Below, piece after piece: positions 1-64,000 of a stretch of 64,000 nucleotides of DNA. The notes beneath the pieces were generated by a model that searched no databases, was not told the DNA's origin, and was given only the letters and a program-made list of their open reading frames with translations. The DNA lies in NCBI RefSeq assembly GCF_030936135.1, contig NC_082617.1:1112001-1176000 (forward strand), written 5' to 3'. The DNA is from Gavia stellata (lineage: Eukaryota > Chordata > Aves > Gaviiformes > Gaviidae). The position numbers and the translations under genes are program-made. Position 1 is the stretch's first letter, and the number at the start of each line of letters is the position of its first letter.

Positions 1-232
1 CTCCCCTGCCCGCACCCCCGGCAGTTGCCCCGCTGCATTTTCCCCACCCTCTGTTCCCATCCTCCCCACACTGGGTGCTGCAACAACGCAGCAAAGAAGC
101 TCCCAACGCCCCTGGGGTGCTGAGAGGAAGGGTCGGATCCAGGACCGCTGGGCTCAGGCTGCCTGGGGACCCTGACAGTACCCCTGCTCCTGCCAACAAA
201 AACACCAGGCTCTGGGGCAGCTTCTGCACCTA

Positions 233-238
233 TTTATT
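233..238 (-). terminator. LCN15: LCN15 poly(A) signal AATAAA
   Basis: TTTATT on the plus strand reads AATAAA on the minus strand, about 145 bp past the LCN15 stop codon. It is the only such hexamer near the gene end. Confidence 0.7.
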
Positions 239-382
239 TAGAAGGGCGAGGTGTGATCCTGGTGTGGGGCAACGGGTCCAGCAGAGCCCGGCTGGGGAGG
301 GTGGGAAGGGGCAGGATGGAGGGGGGAGCAGAGCCTGGTTTCCACCAGGTCTGGAGGACACACAGCCCTGGCGTTGGCCCTT

Positions 383-2878
383 TCAGCTGTAGGGAGGCAG
401 GACAGACAGACGAGCGGTTAGAGCAGGGGAAAGCAGAGGTGACGCAGAGCCCTGAGGCAGGCGGAGGGCTCCCCGGGGGGGCTGTGAGTCCCTGCTCAAC
501 CCAGGCCATGCTGGGAGGGAGACTCGGCTTCCCCCGGCCACGCTCACCTGATGGCCTTGGTGCACTGATCTGTTGAAAAGCAAAGAGAGTGGTGAGCATG
601 CCACGGGCAGTGCCCTGAGCCCCCACGCAGCATCCCCATGCAGAGGGGTCATGCGTGCCACCCCGCACCTTCCTGGCACTCACCCGACTTGGGCAGGATG
701 GCCAGCATGTCCTTGGTCAGGCCCACGGTGGGGATGAGCTCTTTGAACTTCTGCAGGAGCTGGGGGCTCACGTCCTGCTCCCTCGCTGCAGCCAGACACC
801 CAAAGTGGGGGCTGGTGAGTGCGGGGGGACCCAGCAGCAAGCCGCACACCGGGGGTCTGGCTCCCGCAGGCCAGTGGATGGGACCCCAGGGAAGGGCAAA
901 GGCGAAGCCATGGAGGTACAGGGTGGACACTGGGTGCCCCACGGCTGCCCTAGGCTGGCAGCAAAGGGGCACAAGCCCCTTGGGATGAGCAAACCACCCA
1001 CCTGGGGTGGTACGAGGCAGCTGATGGGGCTGGGGGTCCACAGCTGGACTGGGACACTGCAGGGGGGCTTCAGTTCAAACCGCAATCAGCTGGGGATATT
1101 TTTGGTGCAAGGTTTCATTTAACCCAAAACGAATTCCCTGGGTGCCAGCACATTGGGTGCTGACGTGGTGGCCCCAGGCGGCAGTGGGAAGCCCAGCCCC
1201 TGCCCCCCCACCAGTGCCCGTATCCCTCCCCGGGGAGCTGCGGGTGCCATCCCCACTCCCAACACCCACTGAGGAGCTGCAGCGCGGTGCTGGGCTCCGG
1301 CCCGTTCTCCTGGAACTCGTGCACGATAGCGTAGTGGCTGTAGTCCGTCTCCATCACACACAGGTCCCTCTTCTCTTGTGCTGCTAAAGGACCCCAGACG
1401 GTGCCCGGTCAGGCAACGTGGCACAGCCCGGGCACCTCCGCAGCCCCCACCAGGGCTCACGGCTCAGGGCCCGAGCCCTGGATTTGCCCGAGGAGGGATA
1501 TGAGAAGGGAACCCCTGTGCGACCCGGCGGAGCCACGTGCCCACCCGCAGCATGACCTCTCGCCAAGCAATGGAGGCAGAGGGGCCAAATCCGCTTCCCG
1601 CTGCTCCCCCGGCACAGGGGACCGGTGATGCCCACCCTCCATTTCAGGGTGTCTGTGGCTCCGATCCCCCCTGCCCACACGTACCCACGTAGTGTCCTGC
1701 CTGCCCGCTTTGCTGGAAGAGCAGCTCAAACTCTTGGCATCTGTCCAGCCTGGAAAGGGAAAATAGAAACAGCAAACGCAGCTGGACGCCACGTGAGAGG
1801 GCAGCGGGGTGGCGGGTCGGGGGGAGCCCAGCCTGCCCCGGGGACGTGCCAGGGCGCAGGTAGGACCGAGCGCCACGGGGCAGCAGGTCTGCGGGAGGAT
1901 GCTCCTCACCCAGCCGCCTTGGTGGGGTGGGGGGTCCCCTGGCCCCAGAGGGACACAGCGAGCAGGATGGGCACTCACAGGGGCCAGACAAGCTTCATAG
2001 CCAGGTTTCCCTCCGGCGTGAAGCTGATGGCAGCGATGGATGACTTCATCCCATCCTTCATCTTCAGGAACACGGAGCAGTTGGAAACGGCAGCTGCGAC
2101 ATGCCACGTCCCTGCAAACTGCAGCAGGACATCACCAGTGGGGTTTGGGAAAGCCATGGGGACCTGCCACTGTCCAGGGGGACCTGCCACCCACCATGCG
2201 GGACCTGCCAGCCTGCGGTGGGGGACCTACCACCCTCTGTGGGGACCTGCCACCCTCTGTGGGGACTTGCCACCCTCTGTGGGCACCTGCCAGCCTATGG
2301 TGGAGGACCTGCCACCCACCATGGGGGACCTGACAGCCCATTGTAGGAACCTGCCAGCCTGCAGTGGGTGACCTGGCACCCTCTGTGGGGACCTGCCACC
2401 CTCTGTGGGGACCAGCCAGCCTAACATGGGGACCTGCCACCCGCCTGCGTGCAGAACACCCTGGCCTGCCTCATGCCAGGAGGCTGGGCACAGCATCTGG
2501 CCCATGTTCCTTGGGGAAGCGCTGCACGCTCAGGGGCATCACGGCCCCTTGGGTGTTCGTGTCCCTGCAGAGGGGCCACCGCTGGGTCTGGCCTCAGCAG
2601 GCAGGAGCTGGCCAGAGTTAACCCAATTTCGCACACGCATCCACGCTCCTCTGGCAGCTGCCCTGGTGCCAGCCCAGGGCCAGGACCTGGGGGTGCCCGG
2701 GGGTGCCCAGCCATGCCCAGGGGTGCAGCAGGAGCACCCTGCCCCAGGCAGGACTGGCTGCGTGGGCACCCTGTGCCGTTACCTTCTCAGCGTTGAAGCC
2801 CGGCTGCACGGGAACCTCAGCCCTTGCCTGCAGCAGGCAGAGCAGGGCCAGCGCCAGGCTGGGCAGCACCGCCGTCAT
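383..2878 (-). CDS. LCN15: Lipocalin 15 (LCN15), 7 exons, 179 aa
   Basis: Secreted lipocalin of unknown ligand. Exons, highest coordinate first: 2783-2878, 1979-2118, 1685-1749, 1270-1380, 684-785, 548-569, 383-386. All have GT/AG borders and the joined frame is open for 179 codons before TGA. Residues 1-20 form a signal peptide (MTAVLPSLALALLCLLQARA). The mature N-terminus (EVPVQPGFNAEKFAGTW) closely resembles human LCN15, which has EVLLQPDFNAEKFSGLW. The lipocalin G-x-W motif is residues 35-37. The second conserved block is METDYSHYA in exon 4. The barrel-closing cysteine pair is probably DRC (exon 3) with DQC (exon 6). A TATA box lies 66 bp upstream of the ATG and a poly(A) signal lies at 233-238. 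PTGDS is the next gene upstream on the same strand. The assignment rests on remembered similarity; a related avian lipocalin paralogue is the alternative. Confidence 0.85.
2158..2450. repeat. 20-22 bp minisatellite in LCN15 intron 1
   Basis: About 14 degenerate tandem copies of a unit like GGGGACCTGCCACCCTCTGT. The GACCTG core recurs at 2161, 2181, 2202, 2224, 2244, 2264, 2284, 2306, 2327, 2348, 2370, 2390, 2410 and 2431. The array begins about 40 bp upstream of exon 2 in the gene's direction, so it abuts the branch-point region of intron 1. Confidence 0.9.
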
Positions 2879-2943
2879 CCTTGCTCTGGGGGCTGGATGT
2901 GGGCAGGAGAGGCTGCACGGACCTGCCTCTTCCCGCACCCACC

Positions 2944-2949
2944 TTTATA
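2944..2949 (-). promoter_or_regulatory. LCN15: TATA box of LCN15
   Basis: TATAAA on the minus strand (CTATAAAGG context), 66 bp upstream of the initiation codon. This implies a transcription start near 2915 and a 5' UTR of roughly 35-40 nt. A sharp TATA promoter fits a tissue-restricted secreted protein. Confidence 0.75.
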
Positions 2950-2950
2950 G

Positions 2951-3830
2951 CCCCTGCCGCTGGCAGCACCCCCTGCCCGCCCCTGCTTTATGCAACAGGT
3001 TACACAAGCGCAGGGATAACTTGTACCCGTGTTAGGTGACAGCGTTGGCCCCTTCCCCCTCTAATTGCCCAGTCCCGAATGAATGCAGCCTTGTGTGAGA
3101 CCCAGCCCAGGGCACGTCAGGGACTGGGTGATGCCCCGTGCCCGGTGCTGTGTCTGGGGAGGGGGATGAGGGTGCCCCCAGTGCCCCACTCTTGGCTGTT
3201 GCCTGCTGGCCCCAGGGTCTGGCAGTGCCGGGACGGATCCTGCCTCAAGGAGGAGGATGGCTGGGCCAGTGTTTTATCCCAGGGTTGAGCCACAGGCCAG
3301 TGCCCTTCAGAAGGGGTTGCGGCTTCCCAGGCTGCTGGCAGTGGGCACAGACCCCACTCCTGGAGAGGGTCCAGGCTCATGGCATGGAGAGCAGGCGGGC
3401 GGCTGGGGCTGAGCCACATCCAACACTCACAATCGTCGCTCTGGTTCATGTCTATCCTGCCCCCACGTTTTTGGAGAGACCCCACACACAATTGCCCATC
3501 GCCCCATCCCCATGCCGCCAGCCTGCTCTCTGGCAGGGAAACTGAGGCAGCGAGGCTGGAGTCGCCCATGGTGCCCGAGGGGGCAGATGGGAGCGGATGC
3601 TCTCAGAGGGTCCCAGCCCTGGGGACCCCTTCTCCCTGGACGGGGCAGCTTTGGTGGCCAGACAGCACCGTGGCATGGGGTTGCAAGTGCACGCAGGGTC
3701 CTACCCCAGCGGCCTGACCGCTGGCACCAGCCCCAGCCCACCGCCACCGGCCGTGCTTCCCCCCCCCATCGCCCCACTGGGGCTCCCCCTACAACAACCC
3801 AGCAGACAAGGGCGGGGGGGCTGGTTTTAT
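2951..3830. other. LCN15-PTGDS intergenic spacer
   Basis: About 880 bp between the LCN15 TATA box and the PTGDS poly(A) signal. It holds no exon with recognisable protein similarity and no repeat array that I can see. It presumably contains the upstream promoter elements of LCN15. Confidence 0.5.
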
Positions 3831-3836
3831 ACGGGC

Positions 3837-3842
3837 TTTAAT
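3837..3842 (-). terminator. PTGDS: PTGDS poly(A) signal ATTAAA
   Basis: TTTAAT on the plus strand is ATTAAA on the minus strand. It lies inside the terminal non-coding exon of PTGDS, which starts at 3988 after the acceptor CATCTCTTCCAG and runs to about 3820. Confidence 0.7.
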
Positions 3843-4294
3843 GGGGACGGGGTTACAGGTGTGGGGTGCGAAGCCACGGAGCGAAGGCTGCTGCAGTGCT
3901 GGGGGTGCGCTGGGGACGGGACGGGACAGGGCGGCCACTGGCTCGCGGCGCTCTCGGGGCTCGGGCTGGCAGCAGCTGGTGGGTCTGCCTGGAAGAGATG
4001 GGACAGGAGGAGCGCGGCTGAGCTGGGGAAGACAGGGGGACCCATGGGGGGACATCGGCTGTGCCAGCCCCACGCCGAGTGGGTAGGCACCCATCACCCA
4101 GGGCCTGGGGCAACAAAAGTGTTACCCCGTGGGGACGGGGTGGGAGATCCTTGCCAGGGGTAAGGGGGACCCCGGTGAGAGGAACAGCCTGGGGGGACTG
4201 GGAAGGGGATGGGGGCTCTGGGGTGGAGCGTCTCTGAGCAACCCCCGTACCCCCCCGCAGGGCTGGTCTGAGCCCCAGCGCAGGCAGGACTCAC

Positions 4295-6768
4295 CTAGGC
4301 AGCGTCTGCCATGCATTTGTCTGCAGGAGGAAGAAAAGTAGAGATCAGCTCCTCCAGGGGCTGGGGGGCTGCTGACCCCCCCAAGGGACCGCGCCTGGGG
4401 CTCTGCCCAGCGGCACCCCATGGCTGTGCCCTGTGCCCGCAGGGAGGCGGGGAGAAGGCAGGAGGGTGTCCTCCCTCTCAACCCCCCGGGGTACCTCACC
4501 CCTGCCCCTGCCACCCCCCTGCCCCTCCAGCCTCTCACCTGTCCGGGGCAGGATGAGGATCTCTTCATCCGTCAGGCCCTGCTCCCTGGAGAACTGGGTG
4601 AACCTCTCCAAGCGCTCGGGACTGAGTTCCTTCGTCCGGCCTGCAGCCGAGAGCAGTGTGAGAGGCAGCCCCCCCCGCACCCCCCCAGTGAGGGGTCATG
4701 CTGCCCTGGGGTGCGGGCAGCCCAGCAAGGGACAGGTTCCCCGGGAAGGGGGTCCTGACCCAGCCATCCCACGAGTCACCCCAGCCTGGGCGATGATGCT
4801 GCCCTTCTCCGGTGGGAAAGATCCCCCACCATGGACGTCCCGGGGGGTCCTGGGGGGTGGGGGGGTGGGTGGCACGGGGGTCCCGGGGCAGACGTACTGT
4901 AGAGCAGCACCATGGTGGAGGAGCCAGTGCTCTTGGAGATCTGGGTGGCCACCAAGGCGTACTCCTCGTAGTTGGTTTCCACCACACGGATGTCATGCTT
5001 GCTGCCCCAGCCTGCAGGGGACGGGGAGGGCACAGCTCAGCCCCGGGCACCGAGCTGGCCCCGAGGCACTCCGATGAGAGCAGGAGCAGGGACAGGGGCA
5101 GCGGGGCCAGGTTGGGAGCTGGGGGCACGTCAGGGGCTGCCCCACAGGACGGGCTGGGAACTGGGCACTCACGCGGGCTGGTGTAGCTGAACCGCCCCGG
5201 CTGCTCTGTCTTGGTGTAAAGGCTGTTCCTCTTCTCACACTGGTCACCCCTGGGGAGTGCAGCACGAGGACGTCAGAGAGGCCAGGGGGGATGCTCCAGC
5301 CCACACATAGCCCCAGGTATGGCACCATCCGGGAGCACCCCCTGCTCACCCACCCGCTCCCCATGCCCATACTTGGGGTAGGTGGAGGTGACTTCCAGGT
5401 TCCCATCTGCGGTGGCGGAGATGACCGTGGTGCACATCTTCATCAGGTGCTTCTTCTCCTTGAACCAGTTGGAGTTGGAGGCCAGGCCGATGCTGTACCA
5501 CCTCCCCGTGAGCTGCACACAACCTCCGCTCAGTGCCAGCCGGGCAGAGACCCCCGTCTCGCCCCCCGGCTGCCCACCAGCGTCAGCCCAGGCCATGTCC
5601 CCCTCCCCTGCCAGCCTGTGCCCCACGGCAGGACGGCGTCCTGGGGTCCTCGTCCCCCAGGGAGCTGCTATAGCTCTTGGCGCCCACAAAACCCAGTGGC
5701 CAGGAGGGCCCTGGTTTATGACATGCTCTTCGTTGCCCGGTATTCGGGGTGTTTCCTTCCACTTCATGCCAAGCCCAGGGAGGGTGTGACGGGACTGCCT
5801 AGCTCTGAGATGCCATTTGCATCCGTCCAGGGTCATGAGGAGGGGTCAGGATCCCAGGACCAGCATGGCTCGTCCCAGTCTGGTCCCTGGGGCCACTGGC
5901 TCAGTGCACCCTGAGGGGAGATGTCAGCCTTGGAGATGGGCTGTGCTGGGACCACCCTTGCAGGACGTGCCAGACCCCCATCCTTGCAGGACGTGCCTCC
6001 ATCGCCGTCACCTCCCTGGAGTGGCTGTGTCCCCCAGGACTCCTCTGGAGGGTCCCTGGAGGAGCAGGCAGTGTGGCCCCTGCCCCGGCTCGGTGGCACC
6101 CCAGGGCTGTGGGGCCAGGCCCCCCAACGTGCAGCAGGGTTGGGGCTGTACTGCTCTGGGTCCTGCCCATGATGGGAGGAGGAAGGGGAGTGCAAGCACC
6201 CTGAGCGTGCCAGCACCCGGGGGCTGGGAGAGGCAGAGGGGTGCATGGGACCCCCCAGCATAGAAGCCCTTGTTTTTTTGGGACCCTGGGTTAGGGGTGG
6301 ATGGGGTCCATGTTGGGGAGAGGGGTTCATGGCCCATCTCTGTACTGCCTGTTAAACTGAGCTTGCTTTTCTAAGTCCCCCCTATAAAATCCCCACGCAT
6401 CTACACCCACCCCACAGCACAGCAGACAGCCCAGCCCCACAACTCTTCAGTCCTGCCCCACAGGCTGGAGCCTGGATCCTGTATCCCCTCTGGAGCCGCC
6501 AAACCCAGGCCCCGGGGGCTCCCCAGGAACGGAGAAAAACCCTGCCCCTCCCAGTGCCGGGGCCAGCCTGGCCCCAAATCCACCTCCAACACCATCTCCG
6601 CACATTTTCAGGGAGAGGATCCCCCCAAAACACCCCGAACCCCCACACAAGTGATGCCGGCTGGGTCACCTTGTCCTCCTGGAAGTCGGTTTGCACGGGA
6701 ACGCTGTCCTGCGCGTGCAGTGCCACGAGCAGGGCCAGCCCCAGGATGCCAAGCAGCGTGGTGTGCAT
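4295..6768 (-). CDS. PTGDS: Lipocalin-type prostaglandin-H2 D-isomerase (PTGDS), 185 aa
   Basis: Converts PGH2 to PGD2 and also carries retinoids, thyroid hormones and other lipophiles; secreted. Coding exons: 6670-6768, 5373-5512, 5173-5249, 4898-5011, 4539-4640, 4295-4320. A seventh exon (about 3820-3988) is entirely 3' UTR, as in human PTGDS. All junctions are GT/AG and the frame is open. The signal peptide is about residues 1-20. The lipocalin motif G-R-W is residues 36-38, followed by YSIGLASNSNWFKEKK, characteristic of L-PGDS. The catalytic cysteine is present at residue 60 (KMCTTVIS; Cys65 in human), so the enzyme should be active. The VVETNYEEYAL block is in exon 4, and the disulphide is probably GDQC with DKC. 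TATA-like promoter at 6866. Identity is very secure. Confidence 0.96.
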
Positions 6769-6775
6769 CTCTCCT

Positions 6776-6816
6776 GCCGAGCCGAGCCGAGCTGAGCCGA
6801 GCCGAGCCGAGCTGAG
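6776..6816. repeat. GCCGA/GCTGA pentamer repeat in PTGDS 5' UTR
   Basis: About eight tandem copies of GCCGA with GCTGA variants, immediately upstream of the PTGDS start codon and so within the predicted 5' UTR. The period of 5 makes it prone to length change. Confidence 0.85.
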
Positions 6817-6865
6817 CGAGAGGAGCAGGCAGAGTGCTGCAGTGCCACAGAGTCAGGCAAGCCCC

Positions 6866-6872
6866 TATTTAT
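6866..6872 (-). promoter_or_regulatory. PTGDS: TATA-like box of PTGDS
   Basis: ATAAATA on the minus strand (CCCATAAATAGGGG context), about 100 bp upstream of the PTGDS ATG. It implies transcription starting near 6838. Confidence 0.65.
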
Positions 6873-6879
6873 GGGCAGG

Positions 6880-9775
6880 CTGTGCGGTGGCCCCAGGGGG
6901 GCCAGCCCTGCCTCCCCCCCCTCCCCGTGCCGTTATGCAAGCAAGAGCAGGGGCGAGCGTCGAAGCCAAAGGGCAGGCGGGGGAACCTGCAAATGTTTCC
7001 CCTCCTGTTGATATGACATGTTTGCTTCGGGGTGCCAAACTGCTCTGCAGCAAAAATACAGCTTGCAGCCAGCGTGCCGGCTGTCCCTGCCCCCAGCGCT
7101 GCAGAGCCCGGGGCCGGTGCGGGTGGCCTGGGCTGCCCACAGGCACGGGCAGGGGGCCAGGGCCGGGGCCAGGGCTTGCTGGCTGCCCCATGGTTGCAGG
7201 ATGACCTCACTCAGACTCAGAGAGGGGCCCAAGTGAGGTGGAGGGAATGTCAAGTGCCTGCCAGGTCCTGATCCAACCCATGGGACTCGTGGGCACCTTT
7301 GGGTGCTCCTGCAGGACTCCCTGCCTTGCCCTGACCCAAGTCCCTGCATCACCCCAGGAAGCATCTTGGCTGGTCCCACCGTCCGCTGGGGTGAGTCCCG
7401 CCGAGGCGCAGCCCGATGGTGAGCTGGGGGGCTTGGGGTGTTGCGGGAGAGCCAGATCCCAGCCTCGGACAGCCCCGATGCCCAGCTCCCTGGGGACCAG
7501 TGCACAGCCAGATGGACCCCCAGTGCTTCACACACACCCCCGCCGTCACCCTGCACCCTTTGCCAGGAGGGGCTGGGAGACGCCCTCCCCCTTGGTTTGG
7601 AGTCACCAGCAGGCGCTGAGCTGCCCCCCCCCGCCCCCCCCCTTGATTTGGGGACACCCTGAGCACTCACAGGGTGAGGGCTGGGGAGGAACACTGGGTG
7701 TCAGCAGCAGCACCCACGGGTCTGGCACGGTTTGGGCAGCGCTGGCCGTGTCGGGCAAAGCATCAGCCCGGTGGCTCTCCCCACGGCACGGCCCTGCCAA
7801 GGCACTTTACGTAAGGAGCGTGTTTTCACAACAGCTGCTTTTTTCCTCTGGCAGCCCACCCTGCCCGCCTGCCCCAGCACATTCCCTTCCCCGCGCCCAG
7901 CTGCGAGCCCGGCTTGCCCCTGCACACCATGCGCCAGGGGCCGGGCTGGCCCCAGCTCCACGGATTTATGAAAACAAAACAAAAGCTGAGCTGAGCAGGA
8001 CCGAGCATCACGAGAGCCTGGCTGGGGCCCCCCTACATGCTGGGCTGGGGGCTCAGCCCCTGTCTGAGCCCACCCACAGGGTGCAGGGTGCTGGGAGGAG
8101 CTCCCTCCATTGGGCATCCGAGGCACAGAGCACCCATGGGTGTCCCTGTGGTTCTGTGCTGGGGTAGGGACACAAAGCCACCCCACTGCCTGGCGTCCCC
8201 AGCTCTCTGCCCTGCCCAGCAGCAGGAGGGGGTGCCCAGGAGATGCCTGCTCTCCCAGCTCTCGGCGGTGGCAAAGCGGGGGGCCAGCCCAAAGAGCTGG
8301 GTAGCAAAGCTCAGGAGCGTGGGGGCATGTGGGGGCACACAGGGGCACCCGTGGTGGCGTGGGGCAGGCTGAGCCTGCTGCCGGGGCTGGAGGGCACAGG
8401 CAGGATGGAGGTACCCAGGCTATGGATCACCGCGGTGCCTGGGCACAGACCCTTAGGCACAATCCGAGTATTTGCACCCCAGAAATGGGTTCATGCCAGA
8501 TAAACGTGGGCTGGGCTGAGCTGGGATGCAGGGTGCTGGGGGGTGGTCCTTGGGGACCAGCCCAGCTTCCCAGGGCGGGAGGGCAAGGCTCTCCCCTCGG
8601 CTCCCATCATCCTGCCACGGCTCCACCACAGTGCAGCTACTTCTGGGATTCAGGTGGGTGCAGGACAGAAAGTGAGCCGGATCCATAACACCCCGACCCT
8701 GCCAGACCCAACTGGGCGGCCCGGGGGGTCTGCAAGCGTGGCCGGACACAACTGCCCTGCACATGGGCAGCGGGGACAGGGCCTGGCTTCGGGTGAGTCA
8801 TGTGGCGGTCCCTTACATAAGTCTCTGATAAACAACATGTGTTACCAGTTTTCGCCAAGATTGCAAAACACCGGCGCTGGGGGCAGAGGGCTGCTCCCCG
8901 CCCCGCGGGCTGCGGGGTGGCCGGGGCACCGCACCAGCCTGCTGCTGGGGGCTGCTCCCCATCCCCTCCCACCGCCCAGCCTGCGCCAGGGAATTGGCAC
9001 CACTCGCCCAAAACTCCCCGGCCCAAGCACGTGGCGGGACAGCCCCAGCCAGGCTGGATGTGCAGGGGAGAGGGGTTCTGCAGTGCTAACCCTGGGGCTG
9101 CAGCTCCTCTACCCTGGTTGTACCCCCCGTCCAAGCCCCCGCAGCCCCCATAGTCCCCGCAGCATGCTCAGAGCATGCAAAGGACGTCCCTTGGCTGGCT
9201 CTCCAGCCGGCTGCTGGCTGTGCAGGCAGGCTTTGGGAAGCCCTGGCAGGCAGAGGTCTGGCCCAGGCAGCAGCTCCTCGGGGAACACCATCTGCAGGTC
9301 TGGGACAGGGGGATGGCGTGTTTCACTGCCTTGGAGGCCCTGGGGACCAGCAGGACCACTGCGGTGCTGAGGTTTCCTCCTCTGGGGTCCCTGAGGGATC
9401 TCCTGGCTTGTCCCAGGAGAAGGGCTGATGCTGCGCCGGTCCTCAGCGCCCCCCAAACCTGTGCAGCCCCATGGTACCAGGCACGGTGCTTTTCCCCACA
9501 CTGTGCTGGGCGCTCGGGGCTTTCTCTCACTCACCAGCCAGACTCACGTGCACTACAGCATGGGAACTGCCACGATTCCTGCCTCAGTGTCCCATGGTTG
9601 GGGAGAGGACAAAGGGGCTGCTTGGAGGGCACTGCATGGCCCCCAGTGCTCCCCAGCACCCCACCGGGGCAGGAGCACAGTGCCAGGGCACCAGAAGTCC
9701 AGGGGTGGAGGCAGCGCTGGCCTTGCTGGGGCAGACCGAGGGGTGACTTGCCTGGACACAGACCCTTCTCTGAGG
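6880..9775. other. PTGDS-C8G intergenic region
   Basis: Nearly 2.9 kb with no exon that I can recognise on either strand. The open frames here are GC-driven and show no lipocalin or other family motif. It contains a perfect bZIP palindrome (7807-7814) and an AP-1-type site (8794-8800) inside locally AT-richer patches. It probably holds regulatory DNA for PTGDS or the 3' flank of C8G. Confidence 0.5.
7807..7814. promoter_or_regulatory. TTACGTAA palindrome (PAR-bZIP/E4BP4-type site)
   Basis: A perfect 8-bp palindrome matching the optimal site of PAR-bZIP factors (DBP/HLF/TEF) and NFIL3. It sits in a locally AT-richer stretch about 1 kb upstream of the PTGDS TATA box. Binding is inferred only from the motif. 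Confidence 0.3.
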
Positions 9776-9777
9776 CA

Positions 9778-9783
9778 TTTATT
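9778..9783 (-). terminator. C8G: C8G poly(A) signal AATAAA
   Basis: TTTATT on the plus strand reads AATAAA for the minus-strand C8G transcript, about 250 bp past its stop codon. Confidence 0.75.
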
Positions 9784-10033
9784 GGGGTGTCACTGGCTGC
9801 TGGAGGGCACCAGGGTGCAGAGCGGAGGGGTGACACAAAGCTGCAGGGGTACAGGACAAGGACAGGCAGAGCAATCAGTGCAGCTAGAGGAGCCAGGGAG
9901 CCCTGGGGGTGGCTCCAGACCTGTGGAGCTGCAGGGGGGTCTGGCCAAACCCTGGCTTGGTCCTGCATGGCTGCGGGTGGCTGGATGAGGCGAGGGCTGA
10001 ACTCTGGGGACCTCCTGGTAACACCATCTGCAC

Positions 10034-13000
10034 CTACGGCTTCGTTTCTGGAAGGGAAAGAGAAGTGCTGAGGGGCTGGGGAGATGTCAGAGCCCAACGC
10101 CAGGGCTGGAGACCCACCTCTGCCTCCCCAAGCACCAACGACAAGTGATGGAGCTGTCCCCAGGGACCCCAGCCCTCACCCTGGGGTGTCCCAAACCAGC
10201 CCTCACCCCAGGAAACACCAATATAGACCCCACTAAGCCCAGCCTGACCCATGCGAGGGGTGAACGGGGCTTTGCTTTGCCAGGGTGCATCTGATGCCCA
10301 TCCTGGGTGATGGTCTGCCACCTCCTTGCCCTACACAAGGGCATGGAGGGACCATGTCCTGGGGGATGGTCTGGCATGGACCCCCCATGCCAGACCAGCC
10401 CCCCTGCGCTCCTGGGGCGGGACCACACAGCCGTGGTGCAGTGTGGATCCAGCCTGACATGCCCAGCCCACAGCCAGGTCACGGAGAACCCATGTGGTGC
10501 CCAGCGTGGGGCCAAGCCTGGCACGTGGGGGAACCCAGTGCATCGCCCAGGATCCGCAGCTCACCATCGAGGATGTGAAACTCATCTGCGGAGTCGCAAA
10601 ACCCTGCAAGAGAGAGAACCTGGAGCGGTCACACTGCCTGGGCGCTCAGGACCCCCTGGCCCTGCACCCCAGGGACAGTGTGGGACACAGCCCAGTCCTT
10701 GCACCTTGCACCGTTGTCCCTGGGGTGGCCGCAGCACGGGGACCCCAGATGTGGCCCTACTGTGGGTGCCATGGGGTCACAAGCTGCTCAAACCCATGTG
10801 GATGTGCCTCCCCCTCCCCATGCTGGAGGGGACAGTCCCCAGCCCCCACTACCGGGCCCCTCCTGGGCACAGCCCTCGCCGCGGGTGCCCCCTGCTCCCA
10901 GGGGACCGTGTGCCACCCACCGTATATGGGGAAGTAGTAGGTCACGTCTTCGCTTAGGCCCACAGCCCTGACGCGCTGCTCAAACTTGTCCACAACGGCG
11001 TCGCTGACCCGGCTGGTCCGTCCTGCGCAGGGAGGGAGATGCCATCAGTGGCCTCGAGCTCTGCCCCAAAGCCCCCCGTGTCCCCTGTGGCAAAGCTCAG
11101 GGCCAAGGGGTCTTTCAGCTCAGAGAAGCTGGCTACTGGCTTCACCCCACACAGCGTTTGGGGACAAAACTCTCTATCTGGGCACCAGGACACTCAGGGA
11201 GACCCCATCTCTGCCTCTGGGTGCTCCAGGGCTCCGTCGGGCATCCCCTGAGCCCACCATGGGTTTCCCACCCCTCTGCCGCCCCGTCCTTCATCCGCCA
11301 CAAGCCCCTGAGCACCAACCCACCATAGAGCTTGACGGAGATGCTCCGGCCCTTCTGGTAATAGAGGATAGCGTAACTGCTGTGGTCTGTCTCACCCACC
11401 ACCACGTCCACCTTGCTGCCATAGCCACGGCCTGGGAACGACAGAGGACAGCCCAGTTAGTCCCGGTTAACCCTGGTTAGCCCTGGCACCATCCAGGGGC
11501 CTCCTTTCACCATGAGCAGGGTGTACAAGGGGTGAAAATCAGGGGCAGATTGGGTGCAGCGCCACAGGGTGCCGTTCCGCACCAGGAGGCACTAGTCCGC
11601 AGCACTGCCTGGGATGGCACCCGGCAGAGACCCCAGAGGTGGGATACTGGGAGGGCACTGGGAGGGAGGACACTGGTACCAAAGCCCTGCCAAGAGCAGG
11701 AGTGGGGGCTCCAGCTCCGCAGTACCTGCAGCCCCCCTGCCACCCCAGCCCGGCCTCCCTCACCCTTCAGGAGGAAGTGTCCGTGGGCCTTGGCAGGGAG
11801 GTAGCGCTGTCTGATTTCCCAGCATATCCCGTCCCTGTACGGGAAGAGGAGGAGGTTGTCAGCACAGGCTGGGGAGGATCCAGCCCAGGTCCCTGCCCGC
11901 CCCGCTTGCCAGGGCACACACAGAACCTGTTTTCTTGGGACTTTATTTTCTCCCCAGGGAGATGCTGTGAAGGGATGTCCCAGAGCCCCGTGGAGACAAA
12001 GGGAGAGACACAGAGCCTGAAAACCTGCTGAACCCGAGGGGTCCTTACCCCCTCCCTGCAGCTCTGAGCCTGGCTCAGCCCCTCAGATCCCCCGGGGCCA
12101 GGGGGAAGCAACCATGGATTCGCTAAAGGCCCCCCCTCCTCAGCCATGCTGCCACTGGGGTGGTCCCGAGAGCCAGTCCCTAGCTGGGCAGTCATGGAGC
12201 AACCACGTGCCTGATCGGTGCCTCAGTTTCCCCAGCCTGGCTGCCCCCCACCCTGCCCAGCCTGGGCAGCCCAAGCCTACCCCGGGCTGGTGGCTGTGCG
12301 GGTGGCAGGGTGCCAGCCCTGCTGTGGCCAGGGCTTCTGCCACAGAACATCCCAGAGGACATCCCACCCAGCCTTTGCTCTGAGGCAGCTCTCTCCTCCT
12401 TGGAGCCTGTGGCTGGGGTACTGGTCCTGCACTGACCTGTCTGCAGCGTCCCTGTCTCACCCAGTGTTCCTGTCCCAGGGCGCTGGCCCTGCTCTGACCT
12501 GCCTGCAGCGTCTCTGTCCCTGCCAGCATCCCCCGTCCCACCCAGCGTCCCCCATCCTCATCTCAGGGCACTGGCCCTGCTCTGACCTGCCTGCAGCATC
12601 CTCGTCTCAGCCAGCGTCCCCCGTCCCACCCAGCGTCCCCCGTCCCCACCTCAGGGCACTGGTCCTGCTCTGACCTGCCTGCAGTGTCCCCGTCTCATCC
12701 AGCATCCCCTGTCCCACCCAGCGTCCCCTGTCCCCACCTCAGGGCACTGGCCCTGCTCTGACCTGCCTGCAGCATCCTCGTCTCAGCCAGCGTCCCCCGT
12801 CCCACCCAGCGTCCCCCGTCCCCATCTCAGGGCACTGGTCCTGCTCTGACCTGCCTGCAGTGTCCCCGTCTCATCCAGCATCCCCTGTCCCACCCAGCGT
12901 CCCCTGTCCCCACCTCAGGGCACTGGCCCTGCTCTGACCTGCCTGCAGCATCCTCGTCTCAGCCAGCGTCCCCCGTCCCACCCAGTGTCCCCCGTCCCCA

Positions 13001-14318
13001 TCTCAGGGCACTGGTCCTGCTCTGACCTGCCTGCAGCGTCCCCTTCCCATCCAGCATCCCTTGTCCCCATCCCAGGGCACCAGCCCTGCTCTGACCTGCC
13101 TGCAGCGTCCCTGTCCCTGCCTGCGGCCCCAGTGGCCGGCGTCACTCACAGCTTCCTGAAAGTGCTGATGGCCAGGCTCTGCCCATCCGGGACGGTCACC
13201 GTCACCGCCGTGGCCTCCAGCCGGTGGCTGTGCTCTGCCAGGTAGCTGCAGCGGGAGGCCATGCCGACCAGGAACCATCTCCCTGCAAGCTGCATGGCAT
13301 GAGGGTGGCACCGTCTGCCAGGTCACCACCCCGGGGTGCCACCATCCTGCTGCCCTGAGCACCCACCACCCCGAGCACCCTTCTTCCATGCTGTCTCCCC
13401 TCGCTTGGCACCTCTGCCCACAGCTTGCCCCCTTGGTGTGCCCATGGGGCACAACTGCCCTTGTTCAGAAGCCAGTGGGGTGGAGCAGGAGAGACAGGAG
13501 CCTGGCACGGGGACAGACTGGAGCAGTGGGGCTGCGGAGATGGGGTGCCCAAGGCATCCCCCCCACCCCACACTGCCAGGGAGGCTGCGAGTGCCCCAGC
13601 GCAGCTGTGTGGTGGGCAAGCACCCCGCTCCCATGCCCAGAGGCTGCAGCCCCGGTCTGGACCCCCCAGCAGAGCCCCAAGCTCAACCTGAGCCTCGGCT
13701 GGCGGCCGTCGCCAGCACCGTGGGGGGAAGCGAGTGCCGAAGCCAAAACCGGGAACGGCTGCACCAGCCCCGGAGCTGAGCACGGAGGTGGCTGTGGGAG
13801 CCGGGGGTCCGGCTGGACGGCGGCTGGCCAGGACGGGGGTCCCTGGCAAGGCCTTGGCCCCCGCACCCGCCTCGTGGGGCAGCTCTGCGGGCAGTGCTCG
13901 GGGGCCGAGCTGGGCTCCCGCTCCTGCGAGTGACCCCTGGCCGGGGTGCGGGGGCACAGGAGGGGGCTCAGGCCGGGGGACAGGCTGCGGGGGCAGCTCT
14001 GGAGGGGGGGACGCTGCGGGCCGGGGGGACACTGCGGGGTCAGAGCTGGAGGGGGACACACAGCGGGCCGGGCTGCAGCCCCCGCTGCCTCCCTGCGGCC
14101 CCAAGCTGTGGCCCCAGCCTCGCCGGGGGGGCACGGACGGGTGCCCACAGACCCGCCCGGCCCCGGCCCCTCACCTGGGGGAGGCTGAGCTCCGCCTGAG
14201 CCGCCACCTTCTCCAACGGGCTTTGGGGAGGGGGCAGCCGCCGCCCCGGCCCCCGCCCCAGCCCCGGCGGGGCCATGAGGAGCAGGCCGAGGAGCAGGAG
14301 GGTGCCCAGGGCCACCAT
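10034..14318 (-). CDS. C8G: Complement component C8 gamma chain (C8G), 205 aa
   Basis: Lipocalin subunit of complement C8, disulphide-linked to C8 alpha; part of the membrane attack complex. Secreted. Exons: 14175-14318, 13150-13289, 11764-11834, 11324-11431, 10921-11022, 10565-10603, 10034-10047, all GT/AG with consistent phases. Residues 1-21 form a signal peptide. G51-R52-W53 is the lipocalin motif. Cys62 (MASRCSYLAEH) aligns with human Cys60 (mature Cys40), the residue that bonds C8 alpha. STFRKLDGICW, the ETDHSSYAILY block and ISVKLY match human closely. Exon 6 ends GFCDSADEFHILD, and the last exon adds only ETKP. The intrachain pair is GIC with GFC. Human C8G is 202 aa. Intron 2 carries an 88-bp minisatellite. 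The ATG lies in a CpG island shared with FBXW5. Confidence 0.95.
12430..13110. repeat. 88-bp minisatellite with 176-bp higher-order period, C8G intron 2
   Basis: The core TCTGACCTGCCTGCAG recurs with GACCTG starts at 12434, 12496, 12584, 12672, 12760, 12848, 12936, 13024 and 13093. Spacings are therefore 62, then six of exactly 88, then 69. Adjacent units alternate between a GGTCCTG/CTCATCC form and a GGCCCTG/CTCAGCC form, so nearly identical copies are 176 bp apart. The array ends about 40 bp before the exon 2 donor. Confidence 0.92.
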
Positions 14319-14934
14319 GGTGCCGGTGCGGCCGGGCCCGCTCTGCCGGGAAGCGGCGGGGGCGGGAGGGCGGCGGGGTCAGGCGGGCACCGCGGCCGGC
14401 CTGGAGCCGGGCCAGGCGGGGGCCCGCGGGAGCTGCAGGCCAGGGTCGGCGGGGAGGGCCGCGGTCAAGGCCGGGGCAGGCCGGGGGTCCCCATGAGCTG
14501 AGCGGGGCAGGGCCGCGGGGGGCGCAGCGGGGCCCGATCCCGGGCGGGGGGGCCACAGGCGCGGGAGGGTCCCGGGCGGCCCCGAACCTGCGGGTGGTGG
14601 GGCGTGGCCTGTTGGAGTGGGGGCGTGGCCTGAGCAGGAGGGCGTGGCCTGATCGGGTGGGGCGGGGTCTGATAGGGCCGGGCGGGGCGAGGCGGGGTAG
14701 AAGTGCCGCTGTAGTGAGCGAGAGTGCCGCGCTCGGCTAGGTGCGCCTAGCGCGCTCTGCGGAGCTCTGGGCTCGAGCGCTCCGGCCTGCGGTAGAAAGC
14801 GGCGCGGTGATTGGAAGAGGGGGGGAAAAAAAACCACCGATAGGGGCGGGCGGAGCGGCGGAGCGGAAGTGCGGGGCGGGCAGGGCGGAAGTGCTGCGCG
14901 AGGGAGGCGGGGGCAGCGGAGCCGCCGAGGTGCC
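14319..14934. promoter_or_regulatory. Divergent C8G/FBXW5 CpG-island promoter
   Basis: About 0.6 kb between the C8G start codon (minus) and the probable FBXW5 first-exon donor GTGAGG at 14935. It is extremely GC- and CpG-rich with no TATA box. Two ETS/GABP-type sites (CGGAAGTG) lie at 14864-14871 and 14886-14893. Several GC and CACC-type boxes occur at 14601-14671. This layout fits a housekeeping promoter for FBXW5, with C8G transcribed from the same island. The FBXW5 first exon is non-coding and its start cannot be fixed. Confidence 0.65.
14598..14675. repeat. About 20-bp tandem GC/CACC-box repeat in the divergent promoter
   Basis: GGCGTGGCCTG occurs at 14601, 14622 and 14641, with a diverged copy GGCGGGGTCTG at 14661, so the period is 19-21 bp. 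Each unit carries a KLF/Sp-type GGGCGTGGC core, giving a row of putative binding sites spaced about two helical turns apart. Confidence 0.75.
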
Positions 14935-15120
14935 GTGAGGGGGCGGGGGCGGCCCGGGGCGGCGGGAGGGCACGGGGCCGGTGGTGCCGCGGGTCCCCGG
15001 GCGGACCGGCCGGTGTGAGCCCCCCCCGGGGCGGTGCGCGGGGCCCCCGGGGCGGTGCTGCGGGCGGCCGGGCCGGGCCTCACCTCACCCCCCCCCTTTG
15101 CTTCCAGGCGCGGCGGCAGA

Positions 15121-15201
15121 ATGACACGATGGACGCGGGCGGCGGCCCCCTCCTCCCCGACAGCGTCCTTTACGAGATCTTTCTCTACCTGGACCACGTA
15201 G
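15121..15201 (+). other. Overlapping out-of-frame upstream ORF at the FBXW5 start
   Basis: An ATG 8 nt before the FBXW5 initiator opens a 26-codon frame ending at TAG 15199-15201, inside the FBXW5 coding region. Its context (CAGAATGA) has an A at -3 but no G at +4. The FBXW5 ATG (ACGATGG) has an A at -3 and a G at +4. Translation of FBXW5 would need leaky scanning past the first ATG. Confidence 0.5.
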
Positions 15202-18200
15202 ACGTGCTCTCGGTGGGGCTGGTGTGCCAGCAGTGGCACGCCGTGGCCCGCGACGAGTTCCTCTGGAAGGAGCTCTTCTACCGCTACTACCGCATCTCCC
15301 GGGAGGTGCCCCGGCACCCAGGTGCGCTGGCGCGGGGGGACGGGGCTGGCGGGGCTGCCCGCGGGGCTGGCGGCCTTCCTGAACCTGCCCAGCAGGCAGG
15401 GCAGTCGCCCCGGGTCAGGGGACTGCTCGGCCCCGAGGCCTCCGGCGGCCCAGGGAGGCTGTTCCCCGGGTGATGGCACCCAAAACCTCCCGGCTGTGAG
15501 CCCAGAAGGGAAAATCCTCTCCCCCTTTGCAGCTCAACCCTCTGTGCTCTGGTGTCGAGGGTGATGGAGCCACTAAACCGTATCTCATTAGCAGTCTACA
15601 GGCTCGGGCGGTGATGTGCACGTGAAGGGCTCTGGAACTGCACAAACCCTTTAGAAAGGGGCGACAAATGGCTGAAAATGCTTTGACTTTCCCTTTTTTT
15701 CACGGAAGGGTGGTTTCTGAGCTCGCTCTAGGCAGGTGCTGTCTGGTAGCTACTGCACAGCTTGTCTGGGCACTGCTGCTGCTGAGGGAGATCCTGAGGA
15801 GACGCAGTGAGTCACTGTGTGCTGCTACATCACAGCCCAGTTGGATTCCATGATAATCACTGCTGGCTTTTCCTGATCAGGACTTCAGAGCAAGCCTCTG
15901 CTTCAGGCTCTGTCCCTTTCTTATCCAGACTAGGAAGAGCTGCAAGTACACATTAGCTGATCAAACTATTTCCATAAGACGTAGGCAGCAGCTGCAGCCT
16001 GGCTGTGGAGGAGAACGTGTGTGCCTGCTGTGTAGAGAGGGAAGTGGGTGTGCGGCAATTTAATTGTACAGTGGGCAAATGCTAAGGCAGCAGCTGACCC
16101 ACTTTGTGAGGGCAGGTCAGACTTGATCTTGGCGTCGACTGGCAGTAGGAAAATGACCCATTAACAGTCAGCAGCAACTGAGCCTAGCAGGGCCTTCTTT
16201 GGGTAGAGCTGTCGGCAGTCTCGGTGGCAGCAGTCGTACAATCACAGGTCTGTTCCCTGCTGAGTGTCAGGTGCTGGAAGCAGTTTGGGGTGGGCTGGAA
16301 GGGTAACCCAGTGCTGTCACACCAGCTGAGACAGGCCTTGGGGACCTGCTGGCAGGAGCCCTTACTGCCAAGTTGGGTCTCTCTTGGAGTCCGAAAAGCC
16401 TCTTCCCAGCGTGCTGCAGAGGTCCGGGAGGGCTGTGCTCTATCTTCTGCCCCAAGGATGTGCATGGGGTTCCCAGTGGTGGCCACAGCGGAGGCAGTTG
16501 GCGTCTTGCTCTCAAGTTGCAGTTGCCATAGAAGGATGGGAAGAAATGCCAAGGATCGAGTGGGAGTCTGTCTCTGTGCAGTGGGTGCACCCATCAGCGC
16601 AAAAGCGCTCTGAGAAGAGATGAGATGTGGATGGGATGGCTCGGGCTGCATGACTTCACTTGCGCACACCCTGAGAGCTCCATGGGGTTGAGGGCGTTAT
16701 CTTTAGGTTTTATCCGAGGCTCTTTGACCAGGCTCATTCACTTCCAGCCTCCTGGAGTTAGTAAGCTGCCAGCCCTGCTCTTTAATGCTAATTGGGATTG
16801 AGCAGTCAGTGTAACTCAGTAACGTATTCGGGCACCTCCCAGGCTGCACTTCTGGAGCTGTGAAAATCCTCCACGAGGCATTTGGGGCAGGGGGTGGCTG
16901 GCACGCCCAGGAAGGGGCTGAAGCAGGAGTTTAGGAAGTCCCCTGCCAACCTGCCTGCCCTGAGCAGCTCTGTGGTTTGGGGAACGGTAGCCAGTGGGTC
17001 TCGTAAGAGGTAATGTTGGGGTTGCTTGACCAGATGGGATCTGTCCAGACTGCTTCCCAGCCAGATGGGCCAGAATAGGGAGCTTCAGAGGGGGATGAAG
17101 CCCCCAGCCTAGTGAGCAATGGTGGGATGTCTTGGCAGCAAGTGTTCCCTGCCTGCAGGAGCAGGTGCTTCCTGGGCTGCAGCGAGTTCCAAAAAAAAAC
17201 CCTTCAGTCCTGTTCAGTGTAACTAGGGAAATTGGACCTTATCCATATACATGTCTAATCCTCTTTGCTTCCTTGGGATTTGCTGCTGCAGCTGTATGTT
17301 GCCTTACCAGGCACTTCATTAAAAATCCCGTTTATTTATCTCTTTATTGGCCGCCAGTGTGCCTTCTCTGAGTGTGCTCCAGGCTCTTCTACTGCAGGGC
17401 TCCACTTCTGTCCTGGCATGCTGCGTCCAGCTCTCATTATTCTCTCGTTTTCTCTAGTCTCTTATCTCATGGAGACGATTTTTTTTTCCTCGTACCCTTT
17501 CTGGAACCTTCTTAGTTCTGTGTTAGACAAGATAAAGATAATCAGAGCAGAGCCCGGTACCCTGAGGAGCAGCTTCCCTCTCATCACATGATAGATTTGT
17601 TTACGTTGTGCTGAAGCACGTCTGCAATTCTGATGGCTGTTTTGTCCTTAGCAAGGTTTTTTGTTAGATAGCTAACAGCTATGCCCTGGATGTTTCTTGC
17701 GGTGGCTGTACTGGTGTAGAAAGTAGTGACATGGTGTGGAGTTGCGTGTTTACTGGAAGAAAAGATTCTCTGTGTGTGGGAGTGGGGAAGCTACTGAGAA
17801 AAACATTAAGTCCTGCTAACTTGGCTGAAGCCCTAAGGACCTTGGCCCCAGCAGAGCTCCTGGTGTTGCTAGCAGCAGTCAAGGCTGTGCTTTATTAAAG
17901 ACTGATTCTGCGGTTGCCGAGTTTAGCTCATGCCTGTCACTTCCCCCCACTTATATTCCTGTCCCATGTCCCTGCTCGTGTGTTACAGCTGCTGTCTCCT
18001 GGTACGACGAGTTCCAGAGGCTCTACGACACCATCCCTTGCGTGGAAGTGCAGGCCCTGAAGGAGCACAATGACCAGGTTTTGCACCTCAGCTTCTCACA
18101 CTCCGGCTGTTTGTTTGCATCGTGCTCCAAAGACTGTACAGTCAAGGTAAAGTGGTAGCCTCCCCTGCACAACCCTTCCAGCTTTGATTTAGTGGGGCTT

Positions 18201-21200
18201 AGCTGCGAGAGCAGCCTTTAGGAAGTCTGTGGAGAGGAGAGGTTTGACCAGGTGTCCCTAGACTAAGGCTGGTTCCTGCAGATGCTGAGTTATTCTCAAA
18301 GCCACAGAACTAATGACTCTTGCAAGTGTAGCCTTGAGGGCTGTGGATTCCAGCTCCAGCCCGTGTGAAGGTGGCAGAGGTGCCTGCCTGGCTCTGGTTG
18401 CTGTCTAGGTGCAAAGCAGTCCCATTGTGCTGTGGGTCTAACAAAGATTGTGAAGATAATGATCCACTGCAGAAGTTGTCTTGCATGAGTGGTTGTCTTG
18501 GGAGAAATCTCTCTGAACATGCTGAAAAATCCAGCTGTGACAGTACCATTCACTGCCTGAACACCTTGTCTGCTGGCTGATGGAGAAGCGGTCCTGCGTT
18601 TAGCCTCTTTCCAAAGCTGTTGGCCATTTTCTGTCAGGGGAATTGACAGGGAAATCAGGACTGGGAGGCAGTTAAATAGGATCTTTGATACTGTTTTTTT
18701 TTTTTTTCTTGTCCTGGTGAGTGCTGGCAGAACAGATAAAGTGGAACCGCTCTCAGGCTTCTCAACAGCTTCCTGACTGTTTGTCCATCTGTCTGTAGAT
18801 CTGGAGCAATGAGTTGGACATCTCCCTGCAGCACAGCTCCAACATGAGGCCGTACAACTGGAGCTACACGCAATTCTCCCAGTTCAACTCCGATGACTCC
18901 CTCCTTCTGGTGTCAGGTGTCTTTGTGGGGCCTCACAACTCCTCATCAGGAGAGATTGCTGTAATCAGCATGGGTAAATACCACCCTTGCCTTCACTGGG
19001 GCTTCTGGGAGGTGTGAAATGGTGGGTGCTGGGGTTCCTTTCCTCTTTGGGTGTGCAGTGGCCTTGGCCTCTGCTTGTCCTGCCTTCCACCATCTGTGCA
19101 AAGGAGTCCCAATCGCAGTTTCATAGGGTAGACTTTCTGGATAGCCTTAACTCTGCTCGGGTCACCATGACATCACCTAAAGGCAGTGTGGCATATATTT
19201 CTCAGTTAACTTCTGTTCTAAGTCACAGTCTGGGCAAGGCAAGAGTTATCTCCGTTACCTGTTGTCTTGAAGCCACTGTTTCTGACTCAAGTGGTGCTAG
19301 TCCCACCCTAAGGTCTCACGTGGCTTTCTGAGGTGCGTTCACCTGTGTCTGCTTCACCTCTTCTGCTGCAGTTCTGTGAAACCCACTAATTCCAACTGCG
19401 TTTTCTCACCACCAAAAATTGAGGAGTGCTGCTAAATGCACAGCTTTCTTGCTCAGAAAGGCCCTGAGCCCCAGGGGCAGGAGTGAGGAAGTTCTGTACG
19501 TGTTTGACTTGTTCTTGTCCTTGGGGTTTCTGCTTTGGGCCATGCTCGGAGAAAGGCTGTGGGATTAGATTGCTCTCTGGTCTGGCTCTGTCTGGCTGCC
19601 CTTTAATTTTGGTTTCCCTTGTGCATGCTCTCCCCACACATCTCTGTTGAAGATAGAGATAATCTATTTCCATGGTAGTGACTGGAACTGGATGGTGGTT
19701 GGGCAGTGTCCACTCAGCTTGCAAGTGGAGGTGCTGCATCAGTGCCTCTCCTGCGGAGACTTGAATCCACTTCTCGTGTCTGCTGTCACAGTTTCTCCAG
19801 AGCCCTTGCTGGGAGGCATCGCCTCACTCTCGTGTTTCCCCTCCCTTCCAGAGAACTTCACGCTGCTTTCCAGGGTGAGGAATAAACCCTATGATGTGTT
19901 TGGCTGCTGGCTGAATGAAACCAACTTGATATCTGGCAATCTGCATCGGATTGGGCGTATAACTTCTTGTTCTGTGCTGTGGCTGAACAACGCTTTCCAG
20001 GTGAGGTGCCTTTGTTCCAGCTCCACAGGCAGTGCAGCTTCCCACTGGCTCCTGGGGGAGGAAAAGCTGCAGAGGGAAAGCTGCCCAGTCCTCCCGTCCT
20101 CCCTGTTTGTCTCCTCTGACTTGCCCTCAGGATCTTGAGCTTGAGGCAATCCTTGCATGAGGTATCTCCACACTCGGTGTTGTGGTACCCATTACAATAT
20201 TCTAACTACCCTCAGATTACATTAACTCTTGCCCCATTAATTGGGATGAGGAGTCGACTGCAGTGCCCTAGAGTGTGTGTTGCTCAACAGGAGAGTAGTT
20301 GAACCACAGCAGGATTTCCGAGGTCCTTGGCAGTATGAAGCTGTGCCTGGGATGGCCGTAGTCTGGCATGTATCTGAGCAATGGCTGTTCTCCCACTTGG
20401 CAGCTCGGAGTGTTGTTCCCAGGAGCCAGAGGCAGCTGAGAGGCTGAGCTCAGCCCTGCCTGTCCTTGCTGACATTTCTGTGGGCCAGGTGCTGTCTCTG
20501 ATGAGACCTGGAGATCAGTGTGTGCTGGCCTTAGACTGCTTGTTTGCTGCTTGTTCATTCTCTGGCATTTATGCTGCTCAGACGTGTTCCTCTTCCATGT
20601 TTTGCCTCTGTCTCAACGTCACAGCTGCACATCCTGGCATTTTGTGTTTTTTAACATGAACAATTGCTTCTGGTCTCCGGTGAAATCCTCTGGTAGCAGA
20701 GACCCTTCCTGTAACAACATCTCTGTGCTGCACTGACGCTACAGCGTTAACTCTTCCATCGCCAAGAGGCGAGGCAGGACCTTGCCCACTTTGACAGGGG
20801 GTATTGAAGTTTGGCCGCAGACTGCCAGAGCAGTTAGGCAGGAAGAGACCTGTTGCTTGTGTCTGGGAGCAGATAACCAGGCTGCTCCTGCTGAGGGGTA
20901 CAGGCAAACTTCAGGAGCACAGCGGTCCTCTGCCTCCGCTGGTTGCAGGCCAGCAGGATGGCACTTCACGTTCCACCTGGATTTATCACAGAGGCCTGTT
21001 CCCGAAATTGTTGTAAAGTGCTGAGCAGCACCAGCTAATGACCTCAGGTGGGGGGGTGTCAGTGAGGCTACCTGGCCTCTGTGTTTCCCAGCTCCGCTGT
21101 TGTCTGCCTGCAGGAGCTTTTTGTCTTGGTGTTCCCACCTCCAAGATGGGAAGGAGCGCAACGAAGCTGGCCAGCCTCTTGGGCCAGTTCTCATGGTCAG

Positions 21201-24200
21201 CGCTCCATGTAGCGGTGTGAAGAGAGGTCAGTGCGTGGCTGGTGTCTGCTGTGCCGGTCCGCAGGTGGCTCTTGGTTTGAGCTGCAGGAGTGACCTTCCA
21301 ATGAGGTGGTTCCTGCTTACTTCTCCCTTCTGCTTGCAGGGTATAGAGTCTGAGAATGTGAACGTAGTGAAGAGACTGTTCAAAATCCAGAACCTGAATG
21401 CCAGCACTATCCGGACCGTGATGGTAGCTGACTGCAGCCGATACGATTCGCCAGACCTGCTCCTGGACTATGAGGAGCAGCTAGCTGCTTCCTCCACCTC
21501 CACCTGCCCAGTCTTTGATCTTGGCAGTGACAGCGAGGAAGAGGAGGCCAAGCCCAAGCAGACTCCGGAGCTAGCAGTACAGGAATTGCCGGATGAAGGG
21601 GGTGTGACAGCAGAGGACGGGCTGCAGCAGTTCTTTGATGATATCATGGAGGGCCGTGTGAGGCCTGCCATGACTGAGACAGAGTTGGAGACAAAGGTGG
21701 CTGAGCTGTTTGTACGCAACAGAACTAAACCGCCTGAGCCGAACCTGCTCCCCACAGACAGCAACAGCAAGACAAAATACTTAATCTTCACCACAGGATG
21801 CCTCACCTACTCCCCACACCAGATAGGTAAGGCTGTGGTCTGAGCCGAGGGCATGCCAGCCTCCCTGGGGGTGTGGGCTGCAGCTACACTCTGAATTTGA
21901 ATCTGGAGAAGACCTGTTTTATTTGCTGCCTGTTGGGGGGTGAGTGAGTTGCAGTTTTGCTCCAGCTGCTGGATTCTTGATAAGGGAGGCCTTTGAGGAG
22001 CCCCCAGTCGGTGAAGGGGGTTCCACCCAGCAAGTGCTTGCCTGAGGGTTTTTTGTTGCTACCAGGCTTGACACATGGCCAAACAAGCCAGTCGTGGTGA
22101 GGGCTGAGCAGAACATCGAGAAGGAACTCCTGACTTAAGGACATCAGCCATGAGTCGCACACAAGCGGGTGGATGTGAAGGGCAGCGATTGCCCTGATAG
22201 GGACGTGTGGAAGGGCCTCAGTCCTGTTCTCTTGCGGGGGTGGAGAGGGCATCAAGGCAAGACTAGTTTGAGCAGCTTGGAGTTCACGTGCGTCTTGCTT
22301 GCGCAGTGCCCCTCAGCTCTGGGGGACAGAGCCCTGCCTGCCCCTGTGCCTCACCTGCCTTCCCCACTGCCCGGTGTGTGATCACCCTGCGTCATGTGGC
22401 CTTTCAGCCTCAGCGAGACACTTGGGCACCTCTGTTTTGGTACTGAAGAGGTTTCATGGTGGGTTATTAGCTGCCCCAGCAGGTGTTTCCACAGCAAGCT
22501 GATGCCAGGCAGCTTGCTGGCACTCAGCCTCCTTGCTCAGTGGGGTACAAGGGACTGTAGTTGCAGCACAAGCCAGGCAATGGCGCTGCGGGTGACCTTT
22601 TTCTGGGTTAGGACTTCCCTTAGTCATCCGGGGCTCTTTTGTAGAGGCACTGTGACTAGCAGAGTCTGAATTTATAGGAAATCAGTGCAGTGATGAGCAG
22701 AAGCAGGTAGTCTGGCTGCTTCTCCAAAAGCCCCTAAAGCTAGCAGAGAAGTTCAGTGGAAAGGACCAGACATATCAGTAGAAATGTGGGGAGGGAAGGA
22801 GAGCTGCTTTCAGGCAAGAAGACTCTTCTGTAAAGCCAGACAGTTTCAGTTCCTTTTGCTGCTTGCACAATTACAGCCTCGCTTTCCTGCTGCCGGCTCT
22901 TCTAACCTGCCTGTTATTTGGTCCTGCACCAGTACAGCCCAGTAAGGCAGGGAAAGGCAGTTTCCAAAGCTCTATGCAACTTGGAGAAGAGTCACTTGGT
23001 CTATGCCCACCTAAGTTAGGAATGTGATCTAGACTGAGTGTGGCTCTGCTCTGTGCTCCTGTCCGTGGTTGGGTCTGCAGACAGACGTGGTGGACCTTGG
23101 CCTGCCTTCGGACGCGTGGCAGGTGGTCTGCGCTGACTCAGCCCTGTAAGCAGCGCCGCATCTTGATCCGCCAGGCTGAGCAAATGCTGCCTCGCAGGCT
23201 GGGGCCTGCAGCGAGCGAAGGCAAAGCGTGGCACAGAGGCAGCGCCTGCCTTTGGACTCTGCCGACTTCCAACGCAGCCTCCCAGGGCTGTGGCTTTTGG
23301 TACCTTTGAACTCCGGTGACTCCCTGGCCAGCAGCCAGCGCCTGCAGCACAGACTGGCTCCTCTCCCAGCCATGAGTCACTGCAAAATGTTATGTTTGCC
23401 CATCGGTTTGTGTGTCAAACTGGTCTTTGTGCATCCGCTGTCTGTCCCCAAGGAACTGGTACTTGAAAGAGCTCGCTGTTGTGCTCGTCTCTCGCCAGGC
23501 TGCTGGTGGGAGCTGCGCTCCCAGCTGCTGGGCATCGGTGCTATCTTGCCTGATCTGTGGTACACAAGCACTTCTGCAGGAGTTTCCTTTGAGGTCCTGT
23601 CTCCCTTGTGCTGGTGGCAGGCTTGAGTCACGGGCAAAGCTGTCTGTTCCTCTGGCTTGTGTGGGGGGGGGCCACGTAGCTGAGAGCTTAGCGCTGCAGA
23701 AATGAGGCAAAAGATGCTAGCGAGCAATGCCAGTTGGGTGGAAGAGTGAAGGTCCTGAGCTGCCCAGGTTCAGAGGCGGTGATGTTGTGAAGGGTCTCAG
23801 ACTTCAGGTGCAGTGCGGTGTTACCCCTACCTTGTTGGTCTGTGGGAGAGGGCTAAAATTAAGGGTGTTCAGCAGTGGGGTGATGGGATGGGCTGTCTTC
23901 CAGCTCCTCTTGGACCCGCTGAGGATTAAGCCGATGTGTGCTCAAGAGCTGCTGAGGCTCATAGGAGTCCTCCAGGAATCTGTTGTGGATAGTCTGTGTT
24001 TGGGACCTCTGTCTAGAGCTGGAAGGGGAGAGGGCTTGACCCATAGCATGTGTCTCCCTTAGGAAGTTCAAAAGCTGTAAAGCACTTGAGCCCAGTTTGG
24101 GTTTAAACCCCTTCTTGGAGCTTTCTGGGCTGACCCCCACCTGTGCTTGACAGTGGCTGGGGAAAGCCCCGCCGCAGCCAGCGCGTCTGCTGGGCCTTCT

Positions 24201-26386
24201 CCAGGCTGGATATTGCAGGAAATGGGCCCAGCCCAAGGATTCATTTAGGAGAAAAACCTTTCTGCAACCAGAGTGTCTCCTGGGCCAGCGCAGCTTCCTT
24301 GTGCTTCAGAGCACGCTGCAGACTGGGCTTGGCGTGAGGTGTGGCTGTACCAGCTGAGCTGGCAGTCAGGCGCTGGGCATTTCCCTCGCTGGGGGTGGAA
24401 TGTGCCAGCCTGTCACTTATAGGCAGTGTCCTGGCCAAAAGCACCACTTGTGAGAGCTTGAGAGAGCCTGGCAGGGACAGCAACCCTGTCCTGGTCCTCG
24501 GCAAGTGAGCCAGTTCTCCTTTCTTAGCAGCACTAAGGGAAGCCCCATCTTGAAGCCTGGGGACTTCCACGAGCCCCGCTGTCTGACGGCAGCAGCCTGC
24601 AGAACCGCCTGATTCTGCTTTCTGTCCCCAAGGGATTAAAAGGATCCTGCCCCATCAGATGACAACTGCTGGGCCAGTGCTTGGGGAGGAGAGGCGCTCA
24701 GATGAGTTCTTTGACTCACTGGATCACGTCATCGACATTCATGGGCACATCATCGGCATGGGCCTCTCCCCTGACCACAGGTGAGCGTGGCGGGGCGGCA
24801 GTGCTGGCTTCAGACGCTGCAGAGTGTGGGCGGCAGCTGCCTGGGGGCTTTGTGGGCTGAACAGGAGAAGAAATGACTGCAGTGGATGGAGCAGGGTGCC
24901 TGCATAGGCCGCTCTGCTCTTTCACATCCCATTTCTGTCCTAGTGCCGATGGCATGTGTACAGCCTGAGCTTCTCCCCGGATCTCGGCAGGAACGCTTTC
25001 TTCCCTCTGAGCTGCTGAGCCCGCTTCAGGGTAGGGTCAAGCAAGGAACCTTGTAACAGCAAAGGAACTGCCCACAGCAATGTGTCTTGTTCCCAAGGCA
25101 GATCAATATGCCATCATCCTTAAAGCTGGTTTTAATGGGATTAAAGGGGCTTGACCTAGCCCCAGGGCCCACCTTCCCAATTGTGGGGACCCTTTCCCTT
25201 CCAAACGGAGCAAGAAGGGGTTCAGCAATGTGTTTCTGTGTTTCAGCCTGGATTTTAGTGAGCAGAGCTGTAGGCTTCCTAAGGACCAGAGAAACTGCTC
25301 GGTCCCTGCCCTGCCTGACTGCACTGCGCATTTACAGCTGGGGCTCCGAGAGCTTTGTGTGCCGCAAGGTGCAAGGTAACCCCTCTGCTCACCTCCTCAA
25401 GGTACCTGTACGTGAACAGCCGTGCCTGGCCTCGGGACTGCGTCATCTCCGACCCGATGCAGCCGCCCCCCATCGCCGAGGAGATCGATCTGCACGTGTT
25501 CGACCTGAAGACAATGAAGGAGGTGAAAAGAGCCCTCCGCGCACATCGGGCCTACACACCCAATGAGGAGTGCTTCTTCATCTTCCTGGATGTCAGCAGG
25601 GACTTTGTAGCAAGGTGTGTGGCGATGGGCGTGGGCAGGATCCTGACCCCACGTCTGCGAGGGCCTCGGAGCCAGCGCTGCGGGACAGCTTGCGGAAGCA
25701 GAGCTGGTCCATGTGCTGGAAACTCGGGCACTGCTCACAACACACAGGAAACGGGAGGCTCGTAAAGAGCAGAGAGACTGAATCAGAGGGTGCTGATAAA
25801 GGCTGTCTGCCCTGGTCCCATTGTGAAATCAGTGCAGAAAGGGGAAATGTGGGGCTGTGGCATGTTTGGCAGTGGGTGGCAAATGCTCTTCTTGGGGGCT
25901 GCAGGCAGCAGGTGCTATGGGGTGAGCTGAAGGGGCTCTTCAAACAGCCCCTGGGGCCCAGAGGGAGCTGGCCTGCCCAGGTTGAAGCTCATGGGTGACG
26001 GGGCTGCAGATGGAGGCTGGGGCCTCTGGCCAGGCTGGGGCACCCTCTGCCTCCGTCTGTGCAGAAGGAAGGGGTTCGGGAGCGGCAGGTTATCGAGGCT
26101 GCTGGGGTGATGTCCTTACCGGTGTCTTGTCCACCGCAGCGGAGCAGAGGATCGCCATGGCTACATCTGGGACCGGCACTATAACATCTGCCTGGCCAAA
26201 CTGCAGCATGACAATGTGGTCAACTCGGTGGCGTTCAGCCCGGTGGAGCAGGAGCTGCTCCTGACAGCCAGCGACGATACCACCATCAAGGTGTGGCGCT
26301 CCCCTCGCGCGGTGCGCATCCAGCAGGCCAGGAAGCCCAGGCCCAGGAAGCTGCTCTTCTCCTGGCTCATGAACCAGAAAAGCTGA
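15129..26386 (+). CDS. FBXW5: F-box/WD repeat-containing protein 5 (FBXW5), 589 aa
   Basis: Substrate receptor for SCF and CUL4-DDB1 ubiquitin ligases; human FBXW5 targets include SASS6 and EPS8. Coding exons: 15129-15321, 17989-18146, 18799-18973, 19852-20000, 21340-21826, 24633-24780, 25402-25614, 26140-26386. All borders are GT/AG and phases join to an open 589-codon frame (human 566). The F-box is residues 5-52 (LLPDSVLYEIFLYL through DEFLWKELFYRYY). WD repeats begin around residue 95 (FASCSKDCTVKIWSN) and the last is near the C-terminus (LLLTASDDTTIKVWRSP). Exon 6 encodes a long acidic linker (DLGSDSEEEEAKPKQ) that differs from human and explains most of the extra length. Exon 8 has the conserved RALRAHRAYTPNEECFFI. 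A non-coding first exon lies upstream; the coding exon follows acceptor CTTTGCTTCCAG. An out-of-frame ATG precedes the start by 8 nt. Confidence 0.97.
15322..17988 (+). other. FBXW5 intron after the first coding exon
   Basis: A 2.7-kb intron. The first part is still CpG-rich; the rest is ordinary sequence. I see no conserved exon, RNA gene or mobile element in it. Confidence 0.5.
21827..24632 (+). other. FBXW5 intron between exons encoding residues 387 and 388
   Basis: A 2.8-kb intron, the largest in the gene. Open frames on both strands show no family motif. No repeat array or mobile element is recognised. Confidence 0.5.
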
Positions 26387-28140
26387 ACCCAGGTACACCT
26401 GCTCCTGCAGCTTCCTCACTGCAGCCACCTCCTCTGGAGCTTGCAGAGCTTTGAGCCCTGCACAACAGGGACGAGCTCTGGGCACACAAATCCCATCTGC
26501 TGAGTCAGGAGGGACCCCAGTAGCGGGAATTGCTTCCTCCTTGGAGCATCTGCTTCAAAGACAGAACGTAAGAGCTGAGGGCCCGTTCCTGGGCCCGGCG
26601 GGCGGCAGCCCGAGCTGGTCACTGCAGGGTAGGCTCCCCACAGCTTCTCACGAACGGCTGCTGCTTGGTCACAGCGCTCTCTGGGTGAGCTTTGGTCTCC
26701 GAGAACAGACTGAGGCACGTTTCCAGCATTTGTACTGTGTGAGCCTGGGACATGGCTGACCTGGCCGAGAGCTACCGGCTACAGAGCACTTGGCAGAAGC
26801 CGCGGTACAGTGCTGCGCTGCCTTACTGCAGGACTCTTTTAATATAGTAGTTTTATTAATGTTTGTTTGTCCCAAACCTCCATGGGCAACTTGTCTGGCT
26901 GCTGGGCAATGCTGAGTGCCTCCTCCCACACGGGGTCCTGGCCCTGGGCGGCAGCAGGGACTGGAGGGCAGGGAGAGGGCAGCGGGGGAGGCAGGGCTGG
27001 GGGTGCCCTGTCAATGCCTTCTCTTAGCAGTTACGTGTTTATTGCCGGTTTCCAAACTTGAGAGCGGGGAGGGCTGGTGCTAACACGGTGCTGGCTTCGC
27101 CTCTGTCTTCCTCTGCGGAGGAGCACTTAAATAAGCTATGGCATTGGTAACGTATTTATTTAGGGGATTTGCTGTCCCTTCCCAAGGGGGCAGCAGTGAG
27201 GATGGCTGGTGGGTCTCTGGTCACCTCCCTCCCATGCTACTCAAGTCGTGGCACTTTAGGTTCTTTTGGTATGTTCTCCGTGAATAGGTGTAGGCACCCA
27301 GGGGTGGCTGCAGGTATTCACCCACAGGTGACTGGGGGAACACAGCCCTCTGCCTGAAGTGACAGTTGAATAAGCTTCCTTCCCCCTGGGCTGACTTGAC
27401 GTGGGTTCGGTGAGCAGCTCCTCCCAGGGACCCCTCTGACAGTGGAGCTGGCTCACTTGAAGCGATTGCAAACTCGCTGATGTTTACTGTGTCTCTGTCC
27501 CTGAAGCTTTCCTCCCTCCAGCAGGTACCCAAATGTAAGAGTCTAAAATTAAGCGCCTGATCTTGACTTGGCCTGGATGGCTGGGGCCAACAGTGACCCC
27601 AGGAGCTGCAGTCACTCCTGGGAGCTGGGCTCTGGACTGTGTCTGGAAAGGAGCCATGTCCCAGGCAGGGCTGGGGGAGGCATTTTGGCACTCCCCTGGG
27701 AGCATGGGGGGCAGTTGTCTGTGCCGCTCACAGCCTTGGGTTCCAAATAGGCTTAACGGAGGCAGCAGATACTGTCTTGATATGCACTGATGGCTTTAAC
27801 AGCTCCTGTGGCCCTTGGCAGGAGGGTTTGTACCCTCATTGTGTGGTGCCCCAGCAGGTGCCCATGGCTTTACCCAAAACCCCTGTACTCAGGTTGTCTG
27901 TCATCATTGGACTTCCAGAAACAAGGGAGTCCTTCGTGTGCGTGCACACAGGATGCACATCCAGCTCTCCGTCCGGTCACACAGCAAAGGAACAGCCTCT
28001 ACCTTCCTCCCTCCTCCCCCAAGATTGTGAAATCTCTCCTCCCTTGGCTCGGTGTAGTAGTGAGCAAGGCACTGAGGTTTATGTTTGTACCGAGTTTTGC
28101 TCTTCACTATGGCATTGAATAAATATTCTGCTAAAGCATC
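26387..28140 (+). other. FBXW5: FBXW5 3' UTR
   Basis: No AATAAA on the plus strand is seen between the stop codon and 28118, so the terminal exon probably extends about 1.75 kb. The stretch contains AT-rich patches (near 26830-26870 and 27130-27170) but no convincing coding frame. An earlier non-canonical site cannot be excluded. Confidence 0.6.
28118..28123 (+). terminator. FBXW5: FBXW5 poly(A) signal AATAAA
   Basis: AATAAA in GCATTGAATAAATATTC, followed within 30-50 nt by a GU-rich stretch (GAGTTTGTTTTTCTGAGTGC). This pairing marks a good cleavage site near 28140. Confidence 0.75.
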
Positions 28141-28894
28141 TCTGCAATGCGAGTTTGTTTTTCTGAGTGCTGTTCTACTGAAGCAGAACTGAGGCCAGAA
28201 GTGTCATACTGCTCTGCCCGCATCTGCTGGGGCACTGCAGAAGTAGCTGACCAACTGAATTGCCTGCCCCAGGCTGGGGAGTGCAGGCAGCAGGCTCTGA
28301 AACAAGAATTGCCCAAATCTTCTTTTCCCTCAGGGAGGAGGCAGGGACAGCCCTGGCAGAGCGGAGCAGCAATTCATGGCAGACTTAGGAAAGCTCTTTT
28401 CTGCCAAGTGCTGCAGGTCAGCGCAGGGGCTGGTGCATCCTGGTTTCTCTATACCCCTCCTTGCTTTCTAGTTTTTTCCAAGCACTAACAGACACTGGCC
28501 AGGTACGTGGGGAGCAAGCGCAGCGCCTGGCCCCTGTGCTGCTGGGAGGAACTCCTGTGCTGCTGCAGCATCGTGAGCTGCAAAGCCCATGTCCTCTTAC
28601 AGCCTTTTCCCATCTTCCTTGGTGCATTGTGCAGCAGCTGCACCTGGAAGAAGTGGGCCCGGCTGCTCCTGGAGGGGCCAGGCCCCTGTGGGTACCCCTC
28701 ATATTTGTCTCTTCTACAGCCATGCAGGTAGAGGCAGATGTGCTGCTGCTCCCCAGCATGGGTTTAGTCCCTGGGCTGGTGCTACAGCTCTGGAGGGGCA
28801 GGACAGGGCCTCCTGCAGGGACAGGGAGAGCAGCACTTGGCTCCTGACAACAGCTAAGACAAGACAGCCTGGCCCAGAGATGCTCAGCAGCTGC

Positions 28895-28900
28895 TTTATT
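28895..28900 (-). terminator. TRAF2: Distal TRAF2 poly(A) signal AATAAA
   Basis: TTTATT on plus reads AATAAA on minus, followed in that direction by the GU-rich TGTCTTGTCTTAGCTGTTGT. It would give a 3' UTR of about 3.1 kb. Confidence 0.5.
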
Positions 28901-29280
28901 ATCCAGCAGCCAGGAACATGAGTGTTAGGTGTTGCATTTGCCTTTCGAGATGTTCTGCAGCTCCCCTGGGCTGGTGTTGCTAGAGCTGGCCTGGTACCGC
29001 TGCGCCTGCTCCCAACAGCCCCGTGGCCCTGGTAGGTGTGAAGCTGCAGCAGCCCGGCTGGGGCTGGGTCACAACCTCCCCGGGAGGAGCTCCTTCCCTG
29101 CCTGCTCCGGCACCCCTTGTTTGGAAGCCGCAGGGCTGGTGCTGGGCAGCCCCCCAGGCTGCCACATTACTGCAGCGAGGGAGCAGCTGGGGAAGGGTCC
29201 CAGCATAGAAATAACCCCCTGAGGTGACCCTGCTCCTCTTCCACCCTGTGCAGCGCTAGGGACCCATGAATAATACAACA

Positions 29281-32015
29281 ACGACACTCTTCCAACTGCT
29301 TTTATTAGTGGTTTTGACCATACTACATCCTCAAGGAAAAAAAACTTACTTCACAGTGCCAGGCTGAGATGGGGGGTTCTCCGATTGCTGTGGTCAAAAG
29401 GGAAGAAAGAAAAAAACACAAAACTCCAGGGCTGGCTTGTGCCAAGTGTCCGTGTGCCAGCCAGGCTGGCAGAGCTGGGAAGGTACCGTACCCCTGCCCG
29501 CAGCGCATGGGCTGCTGCAAGGGACATGCGCTGCAATTACCGCTGCACGCTCCAGAGCTGCTAAAAAAAAAAAAAAAAGACAGACCAGACAGCGTTGTCA
29601 GCACCAGATCTGCCTCTCCTCAGCCACGCGGTGAGGGATGAGAAACACCGCAGCAAGTAAAAGCTTCTGTCGCAGGGGCTCGCCTGCCACGCCATGCCCG
29701 TGTCCGGTGTCCCCAGGAATCCTGACCAGCTTGAGGTTGGCCAGCCTGATCTTTGCTCACAGCATAGACTCTGGGCACCTGCTGGGGCAGGAGGACCAGC
29801 ACCCACCCCCTGAAACAGCCCAGACCCTCCCTGCTGAGCCAGCATCTCCGCAGGCATCCCCCAGCACCACTGGGCCACAGCCACCCCACCCCTGCAGTCA
29901 GTGCGTGTCCAGCACCCCAAGAGCAAAGCCATTCGCATCAACTCAGACCAAGCTTCCCCCCACCCCCCCCATTAATACACTTAATGCCCAACCGCTAAGT
30001 GAGCGGAGCTGATTTTCCTTCCCCCTTTCCAGGCCTTTGCCCACCTCTGTGGGGCTGGGAGCCCCCCTCGGGCCTGGCCCTGGAGCTGCTGCGGGTGGCA
30101 GCAGGGTTTGGGCTTTGCCAGGTGGGTTGGGGTGGTTTTTTCCCCCCTCCTAAGGCAACAGGGTGAGAGTGACAACACACGGCTTGATCCATCCCTCAGG
30201 ACCGGCTCAAGGGGGAGGGCTTGCACAAAGAAAGGGACCTGCCACCCCTCTCCCACTGCCCAGAAGAGCTGAGGGTCCCTGGGGGGGCAGCGGCAAGGCA
30301 GGGTGCAGGCAGCTGCCCAGCCCCGCTCTGCTCTGCGAGGGGCAGCTCCAGGGGGACATCCCAGCCCCGACCCTCCGCCCTTGGGAAGGAAGGGGCAGGC
30401 CCCTGCCTGTACCACGGCCCTCACCTTGTCACAGTCACAGTGGCCATGCCGGGAGGTTTGCAGCCCACCCTGCTGCAGCCACCCTGCCTGACCAGCACCC
30501 TTGGCTCACCCATGGCTGCTGCACCGCCACCGGCCGCGCTGGTACTGCATCTCCCTGCTCCTGCTGAAACAGCAGAGTCTGCCACGGCCTTTGCGCACGA
30601 CAGGTATAATAAGATCTGCAGGGACACTTCCCAGGGGGGCTTCAAAGGTCGTCCCAGCACCCATCCACTGGCCAGCACAGCACCCTTGGGTGCCAGAGGT
30701 TCAGCTTGTGTCAGGGTCCAGCTCAGCTACCCCCCAGCCTGGAGAAGGACATCAGAGAGAGCCCTCCAGTGTGCAATGACCAGGAACCAGCAGGCACGCT
30801 GTTCCCCAAGCCAAGGGAAGGATGGGGAAAGCTGCCGCTGGTGGGCAAGGCAGGCCCTTGGGGAGAGCAGGGGCTGGCCAGCAGCGGACAAGAGACATGG
30901 CATGTCCATCAGCCGTGGAGGTGAGTGCCTGTGCAGTGGACGGTGGCAGTGCGGAGCTGCAGCCGTACATGCTTGGCTGCTGGAGAAGGGCCCTGGGAAG
31001 GCTGGTGTGCCTGCGCTGCTGCAGCTGCCCCGTGACGGGGCTGAAAGCCAGCTCAGGAGCATCTGCGTGCGCATAAAGACAGCTTCCAGCACTGCCACAG
31101 ACCTGCCTACTGCTGCTCGGGCGCAGGCAGGCAGAGAATGGCTGGGTCTGGCTAAAAACCCGCCTGGGACTCCCAGGGTCCAGGGGGCTGAAGTCCTGCA
31201 CCGAGCCCTGCGTCCTCTTCCTCTCCCAGGACAGGACGGGCAGGCTCCAGGGGAGATTCACTTCTCTTTCACTGTGGGCATCCCTGATGCTGCCCCACGC
31301 TCCCTCCCAGGCAGCAGGCACTGCCTGCCCCGTCCTCTGCTCCCAGCACACTGCTCAGAGTGCAAACCACCCATCAAACACACAGCAAGGGCCAGACACG
31401 GGGTACCGCTCCCCCGCCTGCCATGAAGCTCGGCTCAGCGGCAAACCAGTTCGCACCTCTCTTGCCCCACTTGCGCAGAGTCTGCCACACACCCTTCCCG
31501 TCCACCGAGGCACAGACCAACCAGCGGCGCAGAGCAACGGCACCCCTGCAGCACACAAAACTTCCAGGAACATGGAGACCTCTGAAGAAAATCCTAGACG
31601 GCTGAGCCAAACATCCACGCAAAGTGGTGCTCGGGCAGGCCAAACTCTTGTTTTACTACAGGGCACTGAGGCTGCGCACTAAACCACTAGAGCAAGAGCT
31701 GCACCGGTTTCCACTGGGAGCCCAGACAGCGGCAGTTCAGACACCCAAGTCACTGCAGGAGATCTTCTTGTACCCCGCAGACTGCGAATGTCCACCCAAA
31801 CCTCTTCTCAGGGAAGGTCTCTCTGACACCAGGGAAGAGGGTTCCCATCAGACACCTCGTTTCCACTCAGAGCGAAGGTCCCTTTTTGGGAAGGGCTTTT
31901 CCCTTCCTGCTTTTTGCCCCCTCCTCGCTCCAAGACCTGCCTGAAGTGCAGCACAAGAGGGGGATGCCCCACTCGGGGCTGGCTCTGCGTTCACTGCTCC
32001 CAGAGGTGAGGAGGG
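29281..32015 (-). other. TRAF2: TRAF2 3' UTR
   Basis: About 2.7 kb of GC-rich sequence between the TRAF2 stop and the nearest poly(A) signal. It includes a 16-nt A run on the plus strand at about 29563-29578 (U-rich in the TRAF2 transcript). Open frames here show no protein family. It is assigned to TRAF2 only because no closer poly(A) signal is visible. Confidence 0.5.
29301..29306 (-). terminator. TRAF2: Proximal TRAF2 poly(A) signal AATAAA
   Basis: AATAAA on the minus strand, followed by a strong GU-rich element (GAGTGTCGTTGTTGT). Cleavage would fall near 29280, giving a 3' UTR of about 2.7 kb. No other AATAAA occurs between here and the stop codon at 32016. Confidence 0.6.
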
Positions 32016-35000
32016 TTAGAGGCCCGTGAGATCAACGATGGCTTTAATAAAGATGGCATCATCACGCACGTAGGAGTTCTTGGCTTCCATCACGGAGACG
32101 GGGCAGAACAGCGGGCAGCCGCTGGCAATGTTCATTTCTGTGATGGGTCGCTGGAAGGAGGAGGACGTCACGTCAGGTCGGAAGGCATCGATGATGTGCT
32201 CCCGGTTGTTCTGGTCCAGGAGCATCAGGGTTACCTGTGGGGAAACGTGAAAATATACAAGAGCAGCTGAATAAAAAGCACATGGAAACCCAGCCCGGTG
32301 ACCCGCTCAACTGAAGCCTGTGGAACGTGCAAGTACCAATGCGACCATAGCCACATCACGTGCCTACAAATCTGAGAAACGCCTGTAAGTAGGGTCAGCA
32401 GAGAACGTCATCTCAGAGACATTCTGCAGAAACCTCCCCACATCCTGCCCTGCCACTGGAAACTTCTGTGTGGCAGCACAGGGCTGTCAGACTGACTCTG
32501 AAAACCTACAGCTGGCTGGTGTGGCATTTGCTCCCAACACCAATACCCCAACGCAGGTATTTCATTAAGTCACAGAGTTGCTGTCCCCTTGCGAAAGAAG
32601 GCGGCGCCTCTGCCTGCATCAGTATTTCACCCGCTCAGCCCTCAAGTGTTTCACAAATCTGCAACGTCTAGGAACGGTAATCTGAGCTTCTGATGCCGAA
32701 CGAGCATCAGCTGCACCCAAAGTACCAAGGCCACGATAACTTTCCCTCACCCCGAATTCATGCAGAGGCTCCCCTCACTTTCCAAACACGCTGCTGCAAT
32801 CCTGCCACAGCCTCCGCCGCTTTGTGCCCCCGCCCTGTAGCACACTCCGTACTTTCAGCATGACTGGGGAATCCCCAGGGCGGCTGACATACCGTAGTCT
32901 TTCCTTCTTCTGCTTGTGAACTAGCCCAGATCGATGGCGTCTGGTACTACTGGGTGCCAAAGCAGAGGCATGTCGCTGGGCATAGCGGCTTTGTCCTAAA
33001 CCCACCTTCTGGTTGAAGGGCCACCGCAGGAGTGCGTCGTTGGGTCCTTTCATCACCACAAAGAACAGGGACAGATGGGTCCCACGCCCGGTGCCGTCCC
33101 CGTTCAGGTAAACGCGCAGACACATCTTGTAGCCGTACTTGCTCGTGTAGAAAGCTATCAAAGAGTTGCAAAACAGACACAGTGAGTGTCAAACCCAGCA
33201 AAGCCTGGCACCAACAGGTTCCTCTGAACTCGGAGGACTCTATAAAGTTTGGATCCTGTAAGAAGCCAGGTCTGGGTCTTAAAATACCTGCACCATGGAG
33301 GTAAAAAGCCACCAGGTACAAACAACAGTCAGATGCCATCTTAGACTGGCCTGGAGACAGCCCAAGGTCAGGCAGTCACAAGCCCCTGGTCTAGCCAAGA
33401 CGCAGAGCACTGCGGCACAGAGCAGGGCACCGGCCGGCCCCTTGGGCTCTCCCCACCCACACCCCAGGCACAAGTGCCCCAGGCAGAGCCTGGAGCTGGA
33501 ACTCTGCCGGGGAGCTGGGCGCTTCCCACTGCACCCCCCGCAGACCCACCAGTTGTGCCGCGTGTGACTGCTAAAGGAGCTGCTGTTTGTGGCAATAACG
33601 CTGACGAGCAGGAACAAAACCACCCCCAAAAAAACCTGACAGGGGGTAGACCATCCTCAGTACTCACTGCACCCTCTTCATAAGCTGGCTGCCTCTGATG
33701 GGGGCAGAGGCTCAAGCAAGCGAGCTTCGGTCTCCCGTTAGGATCCCAGCCGCTCTGCATGGCATGGGCATGGCTGCGTATGGGCTCTAGGATCTCAGGC
33801 TCTCTTCTCTCAATTCTGGGAATGCTCATGTTGTGATATCAGACCCATGAAGGGCCACAGAAATACATCTTGGAAGGGGACATGCCGCAAACCGCCCTCT
33901 CACAGCGTCGCAGAGCTAAGTGCCTCGGGTCTGGCAAGGCTCAGCAGCCTCAGGGCACAGGGCAGGAGATTAGAGACTGTGTTTTACTGCAGGGCTTGGT
34001 GCACTTCTATGAACAGGCAGACTAGCCCTAGCAGAGATACCGTGCACTTCCACATGGTGAGAAGCAAGAGATCAGGGCTTTGTCACCCGTTTCCCTCCTG
34101 GCACTCCCCAATTCATTTCTTCTAGTCCTTCCTCTCCACCTGCTTCACCCAAAGGCTTTCAGGGCAGATGCCACCCTCTGCTAGTCCAAGCAGCACATCC
34201 TCACCACCCACCTGGGGCTTCTCAGCACTCCTGTAACCCTGTGGGTGTAAAACCAGGCGGGGAACTGGAGGAAGGATGGCCCCAGAGCGGTGGGAGTACC
34301 CAGGAAAAGGCACCAGGCAGCCAGAGGGCTAAACACCTTGCGGACCACGCCGCCAGCCCAGAGCAGCGAACTGGGCATCCTGCTTCCCACCAGCCCAAGC
34401 AAAGGCGAAGCACATCGGAAGCAAAGCAAGAGCCCAGCAAGCCACCCTCCAGCATCTGACAACCAGCAGCTTTCCAGCAGGAGCTTCGCTTTGGACTGTC
34501 CTGATTCACGCCCCCAATGAACCTTTCTTGTGCGGATTTGGTTTTGAACTCTTTCTGATTTTGCCCTTTGCAAAATCCTGTGGCAGTTGTCGTGTCCTCA
34601 CAACGTGAGTGAGTGGCAACTCTACTTCCTTCTCTTTAACACTGATTTCATTTGCTATTTCCTTGCCTTTACGTTTAAATACAAAACAAACTATTCTATT
34701 CATTTCCCTTTTTCATCCCATTTGCCACCAAGACCTCTCTCCTCCCAGCTGTCTCCTTCCCAAACTGAACAGCACTAGTCCATTTGCTTCACTTTCTAAG
34801 ATTAAAAAAACCCACCTCCACAAGAAACATTTGTTTCTCAGCCTAATTTTCTCAGCTAAAGCAGCACCAGGAATGAGGATCTCTCATCTAAGCAACACAA
34901 TCGACTACCGCAGAAAACAAGGCCTTGTACTTTGCACTTGCAAGATAAAAAAAAGAAGTCCTGCCTTTTCCAGAAGCAGTCCCGGTGTTAGGCAGAAGCA

Positions 35001-38000
35001 ATCCTCACCTTCCGATCCCCCCAGCCACATACAAGATTTTCATTAGCAGATGGCAGAGACCAACCAGCAACACAAAACACAGTCTGGTGGCCTGCAAAGT
35101 ATTTTTTCCTTTGATGAAACCAGTTTATAAAAGCCCTGAGCCCTGCCTTTCCTGCTCTCCCACCGCTGCCAGGTGAGCCGGGATGCCCGTGGCCAGAGGA
35201 CAAGAGTCAGCTCCGTGCAGCACCTCCCTCCAAACCGCAGCCTTTGGAGACGTTCGGGTCAAGCAGCTCTCGAGCACAGTGCAGGAGATGGACAGGATGC
35301 AAGATTTAAGGTCCTCTCTCTAAGTCAAACAAAATAGATTCGAAGCAGATTTGTTGGCTTTGGGAAAAGGAAGGAAGTGCTGCCCTTTCCGAAGGGGACA
35401 GAGAGCAGGGGTTTTCCACGGCTGCTGTTGACTTTTAAAAGGAAATGCTAACTGCACGCGCACAGTTTCAGTAGCGGTTTAGTTCCCCTCAAGAAGGGGA
35501 ATCCTTTTTTCTTTCAGTTTTTCAAGAGAAAAAGGACCCTGAACAGCCTTCATCCAGAAAACAGATTTTAAAAGAGTTTTTAAAATTCAATTGCTTTCAT
35601 CTTGTGGCCCAGCCACAGTCTGCTTTTTCACAGCGCCAGGAAGCAGACGTAAGGTACGCGCTCTAGGTTTGCATGCAGCTCTGGGCATTTTGAAAAAGCT
35701 CTCCAGCACGCTTAGATCTAAGTGATTCCTGCTCAGGCAAACACAAACTCCTCTCCGCAACCATTATGCTGCGTGGTGAGCTTCCCACTGAGCAATGAAA
35801 TTGTGTGAAGAGATGGTTTCATCTTGCAGCTGCAAGCCTGGGAAGTGCTTTCATAAGCAAACAAGCCAGATCACAACCTGCTGCTCACTGTCTCAGATTT
35901 TCTTTTCTTAAGAACAGGAGGAACAGTGCTGGGCTGGGGCAGTTCTGCGAGGAGAGCCCCTTCCTCTAACAGATATTCAAGCACTTCCCTAGGTATGGTT
36001 TGGGCTTTATTTAGACATTTTGTCTTGCACTGTCATGCTTTAGGCACTGAAATATACTTCTGGGGCTCTTAATATATATTTCCTCCCTTCCTTAACCATT
36101 TTCTTGCTGGTTTTATGGCCTCTGAGTATTTTAATTCTAACTAAAGGGTTATGCAGGGCTATTCTGGAGCTAAGAGGGTTGCATTCTCTATTATGAGAAA
36201 TTAAAAAAGTCTTCTGCAAGCAAAAAAGCACCTCTTTCAGCAGAGCAGTTTCATTTAGCCCAATGCTAAAAAAAATGTTCTGGGCTCCATGGGGAAAGGT
36301 GGACAGAAGTACATCTGAATGGCCAGCACATCCCCTGCTAAGGACACCGCTACAAATCCCACACCCAACTGAGACGCAAAAGGCTTTTGCAGTTTTGCAA
36401 ATTTGTGGGCAATAACCTGGAGAGAAGATCGCAGGAGAGCGGCCTGTTATTGCCTCCTGACGCTTCCTGGCAAATTCTGTTATCTTCCAGATGAAAACAC
36501 CATCGTAGGTGGAAGCTTCCATGTTGCGGATCTTTTCCTCCATCTCAGCCATGGCCAGATCTTTGAGCCCAATGCTCCTTTCCAGCTGCCGGACCTGCTC
36601 AGTGGGATACACGGTGCAGCCTGGTTAGAAACACGTACTGCTGTGAGACCCAAGAAAGCCAGCAGACACCAGCATCCCCTTCCGGACGACTCTTTAGTGA
36701 GAGACGTTCTCCAGAATTGACAGGGGCCACAGGACGGAGAAATTTAACATCGTAAGCCAATTGTCTGAAGCTTCCTTTTGAACCCTGTCATTATACATTG
36801 ATACGACTCAGGGCTTGAGCTGGAAACTTTCGCACAGCGAATGGAAAATTCTCCCAACGAGCAGCTCCATTACGTTACCAGCACAAGAAGTGAGGGGTGG
36901 GGGAACATGAGCATTGTGACAAAACTAGATTGAGAAAGAGAAGAACCTACACTCAGCCAACAAGGTCTCCAGAGGGTTAATCACTGCTAGCTAACATAGG
37001 GTCACACCAGTTTTGGCAGCTCGCTTGCGAAGAGAGCACAGGTACGCTGCAAACTGCACCTCTCCCAGCTGCCAAGACACACTGGCAGTGCTCAGCAGGG
37101 ACTGTGCTGGAGCATACTGGTGGGGGCAGCTCCTTCACACCTCCAGCCTGTGCTTGGCACAACGCTGTAGCATAGCATCAAGGATTACACTCCTTTGGAA
37201 AGATCTGGAAGGTGAGCAGCCCCACGCATTCAGAGAGAGCCAGTGAAACGCTGGGTGCTCTGCCTCTCGTTGGAAAACTTCACCTAGGAAGAACATCTCG
37301 GTGTCTGCGTAACTTGATTACTAACAGAGATCTGAACGCTTTATGCATGTCAGTTTAATTCCCATCTTTTCCAGGAAGCTTTTGAGGGTTGGGCACAGGC
37401 AGAAATGATATTTTAGTTCTGCCTTCAGATTTGTGGAGTTTCAGGGCTAGGCGGTGAAGCTTTGCTAGATAGTAACATGGAAAGGAAACTGAAAAAAGTC
37501 TCTGCTCACAGTGCTGGAAGGCCCGAGCCAGTGGTTACACACCTTGTTACTCAGCGTTTCAATTTTCTCCTGGTCTAGTCGATGTTGCCGACTGTAGGCT
37601 TCGGCTGTTAGAGACACTCTTTCCACCTCCCGATTGAGCACGCAGACAATGTTCTCAAAGGTCACCGTTTTCCTCTCAAGGGCCTCACATCTTCCCGAGA
37701 GCTCCGACTCCGAGCACAGAGAGTTTGCTGCCAGTAGTGGGGAGTTGTTTTGTGATGAGGAAAGGGCAGGAAGGGGCTTTAGGTCTCCGGACCCAGGCTT
37801 GAGGCTGAGCACAAAACTCAGCAGCATATAGAGATGCTCTGCCAAACACTTGCTTTCGTGTTCTGGTAGCTTTTCATTTTCCACCTACATGAAGAGAAAT
37901 ACATCCCCCATTCAGCAAGCTCAATCTACGCTGTCACCATCCACAGAACAAATTCCTCCTCTTGAGGTCACAACGTTAGCTTTAAATTATAAATGGGAAA

Positions 38001-41000
38001 AATGAAAGAAAGACAGTTAAAAAAAAAGTTTTGGGGCAGGGGTGGGTTGTTTTGTTTTAGAAATGCTGCAAATCACATACAATGACGGATGCCTAACGTT
38101 TCCCCAGCTGTACACGCTGTTCTACGCTGTCTTCCTCCATTACTTCCCAAAAGGGCTTAACAGCACCAAAGGACAAAGCCTCATATAATCCCCTCGAGAA
38201 GGGATTTATATGAACCTCACCAGCAGGAGCTGGGAAAACTAAGTCACATGGAGAAATATGGCCCGGCCCCAGTTCTGTGCTTACAGCTGAAAACAGCATA
38301 ACCACCAGAGTCTCAAAGCACTCAGGGTGTTCCCCAAGAAGGAGGAGGTTTCCTTCCACATTAAGTTCATTCTCTGGATACCCAAACTCTGGACAGCAGA
38401 TGATGTTAAGGTCCATTTGCAAAGGGTTTGAAACACCACTTTGTTCAAATAGCCGAATGCAAACATCTGTAACAGTTTGGGCGACAGCAGTTTGCAAGTC
38501 AACTCTAACACTGGAACTGAAAACAAGTCCCAAGATAAACATCAACAGATGAGCCCTTACCACCTCAGCACATCCAACAACCTCAAATCTGCAAGGCACT
38601 TTAGATCTGCCACAAGTCTTCACATGGTCCCGAAACTAGAAAGGAAGGAAGGCAATGTTAGATCTTATGTGTCCCCAGTAGCTCCCTTTCCATCTCGCTG
38701 ACGTCTAGGAAACCGAAGATGATCTCAAGAATGCTGAAGCCATCGCTAATCACTAGCTGCCAAAGTGCGTGGTTAAAACTGGACGCTGCCTACCATTAGG
38801 TATGACTTTCACTGTAATATAAACATAGCACTGAGACCTGGAAGGAAGTTTTATTTCTCTGTCTCTTGATGGTTAGGATGTGTCACTTCTCACCTGCCTA
38901 TGCAAGAAAGAAAAAGCAACCAGCACAGGTACGTGTTATGGATGCTGAGCAACAAGCTTCACTGAGGGCGGAGGAAGAGGAGGAATGGGGAACAATGCTA
39001 CGAAACAGATAGCCATTAATTTTGTGCACTTCATGTAACCCTGATCAGGACGTGCCACAGCATGGTATTTTTACTTCCAGCTAAGCATTATAAATCTGAG
39101 AACAAAAAGCTTCCCGGTGGTCCTGCCTATTTATAGCAATTACTGCAGGTCCACCTGCGCAAGGGAAGATGCTCTGCTGGGTCGAGTATCACCTCGCTGG
39201 GGTGCTGAAGGATGCTGCGCCTCGGCCACCTCTCATCTGGCAGCTGCCGTGAAGAACCGAGGCCAACAGTGGATATTTCGACAGAGGAACGCCACTAACC
39301 CCCCAGCCGCCAAGATGACTCGTTTGGGTTCCCACACAGTGCATGATTAATGCTAACAAGCACTGGCACATTATCATCTTGTTTTTGATATACCTCTCAT
39401 CAGAACAGACCACTGATACCTGATGAACAACAACCATATTCCCCATTTAACACCTACATCTGCTACAACAGATGTCGATTAAAACGGGTTTTAAACCACT
39501 TTTTTAAAAACTTCTAGATCCATCTGGCTTGCTTAATGAGTCAGGTTACTCAGAGTTACAACGGCTGCAGCTAATCAACAAAAGTTTGGAAAGCGATAAA
39601 AGAGGGAGTTAATATTTAAACAAAGGATAGATCACCTATGGGAATCCTACAAGCCTACTCTCTGCCGGGCTCCAGCTTCAACCTGCGGACAAGCAGATCT
39701 GTATCCCAAGATCCCAGCGTGAAGTCCTTCATTACGCTGCCTGTTTAGAAGAACTCTTTGCTCATCTTTTTGATGCTTCTGTCCCCACTGCCCTGCTACA
39801 AGGGCCTTTTGCAGCAGTCCTGCTAAAGATATTTGCCCGTAGCAGGCAAGACGGTTTCAGATGAACATGCTTTTTGAAGAGGTTTCCCAAAACTTTGATT
39901 TTCAGACGTCTGAGCCTTGCCCCAGGAGCCAGCAGCATGGAAACCCTATAGACACGGATTCCATTACGTGATTAATTAGAAATAAATTAATTTTGCTGGA
40001 GATAGGCTCCCTTTCCATAATTGCAACAGTCGTTGGTATAGTTGCTTTACATAGGACCTAAGTACCCTTTTAAGCCCACGAGCGTGCTTTTCCCATGGAG
40101 GCTCTGCACCCAAACACAGCAAACACACCGCTCAGAGGGAGGCAGCATCGGCAGCACTAACGCAAAACTACAAGCGCTGATGAGTCACGTTCACTCGCAC
40201 CCGACCAGTATTTTGAGCTTTATGGAAAGGTCATGTCTGTACTAACGGCTGCCACTTAATTATTCTCCCCAGTCCACTTTCTAATAGTCTCGATTTTCCT
40301 CCCTGCTCTGAGAACGCCGGTGTCAGCCCATCAGGATGCCAAACACCACCATGGCACGCGGTTCACCGACAGTTGGATGGTTACCTTCTCCCTTGGAATC
40401 TTCTTCCCACAGCCTTCGCAAGTCAGCGGAAATTCAGGGCAGACTTCGTCGTGAGCCTGTCATGAGAATCGACAGGAGAATATTTGGTGGTCTAAATAAA
40501 AGCTCCAGTGAGGTTATATGATGAGTACAATTCAACCGGGGTAGTTTTACACTTTATTACAGAAGAGCGCTGTATTCTACCAACCTAAACTCAAATCTTG
40601 GTCACACTGATCATTCTGTCTGCTGACTCATTTGTGTGATCGCCAGGCTACCAGAATTTTAGGTGCCTATGTAGCCTCAGCCTCAATTTAAAAGCTGCTA
40701 TAATAATTTTTTTAAAAAATCAAATTACTGCTTTGATGGACAAGATAATCAACAGGAAGCTCCATTTATGGGTCTGCCAGGAAAATACACATTGGCACAG
40801 GTTGAGTGAAGTAAGCCACTATCTCAGCAACGTAATTTGTATAATTTTTCCACTGTAATGATTATCAGTTAGCTGAAGTATGAACCCATAGGCTACTTAT
40901 CACACACTGGGCTGAGCTCTCTGATAGTATTCTTCACATTTGAATCACAAAAACCCATTTTTCAACCAGAAAGAAAAATATTTTAAAACTGTTTCATTTA

Positions 41001-44000
41001 ATAGCCCCTGCACACAAGCACCCACCGCTGCAGCAAGAGCACATACAGCCTGTTTGGTGGCCGGCGGAGCTGAACAAATGATCAGGGCAACGTGATACTC
41101 TGTCCTCAGCAGATACTAGGGCCAACCACACCGGCTAAATTGGGAATGCTACAACGTGCCTCTGCTTTCTGTGTTATTTCCACACTGTTTAAACCTTCTC
41201 TTTACACACCAACCAGTTGAAACAAGGTATTGTAAATGCTATGAATAGGCAGTTCAAAATTCAGATTAAAAGGTAAGTGCATTGCAGTATCCTGCCATGG
41301 TAGTAACAGGAAAAAAACCACAGAAGCATTTATAAAGTTGTCATCTGAAACCAGATGCTTTGAAAACTTGGTCACATTTATTCTTTATTAAAACAGGTTA
41401 CTATCTTGGGGTGGGGGAGGAGGAAACATGCACAAACTTAAATACTGTTACCACATCAGAAACTGGAAAGTGAAACGCATTAGTGGCTCAGCTTTGGCTT
41501 CTTAGTTACTCTCTCCTTTTTATACTTTAAAGGAGTAATCAGACTCAAAGCCTCGCTGCACTGTCCCCTGAAAAGTGACCGGCCAGCCTGTGCGGTTCGG
41601 CTGGGCAGCGCTGCCTGCAGAGGCGGTGGAGGAGGCAGAGCGCTGTCCTTCATCCCACTCACTCGGAGGGGCTGAACCCTTTCTTCTACCCACCTACTGC
41701 TCTCATGTTCTAGAAACACCAGATAGAATCTTCCCCACGACCCACAGAACGCTGGCATAAGAACAGACGGTCTGGCTGAAGGAAGGAAACTTCACTGTAG
41801 AGACAACTATTTAAAAAGGGAGTATTTAAAACTTATGTTCTCCCTTGCCAACGTGCTAGGCGTGAAACTACCACCCCCTCTGCACTCCCCACCTCCCAGC
41901 ATTTATCTTCCATCCCAACTCCACGCTACACCACGCTACAACACCCAACATGCAGGCAGCCCTGCGAAGCGTGCCCAGCCTGCGGCACGAGAAGGGAAAC
42001 CAGCCCTGCACAGCTAAGCTGAAAGTGCAACTGGTCCGTATGTAAATTGAGACACCCAGAAACACTGCCTTTAACCAGCACAGATCCAAACCTCTAGACG
42101 AACATTTTTGTATAAACAGTTTCAGGCTCTTCTGGAATGCCCTGTTCCATCCCCCTCTACGCGGGTGTCTCAACAGAGACGGATGGTATCGCCGCTGGAA
42201 GAAATCCACCCCACCCAGGAGCCGAAGAGCAGGGGTTGGCATTCCAGCCTGATCTGCGGCACTCCACTCCCCCAGGAATGGGGCAATCCTCCTGTTTACA
42301 CCTTTCCCAAACCCACATCTGTGAGCTTCTGCAGCGAGGACGAGCATCTCGGACTCGGGCATTTGCTGTGAACATTTTAGGCAGCTTTGGAAAGCCATCC
42401 CTGTGAACAGGGCTAGGTGAGAGCAGTCAACCTCTCGTGGGAATCAAGTCAGATGGGGGTTGGAGAGAAGGGACGGCAACAGAAGAATTAAAGCGGAGCT
42501 GGAAGACAACGGTCTGGCTCAGACCTTCAGGGCTACTCTGGTTACCTCAGCGTTGACTTCTCACCCACCAGCTGTAAACTGAGGCATAGACCAGTCTTCA
42601 CATCCAACAACAGGGGTAGGAAAATCAGACCGGGCCGAGTTAACAGCCTGCACAGCCACACCTCGCTCTTCCCACTCAATTAAAACCAAAACCGCCGATT
42701 GATACGCACATCAATTTCGCTCCCTAAAAACAAACAGCGAGACAACCCAGCGGCAGCCTGTACGTCACGCGCCGCCATCATAACAGGCGATTCTCTGGGA
42801 GCCCACCTGGGAAACTAGGAAAATCGAACACCATCACCAGCTTCGGAACAACCAGGGCAGCCTACGAGCACTTGCTCAGGGCACAGGCGCTCACAGGTTA
42901 CTGCTGCAGCCGCTCAGCCCTCCAGCTCCTACCGTGCTCCTCTCCGGAGTAGTGCCAACGGGCTGCACCGGAGGTGTTGAGCCCTCTTCGCCTGTACGCC
43001 TGCGGTGAATGGAGATGCCTGTGCGCACACCGTGACTCTCCTACCTCAGTATCAGGAAAGGAGAAAAGTGATTTGCAATATTTGCAGTTAAGGTTTCTCT
43101 CGGGGCACTCCCGGGACCACCCCCTTACACCCCTAGCACTCAACCAGCGGGAACGGGCAGTTCCCTTCATGGCAGCTCTGCGACAGCAATGGCAGCACAT
43201 TTCAGCGCAACCGTGCAGAAAAGTGCAGGCAAGCCTAGGGAAAAAGTGGGATTTAATAACAGCAGCTGATCCCTGGAGGATGCAATGATCGTTTCCTAAA
43301 GTACACCAGGGTGAGCTGCTCTGCTGTGCCTGCGTAAGTAAGACAAAAGGGAAAACTGCAGTTTAATCCGATTGCCATTTCGCCTCTCAAGGCTTTGCTA
43401 AACTTGACTCGAACTATGGAAGAGGCTACTGCTGAAAATTATTATCCCCGTATCGTGAGGCAGAGCAGGAGGTGCGCCCGCTCCCCAGCTGCCCTGCTCA
43501 TAACCTGCCGTATCAACGCAAGCCCGTTTTTATGGAGGTCTTGCCACCGCGTTGGGAAATCCATCAGCGTGAACGCAACGCTCCCCCTCCAGCTAAAAGG
43601 CAAGGCAGGCGGCTGAGAAAAGCACCCTTTGAAACAGCTGCTGCAAGATGCCTCTGCCAGAGCCCTGCAGAAAGGTTATCGCAAAGGGCAGGGTCGGCAG
43701 AGAGACGAGGCTCAGCAGAACAGGCTTGGTGCGAGCTGCGCACCGCAGCTCTTCCACAAACACAGGTTGATCTTTGAAAGTTAGTCCGTTAGTCCCCTCC
43801 GAGCACAGCAACAGCAACCATAAGCATAGACAAAGCTGAAGGGCTTGGCAGCAGGAAGGGAGCACTGAAAAGGAAGGAAAATTAACAGGACGGCAGAGGA
43901 AAGCCAGCTGAAGTGGCACAGGGCGCACCGGAGTGCTGTCAGGGCTTTGGCAGTCTCCAGCCCCAGCATTGCCGTGTCCAGCACACGGCTCCTTCGGAAT

Positions 44001-47000
44001 CTTAGCCTGGCTACAAGTAAAAAGGGTGGGCCCACAGAATTATGGAGAAAACCCTGAAAATGGGTCTCCAGTGTAAAAGAGATGCCTGCCTACGTTTTGA
44101 GAGAACCTGAATCCTTTGCGCCAAGAAGCATGAGTTGCTTCTTGCACCTCTGCCAGGTCCTCAGGGGCTCCGGAGCCTCCAAGAGGGGAACATGCCACAA
44201 AACACAGGTACTTTGGGATGTCCTGCTCCTCCGAAGTCAACGTGCCCGTCTGTGCTGTGTCTCCTCCTCGTCAGGGGAGTCCTAAGGCTGGTTTTAAGCC
44301 AGGCCTGCTCGAAGCTTTGCACACACAGGTGGGCTGGGAACACGCACACGGTCCTTGCGTTACTGCGTGGAGCCCAGCAACACAAGGCTGGAAAGCAGGA
44401 ACCCAGTCTGTAATTCACAGGGCCAGCTGGGAACAGGAGCTTTCTGAGACCGTCGCATCAGCTGGTGCCAGACACAAACTGCTCCCTTTGCTGGGACACG
44501 CTGGGGACGGAGATCCAAGCGAGTCCACTTGGCATCACAAGTAATTAAACCTCAAAGAAAGTGTCAAAAACAAAGATTAAGTTCCCATCAGTAACTGCTT
44601 GCGGCTTTAGTGGGCATGCGTATGGCAGCGATGGCAGGGGGAACCAGCACTGCCTTTACTCTGCTGTCCAACGCCACGGCACCTGAGTTGAGGACAAAAA
44701 TTGGCAGAAAAGATGTCAGGGGTTCCCAGGGGCCCAGAGGCTCACGCCTCTTTTCAGATCCAGCAGAACAACTTTTGCTTTCAGTTTTCTACAGTTTTGC
44801 TCATCAGCTTTTAGGGCTGATTAGACAGACATTTGATTTGGGGTTTATTGGTGGAGGGACATCAAGGCAGCGCTTCTTGCATTGAATAAGGATGTGGAAG
44901 CAGTAGTAGGTTTTGAAGAAGGATGAAGGTACAAGAAACAGTTGAAAGCAGCAGCAGGTTTTCTAACATTTCCTAAAACAGACTCTGCCTTTCCCTGTTT
45001 GCTTTGAACTATGTGAACTGTGAGACACTCCAGGAAGCGTTCTCCTAATACCTCCATCATCCCAGAGCAACGATTTTCCTAGGCAGACTCTACTCTGAAA
45101 CAGAACAGGGCCAGACCCCCAAAGCATTTTAGAAAAGTCTGAGTCTGAACCTGACCTGGCCCCATGGCCAGCTGAAGCCCGTGCACCACTGTCCCTCACC
45201 TCAGATGCGGCTAGCTCCATTGCAAAACAAAAAGACTAAATCCACTTGCCAAGGAAATTACAAATTACAGCAATGGACTACACCAAGTCTCCGTAAACAG
45301 CTGGCTGACATGTAAGGGAGGTTCAAAGCAATCGGGAATATCTGATCAGAGATAACTTCACAGGTCTTCTAGGCTACAATTAACAGTTACAGTCACGGTC
45401 GCATGAAAAATGCCCAAGATGTGCTGTTCACATCTAATGAGGTCACTGCTTGAGAACAACCTGTCCCCGGGAGCAAACACCAATTATACCATCATGCCAA
45501 CAATGCCAGGCGCTGGCACGTTCGTAGCATTCATCCGAATTCACCTCCAATAGTTCTTTCTGACAGCCAACCTCTGTCATTAGCCGCAGGAGGTGCTGCA
45601 GTGCTGACAGCTGTGCTCTAAGCACACTGAAAGCACTGCCTGTGCCGACCAGGTCCCAGGTCCCCCTGGAGAGATCTCCCTCCCTTCCAGCAGCACCTTC
45701 ACCAGTACGAAGCTTCACCTTAATCGCTCAGATCAAAAGGGACAGCCTCAGGCTGAAGCCTCTCAGTGGTCTGCCTGACCTTCACGTTAGAAAGGGTGGT
45801 GTTGATACCGGCCAAGCTCTGTGAGCCACAGATGGCAGGGGCAAGGTCGACTCCTTTGCCTCGCAGCCAGCGCAGAGATGCAGGCTGTGAACAGAAGGGC
45901 TATTATAGCGTGAGACTGAGAACACCACTGGCACCCAGAAAAGGGGAGATGAGACAAATATTACAACTAGGACGGGTGTCTTTCACGTGCTGGAGAAGTC
46001 AAGCCTGTGGTGAGTGGCTTGATTTCAAACCCGATTTCTCCAGCCTGTCCAAAGAGTTGGAAGTGCCCAAGGGGGTGTGTGTAATTGTGGCTTTGGCTCC
46101 TGCCAGACACCTGGAGCCCCAGGAACACCTCCCTGGGCGTGAAGTGCTGCCCCACAACTCCCAAAGCTGTATTCATGCTGAGGGGTTTCATCACGGCTTA
46201 GAAGGGACACACAGCACTCACCTCAGCTTCAAAGCTCGCGACTTACAGCTTTTCATTTTCCAAGGTGCAGATGCCAAAACTGTTAATCAGGTGGGCCACC
46301 ACAAGAAGGCTGAGCTGGTTTTAGAAGCTAAGAGCAGACCCTCTACAGCTGGGGCTTTCCAACCCCCTCCCACGTGCGTTCTCCAGCACTCCCTGTGGCT
46401 TACCTCCCACCACGGGCTTGGACGGGAAACTGCCTCGTGTCTGGGCAGCCAGCTACATAAACTCTACTTTGGGGACTGTAAGGGAGGCCGGGTTTTGTTT
46501 GGGGACCTCAGCTCCAGCTCTGGAAAGTAAAAGTGTGTCAGATCCCTTTTTCCAAAGCAGGAGGTCCTTTTGGTCACCCGCACATGCAAGTCAGGGATCC
46601 TCCCACAAGAAAGTGATCTGGTCTCCTGGGGCAAACTGCTGATCAGGCCGGAGCTGGATGCAAACCGCGCTTTGACGCCATACCCTAACTTGGAGCCAAA
46701 ACCTTCGGAAAAAGACAATAAATGCAGTACCTGATTTTAAAAGGAAGGCTGGTCGCCCTGCTACAGCATCATCAAGTGTGCTTGCCACAGCATTTAAAAT
46801 GCTGTATCCCATGCAGGCAACACTGCTATAAAACACTCAGAAATACACTTTGGAGACAACAGGAGCCAGGTGAAGTAGCTTCAAAGACCAGCAGCTCTGT
46901 TCTAAGCAATGTGCAAAAGCCTGAAGCTGAAGTTTTCAGCCTAAGCTGAAAATCACCGCCAAAAACTATCGGGACATTCCTGGGATGCAGCTGGAAAGGT

Positions 47001-50000
47001 GGGGCAATGAAATGGTAAAGCATCACAAAGCAGGAGGACCCCCTGGCTCAGGGCCCCCAGCAGCATTTTTGAAGAGGGACGGTTTTCTCTACACCAGGTG
47101 CAGCACGGCTTCTCCAGCATCCTCCAGCAGGAACACTGGGCAAGAAAAGACTGCCCAGTTACCTTGTCCTCCTGGTCCCAGGAAGCCACGTAGTCCAGAA
47201 GGGGCTGCAGACATACTCTCCAACACCACAGGCTTTGGAGTAACATCACTTAAATTCCGAGTTTTGCATCTCCCACAGCCTTCCAGGCTTCAATTAAAGT
47301 GAACTCTTCAAAACCATGGTGACAACTGACTACAAGGAAAACACATCCCCTAATTTGGATGAGGATAGGTTATTATCACAGGTGACAGTCACCCATCCTC
47401 TTTAGCTGAGCTCATCTGTTTTCTTAGCAAAGCTCCCCCACCCCAACGTAGTTTAAATACTGCTGTCAGGATTAAGCTTAAAACTTAGTTCTCCTTCCAA
47501 AACTTAGACAATTCCATTTCCTTATGTCTCAAATAATTCTGTGTCTCCTGAGATGAATGGGCCATAATTAAAACCTCTGTCTGAGGTAACAAATGGAAAT
47601 GCCAAGGCTGACCATGCGAACACCCCTCTGCAGCTCCCTCCTCCCATCCCAATCCTGATGGGGAGCAAAGAAAGGGAGCTGGTGGTATGAAAAGCATAAA
47701 TAAAAGGTGTATGAGAACTGAAGATCTGTTGATAAAACAGAAGAGAGACGTAGGCAACCGGAGGTACCGCAAGGCAAGAAAAGAAATGCTCCAGCGCTGC
47801 GGAACCACAAACTCCCTCTACCTGGATATCACAGGACGTGTTTTCTTGGTCTTTCCTTTTGCTCTAACGGGCTAGTTTTAGTTTCTGCAACCCTCCTCAG
47901 AATTTCCACCTGAATCTAAAGGCTCCTGCCCACAGCCTGCTTTTCTGTATGTACGTTCAGGCAGACTCATCAGGAAACCCATACATGAAAAGAGGTTACT
48001 GATTAAAAGGAAAAACCCTGCAGCCCCACCACAAACTGCTTTATCCAAATGCCGCTAAATATTTACAATATTTACAAAGTCTGAAAAATGCATTTATAAA
48101 CCCAGACATGAGCTAAGCACTTAAACATTTCATATGCTTCACACAGCTTTAAGCAGAAGTGCAAGTCACGTTCAAGGAGATTGCACTCTTTCAGTTTTGC
48201 ATGTCCCTTTGAGACCTGAACAGAAAGCAAAACTGAAAACAGTTTTATTAATTTTTGTGAAGTTGAAGACCTAGAGCTTTTCAGCTGCAGAACATTTTTT
48301 TCCCTTGTTCCCGCCCTGATAAGATTAGCAAACCAGAAGTGACAGTATCTCTTGATTTGTAAGTGGATAGCAGCCGAGTAAGTCTCTCTCAGTACGAACA
48401 CACGATTTTTAAATTAGCAAACAATGAATTCACTCTTAGGGACTTTCCATGTCCTGCCGGAAATAGCGCAGCAAGGGACTTTCCATAGTGGGAGCGCTGA
48501 GCTGCAGCAGGACGTTAACGTTACACACATTGCTGGCTACAGATGCAACCGTACTGCACGAGGCAAACTCTACTTTGTGGCACTAAACTAACAAGCCTAC
48601 CCATAAGGCAAGGTTTAATATTAGCCCACGGTACCAAGAGAGACTCTGGGCTAACACTGTCGTTTGACACCTCCTTTCATCAGCCCTCCTCAGCCACACA
48701 TACCATCTCCTAAGCTCCGACTGCACAAGGACAGCCAGGCCTGATTAAATGCCACAGCTCTTTGGCAGGCAGCTGGGAGGAGAGATAACACAAGCCAGAC
48801 CTTGCCTCCTCCCACCAGTTCCCAGGAAAGAATCGGCTTTTCCCAAGAGGGCACGGAATAACCTTACCCCCATTAGACTAAATGCCACCGGTGGCAGGCA
48901 GGAGAGGCAAGCTCAATCCCAAGACAAATCAGCTAGCACTGCTCAAAATCCCCGCTCCCCTTTCATCGCACAAGACTGCCCCAAGACTGAAAAAACCACG
49001 ACAGCCAAGATCAGGGCTGCAGACCTACACCCCAAGCACTCCGGAGCTGCACCTCTACGAAACACACCCTGTTTTAGCAAAGGACCTTATGAAGATTAGG
49101 TGGAGAGCAAAGAAGAGGCACAGCCTTATCAGTTCAGACGCTCTCAAGCAGTTGTGCGTAAGATCCCAGAGCATCACACACACATGCAGCCTTCAAGAAG
49201 ACAAGACTTATCCCAGGACAGCTCGTTGCCCTTTTGAACTTCTAGTGCAAGTCCTGGCTGGACTCAAGCCTGCATTGAAACACTTGTAAGACCACACAGG
49301 GAGGACCTTTGGCAGGCGATGATTTTTGCTGAGCGCTGCAGGAACTCTGTAAGATTTTTTTTAAACCAGGAGAAAAAGTTCAGAAGAGCTCATCAGTCAA
49401 TAGCACTGGAAGCTGCTGACAAATACAATTTGATTTAGTCTAACGGAGATGAGCTCACTTACTACAATCACTTACTTGAACACTGCAGTGGGCATCGGAC
49501 TTCTAGTCACTGGTCACCAGCAGAAATTAAAGTATGGGTCAAACAATCTGCAGGCACCAACAGCACAGCTTGAACCTGGAACCTCAGCAAAACACACTGT
49601 ACCCTGAAAGGCAACTCCCAACTCTCTCTGCTGCATCAGTGTGAAGCTTTTAACTTGACATTTATTCAGCCATACATCCACACCATGAGCCACTTACAGG
49701 TCTGTGAATGCGGGTTCCACAGCAGGAGAACCATTTAGCACCCTACGTCCCCATGTCTTTTGGAATGAACTTTTAGCATAAAGAAGTGGAAGGTTCTAGA
49801 CAGCAGGACAAGGAAGCAGAGGCGCAGAAGCTTCTCTCTGTTAACAGGCTCAGCAAGCGAGGCAGAAAACTCAGGCATGGTCCACAGCTGTTGTTTCTTC
49901 CTGCCATCTTGCAGTGGCATTGCAAAGACAATCCAAATGTTCGCCTAGACAGACCGAGGTTAAACCTTTTCCTGACACACAGCTCAGTCACTACCAAAGC

Positions 50001-52242
50001 TCCATGAACCACAGGGCTACAATCTTACCTAGGGTAAGTGTTAGAGGGAAATAAAATTTATTCCTCCTATCTCAAGCCCCCCACATGGTGGTTCTTCCAT
50101 TCCAAGAGGGATGACAGAACTGTCCTTCAGGAGCATCAAAGCTCCACAGGTGAATACGCATTCACTGCCAATGCATTTTAATGATGCAAACTGTCACAGC
50201 AGAGCTGACTTGTTGGAAAGCACAGGGAAGCCTGTGGTCCACTGCCATCCTCAGGCAAGAACACGTTTCTCATGATGCACGTTAGCCATATACATGCTAA
50301 GGACCAGGGCCACAAAAAGAAGGCCTGGATTAAAGAGCTGATGGGCTCCTCAAGAAGAGTAGGATGGAGGAACCATCCTGCCCAGGAGGCTCGTGGCCCA
50401 GAACAGCTTGGAGCGACGGACGGCCAGCCAGTGAGCAACGCCCAGTCCCACTGCCCGGGTAGCTATGGGGGCAGCTGGCTGGAAACAGGATCGTGGCCAG
50501 GCCGCTTTCCCCAAGTTCATGGGTCTGAAGTAGGTTTTAGGTTCACAAAACGCAGAGAACTTCACAACAATTTCATGGCACAGCATAGTTTCTTGACAGT
50601 TCACTTGTCTTTTATAGCAGAAAGGAGTTGGAGATAGAGACGGTGGTTCCCACCATGGAAGGAACGTATTTAGTGCCTGTGATCACAAGCAAACCTGCAA
50701 TGTTTCAGTTGAGCCTGTGCCCTCAGCAGGGCACACAAACCTAGCTCAGTCACAAAATCGCTCCGGCTTACAGTGAAGTCTGGGAAGCTGACAGCTCCCA
50801 CCACCACTGCCAGTGCCAGCGGACAAGCAAAACCACCTGAGCCTTCCACAAACACAGAGGAAAGAAAAAGGAGGCAGGCATTGAAAGCCTTGCTTTGATC
50901 TTTACCTCGTATTCTTTAATAGTCCCCTTCCAAGTGCAGCCACTGTTAATACAGACAGCAGGCAGACTTTCCACCTCCCGACGAGCTGCGTTGTCTGGGA
51001 AAGCCTGAAATGGAAAAAACAAGCAAACCACAAAAATTACTGAGGGGTTGCAGTTTTGGTCGGGTCTCTTAATTCTTTATTAAGATTTTACTAAGACTCC
51101 TCCCAGGCCAGTTGCCACATCACATCCTCAGAGGTGTGCTAATGGCAAACAAATCATTATTACAGCCTTTAAGTAGGCCACCGCTATATTAACATGACCC
51201 GGATTTTAGAAGCTGGGGAGTCCACCACATTAATCATAACTCTCACTACTGAAGAAAACGTTTCCTAGGAATAAGGGATTCTCAGAACGTGTGTTTTAAA
51301 CAAAAACTGCACGTGGTATTAATGACATCAGTGAGCTGCTTTATTTTTTAAAATGCATTTTTACTTACCGAGCTTGTTTCCAAAATAGAAATGCCTTCTT
51401 CATATATTCCTTCCTGAATACAGCTGGCACACTTTTGAGGTCCAGCACTGGCAGACAGAAAAATAATCATCAAACACAACAAAAAGAAACCGATTTATGA
51501 TTTAACGATAAAACAATTTCCGGTAACTTTATAAAATTACAGCATTTTCTTATTTTTAAAACAACACATTGAGCCTTTGCTCATAAGTATTTCTGACGCC
51601 CATTTCTGATTGTAATTTTTTATTCTTCTCTTGATTAACCGCTCTATTCAACTTCCCTCACTTAAAGGCAAGAGTGAGACAGAACACTACGAAACTTGTC
51701 CGGAAGCCAGCACGTGCTTCAATTTCTCACATTTTGGCACGACAACCATACGATGACTTTTAGGAGCAATTCCTTCAGTAGCTGCGAGGCAGACTGAAGG
51801 AGATGGGTGCTCCACCTGGATCGCCACCTGAACAGCAAAAACGATCCGGGAGATTCTGGAAAAGGGAACTTTGAAGCAACCCCCAGAACAATAAAAGCAA
51901 GTCAGAGATTACACGTTCCCTTAAAGAAGGCCTGATGCTGAACCTCAGCGATTAAACACAGCTCCCTCACTGAGAAGGCCCTGAAAATGAGACTTTTTTA
52001 CTTTAAAATGTCTTTTCAAGCATTTTGTCTTCAGACTGAAGGCACAAAAGTTACCTTATAATTTTCTTCAGACAATAGGAACAGTAGCGATGTCCGCACT
52101 GAGCTTGAAACGGCCTCCTCAAGATATTCTTGCAATCGGAGCAGAGGTATTTGACCTCCAGTTTAGTTCCCAGGATCTCCTTTGCAAATCCAGGCTGGTT
52201 TAGATCCAAAGAGCCAGGTGGAGTAGAGTTTGCTGCTGCCAT
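32016..52242 (-). CDS. TRAF2: TNF receptor-associated factor 2 (TRAF2), with a disrupted zinc-finger exon
   Basis: Cytoplasmic adaptor and RING-type ligase downstream of TNFR family receptors; recruits cIAPs and activates NF-kB/JNK. Coding exons: 52055-52242, 51369-51447, 50906-51004, 43045-43177, 40385-40456, 38561-38635, 37543-37884, 36417-36594, 33006-33154, 32016-32234. All except 43045-43177 join in one frame: 466 aa without it (human 501 aa complete). RING: YLCSDC, then CGHRYCSYC, then KCASC. TRAF zinc fingers follow, for example [14 protein letters not shown] and [14 protein letters not shown]. The coiled coil is in 37543-37884 ([14 protein letters not shown]). The TRAF-C domain is almost identical to human ([29 protein letters not shown], end [13 protein letters not shown]). 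The ATG lies 33 nt into exon 2; exon 1 is non-coding. Exon 43045-43177 contains an in-frame TAG and lacks 29 nt versus the human exon. A 24-residue Ser/Leu-rich stretch before the coiled coil is absent from human. Confidence 0.95.
33155..36416 (-). other. TRAF2 intron within the TRAF-C domain
   Basis: A 3.3-kb intron interrupting the TRAF-C domain, AT-richer than the flanks. I see no additional exon, RNA gene or recognisable mobile element. The donor is GTTATT, weaker than the others in this gene. Confidence 0.5.
40457..43044 (-). other. TRAF2 intron between zinc-finger exons
   Basis: A 2.6-kb AT-richer intron. I looked for an intact second copy of the first zinc-finger exon and found none. 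No repeat or mobile element is recognised. Confidence 0.45.
43045..43177 (-). other. TRAF2: TRAF2 exon for first TRAF-type zinc finger: stop codon and 29-nt shortfall
   Basis: The acceptor TTGCTGTCGCAG is good and the donor is GAG|GTAGGA. The exon begins [14 protein letters not shown], matching human SCHEGRCPLMLTEC. The next codon is TAG where human has Pro, then GCKGVV follows where human has ACKGLV. The end, [20 protein letters not shown], matches human CPERSLSCRHC but sits in a different frame. Human has 54 codons (162 nt); here there are 133 nt, so 29 nt are missing between the two matching parts. Both flanking introns are phase 0. Skipping the exon, or using the internal AG at 43108-43109 (leaving 63 nt), would keep the frame. 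Confidence 0.85.
43178..50905 (-). other. Large TRAF2 intron upstream of the disrupted exon
   Basis: A 7.7-kb intron, the largest in the window. I found no sequence resembling an alternative first zinc-finger exon, no tRNA or snoRNA signature, and no family-level mobile element. The open frames are short and lack motifs. Confidence 0.45.
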
Positions 52243-53685
52243 GTGAACGAAAAATTCTGGCTGTATCTCCAGAGCCTGAAAAAAATAAAAATATTTTCCC
52301 TGTTTGATTACAACTGGATGGTGGTAATTTTTCACACAAACTGCGTTACTCACAGCATATTACACTGGCACCCAAAAGCCAACAACACAGGCAAACGCTC
52401 CAATGTAAACCACAAGTCTGCCTCCACCTAGTTAAAGATATGGAAAGAAACTTTAATTTTAGAATTAAATCAAGAACAAAGACACAGGGTGGACAGACCT
52501 CGCTAAAATCCCCGTCCAAGTTTATTGAAACGCAGCCCATTCAGAGAAATCAAGGCTTCTGGCCCAAAACAAGGTAAAAAGATGTCTTCAAGCTGATCGG
52601 GAATACAAATAAATTGCCTCAGTCCCCCAAAAACCTGGAGGCAGCGAGGGAGGTAAGCACAGCCTACCAGCGCTTGTTTTAACATCTGTCAGTTGACAAA
52701 AAGGCCGTTGCTTCTGCCCAGAGGCAGCCGCTCCCGGGGAGAGGCCGTGCTGACAGCGGAGGCCGGATTCACCGGCACTGCCCAGGCAGGGCTCTCCCCA
52801 GGGCTGGGAAACGAAGATTTGAGAGGCATAAGCAAATCAGAAAGGAGGAGAAGAATAAAAAGGCGTTTTAGATCACTGAGGGTGATCTAAAGAAGCCTTC
52901 AGGCCCTGCCACTACATCCCGCAGCCACCCAGAACGCGCAGGGCAGCACATCCAGGTACGGCCTTCGGATCGGCGTGGCGAGGCCGCAGCGAGGCTCCCC
53001 GCAGGGTTGGGGTTTCGGGTGAGGTCCAACTTTTCCCCCGTCCCAGGGGTTGTTAAAGCTGATAAAGCGATCCCAGAAGACAGACAGCGAGGCCGGCGTT
53101 GAGGAAGGGCCCTTCTCCACAAGCCGGGCCCCACCGCCCCGGCCCGAGCTGTGCCCGTAGGCCCCGCCGGCGGCCCGGCCCGAGCGCCGGTATTTCTGTG
53201 CTGGACGTTCGGCAGCGGGTCTTTAACGCAAACTCACACCCTGAGCGGCATCAGGACGCGCCTCCAGGGACGCCCGGGGCGGGCACCGGACAAGGCGAGG
53301 CGGGCGGGAGGCCCGGGCATGGCCCGCTCCAGCCGCCCGCTCGGGCCGGCTCTCCCGGGGCTGCGGAGACCCCCCCCCCGGCCCCGCTGCAGCCACCGCC
53401 CTTACGGGGAGGGAGGTCTCCCGGGCTGCGAAGCGGCGGCGGAGCCTCCCTGCACCACCGTGACCCGGGGGAGAGGCCGGGGCCGCCCGCGCTCTCCGCG
53501 GGGAGCCGAGCCCGCCGCCCCCCGCTGCAAAGAGGGGCCGCGACCGGGCCGGGCTCAAGGCGGAGCCAGGCCCGGGGGGGGCCGCCGCATGGGGCAGAAC
53601 CCACCCGCCTCCTCCGCCCCGAAGCGGTCCGGTACGCCCCGTCGGCCCTCCTCCTCCCGCCACCAGCCGGGGACCGCGGGGAGGT

Positions 53686-53700
53686 GGGGGGGGGGGGGGG
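53686..53700. repeat. G15 homopolymer beside TRAF2 exon 1
   Basis: Fifteen consecutive G followed by ACA and seven more G. It lies just inside TRAF2 intron 1 on the transcribed side, so the TRAF2 transcript would carry C runs. Confidence 0.85.
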
Positions 53701-53730
53701 ACAGGGGGGGAAGGGCAGCGCCGCACTCAC

Positions 53731-53790
53731 CGGCAGCCTCAGTCCGCGCCCCGCACCGGAAGCCACCGCCGGCCCCGCCCACCGGACACG
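53731..53790 (-). other. TRAF2: Probable non-coding first exon of TRAF2
   Basis: The minus strand reads CTGCCG|GTGAGTGCGG, a near-consensus donor, inside the CpG island 1.5 kb upstream of the coding exon. The coding exon starts at 52275 after acceptor TTTTTTTCAG and carries 33 nt of 5' UTR. Human TRAF2 also has a non-coding first exon. The transcription start is approximate. Confidence 0.5.
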
Positions 53791-53925
53791 TGTAGATAGC
53801 CCCGCCCCACCGGGCCACGCCCCCCGGCCGCGCCGCTGCCTAGCAACGGTCACGCCTCACGCCGGGCAGGCCAGGGGCGGGGCCAGGGGCGGGGCCAGGG
53901 GCGGGGCCAGCGACCCCCGCCCCCG

Positions 53926-53941
53926 CCCCCCCCCCCCCCCC
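53926..53941. repeat. C16 homopolymer run
   Basis: Sixteen consecutive C, preceded by GC boxes and CCCCCG repeats. The minus strand is G-rich and could form a quadruplex. Confidence 0.85.
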
Positions 53942-54125
53942 GTCACTGCTGCCCCAAAGCCCCCCCAGACACCCCCCGCCGTCACAGCCCAGTTATGCCC
54001 CCAGCCCCCCGCTGTCACCGGCACCCCCCGGTCACTCGCACACACGCGGCATCACCTCCTCTCTGTCACCCCCCATCACCCCGTCCTCTGCCGCTTCTCC
54101 TCCCCCAGCATCGCCCCCCCGCTGT

Positions 54126-54140
54126 CCCCCCCCCCCCCCC
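54126..54140. repeat. C15 homopolymer run
   Basis: Fifteen consecutive C within a long CACC/CCCC-rich tract (about 53990-54240) that is poor in CpG compared with its flanks. Confidence 0.8.
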
Positions 54141-56358
54141 GTCCCCACCGTCCCCCGCCACGTCCCCGCCTCAGGCCACCCCTGCTGGGAACGGACCCAG
54201 CCCCCCGCGACCACTTCACCCCCCCCCGCCTGCTGGTGGGGGGCCCGGAGGGCCAGCAGTGCTCGGCCCGGGGGCACCCTGACCCCCCACCCTGCGGGGA
54301 CGGCCACCCTCCCGCCGGGACCCCCCCTCACCCAGCAGAGCCGGGCTGCGCCGGGCGAGAAGCCCCCGGAGGGGTTTCCCTGGGGCACCTTTGGCCGTTT
54401 TGGGCAGCGCTGGGCACCCGCTCACCTGCGCGCAGAGGGCCATGGCCGTCCCGCGGCGCCCGCTCGGAGGGAACGCGGAGGCCAGAGGCACCGGGAAGGA
54501 CGGGCGGCGGCAGGCGGGGTCGGCTTTCAGACAAAAAAAGCGCAAAATGACGCGGGGGGAACCGCAGCCGCTCGCCACGAGGCGCTGAGGTCAGCGCGAG
54601 GGGCTTTCCGCAGGGGAACTCGCTCGGCGCAAGGCCTCGACGGCAGGTTGTGTCGCTCGAGGTCCCCAGGCCGCGTGTCCCCCCGGCTCAGCCCATGCGC
54701 CGGGGGCTGCCGGCGCTCTCCCGGTGCCCTCCCTGCGCTCGTGACGAGGCGGTGCGGGGGCCTGGGGGCTTTACCGCTGCCCGCGCCGGCGGGGCAGGGA
54801 CGGTCTTGTTCTCACCGCGCGGGGAATTCACCCGGCGTTGGGTGGGGAAATCCTCCCCAGTCAGAACCGGGTGCAACCGGTTCAGGGCTACCCCCGACAG
54901 AGTGGCCAAGGCGTCTCTCCCGGTAGCCCCCGGCTGCGAGGACAGTGCCGGAGCGGAGCAGCTCGCAACAGGGAAGGCAGTCAGGGCAGCTCGCCGTGGC
55001 CCGAGGCTGCACCGCAGGCCCAGCTGGTTGTGGGTGAGCTCAGGGAGGCACCGAGTCCTTCAGCGGGGCCGCATGCCGCTCGGGCGCCCATCAAGGCAAG
55101 TTGCTCCCCGCAGGGCCGGCACCGGAGATTGCGGGGACTCCCGTGAGGGCCAAGGTGCATCCCTGTGCGTGTGGCAGCACCGGGAAGGGCCCGATGCAGC
55201 ACACCGGGACAGGCAACGCCTCCCTCGTGCCGCTGCACGTCCCTTTTCCCGGCATGGCAGCACCCGTCTGGGAGGGTGATTACAGAAACCTGGACGCTGC
55301 TGCAGTTCTCGGCTGGCCGGTGTCGTTCAGGGGAGAAATCCCCCTTCTCCGCCTCCGGAACGAACCCTGACCCCGGCAGCAGCACCGAAGGCAGGGCATG
55401 CTGTTTCCAAAGAGACAGCAACCGCCGGGGTGGCCCCGAATGAAGCTGCCGTCGCACAGCCGGAGGAACGCATCTGGCGACACGGAGCGACGCGCCTCCT
55501 TAACGTTCCCCGTGTGTGTCCCCACGCCGCTCTCTCCCGGGCCTCCCGGGCAGGCGGGGCCGACCGCGTGGCGGGCACAGACACCACGGACCGACTGGGC
55601 GGAGGGAAAACCCCCACGCTCTCGGGGCGCCCCGTTTGCGAGCGAGGCCCGGCTCACCCACGCCCCAGCCGCTCCCGCTGCCCACGGCTCGGAGGGGGGC
55701 CTACAAAGACACCGCCGAGGGTTTCCGACCCCGCTCCCCTCACTTCCGAAACGACGGCAGCGAGAGGTTCGGGTTTTCCTGCCCCGAGTTCCTGCGGAAC
55801 TTCCCGGGCGGTTCAGACGCGGGGCTGAGGCACCGCGCTGTCCCCCCGCCGAACGGGCGGGGACGCTGCCGCCCTGCGGAGGCAGAGCGGGCCTCTCCCC
55901 CGCGGCCTTACGCAGGCGTCCCGCCATGCGGGCGCAACCCGGCGCCGCCTTCCGCCGAGCGGCCGAAGCGCCGTGCCCGGCACCGGAGCGGCCGCTCCCC
56001 CGGGGGCCGGGGCTGGCCGGGGAGCGGGGCTCCTTCCGCTCCGCCTGGGCGGAGGCCCGCGGGGAGCCCCCGGCCCCAGGGCCCCTCCGGCGGCAGGAAG
56101 GACCTGCCAGAGAACACCCGCCTTCTCCACACGCGGCGAGAGGAAGTCCGCCCCCCCGCCCTGCGCCGAGGCACGGGGCGGCCAGGAGGCCAGGAAGGCC
56201 CCACGCCGCCCTCCCCCGCCGGCTGCCGCCCGGGCGGCTCCTCAGCACCCCGCCACGGCCGGGAACGGATGCGACCAGCGGAGGCCGCGGGGATCGGGCC
56301 GGGCGAGTGGAGGTAGCCGCCACGGCGCATGCCCAGCTCTGCCCAGCCGAGCGCGGCC

Positions 56359-56495
56359 ATTGGTCAGCGGTTCTGACAGCGCCGTGGACGAAGCCAATCC
56401 CTTCTGGGCAAGGGGTTATTGGCAGTGAGAGCAGCCTCTGAACGGGCGCAGGCGCGTGCCCGCCCGCCTCCAGCCCGGCGTGTACAGTAGCCAAT
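56359..56495 (+). promoter_or_regulatory. EDF1: CCAAT-box cluster of the EDF1 promoter
   Basis: Four CCAAT boxes occur within 140 bp: 56359-56363 (inverted), 56394-56398, 56418-56422 (inverted) and 56491-56495. They lie 300-440 bp upstream of the EDF1 ATG in a TATA-less CpG island. Such clusters are typical NF-Y-dependent housekeeping promoters. The intervals between neighbouring boxes (35, 24 and 73 bp) do not follow one period. Confidence 0.6.
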
Positions 56496-56802
56496 CGGAT
56501 AGCGAGTAGGCTGATTGCTAGGTTTCTGTGCCGGTTACGAGCAACAGCGTCACAGCCGGCTCGCTATTGTGCCGGAGGCCCTTGAGGAGCCCGAGGCCCC
56601 GCCCACTGCCATCCCGCCTCTCCCCGCTAATGAGAGGCCGCCTTCCCTGAAGGGCGTGCGCGTCGCCCTATCAGCGGGCGCGGCGGCCGACCCCGCCTCC
56701 CAGGGGGCGGGCGCTGGGCTGTGCCCCCGCAGCGGCGGGCGCGGCCCCGGGCAGTGGCGCGCGGCGGCGGGTGGGGACGGTGCTGTTGCCGTTGCCGTTG
56801 CC

Positions 56803-59800
56803 ATGGCGGAGAGCGACTGGGACACGGTCACGGTGCTGCGCAAGAAGGGCCCTAGCGCGGCCCAGGCCAAGTCCAAGCAGGTCAGTGGGTGACTGACGGC
56901 GACGAGCGGCGCAGCGGCTGGGGCCTGGCGCGGCCGAGGCCCGGGCGAGCTCAGCGGCCGAGGCCCGGGCGAGCTCAGCGGCCGAGGCCCGGGCGAGCTC
57001 AGCGGCCGAGGCCCGGGCGAGCTCAGCGGCCGAGGCCCGGGCGAGCTCAGCGGCCGAGGCCCGGGCGAGCTCTGCGGCCGAGGCCCGGGCGAGCTCAGCG
57101 GCCGAGGCCCGGGCGAGCTCTGCGGCCGAGGCCCGGGCGAACCTGCAGCCAGGCCCCGGCGGGTGCTGACGGGGCGACTCTGACTAGCGGAGCGCTCACG
57201 TCGGCCCCTTTACTTTCCACAGGCGATCCTGGCGGCCCAGCGGCGCGGAGAGGACGTGGAGACCTCCAAGAAGTGTGGGTATCCCGCAGCTTGGCTCCCC
57301 AGTCAGCCTGCGTCGGTGCGGGGGGGGGGTAGGCCCAGGGAGGCCGACCCGGTGGGCGCCGTTCCCCGGCAGCGGTGCGGTGCGTGGGCCCCCCAGCCCC
57401 GCGTCGGGCCTGCCCCAGCGAGTCGCCCTTGGAGGCGGTTGCCTCGAAGAGGGTAGGCAGCACCCCGCGGCTGAGGCAAAGGCTGTCCTAGCTGGGGCTG
57501 CATGGAGCTGAGAGGCGCCGGGCACCCCGGGGAGGGTGGGCAGCAGCCCCCGGGGATGTGGGGAGCGCTCCCCTATAGCCAGCTTCAGGTTGCTGGTTGC
57601 CCAGAGCTGATCTCTGGCCAGCACCTGGTGCCAGAGCGACCGTAAATAAAAACGTCAACAAGAACCTTAGTGTTCCTGAGGCTGTGCAGCGCTCGCAAGG
57701 GCCTTCATGATCCCAAAGCTTCAACTCCCAAGTTTTGCAGCCCGTTGCTCTTGTTGGTAACATATGTGCGAGGTTTTCAACGGCTGCTTATCTGCCTGGG
57801 GCGTTGCTCTTTAAAAGTTCCCCGGCTCCTGTCCGATGCAGCTTCTCTCACGTAAGGACGAGCTTATGATTGTTGGAAGTAAGGAAAGAGATGATCCTTG
57901 AACGAGGCTTAGTCAGCTTTTGTCAAGAGGCCGATCGTCACAGACTAACGTGAGAGAAAGGATTCAAACTATGACTTGAGTACTGCAACTAACATGAGAC
58001 TAAACAGTAAACAGCATGAGTTTGAAGCTGAGACTTTCAGCAAAGCCCAGCAGAGTTAGAGTTTACTCATAAAAGGCATCAGAAAACAGATTAAAAGCCA
58101 CTTATTCACGCTGCTTCATACCCAAGCAAGCAAGGTGCAAGTTCAAATATTAACAGGCACCCCCCCACACCCGCCGCTGTAGCACAAATGTGTGTGTCTG
58201 AAGTGAAGTTTGAATCTTAAATCCCCGAGCGAGAGCAAGATGTTGCCTATCTGGAGTGAAGTTCAGATGTAAAGGAAGGAGAGGGGAGGGCTCTGCACGG
58301 CTGTGTTTAGACATCAGTGTTAATGGGATTAAGCCAACACGTTCGCGGACCTGCTGCGGGCAGGATCGGGTTGAGATGGGTGCTGACACTGGCACGTTGA
58401 TGTCTTGAAAGCTGCCTGGGATCTTGCGCAGCTGAGCAAAAGCGCTCCGAGACTTTTTGGCGCAGCTCTCAGCCTCGTTCTGTTTGTCCTGGGTTTTTCT
58501 GCTGTTGTTGCTTTGAATGACAGGGGCAGCAGGCCAAAACAAACAACACTTTATTACAAAGAACACGGCCAAGCTCGACCGAGAAACAGAAGAGCTGCAC
58601 CACGACCGAGTTCCGCTGGAGGTGGGCAAAGTGATCCAGCAGGGCCGACAGAGCAAGGGCATGACACAGAAGGACTTGGCCACGGTGAGTATTGCCTGGG
58701 GCCCGCTGGCCTCTGCTCCTGCTCCCCTGAGGCGGGTTGAGGCACCTCGAGGCGAAGGTGGATGCTTTTCCTGTCCCCTCGCGGGCAGCTGCGGCGGGAT
58801 GGTGTCAGGAGCAGCAGGTTTGGTGAAGGCGACTTCTCTGAAGGCTGATCTCCAGGCAGTGTTAGTTATCTAGGAAACCTTGTAGGGCCTTGTCTGCGCA
58901 GCCCTCGAATGCCTGCCTGGAGAGGGAGCGTTGCTGCGGCTGGTGAGCTGGTAGGAGGCTTTTCTCCCGCCCTCCTCCCATCAACTCGGCACCGACGTGA
59001 GGCTTTTTGTACCATCTGGGCCTGACGCGGCGTTCAGAAGCTCGCTGCTGTCTTAAGGAACAGCAACGCGTAGTGTTACTGCTCCTCCTGGGAGGCCGAG
59101 GGAGGTAGAAGCCTGTCCAGGATGGGCATCGCCATCGCTGCGACGCTCCCATAGCGTAGGGAGGCAACCGTGGTGACGGAATGAGCCTGGAAGTAGCACT
59201 TTGTCTTCCGATCCTGGCATAATTAGAGGCTGTTAGGTATCTGTGTGAGTACTGGGGGGGTCAGTGCTGAGTGTTTGCGTGTGGGGCCGGTGTTTGAGAC
59301 ACCTCCTCTCTTTGTAGAAAATCAATGAAAAACCGCAAGTTATTGCTGACTACGAATCGGGAAGAGCGATCCCCAATAACCAGGTTATGGGCAAGATCGA
59401 AAGAGCCATTGGTAAGTTCAGGAAGGAGATTTCAGAAATAACAACGTTTTCAGTGCCGAGGAGGGATGTTTTGGTTTATGTTACTTTATGTTACATTACG
59501 TTATGTTTTCCACCTCGGGATCAGCGGCTGGCTGTAGGTTGTTGTGGGTGCGGTGTCATTAAGCCGTGTTTCGATAAAACCTGGATCCGCTGACTGAAAC
59601 CAGAGCTCGGAGCTCTCGTTCTACTTTCTTCTTCATCTTCGTGCTTGGGGCCATGCCCTGGGGACCGCCCCTGGATGCTTCCCCCCCTCCCCAAATCAGT
59701 GAGATGCCACGACCCGCGAGGGCCTGAGTATACTTGGGAAAGTATCTTGCAGCCACTAGTGTTGATGTTACTCTCCTCGGCCAGTTCAGGTACCGTTTTC

Positions 59801-60081
59801 AGGAAGGTAGTCGGGGCACAAGCAAGAAGTGGAGCTTAGTCTGAAACTGGCCTGGTGCCCCTAGAAACTAAAGTAGGATTCTCCCCGACGCTGGTTCCCC
59901 TGCCCTCTCTTGGGGATGTCCTCTTCCTTACAGCAAAAGTCGGAGGCAGTAAAGTTATTGGGTGAACCATCTAGTGCTGATGGCAGCTCATGGTGGTCAT
60001 CTCCTTTGTCTTATTCCAGGCCTTAAACTGCGTGGGAAGGATATTGGAAAACCGCTGGAAACCGGCCCCAAAGGGAAATGA
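56803..60081 (+). CDS. EDF1: Endothelial differentiation-related factor 1 / MBF1 (EDF1), 148 aa
   Basis: Transcription co-activator of the MBF1 family that also binds collided ribosomes and calmodulin. Exons: 56803-56880, 57223-57274, 58524-58684, 59318-59411, 60020-60081. GT/AG borders join to 148 codons, the same length as human. The N-terminus [20 protein letters not shown] and [18 protein letters not shown] are near-identical to human. The Cro/C1-type helix-turn-helix covers about residues 80-134 ([20 protein letters not shown]). The tail is [10 protein letters not shown] versus human KPLEKGPRAK. The ATG follows three GTTGCC copies in a strong Kozak context (GCCATGG). Poly(A) signal at 60565. 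Intron 1 carries a 24-bp repeat. Identity is certain. Confidence 0.98.
56932..57147. repeat. 24-bp minisatellite in EDF1 intron 1
   Basis: Nine tandem copies of GGCCGAGGCCCGGGCGAGCT plus CAGC, starting at 56932, 56956, 56980, 57004, 57028, 57052, 57076, 57100 and 57124. Copies are almost identical, with CTCTGC for CTCAGC in two. Every unit contains the palindromes GAGCTC and CCCGGG. The array starts 52 bp after the exon 1 donor and ends about 75 bp before exon 2. With a period of 24 it gives an open 8-residue repeat in translation that is not part of EDF1. Confidence 0.95.
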
Positions 60082-60564
60082 CAACAAAGCCTCGAAATCA
60101 GTTTGTTCAGACTGATCTCGTCTGGCTGGTTCTCCTTAACCACCAGAATCTCTCTTCGTATTGCCAAGCTGAACAAGAGGGTTTCAGACTTGCTTTGGGG
60201 GGGAAATCTGCCGAATCTGTACCTGCTGTAAAAAGGCAACCTTAAAGAAGCGATTTTCCTGATTTTGTTTTTCCTTCCTCCTTTCCAGAGATTGAGGAAC
60301 TAAACCCAAAATAATGCCGCATCTGATTTGCTAGAAAACATCTGCGTCTTGGTGTTTAGAAACAGCTGATGTTAAGACGCTTGGGGTGGTCTGAAATGTG
60401 ATCATTTAATTGGAACAATTTGGGGGAGGGGTGGGATATATTATATATAAATAATTTGGGAGAGTTGGGGGTTGATTGGTGTCTGCATTTGAAATGATGA
60501 CTCAGTCACTGCATCACAATGACATTTTTGTTTGTTCCTTCCAGCCTGTTTTAAAGAGATCTAT

Positions 60565-60570
60565 AATAAA
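60565..60570 (+). terminator. EDF1: EDF1 poly(A) signal AATAAA
   Basis: AATAAA in CTATAATAAAGTTTG, followed by GU-rich sequence (GTTGCACGGGGTAGTTGCTG). The implied 3' UTR is about 500 nt. Confidence 0.85.
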
Positions 60571-60599
60571 GTTTGATACCCTTTAGTTGCACGGGGTAG

Positions 60600-62585
60600 T
60601 TGCTGCGTGTTTACCAGCTGGTAGTAAATTTTTGTGGTTGGGCGTGACTGGAGCTGCAGCACCCTCTTCCTTCTGGAAGCGTAATTAGTGGGACTACCTG
60701 GAGCATCTGGGGTAGTGGCCAGGGCTGGCACAGCCTTCCTGGCTGCTCTGCTCCTTTCCCTGTCGCTGAGGACTGCAGCTTTGGCTTGCAGCCCAGAGAT
60801 GAAATCGATACTGTGGTTTTATCTTGTGCGGAGGTGAGTGGAGTCTCTGTGGAGTTCTACAGAGCAAGACAGATGCGGAGACACTCAGTCGGGCATTTCT
60901 GTGAAGCCAGAGCCTTCCTTATCTCTCGCCTCCGCCCTTACCCAGCTCGCTTTTACCCAGCACAGCTTTGCTTGGGGGCTGGTTCGTGCAGGGCACTGCC
61001 AGGACAGTGTTGTGGTGGAGCTGTAGGGATGGTGCTCAACGTGACTGTGGCATATCCTAAGCGGGGCAGAGCTGAAGGGAGAGTTTTCTGTGGCAGGGCG
61101 GGAGGAGAAACAGGCTTTGGTCACAAACCGGGGAAGCAGAACGCCCCGATCCCCTCCGGACGAGCTTGGGGGGTTTGAGGAGGGCAGGATCCCTGATGGG
61201 TGGCTCACCTGCACAGAGGCTGAACCGGTCTGTCTGCTATTGTACTTGGGTGGCTGCTTTGGCCACGGGCTGCTTAGGGGTTGCACAGTATTAAATTAAG
61301 TTTCAAAAGCAGGGGGGGAAGAGTCCAGAAGGGTCCTGGGCTTAGGGTGGCCTTGGGCACAGGTGTGGGTGCCCTGGCCCTGAGCCCAGCTGCACCTTGG
61401 GAACGCTTTTCTTTTCCCAGTGACGTTTAAATGCAAATTATCAAGAGCCCTTGAAAGGCACGTGGGCAGTCCTGCGGTAGGTGGGCACCCGTACAGCGGG
61501 GTCAGGGCTGCGCTGTGCCCTCGGGTGTGCTGTGTGGTGCCCCCCGGCTCTGCTCCGCTCCCTGCCCTCCCTCCCAGCCACCTCTCCAACCCCCCAAGCC
61601 GCCCCCTCCAAAACCAGCAGAAGCACTGGGCTTCCTCCCCGTAGTGGCTCTGCGCTGGGAGCTCTCGCGCTTAATCCTGGATGTGGGAAGGCGCTCGTAC
61701 CCCATGCAGCACCCACTGATCTGCCCAGTCCTGGGGGGGCCAGGACTGCGCACTTTGCCCCCTTCTACAGCCAGGACCCTGCCCAGACGAGGGTGGCAGT
61801 TGCAAGAAACTCCTGCTGACGGCAGCTGTCAAAGCATGGGCACGTCACCACATCTCGGTGCAGAAAGTTCATGTTACAAAAGACAGCAATGCTTTTCCTG
61901 TGTGTTTGGAGGTAGTGGAGGCAGCGTCGCGCCCCTCTGTGGGGCTGGCACCCTGGGGTGAGCACCCGCGCAGCTCCCCGCTGCCCGATGTTGGATGCCG
62001 AGAGCTGGAGGCAGCTGCCGGAGTGTAAGGTCTTGCTGGAGGGATGCTCTGCCCTGCATACACCTCGCAGGCGTGAGTAGGCAATTACTGCTGCTGGCTT
62101 GTTATTTCAATCCTCATCCCCCTCTTTTGGCACCGGAGATATAATGACCTTGTCCTGTAAAGAAGGGTGAATGGGAATTGGTTACAGTAAGCGTAGGCTG
62201 TGTCTAATTTGAAATACAAGGACTTCTTCAAGGCTGCAGAGGGAAGAACCTGCGTGCCAGCCCACCATGACCCCAGCAGAGGAACCAGACCCCCCAGCAT
62301 GCCTGGGGGGGCTCCATGTCCTCTTTTGGGGTCAGTCCTGGGGCCGGTGGCTCTGCTGGGGTCTACGTGGCACCAAACCCGTTGAAGGAAACTGTAACTT
62401 AAGCCTCCTCTCACTGTTTTAAGTTGCTGGCTTGAAGAGGATGAGCATTGTTTGCATGACCCGCTCTCTGCAGGGCTCTGGGCAGGAGGATCGCAGCCTC
62501 AGCTCTTTCTGGAGCAACTGCCTGATGGCAGCAGCAGCATTTTTTAGGTCAGTCCTGCAGCTCGAGGTCACTGGTTTGCCAGCAA
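60600..62585. other. EDF1-MAMDC4 convergent spacer
   Basis: About 2 kb between the EDF1 poly(A) site and the end of the recognisable MAMDC4 frame. I see no exon, RNA gene or repeat array. It must contain the MAMDC4 3' UTR and poly(A) site, but no AATAAA or ATTAAA in the minus orientation is visible. Confidence 0.45.
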
Positions 62586-64000
62586 TCAGATAAGAAGTAG
62601 AGCCCTTTGCACCTTCCTGACATGTTGGCAGAGTGCGGGCTCAGGGAAGCCTGCTGGGATTTGCTGAGCTTTTAGGAAAATGCTGTTTTGGTGCGGTTGG
62701 GGGTAAGTGGGAGAGCCCTTCACCCCTGTCCTTACATCTCGAAAAGTGATGTTATCGAAGCCCTGGGGAGCACTGCTCTCCGCTGGTGTCCCGCTTGCCA
62801 GCCCTTGCCGCTTCAGCCAGTACCGGCCTCCAGCAGCCACCAGCGCCAGGACGATGATGGCCAGGAGAAGAATGAGCACCACCTCTGCCACAAAGCTGCC
62901 AAAGGATTTCTCTGCAGGGAGAGGAGATGCTGCCAGGCTTGACCCATCGCCCAGGAGAGCTGGCTCTAGCCTCAGTGCAGCACCCCAAGCGGCACCGGGC
63001 TGATCTTTCACAGCCAGAACCTTCCCCGCACCTTCCACTGGCACCTCTGGGCTGGAATGGCAGCCCCCCCCGGTGCTGTACACAATGTCGTCCAGGGCCA
63101 CCGTCCCCTGCATCGGCCACCTCCACGTGGTGATCTCAAAGATGATCTGTGGGGAAAGATGCGATGTGAGGGGTGATGCATGGAGAGGGCACCCCACAGC
63201 CCCGGAGGGCACCCTGCACCCCAGGGTGGCCCTGCTCACCTGGAACTCGCTAGGGCTCTGCACGGGCACCATGCTGCCCCTCCAACCCCGGCTCCGGTGC
63301 CCCGCCACGCTCCACACCGTGCGCTGCCCCACTGTGCTGTGCAGCATCACCCGCAGCTCCCCGCTGGCTGCAACGTGGAGGGGGACAGGCGCCCCAGCAT
63401 CAATGGCTGCCCGAAGCCCCCCCGAGAGCCACTGGGTCCTCCTGGGTGTGCCATCCTCCCCTGAGATGGCAGCACCCAGTGGGAATGGGCCATCCCCACC
63501 ACCCAGCTGGAGCTGAACCAGAGTGTCCGTGGTCCCGTGGGTGGGGAGGGGGTTTGCAGCCCCTGACCAAGCCCCCCGCTCCCATTGTGGGCTCCTGATG
63601 CCCTCCCCAGGGCCAGCACCTCCTCCCGGCCCCTGCAGTGCTTACAGAGGTGCTCCGGGATGTCCATGTGGTACCAGAACTGCAGGCAGGAGTCGGCAGC
63701 AGCAGGCAGGTGCTGGCTTTCCAGCCGAGCAGTGGTGCCCCCCGAGCCCAGAACACTGGTGTCGAAGTGCACATAGTGACCTGGACAGGTAGGGACAGAG
63801 CAAAGGTTGTCCCCCCCATCCTGCAGCCCACCCCATGCGTCCTGCTCCCCCCCACACCCCCCCGCAAATGCCCAGAGCAATGGCTGGAGAATTGCATCCC
63901 CCCTCCCAGCCTCAATCCTCACTGCTTTTGGGACTGAGCAGTCCCTCTCGGGTGAGGAAGGGATGGGGATGCTGTGGAGCCAGGCCCCTGGGACGCACTG
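62586..64000 (-). CDS. MAMDC4: Apical endosomal glycoprotein / endotubin (MAMDC4), 3' part
   Basis: Type I membrane glycoprotein of apical early endosomes with multiple MAM domains. The gene runs off the right edge. Supported exons: 63646-63780, 63240-63367, 63032-63146 and 62736-62911, all GT/AG with matching phases. The first three encode the last MAM domain: GHYVHFDTSVLGSGG, CLQFWYHMDIPEHL, SSGELRVMLHSTVGQRTVW, then EITTWRWPMQGTVALDDIVY. The last supported exon encodes a transmembrane helix (AEVVLILLLAIIVLALVAAG), a stop-transfer RYWLKRQG and a tail with GFDNITFRD. At 62735 a good donor (GAT|GTAAGG) ends that exon. The terminal exon is not resolved: read-through would add a non-conserved tail to a stop at 62586, and another AG at 62555-62556 would add one residue. 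The last 220 bp of the window may hold part of another exon. Confidence 0.85.

Follow-up and report, generated by a model that had tools for sequence, protein, structure and literature searches.

How might a bird live with a TRAF2 gene in which one exon cannot be read through? The window analysed here, 64,000 nt of Gavia stellata contig NC_082617.1 free of any N, holds a TRAF2 gene whose exon 5 has both an in-frame stop codon and a net shortfall of 29 nt (Table 1). We propose, with a probability of about 0.55, that exon 5 is disrupted in an otherwise whole, apparently single-copy TRAF2, either fixed or as an allele, and that the lesion is bypassed by skipping the exon. If every form of real lesion is admitted, the claim that the damage belongs to the genome is somewhat safer. 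Weighing a real lesion that is bypassed against an error confined to this stretch, we lean to the lesion.

Table 1. Features of the TRAF2 gene and of its broken exon (positions in the window)
Feature	Positions	Strand	Remarks
TRAF2 coding region	32016..52242	-	ten coding exons, numbered e2-e11 (non-coding first exon left out)
Exon 2	52055..52242	-	start codon, RING start
Exon 4	50906..51004	-	opening half of ZF1 (CINSGC...); 3' border in phase 0
Exon 5	43045..43177	-	133 nt, broken two-finger cassette, splice sites kept
In-frame TAG	43133..43135	-	codon 137 if exon 5 is included; Pro of ECPAC in human TRAF2
Site of net 29-nt shortfall	43110..43115	-	exact breakpoint ambiguous; need not be one event
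Exon 6	40385..40456	-	closing half of ZF3 (AHDEVC), then the start of ZF4; 5' border in phase 0
Exon 11	32016..32234	-	end of TRAF-C, stop

The gene and its neighbours

The nine coding exons other than exon 5 are all open and join to 1401 nt, a frame of 466 aa, and all nine introns run from GT to AG. RING, TRAF fingers, cIAP-binding coiled coil and TRAF-C lie in one frame, as expected of a TRAF2 orthologue. In the 466-aa product that skipping exon 5 would give, Pfam finds zf-C3HC4, TRAF2_zf, zf-TRAF, TRAF_BIRC3_bd and MATH, and human TRAF2 (3knv) is the best PDB match for the RING exon as well as for the piece made by exons 4 and 5. The gene is flanked by FBXW5 (15129-26380, plus strand) and EDF1 (from 56803, plus strand). 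EDF1 is an expected neighbour of TRAF2. FBXW5 is a conserved neighbour of TRAF2 according to PMC10179116, which also puts TRAF1 and TRAF2 on one chromosome in chicken; the placement of TRAF1 (contig C24) and fbxw5 here agrees with both. It is in the count of fingers that the gene departs from its orthologues: five are drawn for human TRAF2 (a figure legend of PMC9406534), and here, with exon 5 broken, the skip product has three Cys/His finger motifs.

Smaller differences are found in other exons. Exon 8 (37543-37884) has about 20 residues absent from the human protein, exon 6 reads GKKIPREK where human TRAF2 reads GKKKIPREK, one residue longer, and the weakest donor of the gene, CAG/gttatt of exon 9 (36417-36594), scores 4.49 as compared with 6.7-9.8 at the other eight (working matrix). 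Elsewhere in the window, minus-strand frames at the right end (62589-64000) look by eye like a MAM-domain gene, which we take, from human gene order, to be MAMDC4. A minus-strand frame at 5276-5845, with TGRWYSIGLASNSNWFKEKK, is lipocalin-like by eye. The avian CR1-tail pattern, sought as a mark of bird origin, has 0 matches in the window. There is a tandem array at 12476-13067 (88-nt unit, 6.7 copies, the 176-nt period matching better), and the first intron of EDF1 contains a 24-nt tandem repeat (56930-57161, 9.8 copies, 96% match).

Two lesions in one exon

The human TRAF2 protein used as the tblastn probe, like the mouse one, was a working version and not a database record. With the human probe the two ends of exon 5 match TRAF2 in two frames, the first 63 nt (43177-43115) in one and the sequence from 43110 onwards in the other. 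The pair is found with E of about 3e-8 when the whole protein is the query and 4e-9 when the exon is used alone, in which case the second-ranked site within the window has E of 0.002. It is too much to ascribe this match to chance, because such E values belong to two collinear pieces lying between exons 4 and 6. The mouse probe matched the first piece at E of 1e-7 and left the second unmatched.

The block beginning with CPER is preceded by 70 nt (43177-43108) rather than 99, and the whole exon falls 29 nt short of the expected 162, where both expectations come from the human probe protein with human exon edges assumed from the window's own. A preliminary description of this DNA had reported the two frames, the stop in place of the proline, the 29-nt shortfall, the intactness of every other TRAF2 exon and an in-frame 466-aa product left by phase-0 flanks when exon 5 is skipped. 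All of this stands. As causes it had offered a lineage-specific isoform, an allele or an assembly error. Its naming of the exon after the first TRAF zinc finger was imprecise: by motif, on a putative assignment of ligands, the exon is a two-finger cassette, in which the closing His and Cys of ZF1 are followed by ZF2 and by the CxxC that opens ZF3. The description had also offered an alternative acceptor at 43107. The site is in frame, as it needs to be, but its pyrimidine tract is poor (0.375 of 16 bases), which makes its use as a cryptic acceptor unlikely.

The acceptor (cag/AGC) and the donor (GAG/gtagga) are both canonical. The donor scores 7.41, higher than three of the eight other TRAF2 donors, and in introns 4-5 only 16 of 694 GTs score as high, this donor counted among them (working matrix). 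The Cys and His zinc ligands outside the gap are retained, as judged by eye on a putative assignment of ligands. Given these retained residues and uneroded splice sites, the view of exon 5 as a long-dead exon is unsupported. Identity to the human protein is 14/22 before the gap, with the stop counted as a mismatch, and 9/22 after it; the figures are 29/33 for exon 4, 21/25 aligned columns for exon 6 and 16/25 for exon 7. Outside its lesions, exon 5 stands at or below its neighbours in identity, in a set too small, and against a human sequence too distant, to prove relaxed selection.

A fault in the assembly or in the genome

One may suppose instead that the exon is intact in the animal and that this stretch was mis-called or partly dropped in the assembly or its consensus. 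We hold this to be unlikely, but not so unlikely that it can be passed over quickly. A local fault might well look like this, with the stop and the gap confined to some 30 G-rich bases, and the remainder of the exon is still coding-like, with the ligands and splice sites that an intact exon would have. Earlier assemblies of four animals, two of them birds, one a mammal and one a fish, are known to contain spurious frameshifts, absent exons and premature stops, and about 26 to 60% of their genes, depending on the species, suffered some false loss (PMC9516821). The same source counts premature stops among the rarest types of false loss. Against an error, GC around the lesion is unremarkable at 0.65, a value reached by 31% of 60-nt windows, no G-quadruplex motif starts within 42900-43400 on either strand, and no tandem repeat is reported at the site. 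Dropout caused by GC or by a quadruplex was rejected on these grounds, as was slippage in a tandem repeat.

Then there is the nature of the changes. The codon in question specifies Pro in human and mouse TRAF2, and to reach TAG from any Pro codon takes at least two base changes. The residue beside the stop has gone from Ala to Gly, and FLL of the mouse protein is FPL here. If the codon was Pro, a two-base change to a stop, together with changes in its neighbours, is more like an accumulation of changes than one slip in base calling.

The sequence around the exon speaks against the assembly as the culprit as well. The five exons of EDF1 join to 148 aa. FBXW5 is covered over residues 1-565 of its probe by eight tblastn blocks, left unjoined, which show one stop symbol only, in the overhang ahead of the IWSNEL of the third block. 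The tally of open pieces is 14 exons, from EDF1 and from TRAF2 without exon 5, plus eight blocks of FBXW5. Contigs of chromosome size and the absence of any N from the window likewise favour a real lesion. Poor quality of the assembly in general is disfavoured, because these neighbours are open and so are the corresponding cassettes of TRAF2's paralogues, taken up next.

Other copies and the TRAF paralogues

A broken exon would matter little if an intact one, or a second TRAF2, supplied the missing fingers from elsewhere. We regard this as very improbable. The bird's own genome (1,320,717,556 bases in 1185 contigs, among them C24 of 13.9 Mb and C1 of 133 Mb) was searched with the DNA of exon 5 and its flanks and with the DNA of exon 8, and each found one match, itself. 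The human exon 5 protein matched five places. The broken exon was one, at E of 0.02, a value that an intact TRAF2 exon 5 should far outscore. Another was an exon on C7 belonging to TRAF6, as identified by Pfam and PDB. A third, on C25, has a zf-TRAF match, and we take it to be TRAF4. The last two, on C26 and C1, were at chance level. The protein of exon 4 matched three places: itself, a site beside the TRAF6 exon on C7, and C24:11.03-11.05 Mb, where the gene is, over the coiled coil, a better match to human TRAF1 than the window's TRAF2. No match thus supports a second copy, in a protein search that was not exhaustive for distant copies, because the TRAF1 cassette was unlisted there and found later. 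On the evidence of the own-genome searches, the assembly is unlikely to contain a duplicate, or an intact version, at another place. A duplicate or mutually exclusive exon 5 was ruled out in the same way, by blastn and tblastn in the window and by the own-genome searches. For comparison, bird TRAF2 as a contaminant in viral and genome collections gave 0 confirmed cases in each.

The paralogues show what an undamaged cassette looks like in this genome. Open, in phase and set between AG and GT, it measures 162 nt in TRAF1, 162 nt in TRAF4 and 159 nt in TRAF6, the three that were compared (TRAF3 and TRAF5 were left out). In the TRAF1 of this genome one exon is RING-like, KYLCSNCNNILKKALQTLCGHRYCSACL, and the finger cassette, EHQSLC...SSSEYQ, is open over 54 aa (L014:2580-2768 and L013:5161-5322; C24 at about 11.04-11.05 Mb). 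Human TRAF1 is not known to have the finger cassette. It is without a RING too (PMC3697994). Outside mammals, a TRAF1 with a RING has a published precedent in catfish (PMC10179116). One might go further and suppose that a three-finger TRAF2 is fixed as the sole form in this lineage, that the TRAF1 cassette supplies the missing fingers in mixed trimers, and that the roles of the paralogues are partly swapped relative to mammals. We consider that extension rather improbable.

How the lesion may be bypassed

We return to the preferred reading, a lesion present in the animal, fixed or as an allele, and bypassed. Both borders of exon 5 are in phase 0 and lie, by eye, ten residues past the second Cys of their respective fingers. 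Because the exon is such a phase-0 module, TRAF2 could survive the lesion: skipping would yield a protein of 466 aa in which RING, coiled coil and TRAF-C are whole and three fingers stand in place of five. These three would be a hybrid, ZF4 and ZF5. In the hybrid, one half comes from ZF1 and the other from ZF3, giving x4-C-x11-H-x3-C, and the x11-H-x3-C spacing is shared with ZF4 of the window and with human ZF3. Judged by motif, it fits the TRAF-type zinc finger C-x2/4-C-x11/12-H-x3/4-C, and with such normal spacing it may fold. Skipping could be tolerated because the hybrid finger keeps this TRAF-like spacing, an argument from spacing and not from fold.

A transcript that includes exon 5 would meet a different fate. 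Its reading would end at codon 137, with six further exon junctions downstream. A stop ahead of downstream exon junctions is a standard substrate of nonsense-mediated decay, and decay would be expected. This invites the idea of a poison exon, included at a regulated rate so that part of the mRNA goes to decay and the dose of TRAF2 is tuned. The splice scores of exon 5 lie within the range of the other TRAF2 exons, as that idea would have it, and the early stop with its junctions beyond is what a poison exon needs; but kept splice sites are equally expected of a recent lesion, and they fit a young lesion or a poison exon alike. We judge regulated inclusion to be improbable.

Comparison with known systems

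The titles and abstract openings of the papers found in the open-licence literature mention no bird TRAF2 whose cassette exon is broken or skipped. Vertebrate TRAF2 genes are given 10 exons and that of chicken 11 in PMC10179116, a count with the exons unnamed, which gives no hint of a bird-wide loss of exon 5. If the lesion is real, here is a vertebrate living with a TRAF2 minus two of its five fingers, a natural test of what those fingers contribute to NF-kB and JNK signalling; it would also illustrate how a symmetric exon can buffer a gene when a lesion strikes it. Should it prove to be an error, an assembly whose contigs reach chromosome size has a fault at the level of single bases here. 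It would then join the false gene losses, in which a frameshift, a stop or an absent exon is likewise confined to a single assembly (PMC9516821).

Other TRAF proteins with altered N-terminal halves are known. Human TRAF1 is likewise a TRAF in which that half is reduced (PMC3697994), but there it is the RING that is lost, whereas TRAF2 here keeps its RING and loses two fingers. The splice variant TRAF2A, with an extended RING, is a naturally altered N-terminal half of TRAF2 itself; it differs in that residues are added to the RING, while here fingers are removed (a title cited in PMC3577368). Shorter splice forms of TRAF3 are known in human and duck. One of them, duck duTRAF3-S, is missing aa 217-319 and with them some of the zinc-finger region; it alters signalling and interferes with full-length TRAF3 (PMC5863512). 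It loses parts of the coiled coil as well, and it exists beside a full-length form, which TRAF2 as assembled here cannot encode. TRAF3 splice forms such as duTRAF3-S are the nearest parallel to the loss of exon 5 from TRAF2.
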